Assembly: GCF_023008245.1 (NCBI RefSeq) | Contig: NZ_CP090145.1 | Coordinates: forward strand, 3,348,001-3,412,000 | Origin: Flavobacterium sediminilitoris | GTDB taxonomy: Bacteria > Bacteroidota > Bacteroidia > Flavobacteriales > Flavobacteriaceae | Direction of reading: 5' to 3' | Length of the DNA: 64,000 nucleotides | Shown here: one piece after another, positions 1-64,000 of the stretch | Layout: each line of letters opens with the position of its first letter | Position numbering within the stretch: the first letter of the stretch is position 1 | Notes under the pieces: model-generated | What the model saw: only the letters and a program-made list of their open reading frames with translations | Databases searched by the model: none | What the model was told of the DNA's origin: nothing | Translations under genes and position numbers: made by a program

Positions 1-269
1 CAGCAATTGAAGTAGAATCCGTACTTTTAACGCATAAGGATATATTAGAATGTGCAGTAGTTGGATTACCAGATCCTAATAGAGGAATGGTTGTTTGCGC
101 TCATATTGTTTTAAAAGACAAATCAAAACAATCCGATGAACTAGCCAAAACAATTCAACAATGGTTTAAAGAAGTAGCTGCACCTTATAAATATCCAAGA
201 ATTATTAATTTTATAGAAATTTTACCTAAAACAGAAACAGGAAAAATACAACGATTTAAACTAAAATAA
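1..269 (+). CDS. C-terminal end of an acyl-CoA ligase (AMP-forming), partial
   Basis: The reading frame is open from the first bases and stops at 269, so only about the last 89 residues are present; the start lies outside the window. The visible part is the mobile C-terminal domain of ANL-family adenylating enzymes: a V-x-G-x-P-D segment followed by R-G-M-V-V-C-A-H-I-V-L, then P-Y-K-Y-P-R and the terminal L-P-K-T-E-T-G-K-I-Q-R motif. The lysine of T-G-K-I-Q-R is the residue that usually completes adenylation. Benzoate- and aminobenzoate-CoA ligases end in the same way. Next to a thioesterase and a gentisate-type dioxygenase, the likely role is CoA activation of an aromatic acid. The exact substrate cannot be read. 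Confidence 0.8.
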   Translation, partial: AIEVESVLLTHKDILECAVVGLPDPNRGMVVCAHIVLKDKSKQSDELAKTIQQWFKEVAAPYKYPRIINFIEILPKTETGKIQRFKLK

Positions 270-318
270 ACATATTATTCTGAACTTGTTTCAGAGTTTA
301 AAATATAATTAATTTTTT

Positions 319-1899
319 ATGAGAAAAGCATTTTTAGTATTTAGTATAACTTCTATAGCTATAATAGGCTTATTGACTTATATAAATTGGAAATTCAGCT
401 TCCTTCTATTAATATTCATCCCATTAATTCTTATGGGATTATACGATATGTATCAGTCGAAACATACTATTAAAAGAAACTTTCCACTTTTAGGACGAAT
501 GCGATATCTACTGGAAGATATAGGACCAGAAATGCGTCAATATTTTATAGAAACAGATACCGATGGTAAACCTTTTAATAGACTGCAACGTAGTATGGTG
601 TATGCTCGAAGCAAAAAAGAAACTGATTCAAAACCGTTTGGAACACAACTAGATACTTACAAATCAGGTTATGAATGGATTAATCATAGTATCAGAGCCA
701 TTTCTTTTAAAGATTTAAATCATAATCCTAGAGTAAAAATAGGATCTTCTCAATGTACAAAACCATATATGGCGAGTATGTTCAATATTAGCGCTATGAG
801 TTTTGGTAGTTTAAGCAAAAATGCCATTTTAGCCTTAAATAATGGAGCTAAAGAAGGTGGCTTTTTTCACAATACAGGTGAAGGTGGACTCTCTCCTTAT
901 CACTTACAAGGTGGCGATGTAGCTTGGAACATTGGAACTGGCTATTTTAGTTGTCGAAATAATAACGGAACGTTTAATGCAGATGAATTTCAAAAAAGAG
1001 CAATACTTGACAATGTAAAAATAATAGAAATCAAATTTTCACAAGGTGCTAAACCTGGTCATGGAGGTATTCTACCTAAAGAAAAAGTAACTGATGAAAT
1101 TGCAGCTATTCGATTAGTAGAAAAAGGAAACGATATTATCTCACCTCCTACTCATTCTGCTTTCACAACTCCATTAGAATTAATGACCTTTATTAGATTA
1201 CTACGAGAAAAATCAGGAGGAAAACCTATTGGAATTAAAATTTGCATTGGTAATAAATCAGAATTTATAAGTATTTGTAAAGCAATGGTTGAAACGAACA
1301 CTTATTTAGATTTTATAACTGTTGATGGTGGTGAAGGAGGAACTGGTGCTGCTCCACCTGAATATTCTGATTCTGTAGGAATGCCATTGCGTGAAGCTTT
1401 AGCCTTTGTATATGACTGCCTAAATGGCTTCGGAATAAAAAATCAAATAAAAATTATTGCTACAGGAAAAGTTATTTCTGGATTTGATATTATTCGAAAC
1501 CTTTCTATAGGTGCCGATTTATGCAATTCAGCAAGAGGAATGATGTTTGCCTTAGGTTGTATTCAAGCATTAGAATGTCATTCTAATACTTGTCCTACTG
1601 GAGTGGCAACACAAAACCCAAAATTAACTAAAGGTTTAGTTCCTGAAGAAAAAAGCATTCGCGTAGCAAGATATCAAAATGAAACTGTAAAAAGTGCAGT
1701 TGATTTAATGGCATCAGCAGGAATAGATCATCCAGATAATGTAACAAGAGATTGTGTTACTACTCGTATTGACAATAATAAAGTAGCCACTTTTGCTGAA
1801 ATATTTCCAGAATTAGAAACAGGTTGTCTATTAAATGAAAATACTGTGCCTGAAAAATTCTTATATTTTTGGAAAAAAGCAAGTAGCGAAAAATTTTAA
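319..1899 (+). CDS. FMN-binding glutamate synthase family protein (GltB-like synthase domain)
   Basis: This 526-residue protein has two N-terminal membrane segments (about residues 5-22 and 27-44) followed by a complete GltB-type synthase (FMN barrel) domain. Seen in order are T-G-E-G-G-L-S-P-Y-H, K-P-G-H-G-G-I-L-P-K, S-P-P-T-H-S, V-D-G-G-E-G-G-T-G-A-A-P and A-R-G-M-M-F-A-L-G-C. The cysteine pattern C-x5-C-x4-C followed by P-T-G-V-A matches the 3Fe-4S ligands of glutamate synthase. The glutamine amidotransferase domain of true GOGAT is absent, so the stand-alone form must use ammonia or do something else. It starts 50 nt after the ligase and 29 nt before the thioesterase, in the same direction, so it probably belongs to the operon. 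What it reduces or aminates here is not known. Confidence 0.85.
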   Translation: MRKAFLVFSITSIAIIGLLTYINWKFSFLLLIFIPLILMGLYDMYQSKHTIKRNFPLLGRMRYLLEDIGPEMRQYFIETDTDGKPFNRLQRSMVYARSKKETDSKPFGTQLDTYKSGYEWINHSIRAISFKDLNHNPRVKIGSSQCTKPYMASMFNISAMSFGSLSKNAILALNNGAKEGGFFHNTGEGGLSPYHLQGGDVAWNIGTGYFSCRNNNGTFNADEFQKRAILDNVKIIEIKFSQGAKPGHGGILPKEKVTDEIAAIRLVEKGNDIISPPTHSAFTTPLELMTFIRLLREKSGGKPIGIKICIGNKSEFISICKAMVETNTYLDFITVDGGEGGTGAAPPEYSDSVGMPLREALAFVYDCLNGFGIKNQIKIIATGKVISGFDIIRNLSIGADLCNSARGMMFALGCIQALECHSNTCPTGVATQNPKLTKGLVPEEKSIRVARYQNETVKSAVDLMASAGIDHPDNVTRDCVTTRIDNNKVATFAEIFPELETGCLLNENTVPEKFLYFWKKASSEKF

Positions 1900-1927
1900 T
1901 TTAATTAAAAATTAGTCATACTACATT

Positions 1928-2347
1928 ATGAATTACTTTATAAAACAAGAAAAAATACGCTTCCAACATGTTGATTATGCAGGCATCGTATTCTATCCTA
2001 GATTTTTAGAAATGCTTAACTGCCTAGTTGAAGATTGGTTTGAAGAAGCGTTAGAAAGACCCTTTTCTAAAATGCATGAAACAAATGGTATTCCAACAGT
2101 CGATTTGAAAATACAGTTTAAGAAAGCAGCACGTTTAGGAGAAATATTGAATAAAAAACTTTGGGTTAAAAATCTTGGAGGCGCTTCTATTTTGTGTGGT
2201 TTTATATTTGAAGATGAAAAAGGAAAAACATGTCTTGAAGGAGAAGTAACCTTAGTAAATGTAGCCTTTAATGAAAATCGAAACAATATAAAAGCAGAAC
2301 CCTTTAATGAAGAAATGAAGAATAAAATTATGAATTACAAATTATGA
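1928..2347 (+). CDS. 4-hydroxybenzoyl-CoA thioesterase-like hot-dog protein
   Basis: At 139 residues this is the usual length for a single hot-dog thioesterase. The signature H-V-D-Y-A-G-I-V-F-Y-P-R-F lies at residues 14-26; Asp16 corresponds to the catalytic aspartate of 4-hydroxybenzoyl-CoA thioesterases. In this operon it would release the free aromatic acid (for example gentisate) from its CoA thioester before ring cleavage. That fits a route with a CoA ligase, a ring hydroxylase outside the window, this thioesterase, and then the dioxygenase. The family call is solid; the substrate is inferred from context. Confidence 0.8.
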   Translation: MNYFIKQEKIRFQHVDYAGIVFYPRFLEMLNCLVEDWFEEALERPFSKMHETNGIPTVDLKIQFKKAARLGEILNKKLWVKNLGGASILCGFIFEDEKGKTCLEGEVTLVNVAFNENRNNIKAEPFNEEMKNKIMNYKL

Positions 2348-2409
2348 ACTACGAGTTAATCTCGTTTTCAATTCATAATTCGTAATTTAAAATTCGTAAT
2401 TAATAAACT

Positions 2410-3390
2410 ATGGAATTTAAAAAATTTAAAGCAGCAACCGTTCAAACAGCACCCGTTTTCTTAAATGTAGAAAAAACTATTGATAAAGCTATTTCATTTA
2501 TAAAAGAAGCTGCAAATAATGGAGCTAAACTAATTGCTTTTCCTGAAGTTTTTGTAGCTGGTTATCCATATTGGAATTGGATTATGACACCCGTACAAGG
2601 AAGTAAATGGTATGAAGAATTGTATAAACATTCTGTTGATATTACAAGTCCTGAAATAAAAAAACTTTGTATAGCAGCAAAAGACAATGATATTCAAATT
2701 GTTATTGGAATAAACGAAAGAGGTAAAAGTTTTGGTGAAATATATAATACTAATTTAATTATAGATAATAAAGGGACAATTATTGGTAAACATCGGAAAT
2801 TAGTACCCACTTGGGCTGAAAAACTAACATGGACTTCTGGTGATGGTTCATCATTAAAAGTATATGATACAGAAGTGGGACCATTAGGAACCTTAGCTTG
2901 CGGTGAAAACACCAATACATTAGCTCGTTTTACTTTACTTACTCAAGGTGAATTAATTCATATAGCTAATTATATTTCATTGCCAGTTGCTCCACCTGAC
3001 TATAACATGGCGGAAGCTATAAAAATTAGAGCTGCTGCTCATTCATTTGAAGGAAAACTTTTCACTATTGTTTCATGTTCGACAATCTCAAAGGAAATTA
3101 TGGAAATATTAAAGCCAGATGTTCCAAATGTAGAAGAACTCTTAACCCGTAAAAATTCTGCTTTCTCTGGATTCATTGGACCAAATGGAGCTACTATTGG
3201 AGAACCTTTAATCGATGATGAAGGAATGATTTATGCCGATATTGATTTGGCAAAATGTATTCAACCAAAACAAATGCATGATATTTTAGGACACTATAAT
3301 CGATTTGATATTTTTGATTTACGAGTAAATACTGCTCCTACAAAAAATATTACCTTTATAAATAATCACGAAGAATTCAATAAAAGATAA
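2410..3390 (+). CDS. Nitrilase (carbon-nitrogen hydrolase superfamily, nitrilase branch)
   Basis: The protein has 326 residues. The catalytic triad of the superfamily is visible: Glu46 in F-P-E-V-F, Lys130 in K-H-R-K-L-V-P-T and Cys164 in L-A-C-G-E-N-T-N. The R-K-L-V-P-T and C-G-E-N-T-N segments and the G-Y-P-Y-W motif near residue 51 are typical of true nitrilases (EC 3.5.5.1, nitrile to acid plus ammonia) rather than of amidases. It sits in the middle of an aromatic-acid operon. An aromatic nitrile could be the entry substrate, or the enzyme could hydrolyse a nitrogen-containing ring-cleavage product. The second option is inference only. Confidence 0.8.
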   Translation: MEFKKFKAATVQTAPVFLNVEKTIDKAISFIKEAANNGAKLIAFPEVFVAGYPYWNWIMTPVQGSKWYEELYKHSVDITSPEIKKLCIAAKDNDIQIVIGINERGKSFGEIYNTNLIIDNKGTIIGKHRKLVPTWAEKLTWTSGDGSSLKVYDTEVGPLGTLACGENTNTLARFTLLTQGELIHIANYISLPVAPPDYNMAEAIKIRAAAHSFEGKLFTIVSCSTISKEIMEILKPDVPNVEELLTRKNSAFSGFIGPNGATIGEPLIDDEGMIYADIDLAKCIQPKQMHDILGHYNRFDIFDLRVNTAPTKNITFINNHEEFNKR

Positions 3391-3395
3391 AATAC

Positions 3396-3420
3396 CTGGC
3401 AGGTTTATAAAACCTACCAG
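3396..3420. repeat. Intergenic palindrome (CTGG-AGGTTT type hairpin)
   Basis: An inverted repeat with arms CTGGCAGGTTT and AAACCTACCAG around a 3-nt loop (10 of 11 positions pair) lies between the nitrilase and dioxygenase genes. Short palindromes of this kind are common between genes of flavobacteria. It has no T-run, so it is more likely an mRNA-processing or stabilising hairpin than a terminator. Confidence 0.6.
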
Positions 3421-3438
3421 ATATAAAATTATACATTT

Positions 3439-4551
3439 ATGGAAGAACAAAACCAATCAGATGATCAATACGGAAGAGCTAGAGTACAAAATACTCCAGA
3501 ACTAGAAGCATATTATAAAGAATTAGAAAATCTTGGTGCTGGTGCATTATGGACAGTTGCCAATGATATAGAACCTTGGGAACCTAAATCCAATTCTGTT
3601 CCTATGCTGTGGAAATATGATGATTTACGTGATTTAGTCTTAAAATCATCTGAACTAGTAACACCTGAGCAAGCTGGAAGAAGAGTTGTCTATTTAGTCA
3701 ATGATAAAAGAAAAGACGTTGCAGCTGTTGTAGGTTGGTTATATTCAGGCATTCAAATTACACGACCAGGAGAAAGCACTTCGGCTCATAAACACAAAGC
3801 CTCTGCCCTACGTTTCATTATGGAAGGAGAAGGTGGTTATACCGTTGTAGATGGAAATAAAATTACGTTTGAAGTAAATGATTTTGTGATTACACCAAAC
3901 TCCACTTGGCATGAACATGGTGTTGATCCAAATGGAAAAACTTGTATTTGGCAAGACGGATTAGATATTCCTTTAATAAATGCTCTAGAAGCGAATGATT
4001 ATGCTGTCTTTGATGGTAAACAACCTTTAGATGTTCCCTTGAACTATTCTCCTATCAATTATGGAACTGCTGGAATAATTCCTGCTGATAAAGTTTGGGA
4101 CAAACCTTATTCTCCTTTATTCAAATTTTCTTGGAAAAAAGTATACCCTGCTTTAGTTGAAGCTTCAAAAAGCAATAAAATTAACCCTTTTGATGGTGTT
4201 ATTATGCAATATTCTAACCCTATGACAGGAGGACACGTAATGCAAACTATGGGTGCAGCTATGCAACTTTTACCTGCTGGTTTTAAAGGAAAAGCTCATA
4301 AACATACTGGTTCGTTTGTATATCAATGTGCAAAAGGAAAAGGATACACAATCATTGATGGAAAACGATTCGATTGGAAAACACGTGATATTTTCTGTGT
4401 TCCATCATGGGCTTGGCATGAACATCATAACGCATCAGAAACTGAAGATGCTTGTTTGTTTAATTTTAATGATTTACCCGTTATTGAAAAACTAGGCTTA
4501 TATCAAGGAAAAGAATACACTGAAAACGATGGATTTCAAATAATTAAATAA
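3439..4551 (+). CDS. Gentisate 1,2-dioxygenase family bicupin ring-cleavage enzyme
   Basis: This 370-residue protein carries two cupin domains. The first has the metal-binding pattern H117-K-H119 followed about 40 residues later by W-H158-E-H160. The second has A-H-K-H-T-G-S-F with a W-H-E-H-H segment near residue 325. Length and motifs match Fe(II) extradiol gentisate 1,2-dioxygenases and relatives that cleave 1-hydroxy-2-naphthoate, salicylate or 5-aminosalicylate. The expected reaction is gentisate to maleylpyruvate. The FAH-type hydrolase and the maleate isomerase downstream fit that product exactly. A substituted substrate such as a 5-aminosalicylate type cannot be excluded. Confidence 0.82.
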   Translation: MEEQNQSDDQYGRARVQNTPELEAYYKELENLGAGALWTVANDIEPWEPKSNSVPMLWKYDDLRDLVLKSSELVTPEQAGRRVVYLVNDKRKDVAAVVGWLYSGIQITRPGESTSAHKHKASALRFIMEGEGGYTVVDGNKITFEVNDFVITPNSTWHEHGVDPNGKTCIWQDGLDIPLINALEANDYAVFDGKQPLDVPLNYSPINYGTAGIIPADKVWDKPYSPLFKFSWKKVYPALVEASKSNKINPFDGVIMQYSNPMTGGHVMQTMGAAMQLLPAGFKGKAHKHTGSFVYQCAKGKGYTIIDGKRFDWKTRDIFCVPSWAWHEHHNASETEDACLFNFNDLPVIEKLGLYQGKEYTENDGFQIIK

Positions 4552-4584
4552 TAATTTCAAGAGCAATAATCAATTAAAATTAGA

Positions 4585-5472
4585 ATGGGGAAAAAATTAA
4601 CTGTATATATGATTGATGGAACTGCTTATGGTCCAAGATTGAGTGAAATTGGTAATTGGGTTGGAAAAGCTATATATAGTCCAAGAGCTTCTATAAATAA
4701 AATTATGAATAGAAGTGAATTTGATAATCCTGGGATTTATTGTTTAAAAGGCGATCCTACTGATGATGCTTTTGATGAAAAAATATATATTGGTGAAGCA
4801 GAAAACATAAAAAATAGATTAAAACAACATTTAAGCGACCCAAATAAAGACTTTAAGGAATTAATTTTCTTTGTTAGTAAGGATGAGTTATTAACTAAAA
4901 CACAAATTAGATATTTAGAGTCAAGATTAGTACAAATTGCGATAGAAGCTAAAACTGCTCAAATTGATAATGGAAACTCTCCGAGTTTACCAACATTGCA
5001 TGAGGCTGATATTTCAGATATGGAATATTTCCTTGAACAAATCAAACTAATTTTACCTGTAATGGGTTTTAAATTTTTAATATCTTCAACTGTCAAACAA
5101 TCTGATGAAAATCAAACAGAAAATATTAATTCCATTCATGAAACATATTTCATCAAAACAAAAACTTTCAAGGCTTCAATGAAAGAAACTGATCAAGGTT
5201 ATATTGTAACTAAAGGTAGTGAAGCTAAAAAAGAGCTTTCAGAATCTTGTACTGAAACCTATGTAAATATGAGAAGAAAATTAGTTGAAACTGAAATAAT
5301 GATTGAAGATAAAGGTAAATTAATCTTTGTGGAAGATACTGTTTTTAATAGCCCTAGTGCTGCTTCAAATATGATTTTAGGAAGGAATTCAAATGGATTC
5401 ACTGAATGGGTCAATAAAAATGGTCAAACATTCAGAGATGTTCAAGAAATAACAAATGCAAATAATGTATAA
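4585..5472 (+). CDS. GIY-YIG nuclease-domain protein with C-terminal DUF4357
   Basis: The protein has 295 residues. A GIY-YIG core is visible: G-I-Y-C-L at about residue 51, then K-I-Y-I-G-E-A about 20 residues later and an arginine in the following helix (N-R-L-K-Q-H-L). The last roughly 100 residues look like DUF4357, a small domain often fused to such nucleases (T-F-K-A at its start, E-D-T-V-F-N-S-P-S-A-A-S-N-M-I-L-G near its end). It lies in the same direction between the ring-cleavage dioxygenase and the FAH hydrolase and has no evident catabolic role. It therefore looks like an insertion of a defence-type or selfish gene. No transposon ends were seen around it. Confidence 0.85.
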   Translation: MGKKLTVYMIDGTAYGPRLSEIGNWVGKAIYSPRASINKIMNRSEFDNPGIYCLKGDPTDDAFDEKIYIGEAENIKNRLKQHLSDPNKDFKELIFFVSKDELLTKTQIRYLESRLVQIAIEAKTAQIDNGNSPSLPTLHEADISDMEYFLEQIKLILPVMGFKFLISSTVKQSDENQTENINSIHETYFIKTKTFKASMKETDQGYIVTKGSEAKKELSESCTETYVNMRRKLVETEIMIEDKGKLIFVEDTVFNSPSAASNMILGRNSNGFTEWVNKNGQTFRDVQEITNANNV

Positions 5473-5527
5473 ACAATAATTTAAAAAAATTAAAAACTGT
5501 TAACTTATAACAGCAAACTTAAAAAAT

Positions 5528-6436
5528 ATGAAACTACTTACTTATAAAACAGAAACTTCAGAACCAAGACTAGGCTTTATTTATAACAAACAAATTATTG
5601 ACATGGAAGATTTTGGAGATATTTCCAATTTCCCATTGCCAAGTGATATGTTAGAACTAATTGATATGGGATTTGAAGTCATTTATGAAATTAATAATCT
5701 AATAGAAGATACAACAGAAAAACAATTAGCTCAAATTAGTTATAAGATGGAAGAAATAACTATTTTAGCACCTATTCCTTATCCTAGAAAAAACATCATT
5801 GGAATTGGATTAAATTATACTGAACATGTTGCGGAAAGTGCAAGAACATTAGATACTGCAAAAGAATTACCACAACAACCTGTTATTTTTTCAAAACCTC
5901 CTACAACTGTTACAGCAACAAATACTGATATTTTATTAAATAGAAACCTTACGAATCAATTAGATTGGGAAGTAGAATTAGCTGTTGTAATCAGTAAAAA
6001 AGGGAAATATGTTTCTAAAGCCGATGCACTAGATCATGTTTTCGGATATACCGTTATCAATGATATTTCAGCAAGAGATTGCCGTCGTTCAGGACAATGG
6101 ATTGTTTCTAAAGGACAAGATACTTTTGCACCAATGGGACCAATTATAGTAACCAAAGATGAAATTGAAAATCCTCAAAACTTAGATTTATCTTTAAAAG
6201 TAAATGGTATTGAAAAACAAAATTCAAATACTAAGTTTATGCTTTTTAACATTAATGATTTAATTGAAGATTTAAGTACGGTTTTTACATTAGAAGCAGG
6301 CGATATCATTGCAACCGGAACTCCTGCTGGTGTAGGAGCTGGAAGAAACCCGCAAGAATGGTTGAAAGATGGCGATATAATTGAGGCTACAGTTGAAGGA
6401 ATTGGAACTATTGTAAATACGGTAAAAGAGATTTAA
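5528..6436 (+). CDS. Fumarylacetoacetate hydrolase family protein, probable maleyl-/fumarylpyruvate hydrolase
   Basis: The 302-residue protein has a variable N-terminal part of about 75 residues followed by the FAH catalytic fold. Metal ligands of the family are visible in W-E-V-E-L-A-V-V-I and in the V-I-N-D-I-S-A-R-D segment. The end of the fold shows L-E-A-G-D-I-I-A-T-G-T-P-A-G-V-G. In gentisate routes this family splits the ring-cleavage product into pyruvate and a C4 diacid. Because a maleate isomerase follows two genes later, direct hydrolysis of maleylpyruvate to maleate plus pyruvate is the simplest reading. Fumarylpyruvate hydrolysis would not need that isomerase. Confidence 0.85.
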   Translation: MKLLTYKTETSEPRLGFIYNKQIIDMEDFGDISNFPLPSDMLELIDMGFEVIYEINNLIEDTTEKQLAQISYKMEEITILAPIPYPRKNIIGIGLNYTEHVAESARTLDTAKELPQQPVIFSKPPTTVTATNTDILLNRNLTNQLDWEVELAVVISKKGKYVSKADALDHVFGYTVINDISARDCRRSGQWIVSKGQDTFAPMGPIIVTKDEIENPQNLDLSLKVNGIEKQNSNTKFMLFNINDLIEDLSTVFTLEAGDIIATGTPAGVGAGRNPQEWLKDGDIIEATVEGIGTIVNTVKEI

Positions 6437-6528
6437 TACACACTTTAACTAATTGAATGCTTCTTTTGGAAAACACCTTGTCTTCCAGAATGCAGTTAAA
6501 AAACTAGAATCCCAATAAAAACCTTATA

Positions 6529-7584
6529 ATGAAAAAAATTGTATTATCACTACTTCTTATTATCAGCCTAAAAAATAATGCTCAAGTTACTGATGTTGTC
6601 ACCAACATCGATTGGCCACAAGATATAATAACCCACAATAATGATTTGTACATCGTTGAACGTTCAGGACAACGAATAATAAAAACTGATCTTACAGATG
6701 CAACTCATCAGATTACAACTTTAGTATCAGGAATGATAAATATGTATGGTGTTGCTATTCATACTAATTATTTATACTTTTCACAAAATACTACTGATAA
6801 AATCTTTAGAATAGATTTAACAGCAACTAACCCCACTCCAGAATTAGTGCTCTCAAATGCTCTTGGTGCTTATTCAATAGCTTTCAAAGGAGATGAATTA
6901 TATATTTGTGAAAGATCTAATAATAAAATTGTAAAAATTAATGTCACAGAATCAAATCCTGTTAAAACTGATGTAGTAACTATAAATACACCAGAAGGTT
7001 TGTTTTTTAATGGAGATGATTTGTATGTTTCTGGGAATAATGATTATAAAATTTATAAAGTTGATACGAATAACCCAAATCCTACAGCTACAGTTTTAAC
7101 TGCTCTTTCTTATGGTATACATGCACAAGGAATGACTGTATACAATAATGAACTCTATTTTACGCAAGCTAATGTTGCAAGGGTTTCTAAGATAGATCTA
7201 TCAGTTGCAAATGCTTCACCTGAAATTGTAGTTGATAGTGGCTTAAATGGCCCTAGAGCTTTAGCTATCTCTGGTAGTAATTTATTCATTTCAGATTCTT
7301 CTGGAGATAAAATATCCCAATTACAATTGGGGACATTAAGTATACATGAAAACACTATAGCGGATCAATCATTAAGTCTTGTTCCAAATCCTGCTAATAA
7401 TGTAATACAGGTTCGTGGATTACAAGAATTAACAAATTATAGTATTTATTCTTATTTAGGGAAAAAAATTAGTTCTGGCAATACTAATAACAATACATTT
7501 ATAAACATTGAATCTCTAGAAAAAGGAGTCTATTTCATTCATTTAGAAGCTACTAAATCTACATTACAATTTATAAAAATATAA
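6529..7584 (+). CDS. Secreted beta-propeller protein with T9SS type A sorting domain
   Basis: A signal peptide is evident at residues 1-19 (M-K-K-I-V-L-S-L-L-L-I-I-S-L..N-A-Q). Residues 20-270 are built of about six repeats of the N-D-L-Y-I-V-E-R / N-K-I-x-K-I-D-L pattern, as in NHL or SMP-30-like propellers. The last 75 residues form a T9SS type A sorting domain (L-V-P-N-P-A-N-N..., ending G-V-Y-F-I-H-L-E-A-T). The protein should be exported by type IX secretion. Its stop is only 2 nt before the start of the maleate isomerase, so the two are probably co-transcribed. Why a surface propeller sits in a catabolic operon is unclear; ligand binding is only a guess. Confidence 0.85.
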   Translation: MKKIVLSLLLIISLKNNAQVTDVVTNIDWPQDIITHNNDLYIVERSGQRIIKTDLTDATHQITTLVSGMINMYGVAIHTNYLYFSQNTTDKIFRIDLTATNPTPELVLSNALGAYSIAFKGDELYICERSNNKIVKINVTESNPVKTDVVTINTPEGLFFNGDDLYVSGNNDYKIYKVDTNNPNPTATVLTALSYGIHAQGMTVYNNELYFTQANVARVSKIDLSVANASPEIVVDSGLNGPRALAISGSNLFISDSSGDKISQLQLGTLSIHENTIADQSLSLVPNPANNVIQVRGLQELTNYSIYSYLGKKISSGNTNNNTFINIESLEKGVYFIHLEATKSTLQFIKI

Positions 7585-7586
7585 AA

Positions 7587-8336
7587 ATGAAAAAATACAG
7601 AATAGGTCAAATTGTTCCTTCTTCAAATATAACGATGGAAACCGAAATACCAGCAATCTTTCGTTCTCGCGAAACTATTTTACCAGAACGTTTTACGTTT
7701 CACAGTAGTAGAATGCGAATGAAAAAAGTAACCAAAGAAGAACTCGAAGCAATGGATGCCATGAGTTTAAAATGTGCACAAGAGCTTTCAGATGCTCATG
7801 TGGATGTTATGGGTTATGCGTGCTTGGTAGCGATTATGAGTATGGGACGTGGTTATCATTGTGTTTCCGAAGTAAATCTACATCAAGAAACAATTGCAAA
7901 TGATTTCCCTACTCCTATTGTAACTTCTGCTGGAGCTTTAATTAATGGACTAAAAGTATTAGGTGCAAAACAAATTTCAATTATTACACCTTATATGAGA
8001 CCTTTAACCAATATGGTTGTTGATTATATTGAACACCAAGGCATAAAAGTAAAAGAAAGTATTGCTTTAGAAATTCCTGATAATTTAGAGGTAGCCGCTC
8101 AAAATCCGATGAATTTATTAGAGATTTACAAACAATTAGACTTAACAAATGTAGACGTATTGGTCGTTTCTGCCTGTGTGCAAATGCCTTCTTTAGAAGC
8201 TATTGACATCATTCAATCAGAATGTGGTATTCCTGTAACATCTGCTGCTGTTTGTACTACTTATGAAATGATGAAAAAAATTGGCATTGAAGCTAAATCT
8301 ACTATTGGTGGAGAATTGTTAAGTGGAAAATATTAA
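7587..8336 (+). CDS. maiA: Maleate isomerase (maleate cis-trans isomerase)
   Basis: This 249-residue protein belongs to the Asp/Glu racemase superfamily and closely resembles NicE/MaiA maleate isomerases as I know them. The N-terminal R-I-G-Q-I-V-P-S-S-N-x-T-M-E-T-E-I-P-A and F-H-S-S-R-M-R-M-K-K blocks are characteristic. So are G-Y-A-C-L-V-A-I-M with Cys79 and S-A-C-V-Q-M-P-S with Cys197; these two cysteines are the catalytic pair. The reaction is maleate to fumarate, without cofactor. As the last gene of the operon it delivers the C4 product of gentisate cleavage to the TCA cycle. A strong terminator follows. Confidence 0.9.
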   Translation: MKKYRIGQIVPSSNITMETEIPAIFRSRETILPERFTFHSSRMRMKKVTKEELEAMDAMSLKCAQELSDAHVDVMGYACLVAIMSMGRGYHCVSEVNLHQETIANDFPTPIVTSAGALINGLKVLGAKQISIITPYMRPLTNMVVDYIEHQGIKVKESIALEIPDNLEVAAQNPMNLLEIYKQLDLTNVDVLVVSACVQMPSLEAIDIIQSECGIPVTSAAVCTTYEMMKKIGIEAKSTIGGELLSGKY

Positions 8337-8355
8337 ACAATACTTCTTATAAAAA

Positions 8356-8403
8356 AAATGCTGCTCAAAAAGAAAATATAGTTATTCTTTTTGAGCAGCA
8401 TTT
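8356..8403. terminator. Bidirectional rho-independent terminator
   Basis: A long perfect stem (AATGCTGCTCAAAAAGAA against its complement) closes a loop of about 10 nt between two convergent genes. A-run and T-run flank it, so it can serve the catabolic operon on the plus strand and the T9SS gene on the minus strand. Confidence 0.9.
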
Positions 8404-8426
8404 CTAATTTTATAAATAGGTTACAA

Positions 8427-10034
8427 TTATTTTTTAACAAACTTATTACTAGAGATTATTTTTCCTCCTTTATAAATTTTAATAAAATATACCCCTTCAT
8501 TCAAATCTGAAATAGTAATAGCTCTCTCTTTTGATGTAATTACTTTTTTCCCTTGCAAATTATAAATTTCTACAGTATCGAAATTACTTTTAGAATGAAC
8601 ATTTAAAACCGAAGATACTGGATTTGGATATATTACAAATAAATCTTTATTTTCTAAATTATTATCCTTCATTTTACCAAAACCTAATTCACCATTTGGA
8701 TCAAGTACTACTGTATCATGATAAATAACATTTGTTGTTTTTGTTGTTGTACAACCAGTATTCACATCTGTAACTACAACAGTATAAGGATAAACACCGT
8801 TTTGAGTCTTAACGATTCCTATTTCATTAGCTGTACTTATTACAGTACTTGTTGTCGTTGTTCCTTCATACCATTTGTAAGTATAATTTCCTGCTGGTAA
8901 TCCTTTTACTTTCCTAGTGGTAGGTTGGCCTAATTGGTTAATCATATTTACACCAAAATTAAAGCTTGGTCCACCTTTCACAATAATTCTCATCGTTTTC
9001 TCAAACCAACCATTGGAAGCACCAGAATTTATAGCTAATTTTACTCTATATTCTACTGTAGTTCCTTCTGGAGCAGTGAAATTATATCCTCCAAGAGTAT
9101 TATATACTTGTGATAAATCAATTGGTGCATCAGATGGCAATCCAGAGTACCAATTATTAACCCATTGTGAAGTATTTCCATTTGCATCTCTTTTATGTAT
9201 TTCGATAAAGTAATTAAAAGGCAAATAAGTATCTACTGTACCTGTAGCATCTAAAATTACCGATTCACCACTACAAGTAAAAATACCAATATTAGTATCT
9301 GCACTTAACCCATTCAATGCCATACCTACATTACTTGGTCCAACTAGGCTTGGGTTGCCATTACTTTCTATAACTACATCGTCTAAAAACAAATCCATGT
9401 TTCTCATTGTAAAATTACTCGTTGGAATATCTATATAAGGAGCAAAAACTAATTGCGTATAATTTTTCGCTGGTGTAAATGTAAATGTTACAGTAGACCA
9501 AGTATTAATAGAAGGTGATGTTATATTCTTTACCACTTGAATATCTGTATATGGAAAAATTGTATTTACAGAATTATTAAGGTTAAGATCCATCTCTTGA
9601 GGAGAACTTAATGAAATATTATGATTAGGCTTCGCATCATTAGTAGCCATAATGTACAAATGATCGAATACTCCTTTTGTTAACATTTTAAAACTAACAG
9701 TATAAGTTACTCCTTGCTTCATTGGATAATACATATAAAAAGTTTGTCCTTCTCTATTCCATTTACCCATATGAGTTATTTTATGGTATGCATGCGCAAA
9801 TCGGTTTCCAGTAGGAGCATTTACTTGTGCAAAACCACTAGCTTCTGATCTTGGTGATCCTGTTATAGTATACCAACTTGGTCCTAAATTATTTTGCTTA
9901 AATCCATCATAATTAGAAACTGTAGTTGTTTGTGTACCATAAATATTTTCAAATCCTCCATTAATTAATTGATAAGGCTGTGCATTTGAAAATAAACTGG
10001 CAAGAAGCAAACTCGTAATGATTAATTTTTTCAT
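8427..10034 (-). CDS. Secreted T9SS type A sorting-domain protein
   Basis: The protein has 535 residues and a signal peptide ending near N-A-Q (residue 19). A carbohydrate-binding-module-like jelly-roll region follows (about residues 22-230), starting L-I-N-G-G-F-E-N and containing T-Y-T-V-S-F-K-M and L-D-D-V-V-I-E, as in many exported flavobacterial proteins. Residues 230-440 look like Ig-/PKD-type repeats. The C-terminal 75 residues are a T9SS type A sorting domain (V-I-Y-P-N-P-V-S-S-V-L-N, N-E-G-V-Y-F-I-K-I-Y). No catalytic domain was recognised, so binding or adhesion is more likely than hydrolysis. On the coding strand, TAATTTTG at 10062-10069 fits the -7 consensus, but no good -33 box was found. 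Confidence 0.85.
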   Translation of the reverse strand: MKKLIITSLLLASLFSNAQPYQLINGGFENIYGTQTTTVSNYDGFKQNNLGPSWYTITGSPRSEASGFAQVNAPTGNRFAHAYHKITHMGKWNREGQTFYMYYPMKQGVTYTVSFKMLTKGVFDHLYIMATNDAKPNHNISLSSPQEMDLNLNNSVNTIFPYTDIQVVKNITSPSINTWSTVTFTFTPAKNYTQLVFAPYIDIPTSNFTMRNMDLFLDDVVIESNGNPSLVGPSNVGMALNGLSADTNIGIFTCSGESVILDATGTVDTYLPFNYFIEIHKRDANGNTSQWVNNWYSGLPSDAPIDLSQVYNTLGGYNFTAPEGTTVEYRVKLAINSGASNGWFEKTMRIIVKGGPSFNFGVNMINQLGQPTTRKVKGLPAGNYTYKWYEGTTTTSTVISTANEIGIVKTQNGVYPYTVVVTDVNTGCTTTKTTNVIYHDTVVLDPNGELGFGKMKDNNLENKDLFVIYPNPVSSVLNVHSKSNFDTVEIYNLQGKKVITSKERAITISDLNEGVYFIKIYKGGKIISSNKFVKK

Positions 10035-10179
10035 TGTAATATATTTTATTTATTTATATCACAAAATTAGAGCTAGCAATAGGATTAGTTCCGAGTTACT
10101 CAACCTGTTTCATAAAGGTTTATTCACCCTTTCTTATTATTTAAGAATAATGGTTGATAGTTAGTAATAGACTTTATAT

Positions 10180-10217
10180 CAAAAAAAAAAGCGACCTGAA
10201 TATCTTCAGATCGCTTT
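10180..10217 (-). terminator. Rho-independent terminator of the S46 peptidase gene
   Basis: A stem (AAGCGA-CCTGAA with TTCAG-ATCGCTT) is followed on the minus strand by an uninterrupted run of T residues (ten A on the plus strand at 10181-10190). It lies just downstream of the peptidase stop codon. Confidence 0.85.
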
Positions 10218-10236
10218 CATTTTATTAGGTCAAAAA

Positions 10237-12384
10237 TTACTCCACAATTGTCATTTCATCAACAATGTTTTTCGCTCCTGAGAAATTCTCAATTACCCAT
10301 AACACATAACGGATGTCAACATTGATTGTACGTTGTAAGTTTTTATCAAAAATAACATCACCAGCCATAGCTTCAATGTTTCCATCAAATGCTAAACCAA
10401 TTAATTCTCCTTTACCATTTAATACTGGAGAACCTGAATTTCCTCCTGTAATATCGTTATCAGTTAAGAAATTTACGTGTAAAGAACCATCTTTATCCGC
10501 AAAACGACCAAACTCTTTTTTAGCATTCATTTCTAATACTCTAGTAGGTAAATCAAATTCTAAATCTCCCTTCTTGTATTTTTTAACTTGTCCTTCTAAC
10601 GTTGTGTAGTTATTAATCGTTGCATCATTACGTTTGTCTGTTGGCAATGCACGAACTTTTCCATAAGTTAAACGTAAAGTTGAATTAGCATCTGGATATT
10701 TAATCTCTCCTATTTTAGACTCTCTTAAACCTTCTACTAATAAACGGAAAGAAGCTCCAAAATCATTTTGTGCTTTTACTAATTCATCACTTTTCGACAA
10801 GTAATGATTCAATAAATCATTAGTTAAAGCATATAATGAATCATTTTTAAGTGATTCTTCTGATGGTGTATCTAAAAATGCTTTTACTTTATCAACAGAA
10901 GTAAAAATACTTGAATCAAAAGCTTCATTTACATATTTTGTAAAATCGCCATTGTTTTCTTTCGCTAATTTTATAACTATTGGTGCTAAAGTATAACCTG
11001 CTTTCTTATTATATAAACTCAATTGAGCTGCTAAAATATCTTTTTCCGCAGGAATATGTAATTCTTTATGCATTGCTTCAGCCATTTCTATAATCATTGG
11101 AGCCATTTGTGCTCTCTTTGTAGCATCTGCTTTTGTATAAATATCTAATTGTCTTCCTAAGCCTCTAGCAACTGTTCCAAAAGCCGATGTTCTAAATAAC
11201 TGCATTAAATAGTTATCATGTTGTGCTTTTTCATTAGTCATTGCATAATACGCATTAATTGTAGGCACTACATTTCCGTATTTTGCTTTATTTGCTTTCT
11301 TGTTTGCCCATTTGTGAAATTTAGCTTCTTGAGCTGCTTTTGTTTTAGCTGTACCAAACTTTGATAACGCATCAATCATTCCTTGACGGTTTTTCCAATA
11401 GTTGGCAACACCTGCAAATTTAGAAGCATAAATAAGATTTAACGCATCACTTTGCACCATGTATTTTTTCATGTTATCCATTCCAGTTTTTGAACCTTCA
11501 ACCCAAGCTGGATAAGCAAATTTTACATTTTGTTCAATTCCACCAGCAGGCATCCAACGGTTTGTTCTTCCTGGGTAACCTAAAATCATAGCAAAGTCAT
11601 TTTCTTGAACTCCACCAATATTTACTGGTAAATGGTGTTTTGGTTGTAAAGGTATATTACTAGTTGCATATTCTGCTGGATTACCATTAGCATCTGCATA
11701 TACTCTAAACATTGAGAAATCGGCTGTATGACGTGGCCATTCCCAGTTGTCTGTATCTCCACCAAATTTACCTAAACTTTCTGGTGGTGTTCCTACTAAA
11801 CGAACGTCTTTATAATCTTGATATACAAAATAATAATACTCATTTCCTTGAAAAAACGGACGAACAGAAACAGTATATTTCCCTCCTTCATTATTTTCTT
11901 TTTCAATTTTTGCAATTTCTGCATTGATAGCTTTTTCTCTATCTGCTTCACTCATATTCGGATTTACAACCGATAATATTCTTTTTGAGCAATCATCCAT
12001 ACGAACAAAGAAACGTACGTATAAGCTAGAAGGTTTTAACTCTTCTGCTCTATTTTTTGCCCAATAACCATCTTTTAAATAATTTTTTTCTGCTGATGAT
12101 AATTCTGCAATAGCATCGTATCCACAGTGATGATTTGTTAAAACTAAACCGTCTTTTGAAATCATTTCTGCAGTACATCCACCATTAAATTGTACAATCG
12201 CATCTTTTAAACTGTGATTGTTAATACTGTAAATTTCTTCAGCCGTTAATTGCAAGCCCATTTTTTGCATGTCGCGGTGATTTAATCGTTCAATAAACAT
12301 TAAAAACCACATTCCTTCGTCCGCTTTTACCGAAAAAGGTACAAGCATACAAAATGCAATAAGCGATAATAAAACTTTTTTCAT
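10237..12384 (-). CDS. S46 family dipeptidyl peptidase, DPP7-type
   Basis: At 715 residues this is the normal length for S46 peptidases. A signal peptide covers residues 1-21, so the enzyme is periplasmic. The chymotrypsin-like triad can be placed at His85/86 (T-N-H-H-C-G-Y-D), Asp222 (H-T-A-D-F-S) and Ser650 (G-G-N-S-G-S-P). In Porphyromonas enzymes the residue 18 positions after the catalytic serine sets specificity: Arg in DPP11 (acidic P1), Gly in DPP7 (hydrophobic P1). Here that residue is Gly668, so DPP7-like removal of dipeptides after hydrophobic residues is predicted. The role is peptide nutrition; the gene is monocistronic. Confidence 0.92.
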   Translation of the reverse strand: MKKVLLSLIAFCMLVPFSVKADEGMWFLMFIERLNHRDMQKMGLQLTAEEIYSINNHSLKDAIVQFNGGCTAEMISKDGLVLTNHHCGYDAIAELSSAEKNYLKDGYWAKNRAEELKPSSLYVRFFVRMDDCSKRILSVVNPNMSEADREKAINAEIAKIEKENNEGGKYTVSVRPFFQGNEYYYFVYQDYKDVRLVGTPPESLGKFGGDTDNWEWPRHTADFSMFRVYADANGNPAEYATSNIPLQPKHHLPVNIGGVQENDFAMILGYPGRTNRWMPAGGIEQNVKFAYPAWVEGSKTGMDNMKKYMVQSDALNLIYASKFAGVANYWKNRQGMIDALSKFGTAKTKAAQEAKFHKWANKKANKAKYGNVVPTINAYYAMTNEKAQHDNYLMQLFRTSAFGTVARGLGRQLDIYTKADATKRAQMAPMIIEMAEAMHKELHIPAEKDILAAQLSLYNKKAGYTLAPIVIKLAKENNGDFTKYVNEAFDSSIFTSVDKVKAFLDTPSEESLKNDSLYALTNDLLNHYLSKSDELVKAQNDFGASFRLLVEGLRESKIGEIKYPDANSTLRLTYGKVRALPTDKRNDATINNYTTLEGQVKKYKKGDLEFDLPTRVLEMNAKKEFGRFADKDGSLHVNFLTDNDITGGNSGSPVLNGKGELIGLAFDGNIEAMAGDVIFDKNLQRTINVDIRYVLWVIENFSGAKNIVDEMTIVE

Positions 12385-12604
12385 ATTATAATATTTCTTT
12401 AGTTCTGCGAAGATAATTTTTTTAAAAAAGATTGGTATAATTATCTTAAATAAAAATGAGACATTAAGATAATATTAACGTATAGACGTTCATTTTTATA
12501 AATCACAACAAACAACACAAACCAATAATAAAAACGCTTTGTTTGTTATTATTCGAAAATTAAAAGTGTTAATAGAATTACTGATAAAACAATTAACTAT
12601 TAAA

Positions 12605-13225
12605 CTATATCCTATTAAAGCATACTTCACAAAGTGTTAATTTTGTATTATCTATAGTTTTAATACTTTCTACCGCATCTGTCATAACACATTTTTTATT
12701 GGAACAATGTGGTAAACCCAGATTATGCCCAAATTCATGAACCGCAACTTTTTTCAATCTTGTAAAATGAATCATAGAATTTTTATGTTGCAATCGAAAA
12801 GTGGAAACAATACAACTATTTCCTGGACAATAAGCTAATCCCATAATTCCCCAATCTTCATATTTGTACTTTGGTTCTCTTGTTTTTCCCGATTTATCTT
12901 TTTTAGTTGTAGATATATCGCTTTGAGTTATACCTATAATAAAATCTAGAGTGTCTGCTTTAGCTTTATTCTGAATTTTAATGATACTATCGGCTCTATA
13001 TCTAGCTGACTTGATTTGGATAAAAGCCTCTTTTGGTAATTTAATTTCAGGCAATACAATTGTTTTAACTTTATAAAATTCGGAAATTGTTATTGCAATA
13101 GTATCTGCTTTACCTTTTGAAAAACCAGCATAAGGCTGAATTCCTACTATTGTATTTTTATTTAATCCACGTGTACACGAACAAAGCATTATTATAATGG
13201 AACAAAAAAAGAATCTAATTACCAT
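12605..13225 (-). CDS. Archaemetzincin-like zinc metalloprotease (M54), predicted lipoprotein
   Basis: The protein has 206 residues. The complete M54 signature is present: H-E-F-G-H-x2-G-x2-H-C, then four residues, C-V-M, exactly 17 residues, and C-E-V-C. The first part is the metzincin zinc site with the Met-turn; the four cysteines form the second zinc site typical of archaemetzincins. The N-terminus is a lipoprotein signal (hydrophobic stretch then L-C-S-C), placing the enzyme on a membrane outside the cytoplasm, whereas many family members lack a signal. The substrate is unknown. It stands alone with nothing functionally linked beside it. Confidence 0.85.
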   Translation of the reverse strand: MVIRFFFCSIIIMLCSCTRGLNKNTIVGIQPYAGFSKGKADTIAITISEFYKVKTIVLPEIKLPKEAFIQIKSARYRADSIIKIQNKAKADTLDFIIGITQSDISTTKKDKSGKTREPKYKYEDWGIMGLAYCPGNSCIVSTFRLQHKNSMIHFTRLKKVAVHEFGHNLGLPHCSNKKCVMTDAVESIKTIDNTKLTLCEVCFNRI

Positions 13226-13504
13226 TTTTATTATTATTTATAATTGATATACTAAAAATTAAAAGTATTAAATAAAATTAACACAGTATTAAAAATATTA
13301 AAATCGCACAATACAATAAAAAAATTGTCGCAATTACACCTATATAATGTCATAATTATAGACTATTAGTTACATAAAGAATATGGATATTTGTAATAAG
13401 ATTTTTTATATTTATAAATACAAAACTAAATAATACCTAAAAACAGCAACGTGTAATGAATGCTATGTTGCAAATGAAAAAAATAGATTGCCAAAAATTA
13501 AAAA

Positions 13505-13927
13505 ATGTATACAATGAAAACTAAAATTAAAATTACAACACTTGTAAATGCCTCAAAAGAGAAAGTTTGGCGTTACTGGACAGAACCTAAACATATTATA
13601 AAATGGAACAATGCTTCCGAAGATTGGCATACTCCAAAAGCAGAAAATGATTTTACTGTTGGAGGAAAATTTGTTTATACTATGGCCTCAAAAGATGGAT
13701 CAATGAGTTTTGATTTTGGAGGAACTTATAACGAAATAGAAACAAATGAAAAAATAGTATATACTATTGATGACAATAGAATTGTTGAAATCCTATTTGA
13801 ATCTACTGATGATCAAATAAAAATAACAGAGACTTTTGAAGCTGAGACACAAAATCCAATTGAAATGCAACAAACAGGTTGGCAAGCTATTTTAGATAAT
13901 TTTAAAAACTATACAGAAAACAATTAA
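13505..13927 (+). CDS. SRPBCC/AHSA1-domain protein
   Basis: This 140-residue protein has the START-like AHSA1 fold: V-N-A-S-K-E-K-V-W-R-Y-W-T-E-P-K-H-I-x-K-W-N at the start, G-G-K-F-V-Y in the middle and Q-T-G-W-Q-A-I-L-D-N-F at the end. An in-frame ATG three codons later (13514) would give the N-terminus M-K-T-K-I-K seen in relatives and may be the real start. The family binds small hydrophobic ligands; no specific role is evident. It is followed after 12 nt by a VOC-family gene, with which it likely forms a two-gene operon. Confidence 0.85.
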   Translation: MYTMKTKIKITTLVNASKEKVWRYWTEPKHIIKWNNASEDWHTPKAENDFTVGGKFVYTMASKDGSMSFDFGGTYNEIETNEKIVYTIDDNRIVEILFESTDDQIKITETFEAETQNPIEMQQTGWQAILDNFKNYTENN

Positions 13928-13939
13928 ACTATACATATC

Positions 13940-14380
13940 ATGGGAAAAGTATCAATTTATTTAAATTTTCAAGGCAAAACAGAAGAAGCATTTAATTTCT
14001 ACAAAACAATCTTTAAAACGGAATTTATAGGGAAAATTATGTACAACAAAGATGTTCCTATACAAGAAGGAATGCCTCCATTCCCTGAAAGTGAGCAAAA
14101 CAAAGTAATGCATGTATGTTTACCTATTTTAGGAGGAACTCATTTAATGGCAACAGATATGTTAGAATCAATGGGACATAAAGTCATTATTGGAAATAAT
14201 ACTAGTATAAATTTAGAACCCGATTCAAAAGAAGAAACAGATCGTTTATTCAATTTATTATCTGAAGGAGCTACAGAAATTCAACCTATGCAAGATATGT
14301 TTTGGGGTGATTATTGGGGTTGCTGTTTAGACAAATTTGGAATCCGATGGATGTTTAATTATACTTATCCACAAAAATAG
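13940..14380 (+). CDS. VOC family protein (PhnB/3-demethylubiquinone methyltransferase-like)
   Basis: This 146-residue protein begins with I-Y-L-N-F-Q-G-K-T-E-E-A-F-N-F-Y-K and ends with W-G-D-Y-W-G-C-C-L-D-K-F-G-I-R-W-M-F-N-Y, the usual pattern of single-chain PhnB-like glyoxalase-fold proteins. Such proteins are often paired with AHSA1 genes, as here. Function is unassigned; antibiotic binding and metal-dependent lyase activity have been described in the wider fold. Confidence 0.85.
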   Translation: MGKVSIYLNFQGKTEEAFNFYKTIFKTEFIGKIMYNKDVPIQEGMPPFPESEQNKVMHVCLPILGGTHLMATDMLESMGHKVIIGNNTSINLEPDSKEETDRLFNLLSEGATEIQPMQDMFWGDYWGCCLDKFGIRWMFNYTYPQK

Positions 14381-14394
14381 AATAACACTATAAT

Positions 14395-14436
14395 AAAAAC
14401 TGTGTAAGTCAGAAATAATCGCTTACACAGTTTTTT
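14395..14436. terminator. Bidirectional terminator between convergent operons
   Basis: The arms AAAACTGTGTAAG and CTTACACAGTTTT enclose a 13-nt loop and are bordered by A- and T-runs. The site separates the VOC gene from the last gene of the minus-strand MoxR operon. Confidence 0.9.
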
Positions 14437-14465
14437 AAGTATTATGAAAGAGTATATTCTTATTA

Positions 14466-15482
14466 TTACCCATTTGTTCTTCTACTACTTAATTTATACT
14501 TCATTACATCTTTTGTGAATGTTGTATTTTGAGTATTCAAGTAATTCAATTCAGAAACAATCTCTGGTTTCTTCTCTATCAGTTGTGCTACCACTTCATA
14601 GGTTATCGTTCGTATTTTTTTATTAATAGTATTATTTTTTCCAAACTGATTTTTAATTACTTGAATAAAAGTTTCTCTATTATTCACATTTGTTTTAGTA
14701 TCATAAATTATCTGAATTTCTTCTTCTAAAGATGTTTTTTGTTCTAAATGCTGAAAATAAATTGTTAAACATTCTTGCCTTTGCAGATTCTTGTCCCAAC
14801 CATCTAATAATAATTCTTGCGCTTCTTTAGGTGCTTTTATCTTTTCTCGTAAAATTTGTGCGGCCTTTACATACTGCCCTCTGTTTACACTATCATCGGT
14901 AACTTTATAATAGGCTTTATGTGCTCTTTCTATATCGTTTAAATTGACATACATATCGCCCACTTTTTCAAAGTTATTAGTCTTTTCATATAAACGTAAC
15001 GCTTCTGTATATGCTTTTCCTTTTTCAAAACATTCTGCTGCTTTGGTTTCGTTTTTTAAGTATTTTAAATTAATTGTTGCTGCTTCTATATACAACTCAC
15101 CATCATACAAAACATTAACCGCAGTATAATTATCTTTTAACAATTTCATGTATACATGAGCGGCTTTTTTATATTCTTTTTGTGCAACATATTCTTCTGC
15201 TAAACTTCTATATTTTTGTTCAATTTTATTAAAAACACTGGTTTCTAACAATACATTTGAACCCAAACCATTATCTGATCTATTAATACTTTCTCCTGAA
15301 TTACTTAATCTCTTTAATACTTTATACAAGACCAGAGAAATTACAACTGTTGTAAGCATTAAAATTACAAAATCATTACTTCCTAAATAGAATCCAGAAA
15401 TTAAAGAATATATTACTTTAGTGAGGAGGATTATGAATACTACATCCATAACCTTCTTTTCGAAAGAACGTTTATTTTCCAT
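14466..15482 (-). CDS. Membrane-anchored TPR-like protein of the MoxR/vWA system
   Basis: The protein has 338 residues. Two hydrophobic segments near the N-terminus (about residues 10-28 and 36-52) anchor it. Residues 85-250 are helical repeats with the spacing of TPR/SNAP-type units (A-Q-K-E-Y-K-K-A-A-H-V-Y-M-K-L, E-K-G-K-A-Y-T-E-A-L-R-L-Y-E-K). It overlaps the upstream gene by 11 nt and is the last gene of the operon. I read it as the membrane scaffold of a MoxR-vWA-beta-propeller (bpX) ternary system; the specific bpX class number cannot be assigned by eye. Confidence 0.6.
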   Translation of the reverse strand: MENKRSFEKKVMDVVFIILLTKVIYSLISGFYLGSNDFVILMLTTVVISLVLYKVLKRLSNSGESINRSDNGLGSNVLLETSVFNKIEQKYRSLAEEYVAQKEYKKAAHVYMKLLKDNYTAVNVLYDGELYIEAATINLKYLKNETKAAECFEKGKAYTEALRLYEKTNNFEKVGDMYVNLNDIERAHKAYYKVTDDSVNRGQYVKAAQILREKIKAPKEAQELLLDGWDKNLQRQECLTIYFQHLEQKTSLEEEIQIIYDTKTNVNNRETFIQVIKNQFGKNNTINKKIRTITYEVVAQLIEKKPEIVSELNYLNTQNTTFTKDVMKYKLSSRRTNG

Positions 15483-16683
15483 CTTTGTCTTTATCTTTAA
15501 ATATATCTTTTTCTATATTGAACAAATCATTAATTAACGTAGCTATAAAAATTAAAGTCAATATAGAATACCATTTTGTAAGTCCAAAGTTAGCATACAT
15601 AAAACTAATTAAATAATACAATGAAACCACAAGAATCAAAAGCATTAGTACTTTATTTATTGTAGCTGATTTTCCTTTAAAATCGAACTTGGATCGCATC
15701 CCTAAACGAATGATACCACCAATACAAATTGCAACAAATAGAAAAAGTACAAACTTATTACCCGTTGAGGATACTAAATAATCATCGGACAAGCTTTTTG
15801 AATGGGAAATGCTGTAATTAGCAAAATACTTAATAATGTTAAACATAAAGAAAACCCCTATAACTAGTAAAATAATATTCACAATCTTTGAACTTTTTTC
15901 ACTCGCATTTTGAGCAATTGGATTGCCAGCATTATCTGTCCAACCAAAAAAGCGAGAAAAAGATTCTTTAAAACTACCTCCAAATTGAAACACTCCAGCG
16001 TTATCTCCTCTAGATGTACCTAAAGTATCTAAGGGTATTGCATATTTCATCGCTAATTCTGGATTTTTATCCATAAAAGCTAAAAACTTCTCCATTTCTT
16101 TTTTATTACCTGCTATTAGTTTTTTCATATCGAAAGGTAATTTTTCTAACTGTTCTTCTTCTGTTAACGGATTTTCTAATGCTTCTAAAATGGTCGCTTC
16201 ATCATATTCCACATGAACCGAACGCAATTGTTTTGGAATAAAAATACCTGAATGAGGTGTTTTTAGCCTTACATTAATTTTTCTAAAAGGATTTAAAATT
16301 GTTACCCAATCAATCGCTTCTTCTAGTTCGATTAAACCCAATTCTGGATGTAAAAAATGATAATGCTCTCCCAAAATTTTATTCCCTTCTTCTTTAGATA
16401 AAAAAGGAGCAATTATAGCATATTCTGGAATAAATACTTTTTCTTCATACAGTTGTACTTGTAAATGAGCATGCTCCTTCTCAATTGTATTTACAGGAAG
16501 TACAACCAAACAACCATATAGTTCGTTTGCTACTGAACTAGGAATTGGATAACAAGCATAGGAAGCGATAGCAATACCCAACTCTTGCAGGTTTTGCAAC
16601 CATACCAAAGGAGTATTGCCTTTTATCACAATTCCTGCAATAGGATATTTGTTTCTTTTATACGGTTGTAACGTTAGCTTCAT
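15472..16683 (-). CDS. bpX-type membrane component of the MoxR/vWA system
   Basis: This 403-residue protein has a soluble N-terminal part of about 260 residues followed by three or four transmembrane segments (about residues 265-285, 300-320, 340-358 and 365-385) and a charged tail (D-K-D-K-D). No catalytic motif is visible. It overlaps the vWA gene upstream by 26 nt and the TPR gene downstream by 11 nt, so translation is tightly coupled. The assignment rests on position in the operon and general resemblance to the unnamed membrane proteins of MoxR-vWA-bpX loci. Confidence 0.55.
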   Translation of the reverse strand: MKLTLQPYKRNKYPIAGIVIKGNTPLVWLQNLQELGIAIASYACYPIPSSVANELYGCLVVLPVNTIEKEHAHLQVQLYEEKVFIPEYAIIAPFLSKEEGNKILGEHYHFLHPELGLIELEEAIDWVTILNPFRKINVRLKTPHSGIFIPKQLRSVHVEYDEATILEALENPLTEEEQLEKLPFDMKKLIAGNKKEMEKFLAFMDKNPELAMKYAIPLDTLGTSRGDNAGVFQFGGSFKESFSRFFGWTDNAGNPIAQNASEKSSKIVNIILLVIGVFFMFNIIKYFANYSISHSKSLSDDYLVSSTGNKFVLFLFVAICIGGIIRLGMRSKFDFKGKSATINKVLMLLILVVSLYYLISFMYANFGLTKWYSILTLIFIATLINDLFNIEKDIFKDKDKDGK

Positions 16684-19195
16684 GTTCTATAATATACTGA
16701 ATGAATGGTTTGTAGTATTTATCGTGGAATTCTTGTACTTCAATAATTTTTAAATCATTTTTTTCTGGTAAAAAATAAGGATTACCTACAAATATTTCAT
16801 CGGTTGACATTGCTGTTTTAAAATCTAAAACAAATGGAATATACATTTTTGGAATACTGGTATTACTGCTTTCTAATTCTAAAATTCCATTATTACTTTT
16901 AATAATACTTCCATCTTTAGACATGAAATGCGTTGTTTCAATATAACAAGTCGCTCCTAAATTTTCTAAATCAGCCTTTATACTTTGCGCTTCAACATTA
17001 GTTAAATTCTCTTGTATTACCATTATTTCAGTTTTGAATTCAAATATTTCAGTTTTAGTTAAATTCAATTTATGAATAAAATATTGTACTACTTTAGATC
17101 TATTGTTTCCATGCTTTTTTAATAGTAATGAAACACGTTCTTCAAAATAAATTGTGTCTTCGGTATAACCTTCATAACCATCAAAAAAAGTAACTTCATG
17201 CAACTGTTTACCATTAATAATAAGCAAATTATTACTTATCTTAATTTCCTTAAATCGTTTGAGTAAAGTATATTTTTTAGTATTGTTTCTAAAATTGTAC
17301 ACAAACTCCTTATTTTTAATCACATATCCCTTAAAGCACTCTTTTACAGCATCGTGAGCCGTTACAATACAATCGTACGCATCGGTAATTTTGTAAAATA
17401 ATTCCCCATCTGAAAGATAAATATTGTTTTCCTTTGAAAAAAGGATTAACGGATTTATGGTATTAACTGTTATTACCTTAGCTTCAGTAGTTTTCCGTTC
17501 CAAATCATAGTAATAAAGTGTTTTTTCTTCGGCTATCCAATTTACTAAAAATAAGACTCCTTTTTTATCTTTGTACAACGAATATTGCCCTGTAATAAAA
17601 GGAATAGCACTCGCTATTTTTGCAAAACCTTTACTGAGTGGTTCTTCTTGAAAAGCAAACAAACTGGTATTAAAATACAAATAGAATTGCCCTTCATAAT
17701 GAAATACATTATTATAATTTCGTTCTACAGGATATAAAATAGGCACTTCTCCTTGATTCCTACTCTTAATTACTCTAGTTTGTAATACTGGTTTTTTACT
17801 CCATAATTCTTCTAAAGGCAATTGTATCTTTTTTATATGTTTTCTTACCTTATTTTTTACTTTATAAGTATCAATTACTCCAGAAGCAGTAGTTGTGACG
17901 ATGAAATTAATCTTATCAAAATGTTCGTTAATTACTTTAGTAAAAGGTATTGATTCAAAGTTTTCTTCTTGAGTAAACACGAATAATTCTACCTCCTTAA
18001 GACTTCCGTATTCTTTTTCAAAATACTGCTCTAAACCTTCTCCTCCATCTAATCCTCCACTCAATTGTTGCAAACTAGCAATTACTTGGCTTACTGTATC
18101 TATTTTTATTGGTGTATATTGCTTACCAAAGGCATATACCACACATTCGATATCGGTTTTTGGATGTTTTGCAATCGCTAAAGCTGTAGCAAAAGCTACT
18201 ATTTTTGGGTTTCCCCAATTTTTTAACGAAACATCGAGCAACAAAACACGTACTTTCTTATTGTCTTGTGGTGGAATTTCTCGTTGAATGTATAAGGCTT
18301 CATTATTAGCCAAACGCGACATGAAAACCATGTCATCATTGGCAAACTCAGACAATAACAACTTATCGAAATCACCTTTATTCGTTAAATCAGAAACACC
18401 TCCTATAGGTTGTTGACTTGGTACATTATGATGAAATGGAATATTCAATCCAGACCAAATGCGTTGTATTAAACTACCTACTTGAAACGTTTTTTGTTCT
18501 TGAATTAGTTCTTCTATAAAATCAATTGTCTTGTTCGACTCTAAAGGTTGAGAAACTTCTTCTTCTAATACTTCTTCTATTTTTTCAGGTTCAGGTAAAG
18601 CTGTTAATGCTTTGAGTAAAGATTCTTTAGTAGGAAACTTTTGTTTTAATAAAGCAATCGTTCTAAAGTCCTTTATAAAATTGGCATCATTGAAAGGAAT
18701 TGATCCAATTATCTCTAAATAATCTGATTTAATATCTTTAAAATCACTAATTAGCTTCTTAGCAGTTTCACTACCAACTCTATTATGGCATTTTTCAAAA
18801 ATGGTTTTAAAAAGTAAAATACGATTATCACCTGTTTTGTACTCTTCAGGTAAACTCGCTAATATTTTTAAAAAATCAAAAGCAGCACCTACTCGATACA
18901 AATTAGCATTAGGAAATGAACTAGCCCGTTCCTTCGATTTAGCATAATGATGTAAAGTAACTAATAAAGCTTCACTATTTGAATTGGTAGCTACAATAGC
19001 TAACAACAATGAACCAAAAGGTGGAATACAATCATCCGAAAGTAATTCTAAAACTTCTGTAACATATTCTTTATACGCTATCGATGTACCATCTAATGAT
19101 TCAAAAACGTAACGAAAATTATCAGCTTCGTCAAAATGGAAATTACATTTCCAAAAGTAATCCTCATATTGTTGAAAATATTTATTAAAATCCAT
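16658..19195 (-). CDS. vWA/beta-propeller protein of the MoxR ternary system
   Basis: The protein has 845 residues. A helical N-terminal region (1-250) is followed by a vWA-like domain at about 315-440: the MIDAS segment reads L-L-L-D321-V-S-L-K-N, so the usual D-x-S-x-S lacks its last serine and metal binding may be altered. From about 490 to 730 short beta repeats (Y-N-N-V-F-H-Y-E-G-Q-F-Y-L-Y, E-N-N-I-Y-L-S-D-G) suggest a degenerate beta-propeller. In MoxR systems the AAA+ ring remodels the vWA partner, and the propeller is thought to sense or bind a target. A 4-nt gap separates it from the upstream bpX gene. Confidence 0.7.
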   Translation of the reverse strand: MDFNKYFQQYEDYFWKCNFHFDEADNFRYVFESLDGTSIAYKEYVTEVLELLSDDCIPPFGSLLLAIVATNSNSEALLVTLHHYAKSKERASSFPNANLYRVGAAFDFLKILASLPEEYKTGDNRILLFKTIFEKCHNRVGSETAKKLISDFKDIKSDYLEIIGSIPFNDANFIKDFRTIALLKQKFPTKESLLKALTALPEPEKIEEVLEEEVSQPLESNKTIDFIEELIQEQKTFQVGSLIQRIWSGLNIPFHHNVPSQQPIGGVSDLTNKGDFDKLLLSEFANDDMVFMSRLANNEALYIQREIPPQDNKKVRVLLLDVSLKNWGNPKIVAFATALAIAKHPKTDIECVVYAFGKQYTPIKIDTVSQVIASLQQLSGGLDGGEGLEQYFEKEYGSLKEVELFVFTQEENFESIPFTKVINEHFDKINFIVTTTASGVIDTYKVKNKVRKHIKKIQLPLEELWSKKPVLQTRVIKSRNQGEVPILYPVERNYNNVFHYEGQFYLYFNTSLFAFQEEPLSKGFAKIASAIPFITGQYSLYKDKKGVLFLVNWIAEEKTLYYYDLERKTTEAKVITVNTINPLILFSKENNIYLSDGELFYKITDAYDCIVTAHDAVKECFKGYVIKNKEFVYNFRNNTKKYTLLKRFKEIKISNNLLIINGKQLHEVTFFDGYEGYTEDTIYFEERVSLLLKKHGNNRSKVVQYFIHKLNLTKTEIFEFKTEIMVIQENLTNVEAQSIKADLENLGATCYIETTHFMSKDGSIIKSNNGILELESSNTSIPKMYIPFVLDFKTAMSTDEIFVGNPYFLPEKNDLKIIEVQEFHDKYYKPFIQYIIEHEANVTTV

Positions 19196-19199
19196 TTTT

Positions 19200-19901
19200 T
19201 TATTCGTTTACCGTTAGTCGAAACGAGCTAAGGCTTAAAGGTTTACAATCACTCAAAGGAATAGACAAATAGCTGTTATTATTTTGAAACAAAAGCATAC
19301 TGTCATTATTCGGGTTGAGTTGTTTTTTTATAATTGGAAACAAAACATCAAATTCCAAGGCATAACCTGTTGGAAACAAACAATTGTCTTTTAACCAATA
19401 CGTTTGTCCTTTAATAGGTAACAAAGGTGTACCTAAAAACAATATGCTATCTTCAATGATTATCCATTTTAAATTCTGCAAACGTACTTGCGGTAGTGTT
19501 TCAATATACCCTTTTACATTTTCCAATTTAGTGATTACTCCATAAGGCTTTTGTTCGGCTTCACTTTTTACTATCTTGATGTCTATTTTGTCATGAATAC
19601 CAAAATAATTCATATTGTATTTCGGTAAATCAATAGGCAAAGCATTCAAAATAGGCATCCACAACAAAGCAGAAGGTAATTTTTTCGTAGGTACTAATTT
19701 GTCCTTACGAAACAACAATTGCTCTTTCAATTCATACACTATAATGTGCGGAATTTGTAGCAAAACGACATCGTTAATTTGCAAAGGAGTAAAGTCTTTA
19801 ATAAAAGCCCTTTCTCCTTCAAAAGCCAATTTCAAATTGTCCCAATGACGTATAGGAGCTAAATATTCCAAATGACTTTTATGTAATTCCACATAGTACA
19901 T
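19200..19901 (-). CDS. bpX-type accessory protein between MoxR and vWA genes
   Basis: This soluble 233-residue protein has no signal peptide and no recognised catalytic motif. It starts at the very base where the MoxR gene stops (TAATG-type one-nucleotide overlap) and ends 4 nt before the vWA gene. Many hydrophobic-aromatic beta-strand stretches point to an all-beta fold. Its place in the operon is the main evidence that it belongs to the ternary system. Confidence 0.55.
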   Translation of the reverse strand: MYYVELHKSHLEYLAPIRHWDNLKLAFEGERAFIKDFTPLQINDVVLLQIPHIIVYELKEQLLFRKDKLVPTKKLPSALLWMPILNALPIDLPKYNMNYFGIHDKIDIKIVKSEAEQKPYGVITKLENVKGYIETLPQVRLQNLKWIIIEDSILFLGTPLLPIKGQTYWLKDNCLFPTGYALEFDVLFPIIKKQLNPNNDSMLLFQNNNSYLSIPLSDCKPLSLSSFRLTVNE

Positions 19902-21034
19902 TACGCAAATGTTTTAAGCATTTTCTGCCACAATTGTTCAATTTCCTCTTGAATGTATTTCTTTTGTTCTGGGTTTTTAATCCAATCACAACGGGTTTGC
20001 ACATAGCGCAATTTATCTTTTATGATATTCTGCTCTTCAAAAGACAAGGTACCGTCGTTCCATTTCTCTGACAAATACTTCACTTCTTTCATTACCTCTT
20101 CTGCATCAGGAACTTTATTATAAACTGCTTGTGGATGGGCTTTTTCACTAGTATCTTTTTCAATCACATGATTCACAATACCTTCCAAAACCTCAACTTG
20201 TTCTTCGGTGTCCCAAATGTATTTCAACACCCACAAATCCGATAAAATAGCAGTGTCCCTACCACAAATAAAAGCACTTGCCGCAATTAAATTTTGAATT
20301 TTAACCGCTCTACGGTCGGAAACATTGATTCCTGCATTACGCAACGAATGAATTAAATCGACATATTCTTTACGAATAGGTGACAAATCTACTTTTCGTG
20401 TTGCTGCTTGCAATTCTCTCACTTCATCTGCTTTTATAGTTGGAGTTGTTTCATCTGTTTTATTTTCTAATTTCCAACCCGCTAAAAGTACTTCGTTCAA
20501 TAAATCAGGATCTACATAATCACATTTTACGCGAAGTAAAAAACGGTCTAGCAAAGCGTTTAATGCTTCGTCTTCTGGTAATAGATTACTCGCTCCCACA
20601 AACATTAAGGCTGGCAATTTCTTTGTTTCTTTACCTCTACGGAATATTTTTTCGTTCAAAGCCATCAATAAACTATTCAAAATAGCCGAATTGGCATTGA
20701 AAATTTCATCTAAAAAAACCATAGACGCTTCTGGCATCATGGCTTCGGTATTGGTAACCAATTCACCGTCTTTTAACTTTCGAATATCAAAAGGACCAAA
20801 AATTTCATTTGGTTCTGTAAAACGGGTTAATAGGTATTCGAAGTTTTTACCGTCTTCGATACCATTAGATAAAGCTCTAACAATAGCACTCTTTGCTGTT
20901 CCAGGAGGACCTAACAAAAAAGCATTTTCTCTAGCCAATAAACTTATACCAAGCAAATCGACAATTTCGTTTTTACCGATGAAGGTTTCTTTTATATGTT
21001 TTAAAAGGGCGTTTAAAGTATGTAGTGTGTTCAT
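19901..21034 (-). CDS. MoxR-family AAA+ ATPase
   Basis: The protein has 377 residues. Walker A G-P-P-G-T-A-K48-S, Walker B M-V-F-L-D109-E110 followed by I-F-N-A-N-S-A-I-L-N-S-L-L, sensor 1 F-V-G-A-S-N and the arginine-rich L-L-D-R-F-L-L-R segment are all intact. MoxR ATPases act as chaperone-like remodelers of vWA proteins; the vWA partner is two genes downstream. The RavA-like length without extra domains and the partner genes place it in a MoxR-vWA-beta-propeller conflict system, a class proposed by comparative genomics to respond to invasive elements. Confidence 0.9.
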   Translation of the reverse strand: MNTLHTLNALLKHIKETFIGKNEIVDLLGISLLARENAFLLGPPGTAKSAIVRALSNGIEDGKNFEYLLTRFTEPNEIFGPFDIRKLKDGELVTNTEAMMPEASMVFLDEIFNANSAILNSLLMALNEKIFRRGKETKKLPALMFVGASNLLPEDEALNALLDRFLLRVKCDYVDPDLLNEVLLAGWKLENKTDETTPTIKADEVRELQAATRKVDLSPIRKEYVDLIHSLRNAGINVSDRRAVKIQNLIAASAFICGRDTAILSDLWVLKYIWDTEEQVEVLEGIVNHVIEKDTSEKAHPQAVYNKVPDAEEVMKEVKYLSEKWNDGTLSFEEQNIIKDKLRYVQTRCDWIKNPEQKKYIQEEIEQLWQKMLKTFA

Positions 21035-21050
21035 TTATATCAATAATAAT

Positions 21051-21677
21051 TTACAATTCGTTCCAAAAAATCGTTTTATAATCGCCAAAATTGGCTAAAA
21101 GCAAGGGTTTAATTACTTCTAAACTTCCTCTATTTTTATCTTTCTTTTCCGTTACTCTATCTAAAAATAATTGCGTTAAACAAGAATCGGATAAAACAAT
21201 ACTTAAGTCTATATTTTCTAAATTCATTTCATATCCTATTCCAGAATAAGGAAACTGTTTTAGTTTTTGTTCTAATACAGGAAGAATCACATCATCTGCA
21301 TCCATGTGTTGTAATTGTAAAAGCAATTGCGGTAAAAAGCGCAAACACAAATCGGCTGAAAGCATTGCAGAAGGCGTCATAGGTTTGCCAAAATCTGGAA
21401 ACAACGTACTTATTTTACTAGCTGTATCTTCTCTATTTAAGACCAATTGCGTTGTAAAATATACTATCTTACTTCCCCACAAAGCTGCAACTTCATCAAA
21501 ATCAGGAGCTTGAAAAGGATAATTGAGTTTCTCTTTTTCATATTCATCCCTGAGAAGTTCAATAACTTCCTTTTCTTCTTCTTTTGAAATATCCAACTTC
21601 TTATCATAGATAATCGCATGTTCTCTAGAACGCAAATGATAGATAGTATCTAAAAAGGGTATTTTTTTGTCGGTCAT
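21051..21677 (-). CDS. Hypothetical helical component of the MoxR system
   Basis: The 208-residue soluble protein is mostly helical and acidic in the first half. It starts on the last base of the endonuclease V stop codon (TAATG overlap) and is followed 16 nt later by the MoxR gene. This coupling suggests a fixed stoichiometry with its neighbours. I do not recognise a family beyond its position in a bpX-type operon. Confidence 0.6.
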   Translation of the reverse strand: MTDKKIPFLDTIYHLRSREHAIIYDKKLDISKEEEKEVIELLRDEYEKEKLNYPFQAPDFDEVAALWGSKIVYFTTQLVLNREDTASKISTLFPDFGKPMTPSAMLSADLCLRFLPQLLLQLQHMDADDVILPVLEQKLKQFPYSGIGYEMNLENIDLSIVLSDSCLTQLFLDRVTEKKDKNRGSLEVIKPLLLANFGDYKTIFWNEL

Positions 21678-22180
21678 TACTCCTCCTTCGTTATCTGATC
21701 CATTAATTTCAATAAATATGGCAGTCTATACTCTCCAAACATATTTTTAATATGATGAGCTACGACTTCTTTCTCTAAACCAATAGCAGATACAAACAAC
21801 GGATTTTTACTTTCTCCTCGTAAAATTTCAACTACAGTTTCAGTGTTGCTTTGAAAGGATGTTTTTGCCATTCCAATAATGGGAAATTTTTTATCCAAGG
21901 CTTCATACAAATGACCTCCTAAACCATATTTTCCATCATTATCTACATAAATATGCCCGTCAATAATAATTGCTTCCAATTCTTCTAAGGAAACTTCTTC
22001 TAAGGCATTCATAATACAAGGCAATTCTCTTTTGTAAAAAGAACCCGGTTCATACTCCATCACGTCTTTTGTAATATGTGTCACTACATTACTAGGGGTT
22101 TCACTTTGCCAATTTTCAAAAAATAGCAAAACGGTTTTGGCATAATCAGTTTTATAATGAACGTCTATCGTTAAAATCAT
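21677..22180 (-). CDS. Short endonuclease V
   Basis: With the ATG at 22180 the protein has 167 residues, against about 220 for E. coli Nfi; the missing part is the N-terminal region before the first catalytic strand. A TTG at 22204 would add eight residues but gives a less likely N-terminus. The catalytic acids are all present: Asp6 in I-D-V-H-Y, Glu52 in Y-E-P-G-S-F-Y-K-R-E-L-P, and Asp74 in I-I-I-D-G-H-I. The I-I-G-M-A-K and Y-R-L-P blocks are also kept. Endonuclease V cleaves next to deoxyinosine in DNA and, in several organisms, inosine in RNA. It is the first gene of the MoxR operon and could be the effector. Confidence 0.85.
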   Translation of the reverse strand: MILTIDVHYKTDYAKTVLLFFENWQSETPSNVVTHITKDVMEYEPGSFYKRELPCIMNALEEVSLEELEAIIIDGHIYVDNDGKYGLGGHLYEALDKKFPIIGMAKTSFQSNTETVVEILRGESKNPLFVSAIGLEKEVVAHHIKNMFGEYRLPYLLKLMDQITKEE

Positions 22181-22336
22181 ATTCTGTAAGGTTAATAAAA
22201 ACAAATATATAGTATTTGTTCAATTTTCAAATTATTTTTAGACTAATTATACTACAAATAAAACCTTTACCAAAGAAAATCTAATGATAGAAAACTTCAG
22301 TAAAGGCACATCAAGAGTATTTTATTATAGTAATCC

Positions 22337-22383
22337 TAATAGCTAATGACTATTCACTAAGAACTAACTACTAAGGACTAATC
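22337..22383. repeat. CTAATGACTATTCACTAA low-complexity repeat
   Basis: Same repeat family as 31889-31924 and 32778-32841, here just after the exonuclease stop codon. It separates the RNA island from the MoxR operon. Confidence 0.5.
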
Positions 22384-22930
22384 ACTCATTCTCAAGACAC
22401 CAATGCAGTATCTTAGCAATATTCTTGGCATCATCTACACCTCTGTGGTGTGTGCCTTCTAATGGAATATTTAAAATGTCCAACGCTCCGTTCATACCTA
22501 CTTTTTTATTCAGTCCTTTCACTTCACTAAACAATTCTTTTACGTTAATGTGATGACTTCCCATAGGGTAACTAATTTTCCTGTAGGAACATTGTTTTTT
22601 AAGCATGTTCAAATCGTACTGACCATAACTTGCCCAAGTGTATTGATCGGGTTGGTATTCCTGTTCCAGCATTTCAATGGCATCTTCAAAAGACATTCCT
22701 TCATTATCCAATAATTCTTGCGTAATTGTGGTCAGTTCTGTACAAAACGGACTTACCGTTGAATGTTCTGGTTTAATAAGGATTCCTTTATTTTTAGTAA
22801 TCGCTCCAGAAAGAGTATCTAATTCACAAATACCTATTTCTATTATTTCATTAACTTGCCCTTTAGGTACTGGACCGTTCCAGCAAGTTGCTTCTAAATC
22901 TATGATGATTATTTTTTCTGTTGTTTTCAT
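22382..22930 (-). CDS. DEDDh 3'-5' exonuclease, ERI-1/KapD-like
   Basis: This 182-residue single-domain protein has the three Exo motifs: I-I-D11-L-E13-A-T-C-W, S-Y-G-Q-Y-D-L near residue 110, and H-R-G-V-D-D-A-K near residue 165. The D-L-E-A-T-C-W start is typical of ERI-1/KapD exonucleases, which trim RNA 3' ends, rather than of DNA polymerase proofreading subunits. It overlaps the small membrane-protein gene upstream by 4 nt (ATGA), so both are made together. In an island full of tRNAs and RNA ligases, trimming of RNA ends before ligation is a natural job; this is inferred. Confidence 0.85.
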   Translation of the reverse strand: MKTTEKIIIIDLEATCWNGPVPKGQVNEIIEIGICELDTLSGAITKNKGILIKPEHSTVSPFCTELTTITQELLDNEGMSFEDAIEMLEQEYQPDQYTWASYGQYDLNMLKKQCSYRKISYPMGSHHINVKELFSEVKGLNKKVGMNGALDILNIPLEGTHHRGVDDAKNIAKILHWCLENE

Positions 22931-23181
22931 TTTTTATTTTTCATTGCTATAAAGATGGAATCAAATGCTATTGCATTTTTGTTTTTCTCATTCTTTACTT
23001 TCATTTCATCTAATTTTACTTTAGCCATGTGTTTATGTATATCATCCAAAAAAGCATTTTTTGGTGGTTTACTATTAACATTTAAGTTACTTAAGCCTAC
23101 TATACTAGTCACCATACCTATTATTTGTATGGCATGAACTATTCCATGAACTATATTTTTATTTGTATTCTCTTTTTTCAT
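22927..23181 (-). CDS. Small membrane protein of unknown function
   Basis: This 84-residue protein has one hydrophobic segment (about residues 12-32, H-G-I-V-H-A-I-Q-I-I-G-M-V-T-S-I-V-G-L) and a basic, charged C-terminal half. It overlaps the exonuclease start by 4 nt. No homolog is recognised. Coupling to the exonuclease suggests a membrane tether or a regulator; this is a guess from position. Confidence 0.6.
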   Translation of the reverse strand: MKKENTNKNIVHGIVHAIQIIGMVTSIVGLSNLNVNSKPPKNAFLDDIHKHMAKVKLDEMKVKNEKNKNAIAFDSIFIAMKNKK

Positions 23182-23198
23182 TATTTCTAAGGTTATTT

Positions 23199-23228
23199 AA
23201 AACCTCGAAATAAGAATTCCGAGGTTTT
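23199..23228 (-). terminator. Terminator-like hairpin after the RING/TerD gene
   Basis: The arms AAAACCTCG and CGAGGTTTT pair perfectly around a 12-nt loop just downstream of the RING-like gene. The T-run is short, so read-through into the small membrane-protein gene is possible. Confidence 0.6.
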
Positions 23229-23230
23229 GA

Positions 23231-25474
23231 TTAATCTACTAACAACTGCGTTACGGCAGCTGCATTAATGGCCCATTTTTGGTCGTAAACTTCATCCGCA
23301 TCAAGTGAATCTACAATTTGTAATTTTTGAGCCTTTGCTTTTATAGTTAACAAACTACCAATATTCAATTTGCTCGATAATTTAGCTAATAGAGCTTGTA
23401 CTCCTTTGTAATCCAAACCTTGAACTACTTGACCACCAAAAGTCATTTCTAACCAAACGATTTCTCTTTTGGCTACATCAAGTACACCAAAAACTAAACC
23501 TTTAGCCACATTTTGAGTTACTCTTACTTGGTGATCTACACAAGAAGGGTCGTATGCTACACCAGATCGCTCTGAAATAGTCATTGGATATTTACTATTC
23601 ATCCAACCTACAACTAAGTTAGGTGTAATACTTCCATTACTATAAGCATTACAAGTAAAAGTTACATATTTGGCTCCAGCATAAGCTAGTGCATTTACAT
23701 CAATATTGATATATTCGGCAGTACCTATTTGATTTGGAATACTTCTTATATCTCCACTATGCGTACAACCTGTTGCTTGCAATTGGCTATACGAACAAAT
23801 CTCTGTTTTATCTGCATACGCAATATGACAACTCAAATCCATATCCAAATGTTGTGCTGGTAAACCTTGTCCCCATTGCATAAACAATCGTACAGTATTG
23901 CCTGCTATTGGAAAACGTGTTCCCATTAAGGCTACTGGTAAATCTTGTATGCTCTCACTTCTATCTCCTATAGACACTGGCATATTGAATAATTGTGGAT
24001 CAATATAAATCGTTTTGTTCTCATTCTCTTGAGCTGCAAATCGTTTCTCCATTGCCAACAAGCACAACTCTTCAATTTGATTTTGCATCGCTTTTAATTG
24101 GTCTTCATTGTACAACGATAACAATCTATTTGGTCCAATTTTCTTGTTTACTCCACCTAAAGGTTTCACACTTCTTTGTATGTTGCTATCAAAGTAGTTT
24201 TGTGCATACATGTTCAACGTAAACACCAAACGAGCAGGTACTTTATCAATTATCTTCTCAAAAGCCGCTATCGTTTCATCAGGTCCAAACCATAACATAT
24301 TAGAGAACAAAGAACGAGCAAACAAACCTGGTCTTTCTTGTAATAGAGCAAAAGTGGTAGCCGCATCCGATTTTAAACGGAAATAATTTACTTTTCCTTG
24401 CCACACTTCATACGTTTGATTATAAAATACATCTAACAATGTTTTCAAAGCTTCAAATCCTTTTCTCTTACTATATTCTGACAAACGCAAAGCTCTAATA
24501 AAACGCACCCACATTGCTCTTTTTGGATGCATCATTTCACATGCTTTTTCTGCTTCTAATGGTAAATTATTCAACCATGTAGCTACCATTAAACATTCCT
24601 TTCTTGAATATTTTAATTTCAAATCTATTGCTGTAATCAATTTCGCTTTCGCACTATTATCAGCAGCAACAAAGAAATGTTGGTTATTACTAGCAATTCT
24701 ATTGATGATTGTTTTTGGTTCAATGATCTGTAATAAATTGGTTTTCTTGTACCATAAATAACGTAAAATATCCGTTGGAGAAGTAAAAAGAGAACTTGCC
24801 TTTTCTTCTTTATCCAAGTCGATTAACGTATCAATCACTAACATCATCGTTTCTTTAATTCCAATTTTCACTTCGCTTGGCAAAGGCAAATAAGACAACA
24901 ATCCCTTCAAACTATCTACTTGTGTAGCATCTAAAGCGGTTTTAGAACTTAATAACGAATGATAAAATTCGTTTAACTCTTTCTCAGTCCAAAGCTCCAA
25001 TACTTTCATTTTACTACCTTGTCCTTCTTGTTTAGTAGTATCAAACTCAAATGGAGTACCACAATAAGGACAACCATTATAACGCTCTAATGGAAACGTA
25101 TTCGCAGGAATAATATGTCCACATGCTAAAGTGGTTCCTTTATTGGTTTTAAAAACATTCGCAAAAAAAGTAGTAATATGATCATACAAAGACTCTCCTG
25201 TTGGAATTTCCCAGTTTTTTACTAATGGTGTCCAGTTTTTGTTAACTCCTACTACTTCTTTTATAGTATCTTGAATTTCTAATTTATATATTGGATGCAC
25301 TGCATTAATAGCTTGTAAAGCTTCTTCTGAAAAAGCAAATCCTAATTTGGATACATTAGCTACTAAAACCGATGTTGGTCCTGTAATCGTTGTTGTTGTT
25401 CCAGTGATGAATTCACTAGGAATGTATAGTGCGTTTTGACGCAAGCTGATTTTTAATAATTCGTTTGTTTTCAT
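23231..25474 (-). CDS. RING-like zinc-binding, TerD-like domain protein (MXAN_6230/SCO0854 family)
   Basis: The protein has 747 residues. A single treble-clef zinc site is visible at Cys118-x-His120 and Cys135-x2-Cys138 (A-C-G-H-I...G-C-P-Y-C-G), the RING-like feature of the MXAN_6230/SCO0854 family. A long helical, HEAT-like middle part spans about 150-480. The C-terminal part (about 510-680) resembles TerD: D-M-D-L-S-C-H-I-A-Y, C-T-H-S-G-D, Y-I-N-I-D-V-N-A-L and G-W-M-N-S-K. It is the largest protein of the RNA island and is separated from the upstream genes by the tRNA-like element region. A scaffold or RNA-binding role, as for Ro60-type proteins, is speculation. Confidence 0.7.
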   Translation of the reverse strand: MKTNELLKISLRQNALYIPSEFITGTTTTITGPTSVLVANVSKLGFAFSEEALQAINAVHPIYKLEIQDTIKEVVGVNKNWTPLVKNWEIPTGESLYDHITTFFANVFKTNKGTTLACGHIIPANTFPLERYNGCPYCGTPFEFDTTKQEGQGSKMKVLELWTEKELNEFYHSLLSSKTALDATQVDSLKGLLSYLPLPSEVKIGIKETMMLVIDTLIDLDKEEKASSLFTSPTDILRYLWYKKTNLLQIIEPKTIINRIASNNQHFFVAADNSAKAKLITAIDLKLKYSRKECLMVATWLNNLPLEAEKACEMMHPKRAMWVRFIRALRLSEYSKRKGFEALKTLLDVFYNQTYEVWQGKVNYFRLKSDAATTFALLQERPGLFARSLFSNMLWFGPDETIAAFEKIIDKVPARLVFTLNMYAQNYFDSNIQRSVKPLGGVNKKIGPNRLLSLYNEDQLKAMQNQIEELCLLAMEKRFAAQENENKTIYIDPQLFNMPVSIGDRSESIQDLPVALMGTRFPIAGNTVRLFMQWGQGLPAQHLDMDLSCHIAYADKTEICSYSQLQATGCTHSGDIRSIPNQIGTAEYINIDVNALAYAGAKYVTFTCNAYSNGSITPNLVVGWMNSKYPMTISERSGVAYDPSCVDHQVRVTQNVAKGLVFGVLDVAKREIVWLEMTFGGQVVQGLDYKGVQALLAKLSSKLNIGSLLTIKAKAQKLQIVDSLDADEVYDQKWAINAAAVTQLLVD

Positions 25475-25504
25475 TTTATTTATTTTTAAAAAAATTAGAT
25501 AATG

Positions 25505-25551
25505 GTGCTTCTGTTTTCTACCAAAGAGTTTGAAGTAAGAAGCACTTGACC
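25505..25551 (-). ncRNA. tRNA-like hairpin element E1 with 21-nt motif
   Basis: Minus strand: GGTCAA, then the 7-mer GTGCTTC, then TTACTTCA, about 19 nt, and GAAGCAC, the exact complement of the 7-mer. A 7-bp stem of acceptor length therefore closes a 27-nt body. It is the copy closest to the RING/TerD start codon, 31 nt upstream, and may also act in its leader. Confidence 0.5.
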
Positions 25552-25570
25552 TTAATTCTAGAAGATAATA

Positions 25571-25625
25571 GGCTAACTAGCATGACAAATTTTAAGTTTG
25601 TGGTTGAAGTAAGTTAGTTTTGACC
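25571..25625 (-). ncRNA. tRNA-like hairpin element E2 with anticodon-arm-like stem-loop
   Basis: Minus strand: GGTCAA, AACTAAC, TTACTTCA; CTAAC can pair with GTTAG downstream. Between them lies ACAAA-CTTAAAA-TTTGT (25585-25601), a 5-bp stem with a 7-nt loop of C-U-N3-A-A form, exactly like an anticodon arm (it would read UAA). No T arm is visible, so it is not a normal tRNA. Confidence 0.5.
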
Positions 25626-25678
25626 TTCTATAGTGGAGCAGATGGGATTCGAACCCATGACCTGGGCGTTAAAAGCGC

Positions 25679-25825
25679 TGAAGTAAGTTTGAATTGACCA
25701 AAACGCTATTTGAAAATGTACCAACATTTTTGGACTCGAACCAAGACTTCCGAAGAAGTCTAACCTGATTGAAGTATGTTGCTATTGTCCAACTAGTTCT
25801 GACGTTTTGATAATGTATAAACTAA
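25679..25825 (-). other. Intervening sequence inside tRNA-Lys, carrying motif copies E3 and E4
   Basis: This 147-nt insert begins TTAGTTTATAC and ends with a 21-nt motif copy (E3, 25679-25699) whose TTACTTCA is directly joined to the 3' exon. It also contains the tRNA-like element E4. The octamer CAGGTTAG occurs both across the 5' junction and inside E4. No ORF or target duplication was found. Confidence 0.6.
25719..25784 (-). ncRNA. tRNA-like element E4 (T arm plus UUCG-capped stem)
   Basis: On the minus strand a 7-mer (TAGCAAC, within the 21-nt motif at 25770-25790) can pair with GTTGGTA at 25719-25725 with one mismatch. Inside are a D-loop-like AATCAGGTTA, a perfect 7-bp hairpin with a TTCG tetraloop (25744-25761), and a T arm TTGG-TTCGAGT-CCAA with canonical loop (25730-25744). 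The anticodon arm is thus replaced by a UUCG stem, recalling the tRNA-like parts of tmRNA or bacterial Y RNAs. Confidence 0.5.
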
Positions 25826-25875
25826 CCTGCTCTACCACTGAGCTACTGCCCCAAAAGATGAATCAACTGATAATC

Positions 25876-25924
25876 GTACAAGTGTGTTTTCTGGAAAAAA
25901 ATTTGAAGTAACTTATACTTGACC
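25876..25924 (-). ncRNA. tRNA-like hairpin element E5 with 21-nt motif
   Basis: Minus strand: GGTCAA, GTATAAG, TTACTTCA, a 21-nt segment, then CTTGTAC, which pairs with the 7-mer over all seven positions including one G-U. The body shares T-T-A-C-T-T-C-A-A-A and AGAAAACA with element E1. It precedes the tRNA-Lys 5' part by about 23 nt. Confidence 0.5.
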
Positions 25925-25945
25925 TTGTTGACTCATTTTTAGTAT

Positions 25946-26009
25946 TTAAAAGAACGTTTTTATTTCTTTACAAAGATTTCATTATTAGTACGCAATTATT
26001 TTACGTAGT
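25946..26009 (-). promoter_or_regulatory. Duplicated upstream segment, copy A (probable promoter/operator)
   Basis: About 64 bp that recur with roughly 80 percent identity at 27731-27796. The minus strand contains ACTACGTAAAATA...GCGTACTA and GAAATCTTTG, one base off the TAnnTTTG -7 box. It lies just upstream of element E5 and could drive the tRNA-like transcript. Confidence 0.45.
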
Positions 26010-26183
26010 GCAAATATTTTTTAAATATCTTATTATAAACAACAACTCAAAACAATTATTCTCAAAGCTATCGTGCTGTAAACGTTCCATAAGTAATTTA
26101 TATAACATTTTTTAACCACAATTATTTATACATATATTCTTGCATAGAATTTTAAAATATAAACACCAATAGTTCAAAAAGAC

Positions 26184-26207
26184 AAAAAAGCCTTCATCAC
26201 GAAGGCT
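26184..26207 (-). terminator. Terminator of the T9SS gene
   Basis: AGCCTTC and GAAGGCT pair around a 5-nt loop and are followed by six T on the minus strand, 29 nt after the stop codon of the secreted-protein gene. Confidence 0.8.
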
Positions 26208-26235
26208 ATAAATAAATTCGTAAAAATTAATTAAA

Positions 26236-27267
26236 TTACTTTTTTATAATTTTACCTCTCTGTTTATATCCATCACTGTTTTTAATTTCATAAAAATAGA
26301 TTCCAGACTTCAAAAAATCAATATTTAAATTTTCTTCTAAACTATTCTTTTCAATTAAAATCTTATGATTATTATCAAATAATTGAATAGATAAAGTTTT
26401 TAGATTCTCTCCTTCAAATGATAAAAACTCACTTGCTGGATTAGGATAAACATTTACTTTATTTTCAATATTCATCAGTTCATTTTCTATTTCTTTAGAA
26501 TTATTAAATGAACTTTTACTTTGCTGAACATCACATCCTCCACAGTCTAATACTTTTTCAATCTTTACAACTCTCTTGATTTTATTACCAAAACAGTTCA
26601 TCATTACATTTCCTCCAGTATTAAAATTTAAGTGAAAAGAATGCATTGTTCCATTTTCAAATTCAATAACAACACAATAACAAGAATGACATAAACTATC
26701 TACTTTTGTAACTTTCACACAAGACATAGTTCCACAATTCTCAATAGAAGATATTAAACAATTTTCATTTGTATTATTATTACAAGAATGCTCAACTAAA
26801 TTGACATAAGCTGGACTTCCAGGTCTTAAAAAATTTATATTCATGGAATTTTCAATAATTAAAAATCCACTTGAAGGCAATGTTTCAAACTTCATTGTTA
26901 AAGTATCAAAATCCGCTTGAATGATTATTACTTTCATTCCATTCATTAAGTTAGTACTTATAACTGAATTAGTTGAAGCATCATATTGAGCATTTTGAGA
27001 TAATGGTAAATTAGGATTAATGATCAATTCTTGACTTCCATTTACTCTTTTTAATACCCATTTAGAATTTAATTTTTGAGAATTTGTTAGTACTGAACTT
27101 GACTCTCTTGTATAAGTATGAAAAACATTACAAGAAGCTACATCATCATAATTTGCTCCAGTATCAAAAATTGGAGACTGTACTATTCCATTTCCTACAA
27201 CTCTATCTATTTGAGAAAAGAGTGTAGATGTAATTAAGACGAATACTATTAAAATTTTATTTTTCAT
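26236..27267 (-). CDS. Secreted protein with T9SS type A sorting domain
   Basis: The 343-residue protein starts with a signal peptide (M-K-N-K-I-L-I-V-F-V-L-I-T-S-T-L-F-S-Q). The middle has many cysteines (N-N-N-T-N-E-N-C, C-G-T-M-S-C, D-S-L-C-H-S-C-Y-C, D-C-G-G-C-D), suggesting disulfides in an unknown exported domain. The end is a T9SS type A sorting domain (V-N-V-Y-P-N-P-A-S-E-F-L, S-G-I-Y-F-Y-E-I). It is a stand-alone gene with its own terminator, set between the ATP-grasp genes and the tRNA-like region, and looks unrelated to them. Confidence 0.8.
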   Translation of the reverse strand: MKNKILIVFVLITSTLFSQIDRVVGNGIVQSPIFDTGANYDDVASCNVFHTYTRESSSVLTNSQKLNSKWVLKRVNGSQELIINPNLPLSQNAQYDASTNSVISTNLMNGMKVIIIQADFDTLTMKFETLPSSGFLIIENSMNINFLRPGSPAYVNLVEHSCNNNTNENCLISSIENCGTMSCVKVTKVDSLCHSCYCVVIEFENGTMHSFHLNFNTGGNVMMNCFGNKIKRVVKIEKVLDCGGCDVQQSKSSFNNSKEIENELMNIENKVNVYPNPASEFLSFEGENLKTLSIQLFDNNHKILIEKNSLEENLNIDFLKSGIYFYEIKNSDGYKQRGKIIKK

Positions 27268-27837
27268 GTTTGTTTGAATTCCTTTTGCATTTACATGCCA
27301 TTTTATACGAAAACTTTAGGACTTTAGTTAAATGTTCCGTATTTATTATATCCTTTTTAGGATATAAATAATTATATATTACGAATTTATTTAAAACAAA
27401 AATAAATTAAAAATTGTAAGAAAAAACACAAAAGTTGTTAAATAATATCACATTAAAAACAAACTCGCCTTTACTTTAAACCCAAATTACGAATTAGAAA
27501 TCTATTACAAAATCTAATGTATAATCTGGATTAAAGAACGGAAAAAGAGAGGTTAAAAAAAGTGTTGCAATGGTTTTCTATTTCATTTACCCTATTGTAC
27601 TGGCAAATCATACAAACAGAAAAGCAAAACAGCAGTTCCAGAAACGTACACCCTTTTCAGGTCTTTAGATAATGTTTCTTCATTAAAAAGAAAGGTCTCT
27701 TTGCAAAGGCTAATTGTTTTTATAGTAATCTTAAAAGAACGTTTTATTTTCTGACACAAAGATTTCAACAGTAGTACGCAGCTATTCTACGTAGTATAAA
27801 AAATGTATAAATTATTCTCAATATTGTCTTATAATCA
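27268..27837. other. Intergenic region with palindrome and promoter-like duplicate
   Basis: About 570 bp without a gene. At 27346-27367 lies a perfect palindrome (TTATATCC, 6-nt loop, GGATATAA) upstream of the T9SS gene, a plausible operator. The right end holds copy B of the duplicated segment. I found no ORF, tRNA or 21-nt motif copy in it. Confidence 0.6.
27731..27796 (-). promoter_or_regulatory. Duplicated upstream segment, copy B
   Basis: The second copy of the segment at 25946-26009, sharing TTAAAAGAACGTTTT, AAAGATTTCA and the GTACGC...CTACGTAGT block on the plus strand. It follows directly downstream of the ATP-grasp gene at 27838-28623 and precedes a long gene-free region on the minus strand. 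Confidence 0.45.
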
Positions 27838-28623
27838 TTAACCATTAATAAATGCTATAACAGTTGCCAAATAGGCTTCTCTAACCGCTTCAAATCGGGT
27901 GATGTTTGGAATATGATTCACTTCCAATAAATACTTCTTACCATCATTACCTACTATGTAATCATTTCCTATCATATCCATTTGCATGGCTTTTTGAATG
28001 TGTAAAGTATCGGCTAATAATTCAGCATCTACTGGCATAAAACCCGCACTATTGGGATGAATAGATTTTAACCACGTTTCCCCTTCCAGTTTAATTTGCC
28101 AATGCTTATCACCAAGTACCATAATACGAACCGCTTCTCCTTCAAAATAAGCTTCGGTTGTAGCGGTAAATTCACTTTCCCATTCGCCCGTAAAACGATG
28201 TTTGTTTTCGCCACAATGCCAATTGCCCCATTTAGCAACCGTATCTTCTGTTGCGTTCATTGACGCTCCTGCACTAATAAATCCTCTTGGTGCACTAAAT
28301 TGCGTATGCGTTAAAGCCTTCACCAAACAAGGAATCTTAAAGCGGCAATCGAGCATGGCAACTGCATTAGGATAACAATCCCCATTCCAGATAGCCAAAC
28401 CAGCAATAAAATCGAAATCATTATCATAGATACCGTAATAGACTACTTTATCTACAGGTAACATGCCTACTCCATTGGCTTTTTCCATGTATAATACTTG
28501 GCCTTTTACCACAATTTTTGGAAGGGCTTGATGCCAAATGATCAGTCCAGAATAATTAGCTCTAATGACCTCATATTCTTCTTGTTCTATGCCAACTAAG
28601 GCTATTCTGTTATAGATTTGCAT
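27838..28623 (-). CDS. ATP-grasp-like protein (third of three)
   Basis: The protein has 261 residues. The clearest ATP-grasp feature is the end of the fold, K-K-Y-L-L-E-V-N-H-I-P-N-I-T-R-F at about residue 228, where the glutamate and asparagine bind Mg-ATP; E-G-E-A-V-R-I-M-V-L-G near residue 164 fits the preceding strands. The N-terminal half is divergent. ATP-grasp enzymes join a carboxylate to an amine or thiol with ATP. It starts 4 nt after the stop of the 105-residue gene. Product and substrate are unknown. Confidence 0.65.
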   Translation of the reverse strand: MQIYNRIALVGIEQEEYEVIRANYSGLIIWHQALPKIVVKGQVLYMEKANGVGMLPVDKVVYYGIYDNDFDFIAGLAIWNGDCYPNAVAMLDCRFKIPCLVKALTHTQFSAPRGFISAGASMNATEDTVAKWGNWHCGENKHRFTGEWESEFTATTEAYFEGEAVRIMVLGDKHWQIKLEGETWLKSIHPNSAGFMPVDAELLADTLHIQKAMQMDMIGNDYIVGNDGKKYLLEVNHIPNITRFEAVREAYLATVIAFING

Positions 28624-28627
28624 TTTT

Positions 28628-28945
28628 TTATTGTTTCAAGCGTTCTTGATGGGCTTTATCTCGTTGCTCTATGGCTCCAAAAGGACTCCCTTTGAAATAA
28701 CCAATATTCACAAAACCATTCTCTTCTGTAATAAGAGATTCTTTCTTAGTAACAGCTCCTGTATATTTAGAACCATAATTCCCTTCTAATTGTCCCGTTG
28801 CAGGATTTAAATCGCCCCATTTGGGTGTTTTTCCATTATAAATAGGTTCTACGAAATAAATAATTCCTGTTATCCTCGATTTCATTAAGAATCTTCCTGT
28901 TTCGTCGGTATTCGTTAAAAATCGTTTTAGTATATCTTTTCTCAT
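28628..28945 (-). CDS. Small hypothetical protein in the ATP-grasp cluster
   Basis: This 105-residue soluble protein begins M-R-K-D-I-L-K-R-F-L and has no membrane segment or known motif. It contains several G/P/N turns (N-G-K-T-P-K-W-G-D-L-N-P) and ends in a charged helix (Q-R-D-K-A-H-Q-E-R-L-K-Q). Its stop is 4 nt before the next ATP-grasp gene. It might be a substrate or carrier protein for the ATP-grasp enzymes; this is only positional inference. Confidence 0.6.
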   Translation of the reverse strand: MRKDILKRFLTNTDETGRFLMKSRITGIIYFVEPIYNGKTPKWGDLNPATGQLEGNYGSKYTGAVTKKESLITEENGFVNIGYFKGSPFGAIEQRDKAHQERLKQ

Positions 28946-28996
28946 TTTTCTATTTTTTTTAATTGTTTTTATTTTGTTGTTTTTTTAACCACATAG

Positions 28997-29041
28997 GTAC
29001 TCTCAATCTGCGTCACTTCGAGTGCGAAGCGTATCGAGAAG
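28997..29041. repeat. 45-bp direct repeat, copy 1
   Basis: Identical to 29962-30006 except for one base, same orientation, the two copies flanking the middle ATP-grasp gene. It contains the hairpin CTTCG-AGTG-CGAAG and a GTATCGAGAAG end, features of short dispersed repeats common in Flavobacteriaceae. Confidence 0.75.
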
Positions 29042-29054
29042 CTATCATTATGTT

Positions 29055-29834
29055 TTACCTATTCAAAAAATAGAGATACAAAGCCTTAATAATACTTTTC
29101 ACATCGGTATTGGTATAAAAACCAGAACTGTTGATGCAATTTATTTCTACAATTTTCCAGCCATCAGAAGTCAAACAAATGTCCATAACGAAAGCTTCTT
29201 CTAAGTTAAAAAGGGAAATCATTTCTTTGGCAAAAGCCATTCCTTCAGCAGCAACACTAGCTTCAAAAGCAAAATCTCCATTAAACTTATAATAACCAGC
29301 ATCTATAATTTGTCCGCCTACAATCCAAACTCTTGCTTCCTTTATAGTTGTTTTAGGTTTGGAAATTTGTATTTCTGAATCTTTAGTAATGGAAAGCTTT
29401 GGATGGGCTAAAGCCTCAATAATAAAATCTTCCCATTCTTCTTTTTCAAATACTTTTCCTGTGAAAATTTTAGCTTCTTTATAAGGTTTTATAAATTTCT
29501 TCTCTCCTTTTTGCCAAACCAAATCATCTGTTAGCTTTCCAATCTTTATTTCATCATTCAACAAATGTGAACCATAATAATGAGCATACACTTCATACAA
29601 ATGATTGCCACCATAAAACGAACCTGGAAACCAGTCTTTATATTGTTTTGCTAATCGTGCCATAGTTACCGAACCATATACAAAAACATCCTTTCGATTA
29701 GCTTTCATAGCAATTTCGGTATCGGTTGGTTTTATATTTACAACTTCATATTCTATTCCTAATTCGTCCAAAGCATCAAAAACTTTATAATGATCCGGAT
29801 CTAAATAGATATTGGCTTGGACTAAAAAATACAT
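29055..29834 (-). CDS. ATP-grasp protein, R2K-type (second of three)
   Basis: Using the ATG at 29834 (M-Y-F-L-V-Q-A-N-I-Y) the protein has 259 residues; an ATG at 29873 would add 13 residues that look like leader sequence. Residues around F-I-K-P-Y-K-E-A-K-I-F-T-G-K-V-F carry closely spaced lysines, as expected for the R2K clade of ATP-grasp enzymes (the CDC123-related group). The C-terminal F-V-M-D-I-C-L-T-x3-G-W-K-I-V-E-I-N-C-I-N-S-S-G-F-Y gives the Mg-binding D, E and N. Members of this clade are predicted peptide/protein ligases. It is flanked by two 45-bp direct repeats. Confidence 0.75.
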   Translation of the reverse strand: MYFLVQANIYLDPDHYKVFDALDELGIEYEVVNIKPTDTEIAMKANRKDVFVYGSVTMARLAKQYKDWFPGSFYGGNHLYEVYAHYYGSHLLNDEIKIGKLTDDLVWQKGEKKFIKPYKEAKIFTGKVFEKEEWEDFIIEALAHPKLSITKDSEIQISKPKTTIKEARVWIVGGQIIDAGYYKFNGDFAFEASVAAEGMAFAKEMISLFNLEEAFVMDICLTSDGWKIVEINCINSSGFYTNTDVKSIIKALYLYFLNR

Positions 29835-29875
29835 GATTTCTAAATTTTTAATTGTTGTTTTTACATAAGACATAA

Positions 29876-29936
29876 GGTTCTCGATACATTTTTAATTAAA
29901 TCGCTATTTACATTTCATTAAAAATACTCTAACTGA
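29876..29936. repeat. Degenerate GTTCTCGATAC...CTGACG repeat
   Basis: Begins GTTCTCGATAC and ends ACTCTAACTGACGAAG around a TTTTTAA...TTAAAAA hairpin. The same ends in the same order occur at 32568-32617, so both belong to one dispersed palindromic repeat family related to the 45-bp repeats nearby. Confidence 0.55.
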
Positions 29937-29961
29937 CGAAGTATTAACAACATCAAACCTA

Positions 29962-30006
29962 GTACTCTCAATCTGCGTCACTTCGAGTGCGAAGCGTATT
30001 GAGAAG
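29962..30006. repeat. 45-bp direct repeat, copy 2
   Basis: One mismatch (T for C in GTATTGAG) relative to 28997-29041. It lies just downstream of the first ATP-grasp gene. Confidence 0.75.
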
Positions 30007-30016
30007 TTTATACTAC

Positions 30017-30838
30017 CTATGCTTCTATTCTCCGTTTTATTACTTTTATTAATTCTACTTTCACCGTTTCTGGAAAACCTGATAATCCTGGAATATCATT
30101 ATATTCTACTATAAATTCGTTTCCTTCTTTATCTATTAGCACATCTAAAGCGAGAATATCTGCTTTTAAATGATTGCTTACTTTTCTAATTCTTGTTTCC
30201 CAGATAGAGCTTACTTCTATTAATTGAAATTCGTTTGTTAATACATTCGATTTCCAAAATTGTCCTTTGCGTTGCATCGCCCAAACTTTATCTTTTACTA
30301 TCAAATAGCGTATATCAAACTGATAATCAATATAAGGCTCGATAGTACTATAATCATTGGTTACAAATAACAAATCTTGAATATCTTGCCATTTTTCAGC
30401 GTTTTGAACCAATACTTTTCCATAACCACCATGATAGTTACCCACTTTAACTACAAAAGGAAATGGCATTGCTATGTTTTTTAATAATCTAGAATGCGTA
30501 ACTACTTGAAAAGGAATTACAGGCATTCCTAGATTCGATAAAACATGCAACATAGACAAACGATCATAACCTTGAAGTAACGTTTCAGCACTATTCACAC
30601 AAACAACATTGGAACTCTTAATGATTTCTAAAGCCGTTCTATGCTTCCAATTGGGTGAAATGGCACCCAATCTCCAAATGATTAAATCGGGTGCACATAC
30701 TCCTTCACTATCTACAACAAAGAGTTTTTTATCTTTCAGTATAAAATCAGAATCTTGAATTTTCTTCTGAACTACAGTAAACTCTGGAAGATAATCTTGC
30801 CAATATTTTTCTCCATTCAGTACTAAAATTGTTTGCAT
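30017..30838 (-). CDS. ATP-grasp protein, RimK-like (first of three)
   Basis: The protein has 273 residues. The fold is easy to follow: L-I-I-W-R-L at about 52, G-Y-D-R-L-S-M-L near 90, the ATP-binding P-F-P-F-V-V-K-V-G-N-Y-H-G-G-Y-G-K (Lys plus glycine-rich loop) near 126-141, I-E-P-Y-I-D-Y-Q-F-D-I-R near 167, and L-D-V-L-I-D-x3-N-E-F-I-V-E-Y-N-D-I-P-G near 232. RimK-like enzymes add amino acids to proteins or peptides. It begins 4 nt after the RNA ligase stop, a tight link between an RNA enzyme and a peptide-bond enzyme. Confidence 0.8.
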   Translation of the reverse strand: MQTILVLNGEKYWQDYLPEFTVVQKKIQDSDFILKDKKLFVVDSEGVCAPDLIIWRLGAISPNWKHRTALEIIKSSNVVCVNSAETLLQGYDRLSMLHVLSNLGMPVIPFQVVTHSRLLKNIAMPFPFVVKVGNYHGGYGKVLVQNAEKWQDIQDLLFVTNDYSTIEPYIDYQFDIRYLIVKDKVWAMQRKGQFWKSNVLTNEFQLIEVSSIWETRIRKVSNHLKADILALDVLIDKEGNEFIVEYNDIPGLSGFPETVKVELIKVIKRRIEA

Positions 30839-30842
30839 TGTT

Positions 30843-31853
30843 TTACACTTTAATCGTCATAAACTCTTCTTTAATTAAGCTTATCACTTGGTTATTGACT
30901 CTTTTATTGATGCTTTTTTGTTCTTCTTTTTCTAAAACATCTAAAGCTGTTGGGTTGTCTTTTTTAAAATCAGCAATCACATCTTGTGAAAACAATCCTA
31001 CCAATTTACCCATCATTTTAGGCTGAAATTCTCCTTCTTTACTCAACACATTATACAATCTGTTAATAGTAATATAGTCTTGAATAGTTTCCCAAATGGT
31101 TTGTGCTTCTCCTGAAAAATAATTCTCTTTATGCTCTTTTTTAGGTTTGTTGTTTTTACCTACTTCAGCCCATTTTTCATTTTTATTCTTCAAAATCACT
31201 CTAGAACCGTTTCCGAAATACTTTGGAATAATTGGCTTAATAATAACTCCTTCGCAAATATTGTTTTCTAATTGGGGTAAACCCAACCAATTTGGAATCA
31301 AGGAGTTAAATTCATTTGGATAACGAAAGGCTTCTTCTAAAGTACCCTCAAACAAGGTTTTTGCATAAAAGAAACCTGTTTTTTCAAACACACTATTTGC
31401 CGAATCAACGGTTAAGTAATGCGTGCCGTTTACTTTAATATCAAAAGCATAGAAATCATTTTCTGGGCAATAATCCACTCCTTTTTGTACTTTGATAGCG
31501 TTTTTTGCTACAGCTACTTCTTTATGGTTGTAATTTCCACCAAACAATTCCCCAAAAATCACAATGAACTTAGTCTCTTGAAATTCCGATTGTACCGTTT
31601 TAAAAGCTTCCAATACTTTCTCTTTGTATCGTTTTGCTACTTCATGAGCATTGTAAAAAGTCTCCTCTTCACTAACGAAATCAGTACGCTTTGCAATCTT
31701 AATCGTTTCTCCATCCGTATAAAAAGAGAAGTTAGCACCGTGTACCTTTTCTTGTACCACATAGATTTCTTTCTCAAAACCATGAATTATAATTTGTTCC
31801 AAAACTTGTTTTTGGTACGTATTTTCTATTGAATTGTATTTTCTAAATTCCAT
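30843..31853 (-). CDS. RNA ligase, Rnl2/REL-like
   Basis: The protein has 336 residues. Nucleotidyltransferase motif I is E-K36-V-H-G-A-N-F; Lys36 would carry AMP. F-I-V-I-F-G-E-L-F-G-G (motif III region), C-E-G-V-I-I-K-P (motif IV) and V-I-L-K-N-K-N (motif V) follow in the right order and spacing, as in T4 RNA ligase 2 and trypanosome editing ligases. The C-terminal 90 residues are helical, as in Rnl2. Such enzymes seal 3'-OH/5'-phosphate nicks, often in duplex RNA. It lies between a second, different ligase and the RimK-like gene. Confidence 0.85.
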   Translation of the reverse strand: MEFRKYNSIENTYQKQVLEQIIIHGFEKEIYVVQEKVHGANFSFYTDGETIKIAKRTDFVSEEETFYNAHEVAKRYKEKVLEAFKTVQSEFQETKFIVIFGELFGGNYNHKEVAVAKNAIKVQKGVDYCPENDFYAFDIKVNGTHYLTVDSANSVFEKTGFFYAKTLFEGTLEEAFRYPNEFNSLIPNWLGLPQLENNICEGVIIKPIIPKYFGNGSRVILKNKNEKWAEVGKNNKPKKEHKENYFSGEAQTIWETIQDYITINRLYNVLSKEGEFQPKMMGKLVGLFSQDVIADFKKDNPTALDVLEKEEQKSINKRVNNQVISLIKEEFMTIKV

Positions 31854-31888
31854 TTTATTAAACTAAAAGTTAAAAACTAAAAATTAAA

Positions 31889-31924
31889 AGCTAAGTACTA
31901 AGTACTATTCACTAAGTACTAATT
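31889..31924. repeat. CTAAGTACTATTCACTAA low-complexity repeat
   Basis: Units of CTAA(G/T)TACTA and ACTATTCACTAA in tandem. Similar stretches occur at 22337-22383, 32620-32658 and 32778-32841, all downstream of genes on the minus strand in this island. Confidence 0.5.
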
Positions 31925-32483
31925 CCAATCGCTTAACACCAAAATCAGATTTTCTTAACTTACACATTCTGTCATCTACTTTGTGGTGAAAAACAATACC
32001 TTCTATATCTGTTTCATCACTCATTAAGAAAGCTTTTAAATCCTCAAAAGCAACACTTTCTAAATCAATTATTTCAGAACCGTGTTTTACCAATTGGTGT
32101 GTTTCAAATCGTTCCGGGTTACCTTGCACTTTAGGACCACAGAGTTCATATGTACCATCTAATAATATTGTTAAACTATCAAACCCTTCAAAGAAGAAAC
32201 GATCTTCTGATTTGGTTCGATCACATTTTATCCAGTGTGGATGATGACCCGATTTACTATCTGCTTCTTGACAAGGAATGGCTCCATCAGGAATTTTTCT
32301 ACCCTTTTTAGCATCAAATCGTTTAAACAATTCACCATCAATAATAGCCACCGAAGTACCATCAAATTTTCTTGTCGCTATCGCTTCCCCTTCAAAAACC
32401 CAAGCATTTTCTTTGTTAATTATGCTCGTTACCCTACCTAAATCTTTAGGATCTTTTTCAAATAATGTACTTATCTTTTTCAT
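31905..32483 (-). CDS. RNA ligase-like nucleotidyltransferase (DUF5565/RNA ligase 1 type)
   Basis: At 192 residues this is a minimal adenylation domain. Motif I is A-T-R-K39-F-D-G-T-S-V, motif III T-Y-E-L-C-G-P-K-V, motif IV D-I-E-G-I-V-F-H-H and motif V M-C-K-L-R-K-S-D-F-G. No OB-fold or other C-terminal domain remains, so it may act with a partner, perhaps the Rnl2-like enzyme encoded next. It is the first protein gene after the tRNA array, separated from tRNA-Thr by about 180 nt of repeat-rich sequence. Confidence 0.82.
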   Translation of the reverse strand: MKKISTLFEKDPKDLGRVTSIINKENAWVFEGEAIATRKFDGTSVAIIDGELFKRFDAKKGRKIPDGAIPCQEADSKSGHHPHWIKCDRTKSEDRFFFEGFDSLTILLDGTYELCGPKVQGNPERFETHQLVKHGSEIIDLESVAFEDLKAFLMSDETDIEGIVFHHKVDDRMCKLRKSDFGVKRLELVLSE

Positions 32484-32567
32484 CTTATTTTTCTTTTTTA
32501 TGGTTAGTTAAACCTTAATAATTTGAGTCCAAATCCAATCGAGAAGCTTTACTTCAAAAAAGAGTTC

Positions 32568-32617
32568 TCGATACTTTTTAACTACGTTGCTCTACGTTAA
32601 AAAACTCGAACTGACGA
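32568..32617. repeat. Palindromic GTTCTCGATAC...CTCGAACTGACG repeat
   Basis: Contains TTTTTAAC-TACGTTGCTCTA-CGTTAAAAAA, a hairpin of about 8 bp, between GTTCTCGATAC and ACTCGAACTGACG. A partner ATCGAGAA stands 20 nt upstream (32539-32546). Same family as 29876-29936. Confidence 0.5.
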
Positions 32618-32619
32618 AC

Positions 32620-32658
32620 TGCTAATTACTAAGCACTATTTACTAAGTACTAATCACT
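32620..32658. repeat. CTAATTACTAAGCACTA low-complexity repeat
   Basis: Short units of CTAATTACTAAG and ACTAAGTACTAATCACT immediately after the 3' end of tRNA-Thr. Same family as the stretches named above. Confidence 0.5.
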
Positions 32659-32659
32659 T

Positions 32660-32731
32660 AAACACCAGAAGGAATCGAACCTCCATCTCCAGCATACATT
32701 GCTGTTGCTCTAACCTTTGAGCTATAGCATT
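32660..32731 (-). tRNA. tRNA-Thr(UGU)-like
   Basis: A 72-nt cloverleaf: AATGCTA/TGGTGTT acceptor stem with three G-U pairs, GCTC/GAGC D stem, 4-bp anticodon stem (CAGC/GCTG) with loop AATGTAT, and GGAGG-TTCGATT-CCTTC T arm. The anticodon reads UGU. Position 33, almost always U, is A here, and the acceptor stem is weak, so decoding ability is doubtful. No CCA is encoded. Confidence 0.7.
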
Positions 32732-32738
32732 TTGTTGA

Positions 32739-32775
32739 TTTGTCAGGATTCGAAACCGAACAAAGAGAGTCAAAG
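32739..32775 (-). pseudogene. 3' fragment of a tRNA, related to the tRNA-Arg of the same array
   Basis: The minus strand has a T-arm-like GG-TTTCGAAT-CC followed by TGACAAATCAACAAAATG. The same order (TTCGAATC-TTGACAAAATCACAAAATG) forms the 3' end and trailer of tRNA-Arg at 33000-33073. No matching 5' half is present upstream, so it is a partial duplication. Confidence 0.5.
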
Positions 32776-32777
32776 TC

Positions 32778-32841
32778 TTACTATTCACTAATTACTATTC
32801 ACTAATCACTAATTACTAATTACTATTCACTAGCTACTAAA
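32778..32841. repeat. CTAATTACTATTCA low-complexity tandem repeat
   Basis: About 64 bp of repeated CTAATTACTATTCACTAAT units between tRNA-Pro and the tRNA fragment. It belongs to the same family as the stretches at 22337, 31889 and 32620. Confidence 0.6.
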
Positions 32842-32844
32842 CAG

Positions 32845-32917
32845 TCTGGGAAGCAGGACTCGAACCTACAACCTCTCGCATCCAAAGCGAGTAAACAACC
32901 AATCGTTATCTTCCCAG
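32845..32917 (-). tRNA. tRNA-Pro(UGG)
   Basis: A 73-nt cloverleaf with perfect CTGGGAA/TTCCCAG acceptor stem, weak D stem (AAC/GTT), perfect CTCGC-TTTGGAT-GCGAG anticodon arm (UGG), and GTAGG-TTCGAGT-CCTGC T arm. C1-G72 and discriminator A73 fit bacterial tRNA-Pro. CCA is not encoded. Confidence 0.85.
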
Positions 32918-32999
32918 CGGTTACTCAAAGTCAAGTCTTTTTGAGAGACAGTCAAAAAAACCATCCTTTGAGTGGGTGTTCCTTTCTAAGAACATTTTG

Positions 33000-33073
33000 T
33001 GATTTTGTCAAGATTCGAACTTGAAACCTATTGCTTCGTAGGCAATTGCTCTCTCCAGTTGAGCTACAAAATC
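33000..33073 (-). tRNA. tRNA-Arg(ACG)
   Basis: A 74-nt cloverleaf with perfect GATTTTG/CAAAATC acceptor stem, GCTC/GAGC D stem with 9-nt loop, ATTGC-CTACGAA-GCAAT anticodon arm and TCAAG-TTCGAAT-CTTGA T arm, discriminator A. The ACG anticodon normally becomes ICG through TadA. The next tRNA lies only 5 nt away, so they share a transcript. Confidence 0.9.
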
Positions 33074-33078
33074 AGTTG

Positions 33079-33165
33079 CGGAGAGCAAGGGAATTGAACC
33101 CTCATTACCTTGTGAGTAAACCGATTAGCAGTCGGGTGTAACAAACCAATATTTACCTACTCTCC
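33079..33165 (-). tRNA. tRNA-Ser(GCU)
   Basis: An 87-nt class II tRNA: GGAGAGT/GCTCTCC acceptor stem, GTAA/TTAC D stem, anticodon loop CTGCTAA (GCU), long variable arm (TTAC...GTAA), GAGGG-TTCAATT-CCCTT T arm, and discriminator G73 as expected for serine. CCA is not encoded. It is the first tRNA of the array. Confidence 0.9.
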
Positions 33166-33178
33166 AAATTTTAAGCAT

Positions 33179-33208
33179 AAAAAAAAGCACCTCGTTAAAG
33201 GTGCTTCA
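33179..33208 (-). terminator. Terminator/attenuator upstream of the tRNA array
   Basis: AAGCACC and GGTGCTT pair around an 8-nt loop and are followed by eight T on the minus strand, immediately before tRNA-Ser. Since no good promoter lies between it and the tRNA, transcription must read through or be regulated here. Confidence 0.8.
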
Positions 33209-33233
33209 TGTTTACAAATAAGATAGTATTATC

Positions 33234-33368
33234 TTATTGCCTATAGTGATGCACCTGCATGTTTCGTTTTACCGCGAAGTCAAAACTCGGGTTTAGTGAA
33301 AAGCTACGCTCTAGTGAAATTAAATTCATTTTTTGTTCTCCTTTATACTGTATATCTAGTGTTCTCAT
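33234..33368 (-). CDS. Small ORF (44 aa) upstream of the tRNA array
   Basis: The ORF starts M-R-T-L-D-I-Q-Y-K-G-E-Q-K and ends Q-V-H-H-Y-R-Q. An internal ATG (codon 14) is preceded by AAAGGAG, an unusually good ribosome binding site here, and would give 31 residues. A promoter fits at 33468-33500 and a terminator follows 26 nt after the stop. The peptide is basic and has no membrane segment. It may be a leader peptide controlling read-through into the tRNAs, or a peptide substrate for the ATP-grasp proteins. Confidence 0.5.
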   Translation of the reverse strand: MRTLDIQYKGEQKMNLISLERSFSLNPSFDFAVKRNMQVHHYRQ

Positions 33369-33467
33369 GTTTCTTAATTATAAATTGTTACTGATTAATT
33401 AATCAATTGTTTTATTACTTCTTCAAAAATCAATCATTACTAATTGATTGCTTCATTATTTCTGCTG

Positions 33468-33500
33468 CAAAGATAAAGTCAAAAAAAGTAAACTTCCAAA
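33468..33500 (-). promoter_or_regulatory. Bacteroidota-type promoter for the small ORF/tRNA transcript
   Basis: On the minus strand TTTG, 21 nt, then TATCTTTG match the TTTG / TAnnTTTG consensus. The predicted start is near 33461, giving a leader of about 95 nt before the 44-residue ORF. Confidence 0.6.
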
Positions 33501-33736
33501 TCTTTTTTTAAATTATTTTATTGACTATCAATTAGTTACACTTATTTTTAAGCAAAAAAAAGCCTGTCCGTTTTACAACCGATATTCTTAAATCATCCAA
33601 ATGACTGTCTCTCATTTGCTTAGCTTTCAAGTCTTATTTTGTTTTATTTTTATTAAGCATTAAACATTTTTTTCTTTTTTTTAAATTCTCTTCTCTTTCC
33701 TCTATTCTCTTCACTAATTACTAAGTAATAAACAAC

Positions 33737-33766
33737 AAAAAAAGCGCCCTCTTGTGAAGGACGCTT
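33737..33766 (-). terminator. Terminator after the 37-aa ORF
   Basis: AAGCG(T/C)CCT and AGGGCGCTT pair around a short loop with seven T following on the minus strand. Confidence 0.8.
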
Positions 33767-33803
33767 GTATATATTGTGAAGTAAAAAGTACTTTTTCTGT
33801 ATT

Positions 33804-33917
33804 CTAAAACTCATAAAACATTACAAACGACCTATTGCCCTTAGCAGGGAATCCTTCTGCTAAACGGTAGTTACTATCTTTTGATAGTATTACAATATGT
33901 TGTCTTAATGTTTTCAT
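33804..33917 (-). CDS. Small ORF (37 aa) with its own terminator
   Basis: Begins M-K-T-L-R-Q-H-I-V-I-L and ends N-R-S-F-V-M-F-Y-E-F. TATATTTG at 33926-33933 on the minus strand fits the -7 box; the transcript would then start almost at the ATG, so the message may be nearly leaderless. Like the 44-residue ORF it begins M-(K/R)-T-L, contains R-S-F and is followed by a terminator. The two may be paralogous peptides. Confidence 0.45.
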   Translation of the reverse strand: MKTLRQHIVILSKDSNYRLAEGFPAKGNRSFVMFYEF

Positions 33918-34068
33918 TTCGAGGACAAATATAAGATTTATTTTATAAAATTCATTTTTTTAATAAAAATTACATCTAAAAATGCTAAAATTATAAGATT
34001 ACTTTAAATAGTACTACTTAACCACAAGATCCAATTCTAAAATGGAAACCAAACAATGAACACAATCT

Positions 34069-34347
34069 TTATTTTTTAGAACATCCTTTTATTGTAGATT
34101 CAATGCCTTTCCATATTTGACTTTCAGAAGCTAATCCAGGTTTTTTAATTATTGTATAAGCTACACTGTTACTAGTAGGATTAAAATTAAACTCTAAAAG
34201 CACTTCTCCTACAATTGTACTTGTTTTTGCTGTTCCAGAATTAGCTCCAGGTGGAGCATAAACCGTTCCGTGTTCTTTTAAGCTTGTTGCTTTTACACAT
34301 TCCCAAATTGATGGTGTTACTCCATCAAAAGTTTTTGATTTTGACAT
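34069..34347 (-). CDS. Small hypothetical protein
   Basis: This 92-residue soluble protein has no signal peptide and is rich in S, T, K and G. The stretch A-P-P-G-A-N-S-G-T-A-K-T-S-T-I-V-G-E-V-L-L-E-F-N-F suggests a small beta-sheet protein. A Cys in the first third and one near the C-terminus (K-G-C-S-K-K) could form a disulfide. No family recognised. Last gene of the minus-strand RHS locus, 108 nt after the oxygenase gene. Confidence 0.55.
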   Translation of the reverse strand: MSKSKTFDGVTPSIWECVKATSLKEHGTVYAPPGANSGTAKTSTIVGEVLLEFNFNPTSNSVAYTIIKKPGLASESQIWKGIESTIKGCSKK

Positions 34348-34455
34348 AATGTTTATTTTTAAAGTTGTTTATTTTTAGACCCTTAAATATCTTTTCTATT
34401 AAATTTATAATGGAAACCTCATCCTTATTTCTAAAGAAAAACTAATTATTTTACT

Positions 34456-35049
34456 CTATCGAAAAGGTGGACCATAAATCCATAATACCAATGATTTTCT
34501 TGTTCCTTTTGTTACAGGAGTAACTCTATGTAAGAAATAAGAAGGAAATAGTATTACGCACCCTTTTTTCCTTGGTAGTTTTACCACTTCATTTCCTATC
34601 ATAAACTCAAAATCACCACCTTCATAGTCTTCTGGATCTGATAATTGCATGGTAATACTTACTTTTCTTCTAGCATATTTTTCACTTCCTAAGTCCATAT
34701 GCCAATCAAAATGTCCACCATTATGATGATAAGCTGTATATTGTAAATCATCAACTATTTCTGTAAGATCAAATTTCCAAAGAGATTTATTCGCTTCTGT
34801 AGCCATAGTAATAAACCTTTCATACAACCATTTAAAATCTGGAACTTCTTTTTTAAGCCATTTAATTTCACTTTTTCGTTTTATTTCTAAATCATCCGTA
34901 TCATGTGATATTTTTGCAATATTAAAAGGAATAGGCTCCTGAATTTGTTCAATTTGGAGTAATTCATCTTCTGTAAATGCTTCTTGAAACCAATACCAAT
35001 TATCTAATTGGCATTGGTCATAATTATCTAATAGCATATTCATAATCAA
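34456..35049 (-). CDS. 2-oxoglutarate/Fe(II) oxygenase (PKHD-type)
   Basis: At 197 residues it has the prolyl-4-hydroxylase-like fold. The iron triad is H-x-D in H-F-D-W-H-M-D, and a distal His in F-P-S-Y-F-L-H-R-V-T-P-V, with the 2OG-binding Arg in T-R-K-S-L-V-L-W. This pattern is that of PKHD hydroxylases such as PiuC. It follows the giant RHS-like gene by 20 nt on the same strand and may hydroxylate it or its partner proteins. That target is inferred. Confidence 0.82.
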   Translation of the reverse strand: MIMNMLLDNYDQCQLDNWYWFQEAFTEDELLQIEQIQEPIPFNIAKISHDTDDLEIKRKSEIKWLKKEVPDFKWLYERFITMATEANKSLWKFDLTEIVDDLQYTAYHHNGGHFDWHMDLGSEKYARRKVSITMQLSDPEDYEGGDFEFMIGNEVVKLPRKKGCVILFPSYFLHRVTPVTKGTRKSLVLWIYGPPFR

Positions 35050-35069
35050 ATATTTATAAGTACTATTTT

Positions 35070-38000
35070 TTACAATCTAATGATTCCATTAGCTGGAACT
35101 TGATATTTCGGGGTTCCAATATTCATAAAATTAAGTTCATTTTGAGCTCTTTCCGTTGCATAGGATTTAGTTTCTAAAGACCCGATACTTCCTCCTACAA
35201 ATCCTCCTACAACTGTATTCATAAGTCCTGTATCAAAACTATTTCCATGAATGGCATTCGATCCTAATTGAATGGATACATCAATAGCCTCAGATTTTGC
35301 TATTCCCGCTGATACTCTTGAAAATAAATTTCCCCATCCAGATTTATAATCAATACCTGGTATTGCCCATGATAATGTAGAACTTAATACTCCTTTGATT
35401 AACGCTTCATCCAAACCAGCTCCTAAACTATTTCCATGTGCTGCATTATCTATTAATGTAGCAGATGTAACAGCTAATTCGGCACCAGCAACAGCAAAAG
35501 CTCCTTTTATTCCAGCATTGGCTACTTTGGCCAAAGTACTTACAGCTTTCCCTGCATCTGCAGCTGCTTTTACTCCTGTAGCTGCTTCTGCAGCTATAGA
35601 TCCTGCTGCTCCAAAACCACCTGTTATAGCACCTACAACAAATCCAATTGCTGTATTAATACCATATTCTTTCCAACTGAAATCGTTTGTTATTAAACTA
35701 ACTGCAGAATACGTTACAGAACTTACTCCTGCTCCTATAAATGCCCCTGCTAAAGAAGCTAACCCTATACTCACAGGTGTAGAAAGACCTCCTGTAACCG
35801 CTTCTAAAACTCCTGCTACAACATCTATAGCTACACCTATTAAAATTTCAAATGCTCCAATAATAGCGCCTCCAATTGCGGAAAAGAAATTACCTATAGA
35901 AAAATTACCCGATGGATCAATGTAAACTAATGGACTATTCCCAGCATAGATATAAGGACTAAAGAATTGATTATAATTATCAATTACGCCAAATCGACCT
36001 ATTCTACTAAAATAAAAGCGAGCTTTATAATTATATATGCCTAATTCATAATCATATTCTTGACTAGTAAACAAATAAGGAAAGAAATCCGTTTCAGGCT
36101 GAGCAACAACAGTTACGTTTCCATAGATATCATATTCATAAGCCGCAATAGCATTAGCATTATCGTCCATAATTACTCGCACAGAACCTAAATGATCCTT
36201 CAAAGTAAAATAGGTATTATTATTTTTTACAAAGGATACTACACCAATTGGTCCATATACCATATATAAAGTATCTTTTACACTATTACTTTTCTTTATT
36301 TGTACTAACGGATTACCCGATAAACTTTTTACATACAACGTGCTTTCTTGAACAGAACCTCCAGAATATTGTTGTTTTAATACTCTATCACTTGAATTAT
36401 TATAAAAGAATTTATACTGTTTTTCAAGATTTAAATCATTTATAACAGCAGTCATACGTGAACCAGCATCATAGGTAAATTGTAATTGCTGCGCTTCGTA
36501 ACCATCATCATCAGAGGTTTGATAATGTGCAATTGAACCATTTAAATTGTATTGAAAGTCAAATAAAGTACTTTGATTTTCTATATCTGTTACTTTTTGA
36601 AGACGATCTCCTTTTCCAATTTCTGGTTCAAATTGATAGGTTTTAGAATCAATCGTTATCGTATCAAAATTCCCATTATTATCAAACTTATATTGCTTAG
36701 TATTCAACTCATTCTGTCCTCTACTCTCTTTAACGTTTTCTAATGCATTTAGTGAATTATAAGTATTGGTAAAAGTAGAGCCCGCACTCATATCTGAAGG
36801 ATATTGAAAACGAATAGCTGCCGATTGTCCATTATAATAAGCAGGTCCTTCTGGCAATGAAGTTTGTAAGGTTTCTTGAAAAATAAAAGAACTATCTTGT
36901 GTTTTAGTATCCTTTACATTATCAAGCCATACAGGAGAATTATAGCCATAATTACGAATAAAACTATTTCCAGTAGGGTTTAACGTTTCTTCTAAAGGTT
37001 TTCCAGTAGGATTATAAACATAAGAAGCAATATTACTTGAAGAAGCCGTATTTCCTATACGCTCAATTTGTCCTATAGTATTATACGTATAATAAACTGA
37101 ATATGGAGTACTCCCTTTTTCAACCGGATAATCAATTTGAGTAATACCGCCTAAATTATTGTAATAAAAACGAGTTTCATAATTTTCATTATCAAAATCA
37201 ATTACCTTTTGAGTTCTACTAATTACATTGCCATAAATGTCATATAAGAAATTTTCTATTACATCTGCATTACCATCGTCTGAATGGTTATTTTCCGTTT
37301 TTACTACTTGTCCTATTTGATAAGGAGCATTAGTCCCATCATAGTCATAATACGTTTTCATTCGCCAAGTTGACACATTTTCAGGATATTCTGGATGATA
37401 ATTGGCCTGATCTTGTAAAGCATTTCTATCCCAAACTCCTGCAACATAGCCAGTTTCACTTATTCTTCCTGAAAGATCATATTTATAATATTGATAATTC
37501 CCTTGAGATTTGCCTTCTGCATCTTGGCGGAAACGCAAACGATTAGACCTGTCATAAATCATTTCTGTAGTTCCTCCATTTGCATTTGAAGTACTGATTA
37601 ATTCACCAATAAAACTATACGTTTGATAACTTATCCAATCTTCGTTATTTTGTCCACCTTCTTCATAATTGGGTGATAATGCACGTATTGGATACCCTAA
37701 ATCATTATAATAAACTGCTGAAACAATTTCTGCTGTTGCCGATTTTTGACTTACTTTTCTAACTTCTTGATTTCTCTTATCGGTAATAGTATAGGTTTTA
37801 TTTCCATTTTGATCTGTAACACTTACCTGATAATATTCTCCTTTTGGCAAACCATAAGTTCCGTCATTACTTCCATATTCATACTTCTGAGTATTAGCTC
37901 CCAACTTATAAGCTACACCAGGCATGGATTGCTCTAGTATTCTTCCAAGTGGAGAAGTTTCGTAGCGATATCCAAAATAAGGATAACCTTCATCCTCTTG

Positions 38001-41000
38001 ATAAGTATCCGTTATTAAACCTTGCATTTTTTGTGTATCAAAATCATACAAAGCAAACTCTGAGATATACTGAAAAACAGGTGTGCTGGTAGAGGCTTCA
38101 ACAAAAGCAGGCTTTGTATTGGCAATTATATTTCCTTGATTGTTATAAATATTTTCAATTACAGTCATTCTAGTATTATCTAGTAATTGAGACTGCATAT
38201 CATTTCCTACAGCATTCACAAATGTTTGCGTAGCCATAGGGCTAATCATTGTTAATAAACTATTTATGCTAATCTTATTGTTTGTAAATAAGCTCAGTTT
38301 TCCAGAAATAATACTATTCGATTTATAATTAAACACAAGTATTCCATCGGCAAAAAACAACAATGTATTTTTAGTAACCATAACAGTCCATTGCGATGCT
38401 AAAGAAGCTATTTCTGTTGTATTAGAAGTCTGATTTATTTTATAGAACTTATTAAACTCCGATTCATATATGGCATCTTCCTTTGCATTGACAGCATTTC
38501 CAATAACTTTAGAATAGCACCCTGTTCTTAACAACAAAGATTGTGCATCCTCTTTAGATTTAGGATGACTTATTTTTATACTTGGTTTTTTAAACTGAAG
38601 AATTTGATGATCACTTCCTAATAATTCCCATTGACTAGTAGAAGGATTCCATTGAATGGTATATTGATCTCCTATTTGTAAGCCCAATGAGTTCGAAATG
38701 ATTTCTTTTGGCATTAACTGAACTAATAATCCATAATCATTCAATTCGTTTCCTTTATAACTTAAAATTCCTTCACCAGAAGATTTTGTATAATTCAATA
38801 CACCATTTTCTGTTTGCCAGTCTTGCTCATTAGAAGGAGTCCAATAGTTTTTCCATTCATTACCCTGAGTAAAAGAGAGAGCATCTCCTCCATTAACAGC
38901 CATTATCTTTAGTTTACTATTAGGATTTTCTGTAGAAAAAGCATTATCATTTCCTGTTCGTGAAAAATAATTCGTTGCCATTGATGTTGTCTTTTCTGCA
39001 AAACTTGTATTGGCCACTATTCTTTGGTAATTATCAAAAAACTTTCTTTTTACTTCTCCATTTGAACCTAAACTAGCTTGAATAGCATCAATTTGAGTAT
39101 TAACCGAAGTTGCAGAAAATAGACTTTGCAAAGGAGAAAAACGAACACAATCTACTAAAACCGCAGTTGCAGTATTATTATTTTGTGCCTTAATACTAAT
39201 TGTTATAGCACTATTCCCATTTGCTTGTACTGCTTTTAAATTTAAAATTTGATACACATATAGCCATTTACCAACCTCATTACCAAAAGACAACTCTATT
39301 TCATTTCCTACTGTTGTTCCATTTTGGCTAAAAGATACAATCCATTTTGCATCGCCTTTAGAAGTATCAAAACCGTCTGGAAGTTTCACATAACTTGAAA
39401 AAACATAATCTTGTAATTGATTTTGAGGAGTAAAGCTATTTTCTAAACCTATTCCTTTCTCTATTTTTAACGATGCTTGTCCTATTTTAGCATCTATAGT
39501 TGCGTCTTTATCATTAGGAATAATACTTGCATTAGGTAAAATGGTCCATCCATCATTATCTTCATAAGATTCAAAACTCAAAAATGAAGCTTCTTCCCCT
39601 ATTTTACTAGCGGTTAAAAATTCGGCTATTTGGAATTGTGCATCTGTGCTATAGATATAAGATGCTTTTACCCCTTCCACATCCATCATTTCATTTACAG
39701 TATCATAAACACCTCTTGTAACAACCTCTTGTTTTTTTAACCAATCATTATTATTTTGAATAGTAGAAAAATCAAAATCAGGTGTATTCTTATCATTATC
39801 TAGCCATTCAAAATTTTGAAAAGGAGACCATTTCCATTCCGCATTAGTTGACCAGTTTTTCCATGTAACGATTTTAGAACTTACACACTTTTTCTCTGTG
39901 TTTTTATCACTTATAAACACCGATTCTTGTGCTATAGCATTCAACAAATGTTTTTGTTGCATTGCAGCTTGATAATTTGGAATCTGAATAGCGTATTTTT
40001 TCTCACTGGTAATTGTTTTCTGATCACCATTTGAATCATAATAAGAACTAAAAGAACGCATTGGCAATCCAATATCCTGATAGTATTCTATGGTTGATAA
40101 TTGAGTAACGCCATCTTGTTCTGATACTGTTTTACTTATTCTAAAAAAAGCACCAAATAAATAACTTTTCTGATTTACATTAGCCGTAAATATTTGCCAA
40201 TAATTAATATCCTTGCTTACTAAATTACCTTCTTTATCGTATTGCAATTTTTGTAGTAAAGCACCATTTAGCAACTGACTATAATTATACACCCAATTTG
40301 TATTGTAAGGAATTTCATTTTGCAAAGACACCCCATTAGAAAAATAACTAATTAAAATGCCACTTGTTGTTAAAGCCACATCGGGTATTTTCGTACCCAT
40401 AAAAGTAGTTACTTTTGGAAATTGTGCTAAACTAGAATGAGCATCATACGTAATAATAGATTGTGCAGAACGAGTATAATCATAAGATTGATAAAAAACA
40501 TCTTCACTATTTACATCATTCGTAATAGCGATATAAGATACTGGTGTTACCTGAACCGAATCAGTAGCTTTACCATCTACTACTTTATATAAGGCTAGAG
40601 AACTACAACTATCAAATTCCTGATTAGAAGGATAGGTTACAAAAACATCTGCTCCAGCTAATAAAGTACCTGCTTTTACTGTTTCTTGATCCACCATTAT
40701 TTTTTGTCCAAAACCTTCAGAAGTAATAGGTAATTTTACAGGTGCGCTTAAACTACCATTAATAGGATTTACAAAATACGTTTGTGCATTATCATCTGTA
40801 GTATCTTGATAAGCAATATACATAGAAGCTCTATTCTGAACTGTTTCAGGAGCGTTTAAATTATTTAATTGCTGTGTTTGCTTAATCCAGTTACCATTTG
40901 TATTCTGATAAAAAACATCTTTCCCAACCGTCATATAATTACTACTCACGGTAATATGTTTACCTGTTGAAGCTAAATTTTGAGGCGCTCCCCATGAACC

Positions 41001-43319
41001 AAAGTTTGGGTTAAATTGTAAATATTGATTACTATTATTTTGTCCTTGTTCTTTAGACATAGTTGCAATGTCTAAGCCAGTTGCAAAATGTACAATATCT
41101 TCGGGCTTAGTAATAAAAGAAGCCGCTTTCCAATTTAGCGGATTATTATTATTTCCCATTCCACCAATATATCTATTCAAGAAAGGATTATTGGCTATCA
41201 AAGAATCCGTTAATAAAGTAGAAAACAATTGATATTGCGATTTTCCTTCTACAATAGGAGACTCATACGTTTTCACTAAAGGTGTTCCTGCATTAAGCAA
41301 ATTAAAATTCTTATCCCATTGCAGAATTCTAAGGCTATAACTTATTTTTGTATCCGTTTGATCTGTAATATAAGTAGCCACTCCAAAGGAATTACTCAAA
41401 GTCATATTCAATGGAAAATCTAATCCTTCAGAGTCATTTTTATAGATGGTAACATTTGAAGTGTTGTATACTGCACTTTTAGACCAAACATTATTTCCAT
41501 TGTGATAAAACAATTGAAATTGTAATAATTTTGAAGTAAAATTATAGAAGGTTGCAATATAATAATTATCTCTTGCCTTGATTGCTATATTAGACGCCTT
41601 AGAAACATCGGAAGGAGAAGGTATTGCAATTGCTATTCCTCCTTGTTGTAATCTAGCGGAATTATTCCATACTTTTTGTCTCCAATTCCATTGAAATGCT
41701 GTAATAGGAGTTGTAGTAATATCTTTACTAGAAACAATAACAAAGTCTTTACCCGATTCGACGCTTACTTTTGATGTTTCTGATTGTAACGGAAAATATT
41801 GCGCTCCATTCGTTAAATTAAACGTTCCAAATTGTTCTGGATTTCTTCGGTATAGAAATAATTGAAATTGTTTCTTTGTTTTATCAGTAAAATAAAGCGC
41901 TATATAATCTTGTTTGGTTATTACGCCTAAACTATCCATATCAAAATCAACATTATTAAAATAATTTTCAGTTGATATATCTGAATTTAATTGATATTCA
42001 GACCAGTTGCCCGACCAAGAATGTACTTTTGCCACTAGTTTTTTATTTGCCTTATCATACCAAGTAATTACCGTATAATCAGAACCAAACCAAACCCTTG
42101 GAGTTGCATTAGCCAATGGTGCATTAATTTTAATATTACGAGCACTATTTAAAGGCTCTTCCTTATAACTATAGATAGCTTTTGCTCCTTGCGGATAAAG
42201 AATACTTTTTAAAGCACCCGAATTAATATCTTGAATTGTATCATAATACTCAAACTCAATACCAGGCAATGTATTACCACTTGGTTGCACTTGCCAAAAA
42301 CTTTTTAAAACCCTTTTCCACATCAAAGGATATACCTCAACTTGGCTATTTGTTCCTAAATTAATGAAATCATATTCAAATAAGATTGTAAATTGAAGAA
42401 TATTCAATTTATTTCTTACTTCAATATAATCTAAATAACGTGTTTCATAGCTGTCTTGGTAAGCATTGGGTGTAGGCTGATTAGTATGACTAGATTGATA
42501 TTCTACAATATTTTTAGTACTTGGATTTTTAGCTCCATATTTTTCTCCATAAAAAAACACAATTGTTCTTTTAAAACTATCTTCTATTTTTTTAAGATAA
42601 GATGCCTGTGTATAAACAAGGCCATTAGCATTTCCTACAGGAACATCTACATTATCATAAGTATAAAATACCGATTCTCCCCAAGTATTTCTAACTTCTG
42701 ATAAATTCCAAGCATTTGCAAAATGTTCCTGTCCTATAGTTACATTAGAAGCTCCCATCCAGTTGCCCCATTGCACTCCATATTGAACCGTATTTCTACC
42801 ACTATTTTTATCTCCATAAATAAAAACAGTTCCATCTTCCTTAATTATGGTCCATTTCTCATTATAAGCATCATATTGAGCATCCCAAAACTCATAATTT
42901 CTAAGTTGAAACAATAAGATATCTACCGGATTTGTAGGTAAAAATCCATCTTGTATCAATTGGTTTGCACTACCATTACTCACTAAAAAATACTCATCAG
43001 ACGAGCTGGTACCGCTGCCATTTTTATTGACCGCAATTTTATCAAACGACATATCCCAACCTAATCCTAAAATTCCAGTTGGATTTGAAATATTCCAATT
43101 TTTAACTGAATTTTGAACATTACTATTATACATCATATTAATATCTACATCTAATCCTTTTCTTCCCTGAAAAGTGGCAATATTAATGGGTACATTAACC
43201 GTTCCTGTAAATAGATTAACACTATCTTTTACTTGACCAACTGCTTTATTATCAAACTGAAACGTAGTAACTTGAGGTTTACTCTGCTCAGTATTAGCTT
43301 TTGTATTATTGAAACTCAT
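35070..43319 (-). CDS. Giant TcB/SpvB-RHS-like protein with unknown C-terminal domain
   Basis: The protein has 2749 residues and no signal peptide. The N-terminus (D-S-V-N-L-F-T-G-T-V-N-V-P-I-N-I, G-I-L-G-L-G-W-D-M) is like the SpvB/TcB start of insecticidal Tc toxins, and a propeller-like region follows to about 1100. YD/RHS repeats occupy about 1750-2400 (Y-D-R-S-N-R-L-R-F-R-Q-D-A-E-G, Y-N-P-T-G-K-P-L-E-E). The RHS core D-H-L-G-S-V-R-V-I-M...Y-K-A-R-F-Y ends in Y-I-D-P-S-G near residue 2471. The last 278 residues are Gly/Ala-rich and hydrophobic with two H-G-N-S motifs and match no toxin I know. By analogy, an RHS shell encloses and releases the C-terminal part. No Tc A-component or T6SS gene is near. 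Confidence 0.88.
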   Translation of the reverse strand: MSFNNTKANTEQSKPQVTTFQFDNKAVGQVKDSVNLFTGTVNVPINIATFQGRKGLDVDINMMYNSNVQNSVKNWNISNPTGILGLGWDMSFDKIAVNKNGSGTSSSDEYFLVSNGSANQLIQDGFLPTNPVDILLFQLRNYEFWDAQYDAYNEKWTIIKEDGTVFIYGDKNSGRNTVQYGVQWGNWMGASNVTIGQEHFANAWNLSEVRNTWGESVFYTYDNVDVPVGNANGLVYTQASYLKKIEDSFKRTIVFFYGEKYGAKNPSTKNIVEYQSSHTNQPTPNAYQDSYETRYLDYIEVRNKLNILQFTILFEYDFINLGTNSQVEVYPLMWKRVLKSFWQVQPSGNTLPGIEFEYYDTIQDINSGALKSILYPQGAKAIYSYKEEPLNSARNIKINAPLANATPRVWFGSDYTVITWYDKANKKLVAKVHSWSGNWSEYQLNSDISTENYFNNVDFDMDSLGVITKQDYIALYFTDKTKKQFQLFLYRRNPEQFGTFNLTNGAQYFPLQSETSKVSVESGKDFVIVSSKDITTTPITAFQWNWRQKVWNNSARLQQGGIAIAIPSPSDVSKASNIAIKARDNYYIATFYNFTSKLLQFQLFYHNGNNVWSKSAVYNTSNVTIYKNDSEGLDFPLNMTLSNSFGVATYITDQTDTKISYSLRILQWDKNFNLLNAGTPLVKTYESPIVEGKSQYQLFSTLLTDSLIANNPFLNRYIGGMGNNNNPLNWKAASFITKPEDIVHFATGLDIATMSKEQGQNNSNQYLQFNPNFGSWGAPQNLASTGKHITVSSNYMTVGKDVFYQNTNGNWIKQTQQLNNLNAPETVQNRASMYIAYQDTTDDNAQTYFVNPINGSLSAPVKLPITSEGFGQKIMVDQETVKAGTLLAGADVFVTYPSNQEFDSCSSLALYKVVDGKATDSVQVTPVSYIAITNDVNSEDVFYQSYDYTRSAQSIITYDAHSSLAQFPKVTTFMGTKIPDVALTTSGILISYFSNGVSLQNEIPYNTNWVYNYSQLLNGALLQKLQYDKEGNLVSKDINYWQIFTANVNQKSYLFGAFFRISKTVSEQDGVTQLSTIEYYQDIGLPMRSFSSYYDSNGDQKTITSEKKYAIQIPNYQAAMQQKHLLNAIAQESVFISDKNTEKKCVSSKIVTWKNWSTNAEWKWSPFQNFEWLDNDKNTPDFDFSTIQNNNDWLKKQEVVTRGVYDTVNEMMDVEGVKASYIYSTDAQFQIAEFLTASKIGEEASFLSFESYEDNDGWTILPNASIIPNDKDATIDAKIGQASLKIEKGIGLENSFTPQNQLQDYVFSSYVKLPDGFDTSKGDAKWIVSFSQNGTTVGNEIELSFGNEVGKWLYVYQILNLKAVQANGNSAITISIKAQNNNTATAVLVDCVRFSPLQSLFSATSVNTQIDAIQASLGSNGEVKRKFFDNYQRIVANTSFAEKTTSMATNYFSRTGNDNAFSTENPNSKLKIMAVNGGDALSFTQGNEWKNYWTPSNEQDWQTENGVLNYTKSSGEGILSYKGNELNDYGLLVQLMPKEIISNSLGLQIGDQYTIQWNPSTSQWELLGSDHQILQFKKPSIKISHPKSKEDAQSLLLRTGCYSKVIGNAVNAKEDAIYESEFNKFYKINQTSNTTEIASLASQWTVMVTKNTLLFFADGILVFNYKSNSIISGKLSLFTNNKISINSLLTMISPMATQTFVNAVGNDMQSQLLDNTRMTVIENIYNNQGNIIANTKPAFVEASTSTPVFQYISEFALYDFDTQKMQGLITDTYQEDEGYPYFGYRYETSPLGRILEQSMPGVAYKLGANTQKYEYGSNDGTYGLPKGEYYQVSVTDQNGNKTYTITDKRNQEVRKVSQKSATAEIVSAVYYNDLGYPIRALSPNYEEGGQNNEDWISYQTYSFIGELISTSNANGGTTEMIYDRSNRLRFRQDAEGKSQGNYQYYKYDLSGRISETGYVAGVWDRNALQDQANYHPEYPENVSTWRMKTYYDYDGTNAPYQIGQVVKTENNHSDDGNADVIENFLYDIYGNVISRTQKVIDFDNENYETRFYYNNLGGITQIDYPVEKGSTPYSVYYTYNTIGQIERIGNTASSSNIASYVYNPTGKPLEETLNPTGNSFIRNYGYNSPVWLDNVKDTKTQDSSFIFQETLQTSLPEGPAYYNGQSAAIRFQYPSDMSAGSTFTNTYNSLNALENVKESRGQNELNTKQYKFDNNGNFDTITIDSKTYQFEPEIGKGDRLQKVTDIENQSTLFDFQYNLNGSIAHYQTSDDDGYEAQQLQFTYDAGSRMTAVINDLNLEKQYKFFYNNSSDRVLKQQYSGGSVQESTLYVKSLSGNPLVQIKKSNSVKDTLYMVYGPIGVVSFVKNNNTYFTLKDHLGSVRVIMDDNANAIAAYEYDIYGNVTVVAQPETDFFPYLFTSQEYDYELGIYNYKARFYFSRIGRFGVIDNYNQFFSPYIYAGNSPLVYIDPSGNFSIGNFFSAIGGAIIGAFEILIGVAIDVVAGVLEAVTGGLSTPVSIGLASLAGAFIGAGVSSVTYSAVSLITNDFSWKEYGINTAIGFVVGAITGGFGAAGSIAAEAATGVKAAADAGKAVSTLAKVANAGIKGAFAVAGAELAVTSATLIDNAAHGNSLGAGLDEALIKGVLSSTLSWAIPGIDYKSGWGNLFSRVSAGIAKSEAIDVSIQLGSNAIHGNSFDTGLMNTVVGGFVGGSIGSLETKSYATERAQNELNFMNIGTPKYQVPANGIIRL

Positions 43320-43353
43320 TTTTTCTGTTGTTTATTTGGTTGTAATAGTTTGT

Positions 43354-44472
43354 TTATAAAAATTGTAAGCACGCTTTACTAACAAAATTGTTCGTTATGG
43401 GCGAACTTCCATAAGTAAGTATAGTATGAACAAAACCACTTGGTCTACCCATTGGCATTTTAATGAACGGACAAGATTCCCATCCTATGTTTTCGTTGTA
43501 TTTATTAGCCAAAAAGTGTAAACTTTTATCTAGCCATTCTAAGTCTATAGGCTTTTCTAAATAACGAGATGCTATTTCAATGCCAAGCAAAGCAAGCGCA
43601 GTTTGTAAAGAATCGGAAGGTTGTTCTGGTAAAGACCATCCACCATCAGCATGCTGAGAATTAAGTAAAAAAGCCAAAGCTTCTGCAACAACTTGTTTAT
43701 CTCCTTTGCCATAACAAATAGCTCTTAAGCTAACAAACGTGCCATAATAAAGACCATAATACCAAGTGCTTTCCCACGCTCCTTGATTTTGTTTATTATA
43801 TAAAAACTGTAGTCCTCTTTGAATATCAGTTTCAAAACGTTCTTTATCATATTTTTGTAGCGCATATAAAAAATTAGCCACAACATCAACGTCAGAACCT
43901 GTTCCCCATGCTTTATGAATCCATTCATACTGCAACTGCTGTTCTTTTGTTAAATTCTCTTTTGGAAGTATCCATGTTTCCCATCCAAAATCTTCATTTG
44001 CCTGATTATTCAATATGGTTTCAATAGGCACTTCAAACAAATCTTTAAAGCCATCTTTTGGATAAAATTTACAAAATACCTGAAGAATTTGTGCTAAATC
44101 GTCCACATCTGGAGGCAACTCTTTCAAATCAGGAAAATATCCCCATCCTCCTATTCCTCCTTCTCTTTTAACGCTTTTTAAATAGGTTAACTCCGATGCT
44201 ATAATTTCTTGTAAACGAATAGGATATTTCTCTTGTGCATCAATTAAAGTATCAACTAGTAAAGCCCTTTGAAAAATATCCGCTATTTGTAATTCTTGTT
44301 CCACCTGAAAAGCTTCCTTTGTAAAAGGCATACTATGTTTTGTATTCACAAAACCGGCTTCTTTTTCTGTAACCAAGTGCTTTATCCCTTGCTCAAAAAG
44401 GAAGTTCCAAGAGGCTTTTTTTGTGATAAATTCTTCACTATTCTTTAAATATTCTCTATTCGCATGTAACAT
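43354..44472 (-). CDS. Alpha/alpha-toroid protein resembling class II terpene cyclases
   Basis: The protein has 372 residues. Features of the squalene-hopene cyclase/prenyltransferase toroid are visible: G-G-W-G-Y-F-P near 125, P-P-D-V-D-D-L-A near 140 (a D-x-D-D motif as in class II cyclases), N-Q-G-A-W-E-S-T-W-Y-Y-G near 235 and a QW-like H-A-D-G-G-W-S-L...S-L-Q-T-A-L-A-L-L near 290. It is about half the length of a bacterial hopene cyclase, so it would be a single beta- or gamma-domain. It overlaps the PhyH gene upstream by 17 nt. Catalytic function is uncertain. Confidence 0.6.
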   Translation of the reverse strand: MLHANREYLKNSEEFITKKASWNFLFEQGIKHLVTEKEAGFVNTKHSMPFTKEAFQVEQELQIADIFQRALLVDTLIDAQEKYPIRLQEIIASELTYLKSVKREGGIGGWGYFPDLKELPPDVDDLAQILQVFCKFYPKDGFKDLFEVPIETILNNQANEDFGWETWILPKENLTKEQQLQYEWIHKAWGTGSDVDVVANFLYALQKYDKERFETDIQRGLQFLYNKQNQGAWESTWYYGLYYGTFVSLRAICYGKGDKQVVAEALAFLLNSQHADGGWSLPEQPSDSLQTALALLGIEIASRYLEKPIDLEWLDKSLHFLANKYNENIGWESCPFIKMPMGRPSGFVHTILTYGSSPITNNFVSKACLQFL

Positions 44473-45334
44473 GGTCTTTTTTTATTTTAAATTGACTTAA
44501 ATAATCAAACAGCATTTCTTTTGTAACTTTTTGTTTTTCTAAAACTAAACTTTCCACTAATTCATATTCTTTTTCATTGGGTCTACTAAATAAAGGGGCT
44601 GAGAGATAGTAATTTTGATCTACATCAAATATATCGGCTCTATTATTGGCCTCAGATTCATTATAGAAATGGTATTTTAACCTACTTTCTGAAGGACCTG
44701 CCAAACCTGCTGCTACTATTCTTGGATGCTGACTTTTATTGGTTGGTGAAGCATGAAACAGTGCTGGGCTTCCTATATAAATTTGCCCTGCTTTCATAGG
44801 CAATGAAACACCAAATTCTTTTAAAAGTGCATCTTGATACGTAGAAAAAGGAAAAGGAGCTCCACCGCATCTAGGAAAATGTAAAAAATGATGACTTCCC
44901 GGTATTACTTCTAAAGCACCATTTTCTAAAGTAGTATCTAGTAAAGGAACCCATAAACCAAGGGGTTGAAAACGTCTTTCATCTAAAAATGAAGGGTCTT
45001 GATGCAGGGGAACAATACCTATATTTTGATGAGGGTATTTAATATTGAAATTTCCCCAAAAGAAAGTAACCTCTTCAAAAATAGTCGCCATTGCTCTTTC
45101 AAAATGGTTACCTATTCCCTTAGAAACTGCATTTCTATAGATAGCGCTTTTACTCATAATCGTTGAAGCAAAAGCAGCTTCTCCTAGATCTCCTTCTAAA
45201 GAATCATACAATTTTTTAAGTGATGCTATTTCGTTATCATTTAAAAAATCGACCACTACATATCCGTTTATATCAAAAAAAGCTTGATGCTCTGGATTTT
45301 TAAAAAGAATTCTATTTTCTATACTTGTTTTCAT
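44456..45334 (-). CDS. Phytanoyl-CoA dioxygenase (PhyH) family protein, copy 1
   Basis: The 292-residue protein has the PhyH iron and 2OG residues: H-Q-D in V-P-L-H-Q-D-P-S and a distal His in I-G-S-P-A-L-F-H-A-S-P, followed by the Arg of H-P-R-I-V-A-A. L-W-V-P-L-L-D-T...N-G-A-L-E-V-I-P-G-S-H is the family's core block. It is clearly a paralog of the next gene (same motifs, same length) and overlaps the toroid gene. It would hydroxylate or halogenate a small molecule or tethered intermediate. Confidence 0.85.
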   Translation of the reverse strand: MKTSIENRILFKNPEHQAFFDINGYVVVDFLNDNEIASLKKLYDSLEGDLGEAAFASTIMSKSAIYRNAVSKGIGNHFERAMATIFEEVTFFWGNFNIKYPHQNIGIVPLHQDPSFLDERRFQPLGLWVPLLDTTLENGALEVIPGSHHFLHFPRCGGAPFPFSTYQDALLKEFGVSLPMKAGQIYIGSPALFHASPTNKSQHPRIVAAGLAGPSESRLKYHFYNESEANNRADIFDVDQNYYLSAPLFSRPNEKEYELVESLVLEKQKVTKEMLFDYLSQFKIKKDHVTCE

Positions 45335-45336
45335 TT

Positions 45337-46191
45337 TTAAACCGATAATTTCATTTTCTTATGTGCTTCTCCTAATATTGTGGTAACACTTTCTTCATTT
45401 TGAGGATCAAAATAATAAGGAACTTCTCCTATTTTTTTTGCTCTAGCCTCATCTGGTCTGCTAAACAAAGGCGTTTCTATATAATAATCTGGTTCCAACT
45501 CAAACACCTCCATAGTTGCTCCTGGGTTTCTAAAATCTTGATAATAACAACGCATTTGACTTTCTTCCTCTGCTAACCAAGCTAGCGCAGCTACTCTTTC
45601 AGTATTGCTAAAATTAGAAGGCGACCAATGGAACACTTTAGAACTTCCTATATACGCTTGTCCGGCCTTAATATCTAAGCGTTTAAAGTAATTTTCTATC
45701 AAATAAGGGCTCAATTCATTGTATGGAAATTTAGGAAGCGTACTTCTTGGACCATCATTTAATTTATGACTGCCATCTATAACTTCAAGAGCGCCATTTG
45801 TGGCATTAGTGTCTATAAGAGGTACCCACAACGTAATACCTTGGTATTTTGATTCGTCCACATAAGTAGGATCTTGATGTATAGAACAAATACTTTCCGA
45901 TTGATTTGCTTGCTTAGATGTAAATATTCCGAAAAAGAGTTTGAAATTTTCTAAATGCAAGGCAACAGCTTTCTTAAAAGTCTCTGTTATGCCATCAGAT
46001 ACTTTCTTTCTGTAATTGGCATCCATACTCATATTAGACGTGGAAAAACCTCTCTCCTTAGGCTGAGCATTCAATTGATTATATAATTGTTGTAGTGTAT
46101 CAACTTCTGAAGGATTCAAAAAATCAAGTACCACATATCCCTTTTCTTCAAATTCTTTTTGTTGAATGGGGTTTTTAAAAACATTTCTCAT
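45337..46191 (-). CDS. Phytanoyl-CoA dioxygenase (PhyH) family protein, copy 2
   Basis: This 284-residue paralog of the previous gene lies 2 nt upstream of it. Iron ligands are H-Q-D in S-I-H-Q-D-P-T and His in S-K-V-F-H-W-S-P; the 2OG Arg is in T-E-R-V-A-A-L-A-W. The N-terminal E-K-G-Y-V-V-L-D-F-L-N-P-S-E is shared with copy 1. Two adjacent, diverged PhyH enzymes suggest two successive oxidations of one product. No halide-binding substitution (Gly or Ala for Asp) is seen, so both are predicted hydroxylases. Confidence 0.85.
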   Translation of the reverse strand: MRNVFKNPIQQKEFEEKGYVVLDFLNPSEVDTLQQLYNQLNAQPKERGFSTSNMSMDANYRKKVSDGITETFKKAVALHLENFKLFFGIFTSKQANQSESICSIHQDPTYVDESKYQGITLWVPLIDTNATNGALEVIDGSHKLNDGPRSTLPKFPYNELSPYLIENYFKRLDIKAGQAYIGSSKVFHWSPSNFSNTERVAALAWLAEEESQMRCYYQDFRNPGATMEVFELEPDYYIETPLFSRPDEARAKKIGEVPYYFDPQNEESVTTILGEAHKKMKLSV

Positions 46192-46219
46192 ATTTCTTTA
46201 TAAAAAAATTAGACTTTGA

Positions 46220-46525
46220 TCAATTATCTTGGATAAACAACGTTTGCAGTTTGTAAAACCAAGACAAGACAATAGCAAAAGGAACCGCTGGAAAAACCCA
46301 ATAATTATAAATAGGTATTCTACCCAAAAAGAGTATGGGATAGCCTTTAGCTTTAGGATAATCTTCGAAAAAAAGTTGAATACTTTCGTCAACTTCTAAT
46401 GGTATCCTTTCAATCATATATAAGGATAAAACAACCACCATTTTAGATAAAAATTTACATTTGGTGCAATATCCTTGATAGTAAATAGCAATTTTATTTT
46501 TTGGAATAATGATGCTTTGCTTCAT
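46220..46525 (-). CDS. Small membrane-associated C-x2-C protein, DCC-like
   Basis: This 101-residue protein has an N-terminal I-Y-Y-Q-G-Y-C-T-K-C-K-F-L, similar to the Y-D-G-x-C-x2-C start of DCC (DUF393) thiol-disulfide oxidoreductases, and a hydrophobic C-terminal segment (about residues 75-92). A second, overlapping 64-residue frame on the same strand looks like a shadow. It sits between the second PhyH gene and the 340-residue gene. The redox role is a guess from the cysteine pair. Confidence 0.5.
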   Translation of the reverse strand: MKQSIIIPKNKIAIYYQGYCTKCKFLSKMVVVLSLYMIERIPLEVDESIQLFFEDYPKAKGYPILFLGRIPIYNYWVFPAVPFAIVLSWFYKLQTLFIQDN

Positions 46526-46652
46526 GTGTATAGATAATAAAAATCTAGTGCAGATTACAATGAGTATGCTGCAATAGTAAATTTGAATAATTAAATATTT
46601 TGCTTAAAGAGAAAAAGCAGCGTTGTATAACTAAAACTGTAATGAATGTGTT

Positions 46653-47675
46653 TTAATTAGATACTATTTTATTCTTTAAATAAAGATTTAGTCTTTTATT
46701 TCCCATAATGTCTATTCCTAATCCGTAATAAGAAACAGCACATTCGTTTTCTAACACTTCTTTTTGTATTGGAAATGGGGTAACCTTATTTTTTATTGTG
46801 GTTTCCTCTAATAAAGTAACCCATTCACTAGGGTTTAGTTCAACGTAAGAAGGACAAGCACAAATATCAATTTTTGCATCAAACAATTTTGAACTGGCAA
46901 TATGAAAACCTACATTAAATACTACACCTGCTAAATTCACCTCTTTATCTCCTATTACATCGTTAAAAAAATGGGTAACCGATTCATCGAGTAAAACTGG
47001 TATTTTTAAATCTTCAATTGTAAGTTTATGGGTTAATCTAAAATAAATTTTAGCCCTTACGTTTTTTAAAGAACTGCCTTCTAAACCGATACTCATAATA
47101 TTAGCATACGGACTCAACGTTTTTACAAATTCATCAACTTCTGTAGCATTAGGCATTAAATGCTTTAACCAATCACTAAATCTTTTCCAAGAAGCTTCTT
47201 TACCACCTCTTCTGCCATCAATATAAATAGCCATACCCTTACTATCAGGAGAAGCGCCTAACCAAAAAACACCATCTGGATATTCTTCCATGTTTTCTTT
47301 AGAAACAGGTAAATGAAAGGCTAACATTTCCTCACACATTTCCTTTATTTCTTCCGTTTGTGTGGTGCTATATAATTTTTGCAAAGCTTGATAACTATAC
47401 TGAAATCGTTCTTCTGGCGAACCTACAATGCATGAAGGATCACTTATAAAACGCCCATGCAAACCTTCGCTTGAAGAGCTAATGCAATATTGCAATGGAC
47501 TGCCATCTATATTTAAGCCCGATCTACCACCTAGTTGAAGATTAGTTTCTTCTGGTAAAGCCAGTAGTTCATCTCTTAAATCCAACACCTGTTTGGCCGA
47601 AGCCAAACTAAGTGTGGATGCATAAGATGAAAGTTGTGCTACGTTTGACAAAATTGAATCTTTAGTCGCATTCAT
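46653..47675 (-). CDS. Hypothetical protein of the RHS/PhyH locus
   Basis: This soluble 340-residue protein has a duplicated beta-strand pattern: G-L-E-G-S-S-L-K-N-V-R-A-K-I-Y-F-R-L near 200 and Y-Y-G-L-G-I-D-I-M-G-N-K-R-L-N-L-Y-L-K at the C-terminus. Such K/R-x-x-L/I-Y-F/L strands occur in ABBA-type aromatic prenyltransferases, where the basic residue binds diphosphate; by eye this is a weak lead only. It follows the glycine-rich gene by 12 nt. If it is a prenyltransferase, it would fit the toroid and PhyH genes in one pathway. Confidence 0.5.
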   Translation of the reverse strand: MNATKDSILSNVAQLSSYASTLSLASAKQVLDLRDELLALPEETNLQLGGRSGLNIDGSPLQYCISSSSEGLHGRFISDPSCIVGSPEERFQYSYQALQKLYSTTQTEEIKEMCEEMLAFHLPVSKENMEEYPDGVFWLGASPDSKGMAIYIDGRRGGKEASWKRFSDWLKHLMPNATEVDEFVKTLSPYANIMSIGLEGSSLKNVRAKIYFRLTHKLTIEDLKIPVLLDESVTHFFNDVIGDKEVNLAGVVFNVGFHIASSKLFDAKIDICACPSYVELNPSEWVTLLEETTIKNKVTPFPIQKEVLENECAVSYYGLGIDIMGNKRLNLYLKNKIVSN

Positions 47676-47687
47676 AGCTTTACTTTT

Positions 47688-48356
47688 TTAAACTTGTTGC
47701 AAAATAATATTAGATTGATGTCCATCATTTCCAGATGTACCACTAGTACCTGCACTACCTCCAGATCCTTGTGCTCCTCCTGGTGAACCTGCTTTACCAG
47801 CACTTCCGCCATTTCCACCTGTACCTCCTGAACCTCCTTTAGGAACTGGAGCAGATGTTAAAACACTACCTCCATGATATTGCACCACTATACTACTAGC
47901 ACCGTTTCCTCCATTTCCGCCATTTCCTCCGTTGCCACCTTTTCCGCCATTTCCTGCAGCACCACCATCACTAGCACCACAATCTGAACCAGCAGGACAG
48001 CCAGACGCTTTTCCGCCATCGCCACCATTTCCACCAGTTTGTCCGTTTCCACCATTTCCACCAGCTCCTCCGCTTCCTGCGGCAGCAGCAACTACTATAG
48101 AGCCTGTTAATTGCCCTATTGTTATTGTAGCATTCGGACAATCGGAACCATTTCCACCAGAAGCACCTGAACCTGCATCGGCTCCGTTAGCTCCTGCTGT
48201 TCCTTTTGAAGAACTAGGTCTACAAACCGAATCCCAATCACAGTTGGCATTTGTACCATTATTTCCACTAGGTGCAGCGCTTGAAAAGCCTTGACCAGCC
48301 GTTCCATTACTACCATCTGCACCGTATATTATTATATCTCCATTTAAATTACTCAT
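47688..48356 (-). CDS. Glycine-rich, collagen-like structural protein
   Basis: The 222-residue protein is more than one-third glycine, with G-G-N and G-x-x repeats over residues 30-210 (G-G-N-G-G-N-G-G-N-G, G-S-G-G-T-G-G-N-G-G-S-A-G-K-A-G). Two non-repeat beta stretches interrupt them (T-I-T-I-G-Q-L-T-G-S-I-V-V, S-S-I-V-V-Q-Y-H-G-G-S). Regular G-G-N patterns can form polyglycine-II sheets. It has three Cys pairs and no signal peptide. The composition explains the proline-rich reverse-strand frame, which is a shadow. Confidence 0.8.
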   Translation of the reverse strand: MSNLNGDIIIYGADGSNGTAGQGFSSAAPSGNNGTNANCDWDSVCRPSSSKGTAGANGADAGSGASGGNGSDCPNATITIGQLTGSIVVAAAAGSGGAGGNGGNGQTGGNGGDGGKASGCPAGSDCGASDGGAAGNGGKGGNGGNGGNGGNGASSIVVQYHGGSVLTSAPVPKGGSGGTGGNGGSAGKAGSPGGAQGSGGSAGTSGTSGNDGHQSNIILQQV

Positions 48357-48390
48357 GTCTATTAATTTTTAATGTTGTGTCTATTTTTAA

Positions 48391-48732
48391 TTACATTTTT
48401 ACTAACTCTGCAATTCGAATATCGGCAGTAGTTAATACTTTTATTTGTCCTCCTGGTTGAATGGTTACTTTATTATAACTCACCTGTACTGGTCCGCTTC
48501 CTGAAATAATCAAAGGATTAGCAGGTGTTACCACCACATCAGCTGCTACTTTATAAACCGCTACTTTTGGAAGTGGAGCAGCAGATCTATTAGCTGTTGC
48601 AGCAGAAGTATCTATTTTAAAATCTTTTACTTCATTTAAGTCTTTTAATTCTGGCTGAATAGCACAATCCGGATGAGGTGGATTGGAGAAAAATAATTTT
48701 CCGTCAGCAGTTGAAATCTCTTTTGTGCTCAT
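48391..48732 (-). CDS. Hypothetical protein at the head of the RHS/PhyH locus
   Basis: This 113-residue soluble protein has an N-terminal part containing F-F-S-N-P-P-H-P-D-C, then an Ala/Thr-rich linker and a beta-rich half (V-V-T-P-A-N-P-L-I-I-S-G-S-G-P-V-Q-V-S-Y). It is the first gene of the minus-strand locus and precedes the glycine-rich gene by 34 nt. No family recognised; pairing with the structural protein suggests a shared assembly. Confidence 0.55.
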   Translation of the reverse strand: MSTKEISTADGKLFFSNPPHPDCAIQPELKDLNEVKDFKIDTSAATANRSAAPLPKVAVYKVAADVVVTPANPLIISGSGPVQVSYNKVTIQPGGQIKVLTTADIRIAELVKM

Positions 48733-48950
48733 GATTTTTGTTATTTGTTATTAATTTGTTTTTTTGTTGATGCCCTACTTTAAAGCACCAATTACATAAA
48801 GTAAAGCCAATGATTTATTTGTAAATGACGTCTTTTACAACTATCAAAATAACTTTGAAAAAAGATTCCATTAATTAAAGCTTATCTTAATGAATCTCTT
48901 TTTTTGTAGAACTACATACCAAATGTATTCAGAAATAATAGCGAGGTTAT

Positions 48951-48969
48951 AGGTATAAATACCTGTTTT
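48951..48969. repeat. Palindromic 19-bp site, left copy flanking Gabija
   Basis: AGGTAT-AA-ATACCT followed by GTTTT. A copy with a single base change stands at 53652-53670 in the same orientation, on the other side of the two-gene defence operon. Confidence 0.6.
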
Positions 48970-49045
48970 AAAAAATAACCTGTTTTTTAACTTAACATAC
49001 AGATTATCAATATATAATGTTAAAAAAATAACCTGTACTAAAATA

Positions 49046-49075
49046 AAAAACGCCCTCTTGTAAAGGGCGTTTTTG
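49046..49075. terminator. Terminator of the Gabija operon
   Basis: AAACGCCCT and AGGGCGTTT pair around a CTTGTAA-type loop with A- and T-runs on both sides, 40 nt after the stop of the helicase gene. Confidence 0.85.
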
Positions 49076-49115
49076 TATGGTGAGGAGTGGTTATTTATTT
49101 TTTAAAAGTTATTTT

Positions 49116-51248
49116 TTATGATTCATCTAAGTTAATAATACTATCTCCAAACCATTCTTTCGCTGTTTCTAAAACTTTTTCAGAAGGCTTTATATAATAT
49201 ACCGCTAGATTCTCTTTTGCTCTTGTACAACAAACATAAAATAGCTTTTGTGTTCTTTCAATAATATCTTCCTTATCTTTTGTGTTTTCAAATAGATATT
49301 TAAAATTATACTTTGCCCAATTTCCATTATCTAAAACAATTAAGACATTATCATATTCAGAACCTTTTGTTTTATGTTGAGTTGAATAAGGTGTAAATCC
49401 TTCTAAATAATTGTATAAATTGATAAATTCTTGATAGGAAACTTCTCGAACTCTATTATAAATGTATTCAGATGATTTTATAAAATCATTTAACGGTTTG
49501 TCATTTTTGATAACTATTCTCAATTCATCTGCTATATCAATGACTTCACCAATAGTTGTAGTTTTATTTTTTAATAATTTCTCAATATCATCTTTAAGTT
49601 TTCTTTTCTCTTCTATGGAATTAATTTTTCTTTCATTCTTTTTAATTATTCTAAAAAACTCGGAAAAATTCTTGTTCTCATAATACAAAAGAGTATGTTG
49701 AATTTTAAAGAGATGTTTAATCAGATTATCTCTTTTTGAACCTTTTTTGTTTTCTTCATCTTCAGATTCTTTTTTATCATCTACTAGATGATCTTTAACA
49801 ACATAAAGGTTCTTGTACTTAATAAAAGGTTCATCTTTTACTGGTTTATAAATTTCTTCATCTAACTTCTCAACATCTTTTAATATTTTAATATCATACA
49901 CATAATCAATCTCTATAATACCAGTATCATTTTTAAATTCATTGATTAAGTATTTTTTTGAAGGCTCTATTTTATCTTCTTTAATTGGCTTTAATTTTTG
50001 AATTAAATCACTTAAACTTTCATTTTGAGAAGGATGTAAAGTTCTTAATTTTTCTAAATATTTTAATACGGTAAAATGACTTAAACTTTTACTATCAATT
50101 TCTTCTTTAACATTTTTAGCAATTTGAGTAAAAACCTGATTTACTGTTGTGTTATCATCAAAATCGACCTGTCTAATTTTTAAATATTTTCTAACTTTAG
50201 ATAAATGTTCTATAAATTTATCTTTATCATAAATACTCATCAAAGTTGAAAAATTTGCCTGTGATGCAATAAGGTTATGAGTTAAATTCAGTTCTTTGGT
50301 GTTTTTAGAATCGTCAAAATTCCATTTTATATCAAGATTAGAAAGATATTTTTTGAGTTTTGGTAAATCAGAATTTGTTGAATGTAAGAATAAAACATTG
50401 CCTTCTTTTGCACTCTCATCTACCAACATATTAGGTGCTTTTACATCTTTTGAAGGTTTTTGTATTACATCATCAGTGCGCAATTTATTCGCTAAATCAA
50501 TTACTTTTTGAGGATTTCTTCTGTTTTCAGCTTTGATAACTTTTTTTAGTTTAGTATCTTCTTTTTTTAAATACTCATCTAAATTACCAATTCCCTCGTC
50601 ATAGATGGATTGCATTGTGTCACCAAAAAATCCAATTATTGTTTTATTTGTTTTTTTTGAACGAGATAAATGATCTAATAAAATTTCTACAACTTGTCTA
50701 TCAGTATCTTGATACTCATCTACAAAAATAAAATTGAATTTGTCATTGATGCTATCACAAAGTTTTGAGTAATTAGCAAACATATAATTTGCCAACGTAA
50801 GCAATTCATTGTGTGAAATATTACCTTCTGTTAAACTAACAAATTCTTTATATTCAATATCTTTTCCTTCAAAAATAGAAATGTCAGGATTCTCTAATTG
50901 AAAACTGGTTACACTTTCTTCTTTAGCTAAATCGATTATACATTTTTTTAGCTCATTTTGAAAGTTCTTAATACAATCCCATAGAAAATCGTGTATGGTA
51001 GAAACTTTTAATTTTTTATGATTTACTCTTTCTTCAATTTCTTTTACTGCTGCATTAGTATAGGTAATACAAGCGATTTGTGCAGTAGGTTGTTCATCTA
51101 AAATTTGTCTAATAATAGAAACCAAAGAATAGGTTTTTCCACTTCCTGCACCACCACTTAGTAAAAAATGATTTTGATTATCGATGTGCTCTAAAATTTC
51201 AAAAACTTCAGGCTGTTTGTCTTTTAGCTCTAGTCTTTTCGTAACCAT
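49116..51248 (-). CDS. gajB: UvrD/PcrA-like helicase, GajB of a Gabija-type system
   Basis: This 710-residue SF1 helicase has Walker A G-G-A-G-S-G-K38-T, Walker B F-I-F-V-D-E-Y-Q-D-T, motif V region T-K-G-S-E-Y-D-N-V-L-I-V, and motif VI V-C-C-T-R-A-K-E-N-L. It overlaps the end of the OLD nuclease gene by 19 nt. Adjacent OLD (class 2) plus UvrD genes define Gabija anti-phage systems. The type member is shorter (about 500 residues); the extra length here lies in the 1B/2B-like region (about 260-560, lysine-rich). GajB is thought to sense nucleic-acid ends and activate GajA. Confidence 0.85.
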   Translation of the reverse strand: MVTKRLELKDKQPEVFEILEHIDNQNHFLLSGGAGSGKTYSLVSIIRQILDEQPTAQIACITYTNAAVKEIEERVNHKKLKVSTIHDFLWDCIKNFQNELKKCIIDLAKEESVTSFQLENPDISIFEGKDIEYKEFVSLTEGNISHNELLTLANYMFANYSKLCDSINDKFNFIFVDEYQDTDRQVVEILLDHLSRSKKTNKTIIGFFGDTMQSIYDEGIGNLDEYLKKEDTKLKKVIKAENRRNPQKVIDLANKLRTDDVIQKPSKDVKAPNMLVDESAKEGNVLFLHSTNSDLPKLKKYLSNLDIKWNFDDSKNTKELNLTHNLIASQANFSTLMSIYDKDKFIEHLSKVRKYLKIRQVDFDDNTTVNQVFTQIAKNVKEEIDSKSLSHFTVLKYLEKLRTLHPSQNESLSDLIQKLKPIKEDKIEPSKKYLINEFKNDTGIIEIDYVYDIKILKDVEKLDEEIYKPVKDEPFIKYKNLYVVKDHLVDDKKESEDEENKKGSKRDNLIKHLFKIQHTLLYYENKNFSEFFRIIKKNERKINSIEEKRKLKDDIEKLLKNKTTTIGEVIDIADELRIVIKNDKPLNDFIKSSEYIYNRVREVSYQEFINLYNYLEGFTPYSTQHKTKGSEYDNVLIVLDNGNWAKYNFKYLFENTKDKEDIIERTQKLFYVCCTRAKENLAVYYIKPSEKVLETAKEWFGDSIINLDES

Positions 51249-53455
51249 AATAATCCTTCTCTAATATAATTTGGTATTTGCCATTGTGAATCTGGCTTTT
51301 CATTTAATAGAATATCAATTGCCAAAGTTGGTTTTTTATCAACGCCTTTTTCAGCTAAAGTAAAAGCACACTTATTACTTTTAAATTTTTTTAACCATTT
51401 AGCAATTAAACCTTGAAAACTATTCTTTTTATTACATATAAAATCATAATTGATATGAAAAAAGGCATCTTCAAAACTTCTTGCGTGATAAATTTTTTCT
51501 GCTTTTTCTTCTGTTTGATAAACAATTAATAGATTACCTAAAGCATTTTGTTTCCATTTTCTATCAATCTCTCTTTTTAATATTTTACCTTCAATATTCA
51601 GTTTTTTGAAAAAATCTAGATCATTTAATGTTTTTCCAAAGTAATAACGAAGAGAAGAGTTTGATGTTTTATCAGCTTTAGTATCATTAGCAGGACATTT
51701 AATAACTTCCATTTTTGGTGTTGTACCGTCAGCTTTGAATTTTAATTGTTGTGTTTTCTCATCTTTTGCTTGTACTTCATAATAGCTATCAATATCAGTA
51801 ATAATTAAAGACCTTACGCCTATAAAATCAATAAACTTCTCAAAAATATGTGAATGGGCACCTACTTCTACAATAGAAATATTTTGAGATAATAATTTAA
51901 GTTCATTTTCTACTATTGATTCTTCATTATCTATTTTCTGCATCATTGCAGGTAATAAAATTCTCTCAGTATCACCTTCTATAAAAATAGCTTTATCAGC
52001 AAAAAATAATTCGGCTCTATTCAGTGTTAAATATTGTTTTAAAAAGCGATAGTTCTTCTTTCCTTCTTCTCCTTCTTCTAAATATTCCTTTTCTAAATCT
52101 TTTAAATTCTTTGCTTTTATATCATTTACAAATTCATTTTTTAGATACTTAATTGCATTAAAATCTTGGCAATTCGCCACAATGTGTGAAGAGTGAGTGC
52201 TAATGATATATTGAAAAGGTTGTGGTTTTAGAGAATTACCATCCTTATCTTTTTTTATTATGCCTTTATTTAAAAGATTTGTAATGTTTTGAATAAAAAC
52301 ATATTGCATTTGTGGATGTGTATGCGCTTCTGGTTCTTCAATTAATAATAAATTGATACTCGCTGGATTTTCATCTTTTTTTCTTGCAAACTCAGAAACT
52401 AAAATTTTGATTTGAAAAATCATACTAATAAGATTCATATATCCTAAACCATTATACTGTTCAGGGAAATCGGTCTCATTATGATTATATACAACCGTTG
52501 TATTACCTTTTAATAATTCCTTATGCTGTAATGTCGAAATTATCTTGATTACTGATTCATCCTTTTTAATGCCTCCAAACTCTTTTACAGTATCAATAGT
52601 TTCACTAAATAAACCTTCATAAACTTTACCTAATTTTTCATCCGTTTCTTCAATTGCTGCATTGAACTCTTGAATTTTCTCTTCATCCGCATCATTTTTT
52701 TCACTTCTTTCATATATTTCTGATGTTTGTGTAGATAAGGTTTTATTGTTGTCCTTATTCGTTACCCCTCTTTTAGCATCGATATACTTGAAATTGATAA
52801 TATCTTTCAAGTTGTTTTTTAGCTTACTTTTTTCTAAATCATTAAAATTTGATTCAATGATTAAATTTTGCTCATAATCATAATCGATACTTTTCCATCT
52901 TCTTTTAAAATATTTATCTTGATTGGTTTTGAAAAAGTATTCAAATGTTTTCGGAGTATAAGTTTTACTTGGCTCTAACTTAGATTTTTCAGTTTGTTTT
53001 GATTTTTCTTTAGTTAGGAATAATTTATATTCCTTTCTCATTTCTTCATAATCATTGAAATGCAAGGAATATTCATAACCTAAAACAATTTTATTATGAT
53101 TAGGTTCTAAATCCATCATTAAATCAAATATATTACTCGTGTTATCTTTTTCATCATAAGATATAACTAATCTTAACTTAATACCATAGAGGGTTTTATC
53201 GTATTCTTCTTTATTTTCAATTTGTTTAGGATTAGTAATTAGTTTTTCAATTTCTTTCTTATAATCTAAATTAAAATCTTCAGCTTTAATTTTATTTTTA
53301 TCACTATCACTATTGATAAATTTTTCTAAGCAAGTGAGGATAGAAGTCTTTCCTGTATTGTTTTTCCCTAATACTAGTGATAAAGTGTCTTCTAAATCTA
53401 ACTTAAAGTCTTTTAATAATCTGAAATTGCTAATGTGTATTGATTCTATTTTCAT
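51230..53455 (-). CDS. gajA: OLD-family ATPase/TOPRIM nuclease, GajA of a Gabija-type system
   Basis: The protein has 741 residues. The N-terminal ABC-type ATPase has Walker A G30-K-N-N-T-G-K-T-S, L-G-Y-M-N-L (signature region) near 335 and L-L-I-E-E-P-E-A-H (Walker B) near 370, followed by S-T-H-S-S-H-I. The TOPRIM domain begins K-A-I-F-I-E-G-D-T-E-R near 495 and continues L-I-I-T-D-I-D-S-Y near 560; these acidic residues cut DNA. A C-terminal region of about 150 residues has no obvious motif. With the helicase gene downstream it forms a two-gene defence operon. Confidence 0.87.
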   Translation of the reverse strand: MKIESIHISNFRLLKDFKLDLEDTLSLVLGKNNTGKTSILTCLEKFINSDSDKNKIKAEDFNLDYKKEIEKLITNPKQIENKEEYDKTLYGIKLRLVISYDEKDNTSNIFDLMMDLEPNHNKIVLGYEYSLHFNDYEEMRKEYKLFLTKEKSKQTEKSKLEPSKTYTPKTFEYFFKTNQDKYFKRRWKSIDYDYEQNLIIESNFNDLEKSKLKNNLKDIINFKYIDAKRGVTNKDNNKTLSTQTSEIYERSEKNDADEEKIQEFNAAIEETDEKLGKVYEGLFSETIDTVKEFGGIKKDESVIKIISTLQHKELLKGNTTVVYNHNETDFPEQYNGLGYMNLISMIFQIKILVSEFARKKDENPASINLLLIEEPEAHTHPQMQYVFIQNITNLLNKGIIKKDKDGNSLKPQPFQYIISTHSSHIVANCQDFNAIKYLKNEFVNDIKAKNLKDLEKEYLEEGEEGKKNYRFLKQYLTLNRAELFFADKAIFIEGDTERILLPAMMQKIDNEESIVENELKLLSQNISIVEVGAHSHIFEKFIDFIGVRSLIITDIDSYYEVQAKDEKTQQLKFKADGTTPKMEVIKCPANDTKADKTSNSSLRYYFGKTLNDLDFFKKLNIEGKILKREIDRKWKQNALGNLLIVYQTEEKAEKIYHARSFEDAFFHINYDFICNKKNSFQGLIAKWLKKFKSNKCAFTLAEKGVDKKPTLAIDILLNEKPDSQWQIPNYIREGLLWLRKD

Positions 53456-53651
53456 TTCTTATTTGTAAAAAATTGTATTATCCCAAATATCCCAAAAACG
53501 TCTCACACTATTTTACGGTTTCCCGTAACCTTGAAAATAAATAAGTTATAAGGGTTCTCTTTCTCAAATTTAAACAAAAAAGAGTTTACTTTTTCTTTAT
53601 TTGTAAGAAATTATTGTTTTCAAACATAAGGCAATACCAAGGATGTTTTGC

Positions 53652-53670
53652 AGGTAGAAATACCTGTTTT
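53652..53670. repeat. Palindromic 19-bp site, right copy flanking Gabija
   Basis: AGGTAG-AA-ATACCT plus GTTTT, one mismatch to the copy at 48951. About 4.7 kb and exactly the Gabija operon lie between the two. Confidence 0.6.
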
Positions 53671-53679
53671 TTTAAATGA

Positions 53680-54135
53680 TTGTGATTAATGATTGTGGCA
53701 AGGTCTACGCACAGAATTGTCTCCCTGAAAGGGTCTCATTAGAAGATCTATAATATTGAACAGCAAATGGGATGCTTACAGCATGACAAGATTGTGGTTA
53801 ATGATTACATGAGGTTTACGCACAAAATTGTCTCCCTGTAAAGGGTCACATTAGAAACTCCGCAATGTTGAGCAGCAAATGGGATGCTTACAGCAGGACA
53901 AGATTGAGGTAAATGATTACGCACAGAATTGTCTCCCTGTAAAGGGTCGCATTAGAAGCTCCGCAATGTTAAACAGCAAATGGGATGCTTACAGCATGAC
54001 AAGATTGTGGTTAATGATTGTGGCAAGGTTTACGCACAGAATTGTCTCCCTGTAAAGGGGCACATTAGAAGCTCTGCAATGTTAAACAGCAAATGGGATG
54101 CCTACAGCATGACAGGATTGTGGATTTGGTTTACG
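53680..54135. repeat. Tandem array of four structured ~100-113-bp repeats
   Basis: Unit starts (TACGCACA type) are at 53706, 53817, 53918 and 54031, with a partial fifth at 54132; periods are 111, 101, 113 and about 101. Each unit holds ATTGTCTCCCTGTAAAGGG (CCCT/AGGG hairpin), ATTAGAA, CAGCAAATGGGATG and the ATGCT-TAC-AGCAT hairpin, mutated in copies 3 and 4. There is no ORF across the array. A related ATGGGATGCTTACA block stands alone at 57874-57887. Function unknown. Confidence 0.85.
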
Positions 54136-54202
54136 ATTAAATAAACATGCAGATTTACAGCGTTTTAAAAACAAACTTAAACCTTCAACAATTAGTCTCT
54201 TT

Positions 54203-56587
54203 CTATTTAATTGTAAACGTTAGGCTTAGTTTTAATGCTATATTATCTTTAAATTCGGGAAATCCATACGCACCATAACGATAGAAAGCACTACCTCCAA
54301 AACCAAGATATCCAATATCTAAATAATTCATTTTTAAAATAGTATCTATTTGTAATCCCGATTCTACGAAAAGCTTTTCTTTAGTAGTAAAAGGCAATTG
54401 AAGATGTTGATTCGTTCCGCTCAAATTACCCCAACCCATGTTGTGATGAAGACTAATGCTTGGTTGAAACTGTTTTACTTTGAATAATAGAGAACCAAAA
54501 TTGTGGTGTAAAAATAAATGCGCATACTGATCGGAAACAAACTCATACAAACGCATGGTTTGAAACGCATCTTTAATAAAATAAGGATATTTTTCTACAT
54601 AGCTTCCTTCACCTGTAAAGAGTAATCCTAAAGGAACATCTTTAGTAATACTACCTGCTTCAAATCGGTAATGCGTGTTTCCGAAGTTCTTAGTAAAAAA
54701 AGTTTGCTCTACACTAGCTTCAAATTTTTGATAGGACAAAGCACTTTCTTGAAAACCTTTAAAACCATTGGCAAAATAGAATGAAAAAACAGGAGCACTG
54801 CTGGCAATAGCTACTCTTCTATTAAAGGACTGTATGATTTTCTCATTAGGAGCCCAACGCATTAAAACAGATACTTGAGCATTTTTATAATTTTGTTCTG
54901 TTTCATTTTCATCTAGAAAACCAACATTATATTGTGGATTCACAGTATAAAAATCGCCTTTTACTTTCCAAGTAGTATACCTCAACATACGAAAAGTAAA
55001 ATAGGTAGAATAGTTTTTAATTTGATCCATATACAAAGCCAAATAATTTCTTAAAACTAAACCTTTTTGTTGGCTACTTTTCAATCCGTAGGCACCAATT
55101 TCATTCAATTCGGTCTCATAAGCAACCCCCAATCGAATATCGTTTCTCTTTGAAAACTCATATTCTGAAAAGCCTCCATATTTCCATTCATGATCTCTTA
55201 ACCCATAGCCAACAAAAGCACCTAACTTTATTTTTTTAGAAAACAAATCGCTAGTAATAATCCCTGTTCCCAATCGGAAACCTTCGTGCCTATTGTATTT
55301 CAAGGTTTTGCTTAAGTCTAAATCTATTTTTCCTAAAGGTATTTTTCCATCGGCTAATTTTTGCCCTAAATGCAATAAGTTATCAAATTTAAACGCTTCA
55401 CCCAAACTGTCCATTACTTTAAATGTAATTTTCTCTTTAAGGTTCAATGTTTCACGTCGATTAGCATTCCAAAAAAGACTGTCTTTGTAGGCTGCACCAT
55501 CTGCCATTCTTACTTTTTCAATACCAAACGTTTTTTTCTTCAATTCTGGCTCTAAAACAACTTGATTAATATAACTTCTACCATTTGCAATAATACCAAT
55601 CGATTTTTCTTCTGCACTCGTTGTTTCTAAAACATAATTCAATTGCTCAGGAAACCAATGATTGTTGAGAAATTGATACTTTTGTTGTATTGTTAAATCT
55701 ATTTTTCCTTTCTCAAAAGGAGTTGCAGTAACATTTTGTACAGCATAGCCGTTGGAATTAATATGCATAACCCCTTTTAGACCTTCTATATTTTTGTTTT
55801 TTTTAGGTTGATAACTAATTACATAAACAGTATCTACTCCGCTGTAATACTCTTCTTCCAGTCGAAAATTATACTTTTTAAGACTTCCATTCGCTATAGG
55901 GTTCAGATAATGAATATCAAAAAGTGTAATATTATCATTATAAAATGAAAACGGTTGCAAATCGGATGCCAATGAAGCGAAGTTAGGATGCTTAAACCCA
56001 GAAACACGGGTTGCAATTACGACCTCTTCACTAGTATTGGGAAATAAAAATTTACGATCGCTAACCGATTCCATCAAAAAAACGTGACCTCCTTTTAAAA
56101 ATGTAGAAATAGAATTAGTATCGTTTTCTTTTGTTGTTGATTCTTTAAAATCGAATACAGTCTTATTATAAGATCTATAGGTAAACGAAGCTAGTTTTTC
56201 TGGATTATTCTTGTCTTTATTCTTAATCACTTCTTTAATAATTCTATTGGCTGGATTCTCTGCTGCATAAACAGTCACTTCATTTAAAGCAACCTTAGAA
56301 GCATTTAAAGCTACCACAATACTTGTCTCTCCAGAATAGGCCAATTCTTTTTTCTCATAGCCCACATAGGAAAAAGAAAGTACCGAAATATTTTCTTTCA
56401 GTTCCAATTCGAATTTCCCATCAATATCACTAACCGTACCCCATTTAGGGTCGTTATTAATTATTATATTAACAAAAGCTAAAGGTTGATTATTGTCTGT
56501 AGCTACTACTACTCCACTTATTCTTTGTTGCCCCACAACAACACAACATATGCATAAAAAAAGAATACTAAATATAACGTTTTTCAT
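54203..56587 (-). CDS. DUF5686 and carboxypeptidase-like regulatory domain protein (outer membrane)
   Basis: The protein has 794 residues and a signal peptide (residues 1-19). Residues 20-105 are a CarboxypepD_reg-like beta sandwich (I-S-G-V-V-V-A-T-D-N-N-Q-P-L-A-F-V-N-I, G-T-V-S-D-I-D-G-K-F-E-L). The remainder has the DUF5686 pattern and a C-terminal half of alternating strands with aromatic ends (Y-N-V-G-F-L, F-R-M-L-R-Y-T-T-W), typical of a beta-barrel. Such proteins are common in Bacteroidota outer membranes; they resemble TonB-dependent receptor N-termini but lack the plug. Substrate unknown. Confidence 0.85.
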   Translation of the reverse strand: MKNVIFSILFLCICCVVVGQQRISGVVVATDNNQPLAFVNIIINNDPKWGTVSDIDGKFELELKENISVLSFSYVGYEKKELAYSGETSIVVALNASKVALNEVTVYAAENPANRIIKEVIKNKDKNNPEKLASFTYRSYNKTVFDFKESTTKENDTNSISTFLKGGHVFLMESVSDRKFLFPNTSEEVVIATRVSGFKHPNFASLASDLQPFSFYNDNITLFDIHYLNPIANGSLKKYNFRLEEEYYSGVDTVYVISYQPKKNKNIEGLKGVMHINSNGYAVQNVTATPFEKGKIDLTIQQKYQFLNNHWFPEQLNYVLETTSAEEKSIGIIANGRSYINQVVLEPELKKKTFGIEKVRMADGAAYKDSLFWNANRRETLNLKEKITFKVMDSLGEAFKFDNLLHLGQKLADGKIPLGKIDLDLSKTLKYNRHEGFRLGTGIITSDLFSKKIKLGAFVGYGLRDHEWKYGGFSEYEFSKRNDIRLGVAYETELNEIGAYGLKSSQQKGLVLRNYLALYMDQIKNYSTYFTFRMLRYTTWKVKGDFYTVNPQYNVGFLDENETEQNYKNAQVSVLMRWAPNEKIIQSFNRRVAIASSAPVFSFYFANGFKGFQESALSYQKFEASVEQTFFTKNFGNTHYRFEAGSITKDVPLGLLFTGEGSYVEKYPYFIKDAFQTMRLYEFVSDQYAHLFLHHNFGSLLFKVKQFQPSISLHHNMGWGNLSGTNQHLQLPFTTKEKLFVESGLQIDTILKMNYLDIGYLGFGGSAFYRYGAYGFPEFKDNIALKLSLTFTIK

Positions 56588-56725
56588 TTATTTTTAGATG
56601 AATAATTAATTAATTTTTCATTGACTTACTAACTCCAAAATAATTAAAGTCAAATTCAAAAATACATATTATCAAAAAGTTATTCTTGCATAATTACCAA
56701 TTTTTATGTTAAACTACTCCTTTTT

Positions 56726-57445
56726 TTAGGCTACATCCACAATCTTAACCACTTTGCTCTTATCGTCTATTACCGGAACAAAAGCACCTCCTGTATAATT
56801 AAAGAAGCCCAATTCAAGAATCGTAAATACAATCCCTGTACTGTTTGTGGGCGGTTCTAATAAGGGTAAGTGTAAATAATCGGGTAATTGTTTTTTACTA
56901 TAAAAACAGATAGCACTACTTGTTAATTGTGCCTCTTGCGTAGAAAAATTGAAAGTGAAACAATGTACTCTAGCTCCTAAATAACTGGCTTTTTTGGGAT
57001 AGCTTAAATAATTTGTGGCAACTTCTAAACAATCGCTAATAGAATAATTTAAATCTATAGCCTTATCTGGGTTAAAATGGTAGCCTTCTAGCATTTTTTT
57101 AGCTTCAATAGTTTGTAGGGCTATTGCTAACGTGCGCTTTCCTCTTTCAGATGTTGTATCGCACGTCATTACAGCACGCATTTTCTTCGTTAAGCTATTT
57201 ACTACTGCTAGGTTATTCTGTTTTGGTAAAATGCCTATTAAATGCATTCTAATTACTTTACACAAAGATGATACTTTTCCAAACTCGGTGGCATTTTCTC
57301 TGCATTTTTTATATTTCTTTGCGCTTTTTAAGTCTTTGGTTGTAAAACCGCTAATTGATCTAATAATCATTTGCCCTCTAGACTTATAAATAACATAGTT
57401 TCCTATTCTTTTTGGGTAGTTTCCCTCTACTTCTATTATTGCCAT
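56726..57445 (-). CDS. Hypothetical protein
   Basis: The 239-residue soluble protein starts M-A-I-I-E-V-E-G-N-Y-P-K-R-I-G-N-Y-V-I-Y. The first 100 residues are basic (K-S-A-K-K-Y-K-K-C-R-E-N) and the rest alternates beta strands (C-F-T-F-N-F-S, A-I-C-F-Y-S-K-K). It is monocistronic, with a long gene-free region upstream. I do not recognise a family; the ORF is long and uninterrupted, which supports a real gene. Confidence 0.65.
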   Translation of the reverse strand: MAIIEVEGNYPKRIGNYVIYKSRGQMIIRSISGFTTKDLKSAKKYKKCRENATEFGKVSSLCKVIRMHLIGILPKQNNLAVVNSLTKKMRAVMTCDTTSERGKRTLAIALQTIEAKKMLEGYHFNPDKAIDLNYSISDCLEVATNYLSYPKKASYLGARVHCFTFNFSTQEAQLTSSAICFYSKKQLPDYLHLPLLEPPTNSTGIVFTILELGFFNYTGGAFVPVIDDKSKVVKIVDVA

Positions 57446-58035
57446 AGTACTATATTTTATTGTTTTATTTTTCCTTTTAATCTTGTTCGGGCTTTGTTCG
57501 GGTTTTGTTCGGGGTTGTGGTACCCTTAGTTTTGCTTCAATTTGTAATTTTTATTAAAAAATGGGGTGCTTTGCGAACGAAACCTTACTCAATATAAAAT
57601 GAAACCATAAAAACTATGCCATCTTTATGAAACAATGACTTGTTAAGGGGTGATTGTTAATGATAAATGGTTATTAATTATTAATCAAGATTGAATATAG
57701 TTTTTCAAACATATTAATACAATACAAACAAATTTATATTTTATATTTTTCTAGTCATAATGGCTAATTATTAATCACAAATTAAAATTTGTTTTTATAA
57801 ATTTATCAACATAATACAAATAAGTTTGAATTTTATTTTATAGGTGTTGATGGTTTTGTTTGTGGAATCTCTTATGGGATGCTTACAAGAACAAGGTTGA
57901 GAAATAAAAAATCGCAATCTCTCTTTGTAAGTATATTGAATACCTTTCAAAGGTCTTTTAACTTGTGTTTTTTTCTATACTCAAAAAAAAAACGTCTTCA
58001 AAAGAAGACGTTTTATTATTAATGAAGTTTTCCTT
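57446..58035. other. Intergenic region with repeat remnant
   Basis: About 590 bp without a gene. It contains CGGGCTTTGTTCGGGTTTTGTTCGGGG-like short repeats at 57488-57514, TTATTAATTATTAATC stretches, the ATGGGATGCTTACA block (57874-57887) shared with the array at 53.7-54.1 kb, and a terminator at its right end. Confidence 0.6.
57983..58014. terminator. Terminator of the YeeE/YedE pair
   Basis: AACGTCTTC and GAAGACGTT pair around AAAA; nine T follow on the minus strand. Confidence 0.9.
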
Positions 58036-58449
58036 CTAATGAGGTAATTTATTTTTTAAAAGACCATAGAAATATGTTCCTAACAAAGCTCCTATAAAGA
58101 CTACTGCTACACCATATATTCCTGCTCCTAATAGGATAAAAATAGGTCCTGGACAACATCCAACAAGTCCCCAACCTAATCCAAAAAGAATTCCTCCTAC
58201 TATATAACGAACAAATCCTTTTTCCTTTGGAACGATTTCAATAGGTAGTCCTTTAAAATCTTTTATCTTATTTCTTTTGATTATCTGTATTCCAACAACT
58301 CCTGTTGTAATAGCGACCATAATAACACCATACATGTGAAAGGATTGAAACATAAACATTTCATATATACGATACCACGAAACTGCTTCTGCTTTAGTTA
58401 AAACAATTCCGAAAATAAAACCAGCTAATATAAATTTTAAAAATTTCAT
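58036..58449 (-). CDS. YeeE/YedE-type (DUF6691) membrane protein, second half of a sulfur transporter
   Basis: This 137-residue protein has four transmembrane helices. The signature is G-W-G-L-V-G-C-C-P-G-P with the cysteine pair in the membrane, as in the second repeat of YeeE/TsuA thiosulfate transporters. Its start is 2 nt after the stop of the partner gene, so the pair is translated together. The two halves would form one two-domain-like transporter for thiosulfate or related sulfur compounds, often next to sulfur-metabolism or DsrE genes; none is visible here. Confidence 0.87.
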   Translation of the reverse strand: MKFLKFILAGFIFGIVLTKAEAVSWYRIYEMFMFQSFHMYGVIMVAITTGVVGIQIIKRNKIKDFKGLPIEIVPKEKGFVRYIVGGILFGLGWGLVGCCPGPIFILLGAGIYGVAVVFIGALLGTYFYGLLKNKLPH

Positions 58450-58451
58450 AC

Positions 58452-59009
58452 TTAAAAAATTAAAGGTAAAATAATATGTGCCATAACTAATCCTCCTATA
58501 AAAAAGCCTATTACCGCAATTAACGATGGTAATTGCAAATTACTTAACCCTGAAATAGCATGACCTGATGTACAACCTCCTGCATAACGTGTCCCAAATC
58601 CTATTAAAATTCCACCTAATAGAAGTATTAAAAATCCTTTTGGTGTTTGTAAAATGTCCATTCCAAAAATAGCGTCAGGAACTAACTTCCCATTTGGAGC
58701 ATCAATATTCATTGTTACTAATTGTTCAATTGTTTTTGGATTTAATTCCACTCCTGTTCCATTACTTAAAAAATGATACGCAACAAATCCTCCTAGAATA
58801 GCACCAAGAACTACTGCTAAATTCCATTTTTGTTCGCGCCAATCAAATTTAAAAAAATCAGAATGTTTACCTGCTCCTGCTATTGTACATAAGGTTCGCA
58901 AATTAGATGACATCCCAAATGATTTTCCAAAATAAATTAATACAAGCATCATTAATCCGATTAAAAAACCAGAGATTGCCCAATGCCATGTTCCATATAA
59001 AAATTCCAT
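58452..59009 (-). CDS. YeeE/YedE membrane protein, first half of a sulfur transporter
   Basis: With the ATG at 59009 (M-E-F-L-Y-G-T-W-H-W) the protein has 185 residues; an ATG at 59042 would add 11 residues without membrane character. Five to six transmembrane segments are seen. The signature R-Y-A-G-G-C-T-S-G-H-A-I-S-G matches the first repeat of YeeE, where the cysteine passes sulfur compounds across. Partner gene directly downstream. Confidence 0.87.
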   Translation of the reverse strand: MEFLYGTWHWAISGFLIGLMMLVLIYFGKSFGMSSNLRTLCTIAGAGKHSDFFKFDWREQKWNLAVVLGAILGGFVAYHFLSNGTGVELNPKTIEQLVTMNIDAPNGKLVPDAIFGMDILQTPKGFLILLLGGILIGFGTRYAGGCTSGHAISGLSNLQLPSLIAVIGFFIGGLVMAHIILPLIF

Positions 59010-59093
59010 ACTCAATATTTTTACACAAAAGTAGCTATTCATTTATTTTTATATGTAACTTGGGTTACATAAATTTGAACAAAATTTAAATTA

Positions 59094-59573
59094 ATGAAAA
59101 AGTTTGAAATCGAAATTAAATGGACTATTATTTATAGTTTAGTATATATAATTTGGATGTATATTGAAAAACTATTAGGTTGGCATAATGAAAGTATTCT
59201 TTATCAACCTGTTTACAATCTATTATTTACACCTGTTAGCGTATTCTTATTTACATTGGCACTAATTGATAAAAAAAGAAATTATTATAAAAATGAAATT
59301 GATTGGAAACAAGGAAGTATTTCTGGAATTATTCTTTCTGTTTTAATTACAGTTTTAAATCCTGCCGTTTTATATATAACACATAATTTTATTTCTCCTG
59401 ATTTTTTTGATAATGCAATTAATGCTTCCATTTCAGATACTTTTACTTTAGAAAAAGCAAAAGCACATTTTAATATAAACACTGCTATTTCAAACAGTGT
59501 CTTTGAAAAATTATCTTTTGGAGTTGTCATTTCTGCTACTATTAGCTATTTTATTAGAACTAAAAAAAATTAA
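59094..59573 (+). CDS. DUF4199 membrane protein
   Basis: This 159-residue protein has four hydrophobic segments and the DUF4199 layout: an N-terminal helix after a short cytoplasmic end, L-F-x3-V-S-V-F-L-F in helix two, K-Q-G-S-I-S-G-I-I-L-S in helix three, and a C-terminal V-I-S-A-T-I-S-Y-F. The family is widespread in Bacteroidota and uncharacterised. It stands divergently to the YeeE pair and 3 nt upstream of a lipoprotein gene. Confidence 0.8.
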   Translation: MKKFEIEIKWTIIYSLVYIIWMYIEKLLGWHNESILYQPVYNLLFTPVSVFLFTLALIDKKRNYYKNEIDWKQGSISGIILSVLITVLNPAVLYITHNFISPDFFDNAINASISDTFTLEKAKAHFNINTAISNSVFEKLSFGVVISATISYFIRTKKN

Positions 59574-59576
59574 TTT

Positions 59577-60026
59577 ATGAGAATCTTTTTAATCTTTACA
59601 TTAACCATTCTTTTCTCGTCGTGCATTAGTACTAAATCTACGATTAAAAATGTTGATAATACAGCTATAAAACCAAAAATATCTAATGGTGCTTTTGAAA
59701 TTACTGAATATGCTTTAGACTCTCAATATGGCTATGACGCAGATTATCCTATTAATATTGGCCCTCTTTCTGACAGACTTGAAGAGCTAAATATAAAATA
59801 TTATTTTAATAGACTTGAAGGACCGAATGGGGAAAAAATAAATTATTCAAAAACAGATACATGTTGTCCATTTCCTACTGACACAAACAATATAGGAGCT
59901 GGAACATTATCTATATACGAAGTTCAATTTGAAGGAAGTGATAAAAAAGTAATACTTTATTTTAATATATATGAAAAAGGTAAAATAGTATGTCCTAAAG
60001 GCTTTACTATTAAACAAAAACAGTAA
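59577..60026 (+). CDS. Predicted lipoprotein upstream of kdsA
   Basis: The 149-residue protein has a lipoprotein signal (hydrophobic stretch then S-S-C at residue 16). The mature part has an acidic N-terminal half and a conserved-looking T-D-T-C-C-P-F-P segment. Its stop is about 100 nt before kdsA; co-occurrence with kdsA has led to misleading aldolase names for such proteins, but no aldolase fold is visible. Function unknown. Confidence 0.65.
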   Translation: MRIFLIFTLTILFSSCISTKSTIKNVDNTAIKPKISNGAFEITEYALDSQYGYDADYPINIGPLSDRLEELNIKYYFNRLEGPNGEKINYSKTDTCCPFPTDTNNIGAGTLSIYEVQFEGSDKKVILYFNIYEKGKIVCPKGFTIKQKQ

Positions 60027-60124
60027 TATATAATTAATTTATTCTTAAAGTAACATAAGTGACCTTCTAAACCTAAGTTTAGAAGGTTTTTATTTTTATC
60101 TTTGCACTTCAAAATCAATACATA

Positions 60125-60943
60125 ATGAATTTAGAAAATATTCCTCAAATAAAACATACAAAAAGTGGTAATTTTTTCCTTTTAGCCGGTCCTTGCGCCA
60201 TAGAAGGTGAAGAAATGGCTATGCGAATCGCAGAAAAAATTGTTACAATAACAGACCAATTAGAAATTCCATACGTATTTAAAGGTTCTTTTAAGAAAGC
60301 TAATCGTTCTCGAATTGATAGTTTTACAGGTATTGGAGACGAGAAAGCGTTAAAAATATTAGAAAAAGTTTCAAAAGAGTTTGGTGTTCCAACGGTAACA
60401 GACATTCATACTAATGAAGATGCAGCAATGGCAGCAGAATATGTAGATATCTTACAGATTCCTGCTTTTTTAGTACGTCAAACTGATTTAGTTATGGCAG
60501 CGGCTGCAACTGGCAAAACTGTAAACTTAAAGAAAGGACAATTTATGAGTCCTGAAAGCATGAAACATGCAGTACAAAAAGTTTTAGATTGCAAAAATGA
60601 AAATGTAATGGTAACCGATAGAGGAACTATGTTTGGCTATCAAGACATGATTGTGGATTTTAGAGGGATTCCTACTATGAAACAATATGCTTCTACTGTA
60701 TTAGATGTTACTCATTCATTACAACAGCCTAATCAAACTATTGGAGTTACAGGTGGTCGACCAGATATGATAGAAACTATTGCAAAAGCAGGAATTGCTG
60801 TTGGTGTTGATGGTATTTTTATTGAAACTCATTTTGATCCAGCAAATGCTAAAAGTGATGGTGCAAATATGCTACATTTAGACTACTTTGAAAGCTTAAT
60901 GAAAAAACTTGTTGCCATTAGACAAACTATTAACCAATTTTAA
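60125..60943 (+). CDS. kdsA: 3-deoxy-8-phosphooctulonate synthase
   Basis: This 272-residue protein is normal length. It makes KDO-8-phosphate from arabinose-5-phosphate and phosphoenolpyruvate for lipopolysaccharide core. Typical blocks: F-L-L-A-G-P-C-A-I-E-G near 18-28, F-K-G-S-F-K-K-A-N-R-S near 53, D-I-L-Q-I-P-A-F-L-V-R-Q-T-D-L near 108, V-T-D-R-G-T-M-F-G-Y near 163, and G-V-D-G-I-F-I-E-T-H near 228. The metal-type Cys of class II enzymes falls at C-A-I-E near the start. LPS synthesis fits a Gram-negative host. Confidence 0.95.
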   Translation: MNLENIPQIKHTKSGNFFLLAGPCAIEGEEMAMRIAEKIVTITDQLEIPYVFKGSFKKANRSRIDSFTGIGDEKALKILEKVSKEFGVPTVTDIHTNEDAAMAAEYVDILQIPAFLVRQTDLVMAAAATGKTVNLKKGQFMSPESMKHAVQKVLDCKNENVMVTDRGTMFGYQDMIVDFRGIPTMKQYASTVLDVTHSLQQPNQTIGVTGGRPDMIETIAKAGIAVGVDGIFIETHFDPANAKSDGANMLHLDYFESLMKKLVAIRQTINQF

Positions 60944-60964
60944 TTCTCAATCATTTTATTACTA

Positions 60965-61813
60965 ATGAAAAAACAATCATTTTTAATGGTTGTACTAACT
61001 TTTTGTGTTTTTTCACAGTACGCCTTTTCACAAGAAACAGTTGAAAAACCTGAAAAATACACAGCGCATAATAAAGGGAAAATCTATATCTATTGGGGTG
61101 GAAATAGAGAAACTTTCTCTAAATCGGATATTCATTTTAAAGGTGCAGATTATGATTTCACTTTATATGATGTTCAAGCACATGATAAGCCTAAAGGATG
61201 GCACATGGATTATATCAATCCAGCGAGAATGACTATTCCTCAAACTAATTTTAGAATAGGATATTTCATTTCTGACCATTACAATATTTCTATTGGATTT
61301 GATCACATGAAATATGTAATGTATAATGACAGAAGAGTCAATTATTCTGGCTATTATCCTAATCCTGGAGACTATTATGAAAACCCTATTAATGATCAAT
61401 TAACACTAACTGAGGATTTTCTTTTGTTTGAACATACTGATGGATTAAACTATGTAAATACTGAGTTTTCTAGAGTAGACGACATTTCAAGTTGGTTTGG
61501 ATTACCTAATACTGATAAATTTCAAGTTAATGTTACTGAAGGTTTAGGTGGTGGTTTCATTTTTCCAAAAACAAATACAACCTTACTTGGAAAAGATCGA
61601 TATGATGAATTTCATATATCTGGTTATGGCTTATCTGCAAAAGCAGGATTGAATTTTACGTTTTTTAAACATTTCTTTATTCAAACTGAGGTAAAAGGTG
61701 GTTATATTAATATGAATAACATAAGAACTACCAAAGATAAAGCAGATAGTGCTTCACAAGATTTTTGGTTTTTACAAAGTGTATTCACTATTGGTGGAAT
61801 ATTTAGAATTTAA
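60965..61813 (+). CDS. Outer membrane beta-barrel protein
   Basis: The 282-residue protein has a signal peptide (residues 1-23, ending F-S-Q). The rest alternates amphipathic strands with aromatic ends (I-Y-I-Y-W-G-G-N-R-E, Y-N-I-S-I-G-F-D-H-M-K-Y-V) and ends in I-G-G-I-F-R-I, a C-terminal aromatic-type barrel signal. It follows kdsA by 21 nt and may be co-transcribed. Ligand unknown. Confidence 0.75.
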   Translation: MKKQSFLMVVLTFCVFSQYAFSQETVEKPEKYTAHNKGKIYIYWGGNRETFSKSDIHFKGADYDFTLYDVQAHDKPKGWHMDYINPARMTIPQTNFRIGYFISDHYNISIGFDHMKYVMYNDRRVNYSGYYPNPGDYYENPINDQLTLTEDFLLFEHTDGLNYVNTEFSRVDDISSWFGLPNTDKFQVNVTEGLGGGFIFPKTNTTLLGKDRYDEFHISGYGLSAKAGLNFTFFKHFFIQTEVKGGYINMNNIRTTKDKADSASQDFWFLQSVFTIGGIFRI

Positions 61814-61834
61814 ACCTTTCCAAAATATTAAGCA

Positions 61835-61859
61835 AAAAGCACTCTATAAGAGTGCTTTT
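61835..61859. terminator. Bidirectional terminator
   Basis: AAAAGCACTC and GAGTGCTTTT pair around TATAA between convergent genes. Confidence 0.9.
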
Positions 61860-61865
61860 CTATTT

Positions 61866-62216
61866 TTAAACATAAAGTAATTTAGCTTCTTTTAACACTG
61901 ATATTAAAATAGTATTATCAATTTCTTCTAATTTAAAATACCGTAATGATTTTACTGTGTTTCTATTTTCATCAACTAAAAATTCTTGATTTTCTTTTAA
62001 TTGGAATCCTTTAGCAAAACCTACATCTACAAATTTTCTTTTATGATTTGGCGCTAAATAACAAAATGGTTTCTTGTTATAATAGAAATAAGGAATTCCC
62101 CATTTGAAAAATAATTCTATCTCTGGTAGTTCTTGTTCTATTACTGCAATAATGTGAAATAAAATTTCTTTATATAAATCAGGTTGTTTAAATATATAAG
62201 CTTCTGCTGGTTTCAT
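61866..62216 (-). CDS. DUF1801 domain protein
   Basis: This 116-residue protein has the DUF1801 pattern: I-E-L-F-F-K-W-G-I-P-Y-F-Y-Y near 35, P-F-C-Y-L-A-P near 53, and V-D-V-G-F-A-K-G near 68. The family has a single-domain fold; function is unknown but it is sometimes linked to stress. Two nt separate it from the membrane-protein gene upstream. Confidence 0.85.
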   Translation of the reverse strand: MKPAEAYIFKQPDLYKEILFHIIAVIEQELPEIELFFKWGIPYFYYNKKPFCYLAPNHKRKFVDVGFAKGFQLKENQEFLVDENRNTVKSLRYFKLEEIDNTILISVLKEAKLLYV

Positions 62217-62218
62217 AT

Positions 62219-62476
62219 TTATTCTGTTCCTATTTCTGTAATTTTACTTTTATTTTTTGACCTTGAAATTAATGTACTTCCAAATTTATAAAATTTATAA
62301 ACCAACCAAAAAAAGAAAAGAAAAACTAGAAATACACCTAAATAATATCCTATGAAATAAGCTAAACCGTTTTCTTCATGTCTTTCATAAAATAAACTAT
62401 TAATCACACTCAAAATCAGCATTAAAAATAGAAATACACTTATAACTCTAATAAGATAACCTAAAAATATTTTCAT
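62219..62476 (-). CDS. Small membrane protein with two transmembrane segments
   Basis: This 85-residue protein has hydrophobic segments at about residues 6-25 and 40-62 and a basic tail. No family recognised. It lies between the DUF1801 and M28 genes in the same direction, with gaps of 2 and 20 nt. Confidence 0.6.
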   Translation of the reverse strand: MKIFLGYLIRVISVFLFLMLILSVINSLFYERHEENGLAYFIGYYLGVFLVFLFFFWLVYKFYKFGSTLISRSKNKSKITEIGTE

Positions 62477-62496
62477 TCTTTAAATTTAAAACTTCG

Positions 62497-63867
62497 TTAA
62501 TCAATACCATATTTATCTACCAAGTAAAGCAATGAAGTCATTGTAGCAGCTCCTAGTTCTAATTCTCTTTTATTAATAGCATCAAAAGTATCTGTAGCAG
62601 CATGATGATGATCAAAATAACGTTGTGAATCAGGTTTTAATCCTGCCTTAATGATATGTTTTGATTTTAAAGGCCCAATATCAACTCCTGCATGACCTAT
62701 AACAAAACGGTGTACCAAATAAGGTTCAAATAAATATTTCCATTTCGTTATTTTTTCAAAATCGGCTTCATTTGCATCAATTGAAAATCCTCTAGGAGTA
62801 AATCCTCCTGCATCACTTTCTAATGCAAAAATATGGTTTTCATTGTTCTTATTCGATAATTCTTCATATTTAAGTCCTCCTCTATTTCCATTTTCTTCAT
62901 TCATAAACAACACCACACGAATTGTATTCTTTGGTTTATATCCTAATTTTTTAAAAGTGAATAAAGCTTCCATACTTTGCACACAACCAGCACCATCATC
63001 ATGAGATCCGTCTCCTAAATCCCAAGAATCTAAATGTCCTCCTACAACCATTATTTTATCTGGATTTACAGATCCTTTTATTTCTCCAACCACATTATAA
63101 GACAATACGTCTTCGTGAGTTTCACAAGATTGTTTAAAATAAAACTGTAGGTTTTGGTTTTCTTTTAATAAATCACTTAATAAATTAGCTCCATTTGTAC
63201 TTATTGCTGCTGCCGGAATATACATATCTTTAGGCAAATCTCCATAATTTGTATTTCCTGTATGCGGATAATCATCTATACGCAAAGTCATGGATCTTAC
63301 AATAACGCCTACAGCTCCTAACTTTGCTGCTTCCCTTGCTCCAGAAGAACGTTGATCTACACATCCACCATAAGCTTTAAAAGTTTCAATATGAATAGGT
63401 GTCATAGGTCTATTAAAAAACACTATTTTCCCTTTCACTTTTTCAGAACCTAGTTCATTCATTTCTTCAATACCTCTTACCTCTATAACCGAAGCTTTTA
63501 ATCCTTTTTTTGGTGTTGCTATAGAACTTCCTAATGCACAAATAGGAACATTTATTTTTTTACCTTTATTTTCTATATAAGCTCGTTCTTTTTCTCCTCT
63601 AACCCATTTAGGAACTATAACTTCTTGTAGATAAACACGATCTAATCCTAATTTTTCTAATTCTAATTTTGTATAGTTTACAGCTTCATCAGCAGATTTT
63701 GAACCTGATAACCTTGAACCAATGGTATTTGATAAATAATCTAACCAATCATAACACTTAGAGTTTGTTAAAGTTGATTCGTAAATATTTTTCAACATTA
63801 CTTCATCTTCAGATTGTCCGTATATTGCTAAATTACAAAGCAATAATAAAAAGGTTATCTTCTTCAT
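62497..63867 (-). CDS. M28 family zinc aminopeptidase, secreted
   Basis: The protein has 456 residues and a signal peptide (ending Y-G-Q near 18). A PA domain-like insert lies at about 120-230. Zinc residues of the M28 core: His and Asp in G-G-H-L-D-S-W-D, D-D-G-A-G near 291, E-E in M-N-E-E-N-G near 324, an Asp in E-S-D-A-G-G near 352, and a distal His in Y-F-D-H-H-H near 430. It is a typical exported aminopeptidase/carboxypeptidase of Bacteroidota that supplies amino acids from peptides. It is the first gene of a minus-strand run with the two small genes below it. Confidence 0.9.
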   Translation of the reverse strand: MKKITFLLLLCNLAIYGQSEDEVMLKNIYESTLTNSKCYDWLDYLSNTIGSRLSGSKSADEAVNYTKLELEKLGLDRVYLQEVIVPKWVRGEKERAYIENKGKKINVPICALGSSIATPKKGLKASVIEVRGIEEMNELGSEKVKGKIVFFNRPMTPIHIETFKAYGGCVDQRSSGAREAAKLGAVGVIVRSMTLRIDDYPHTGNTNYGDLPKDMYIPAAAISTNGANLLSDLLKENQNLQFYFKQSCETHEDVLSYNVVGEIKGSVNPDKIMVVGGHLDSWDLGDGSHDDGAGCVQSMEALFTFKKLGYKPKNTIRVVLFMNEENGNRGGLKYEELSNKNNENHIFALESDAGGFTPRGFSIDANEADFEKITKWKYLFEPYLVHRFVIGHAGVDIGPLKSKHIIKAGLKPDSQRYFDHHHAATDTFDAINKRELELGAATMTSLLYLVDKYGID

Positions 63868-64000
63868 TTTAATTCTTTAATGGATTACTAGTATTTAGGT
63901 TAAAAATATTATAATTATTTCATATTAAATTCAAAATCTAACATATTTAACAAATTAGAAATAAAATTTGTTTTTTTACAAATATTACTTTACTTTGTAT

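Follow-up and report, generated by a model that had tools for sequence, protein, structure and literature searches.

A noncoding tandem RNA array of ∼450 nt (25492–25932) lies upstream of the gene for a 747-aa RING-like/HEAT-like/TerD protein (23231–25474) in Flavobacterium sediminilitoris. Its modules belong to a structured RNA family that is absent from Rfam, is conserved across the phylum Bacteroidota and is tied to this one protein. Positions refer to the window, the whole stretch of 64,000 nt that was analysed, which sits in a 3.9-Mb single-contig genome; the array, the protein gene and the genes and tRNAs discussed with them (19901–33165) are all on the minus strand. An earlier note on this DNA had listed two RNA ligases, three ATP-grasp proteins, the RING/TerD protein, an exonuclease, four tRNAs, an interrupted tRNA-Lys and copies of a tRNA-like motif, and profile matches, sequence and folds agree that all are present. 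The array and the RING/TerD gene are real parts of this island, but the centre of the system is the array upstream of that gene and not the ligases and ATP-grasps.

The array consists, in order, of module 1 (25863–25932, 71.6 bits), a tRNA-Lys(TTT) with a 147-nt insert (25634–25852), module 4 (25558–25633, 52.1 bits; G000:C1:3373558-3373633, absent from the default-filter search) and module 5 (25492–25559, 69.6 bits), which adjoins the start codon and reads P1-GGUCAA-P2-UUACUUC-X-P2'-AUUAUC-P1'. The insert, read between tRNA positions 28 and 29, carries the core in circularly permuted order and a nested, degenerate module (25712–25790; GGACAA ... ACTTC ... T-arm ... CATTTTC) recognized from sequence and fold. 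Comparison of eleven genomes of the genus gives the consensus P1-GGU-CAA-P2-UUACUUC-X-P2'-nAUU-AYC-P1', in which X is freely variable and an asymmetric internal loop is conserved. With GGU...ACC closing it, this loop is reminiscent of the stem by which Y RNAs bind Ro, a resemblance that we take as a lead only. What the earlier note called tRNA-like copies are present, but they are not degenerate tRNAs: they represent a single defined RNA motif that occurs in two circularly permuted versions.

That the motif goes beyond chance is borne out by the fold of the array (z = −3.3; an equally good fold in 1 of 100 shuffles), whose single-sequence and comparative structures match, and by compensating helix changes in other genomes. 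Across 25 aligned modules there are 88 two-sided pair-keeping changes (shuffles give 32.1, the best slid control 48), and all seven P2 pairs show two-sided compensation; RNAalifold recovers P2 unaided together with an eighth pair, an invariant U-A. A 64-module alignment (A5), found by model in 26 of 27 loci searched, gave 278 such changes versus 106.8 (shuffles) and 138 (slid control), a result favoured by its having been fitted to the structure. Because covariation and near-invariant bases extend across the phylum, we conclude that the modules are under selection. The array RNA matches no Rfam 15 family, described Y RNA families included, and permissive thresholds gave nothing near any gathering score. 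A search of open-licence papers by title and start of abstract found no published work on this RNA.

To train model R1 we used 25 of 40 normal modules taken from the window and from nine of its ten relatives, without L022; long and near-identical modules were dropped by hand. In an order-wide sample of 296 genomes, the 11 that have the RNA are the same 11 that have a close RING/TerD homologue; a twelfth protein match, at 27% identity, is without it. When 84,980 species genomes were scanned by pattern, 172 protein relatives emerged; counts out of 80 below refer to the best 80 of these 172, which were retained, and counts out of 81 to the same loci plus the window. In 80/80 loci, spread across Bacteroidota, the RNA is encoded on the strand of the RING/TerD gene and precedes it: 59/59 on the Flavobacterium side, several of which are training genomes, and 21/21 more distant ones, which gave no training sequence. 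The weakest distant locus (L137) has a best match of 33.5 bits. The last module often ends ≤ ∼30 nt from the start of the protein match, and one locus (L114) has up to six model matches across 1.7 kb. Three further Bacteroidota plasmid records also hold the RNA. The expectation that motif and proteins would co-occur elsewhere is therefore confirmed for the RING/TerD gene. In one Variovorax and one Streptomyces relative the search gave no match to the array RNA, and a TerD cousin of the L025 type (23–27% identity) was set aside: its genome gave no match to R1, and the sequence upstream of it looks unrelated.

The RING/TerD protein is placed by sequence near the MXAN_6230/SCO0854 family, below its cut-off: the NCBIfam model RING_SCO0854 (NF041916) matches residues 24–700 with E = 7.8e-36, at 123.6 bits versus a family cut-off of 600. 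In a Pfam scan (E ≤ 0.01) the sole match was Prok-RING_4, weak and below cut-off (0.0024), and the TROVE domain was not among the matches; a PDB sequence search (E ≤ 10) did not return Ro60. The predicted structure is suggestive of a Ro60-like architecture in which TerD replaces the vWA domain: a C-terminal vWA domain is missing from the model, where a TerD domain is visible in its place. The closest named relative, at 94%, is from Flavobacterium jejuense. A genome of the same genus holds a second, partial RING_SCO0854 match covering model positions 568–653 only (L264; G739:C5:199617-199880). A search of open-licence papers for SCO0854 and MXAN_6230 turned up no publication.

The genes that surround this pair change from locus to locus. 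In the window they are an ERI-1/RNase_T-type 3'-5' exonuclease (22382–22930; RNase_T, 1.5e-18; 8/80 loci), an ATP-grasp-like protein (27838–28623; TTL, 0.0036, below cut-off; 4/80), an R2K_3 ATP-grasp (29055–29873; 3.3e-29; 1/80), a RimK/synapsin-like ATP-grasp (30017–30838; 3.3e-16), a T4 Rnl2-type RNA ligase (30843–31853; RNA_ligase, 3.2e-24; T4_Rnl2_C, 8e-21; 3/80) and an RLIG1-type RNA ligase (31905–32483; 7.7e-8; 1/80). For the RimK-like gene, 1/80 loci holds a true counterpart; three other matches are cross-matches of 22–24% to another ATP-grasp. A MoxR-type AAA ATPase (19901–21034) belongs to an accessory MoxR–VWA block found in 6/80 loci, both names being given by resemblance. The F. 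jejuense locus (L058) has counterparts of all three ATP-grasps, Rnl2 and six tRNAs and no RLIG1; another (L109) has RLIG1 and one ATP-grasp. RLIG1 alone is a poor guide, present in its own genome and in 1 of 100 family genomes. The pair of ligases and the trio of ATP-grasps do not define the system, and protein or peptide tagging finds no support as its core function. Ligases and ATP-grasps are changeable accessories; the RNA array and the RING/TerD gene are the constant part.

The view of the island as RNA-centred and linked to repair is supported. One of three ligases is nearby in 62/81 loci, never two together: RtcB in 39/81, Rnl1 in 19/81 and Rnl2 in 4/81; RtcB was not found near the window itself. 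A Pnkp-like kinase-phosphatase occurs in 20/81 loci and RlaP in 20/81 by clustering (17 by phmmer). No RNA-repair genes are annotated near the relatives' genes in two Deinococcus genomes. A Variovorax RING/TerD relative is encoded 1.3 kb from rtcR, and on the other side of its gene, downstream, is a noncoding tandem repeat (L268, 8505–8641) that may be another RNA partner; we considered these repeats as a second RNA family, and no clear family emerged.

A WYL/WCX regulator is present in 58/81 loci. In front of the array is an inverted repeat (ACGTA-N7-TGCGTA) with a TTTG box (25971–26006), and the pattern recurs upstream of the array in 73/81 loci. It also matches 177 times outside this upstream stretch; among the 60 of these that were listed, many are opposite-strand reads of the same palindromes or copies 2–6 kb downstream. 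We infer that the WYL regulator binds this operator. A second copy is seen in the sequence at 27757–27792. Two operator/promoter copies (27756–27812 and 25970–26026; 57 nt, 79% alike) flank a gene for a secreted-looking protein (26236–27267), as if the gene had been inserted and the control region duplicated.

Upstream of the ligases the window has an extra cluster of four tRNAs, Ser(GCT)-Arg(ACG)-Pro(TGG)-Thr(TGT) (32659–33165). At least three tRNAs within 10 kb upstream on the same strand are found in 9/80 loci and in the window, on contigs some of which are too short for this count. Clusters of 9–11 tRNAs stand upstream of the RNA array in L115 (8077–9323), L116 (1775–3043) and L122 (4896–6547), with many anticodons that also occur in the cluster of the window or of L058. 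Upstream of the window's cluster two short ORFs of ∼40 codons were seen by eye (33170–33360 and 33760–33920), each followed by a hairpin with a terminal T run; these are possibly leaders or more small RNAs. Farther along (49116–53455) are adjacent genes resembling an OLD-type ATPase and a UvrD-type helicase, which by their look may be a Gabija-like pair; both have relatives of 46–62% identity in L058, L062, L073 and L119.

The second form of the motif is fused to a tRNA. A circularly permuted core in a tRNA anticodon arm is found in 76/80 loci by a sequence pattern, a few of whose right-hand ends are T-arms of nested modules. The order is 5' half, P2', nAUUAYC, closed P1 loop, GGUCAA, P2, UUACUUC, 3' half; P2 co-varies in 7/7 pairs across 26 permuted sequences, and the near-invariant letters are identical in permuted and normal forms. 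The homologue of the window's insert-bearing tRNA is at L058:9624-9842. With a tRNA covariance model, insert-bearing tRNAs score 43–59 bits in 7 of 13 Bacteroidota loci scanned (L126, L127, L131, L135, L136, L265, L266); that of the window scores 14.1 bits with the Rfam tRNA model (threshold 29). Within Flavobacterium the anticodon varies among loci and the rest of the tRNA is nearly unchanged. In 70 arms from 68/81 loci we read TTT 39 times, TCT 15, GTT 3, GAT 2 and others once each, a tally for which U33 was required, which hinges on where the joint is assumed to lie and in which some arms are doubtful.

Could the insert be a genuine intron, whose core is excised by RNA catalysis or a protein nuclease and whose flanking halves RtcB or Rnl would ligate, with the normal modules as a permuted counterpart that releases circular RNAs? 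Of 78 distinct flank pairs, 18 could not be scored; joining the other 60 gave a full 5/5-pair anticodon stem in 42; among 1631 mismatched pairs, 118 reached it. In both sets several joints were tried for each pair and the best one counted. Most of the 18 scored pairs below 5/5 involve, by eye, T-arms of normal modules and not 3' halves of tRNAs; the same holds for one of the 42 (second L107 row). U33 is present in 37/42 full-stem pairs under a scoring that favours it in ties. This complementarity speaks for an intron but also fits a tRNA with an extra arm. The distance from the joint to the core is near-constant in most of the 31 pairs with an in-stem joint (2–3 nt on the 5' side in 25/31, 1–2 nt on the 3' side in 29/31; the remaining ones have 4–8 nt on the 5' side, and loop-site joints are ambiguous), a regularity that an intron would account for and that weakens the argument against splicing, but the near-constant cases are largely close relatives and the insertion site shifts within the anticodon arm, 28|29 being the commonest (24/42). 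The two circular permutations of a compact core and the RtcB or kinase/ligase genes nearby also favour an intron; a ribozyme acting by itself would not usually be so strictly tied to a single protein, and Rfam results for the array and the relatives' loci contain no group I match. In archaeal-type tRNA introns the splice sites form a bulge-helix-bulge, with a 4-bp helix between two bulges of 3 nt; the helix at the insert, of 7–8 bp and with unequal loops, does not fit this type. The insert fits either an extra tRNA arm or an intron, and excision strikes us as possible though rather unlikely; were it to take place, bacteria would have a tRNA intron of a new type.

The array could also be a mere leader: by binding to tRNA-like imitations of its substrate within its own mRNA, the protein would shut off translation. 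Its place directly upstream on the same strand in all of the best 80 loci, the short gap to the last module and the single operator ahead of array and gene would all suit such a role. However, the six model matches over 1.7 kb in L114 and the complete tRNAs exceed what a leader needs, and tRNA clusters and ligases accompany the array in many loci, so we think a leader unlikely. Doubtful, too, is a fuller scheme of bacterial tRNA splicing, in which a mini-intron and its circular permutation share one transcript, the intron is cut from a variable-anticodon tRNA, the ends are joined by RtcB or Rnl, and the resulting tRNA halves, with small circular RNAs, signal or buffer anticodon-nuclease attack on a Ro-like particle. 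We consider it very improbable that the tRNAs and modules are leftovers of tRNA arrays from mobile elements or phages without joint function, as the patchy accessory genes, the nested degenerate module and the likeness of tRNA clusters to those of large phages might suggest: this view is largely refuted by the covariation across the phylum and is opposed also by the near-invariant bases, by the 80/80 linkage and by viral-contig pattern matches that we take as chance (best 27.6 bits, E = 0.012; 80 of at least 120 contigs run through the model).

Our preferred reading, to which we give a probability of about one half, is that the RING/TerD protein and the small RNAs form a Ro60-like RNP that deals with damaged tRNAs, a Bacteroidota counterpart of the Ro–Y RNA–RtcB operon. 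A ring protein (RING, HEAT-like ring and TerD) would assemble with RNAs transcribed just ahead of it through a putative protein-binding stem common to all of them (P1-GGU/AYC, the CAA/nAUU internal loop, the 8-bp P2 and UACUUC). The head joined to this stem varies, from a hairpin or a mini-tRNA with a T-arm to a complete tRNA attached through its anticodon arm. The Ro–Y RNA–RtcB operons suggest, by analogy, that the particle may hold or recognize anticodon-cut tRNAs, and that the tRNA-mimic heads may decoy anticodon nucleases or compete for them, or else gate the ring. The neighbouring ligase (RtcB, kinase-phosphatase with Rnl1, or Rnl2) would reseal broken tRNAs, the extra tRNA clusters would replace lost ones, and the WYL regulator and its operator would switch the system on. 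Because one stem is fused here to hairpins, there to mini-tRNAs and elsewhere to complete tRNAs whose anticodons change, the decoy idea is directly testable. This may be an independent Ro–Y-like particle, with which the old question of the role of Ro and Y RNA in RNA repair can be asked in tractable bacteria.

Several known systems share parts of this arrangement. The MXAN_6230/SCO0854 RING proteins are alike along residues 24–700 but differ in the score given above, and the Streptomyces and Variovorax relatives searched (one each) gave no match to this RNA. Group I introns of bacterial tRNAs likewise insert in the anticodon region, according to a review (PMC4090602), whereas here a core of ∼50 nt has no Rfam match, no fixed site and a life outside tRNAs as well. 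Burroughs and Aravind predicted RNA-repair systems with RtcB, RlaP and RNA ligases (cited in the accessible sections of PMC6514570 and PMC7824862); RlaP, Rnl1, Rnl2, RtcB and Pnkp-like genes also occur here, but those sections do not describe an RNA array of this kind. Closest is rsr-yrlBA-rtcBA of Salmonella and other bacteria. Salmonella has genes for a Ro60 orthologue and for Y RNAs in one operon with rtcBA (PMC7790460); damaged tRNAs regulate this operon, as the title of that paper states, and its authors suggest that the tRNA-like domain of YrlA might competitively inhibit an anticodon nuclease. PMC7824862 presents Ro/TROVE proteins as RNP platforms that serve RNA repair together with a tRNA-like partner, and a conserved bulged C is described for the stem of Y RNAs that binds Ro (PMC4030889). 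In both systems tRNA-mimicking noncoding RNAs go with the gene for a ring-type protein (a predicted ring in the present case) and, in 39/81 loci of the present one, with RtcB; both have a regulator on the opposite strand, and one homologue of the RING/TerD protein is near rtcR. They differ in that the protein here has RING and TerD and no TROVE match, the RNA has no Rfam match and forms a tandem array, WYL replaces RtcR in Bacteroidota, whole tRNAs are fused at the anticodon arm and the ligases are interchangeable. An RNA family with its dedicated, probably Ro-like protein, linked to tRNA repair, is in our view a variation on the Ro–Y RNA–RtcB plan.
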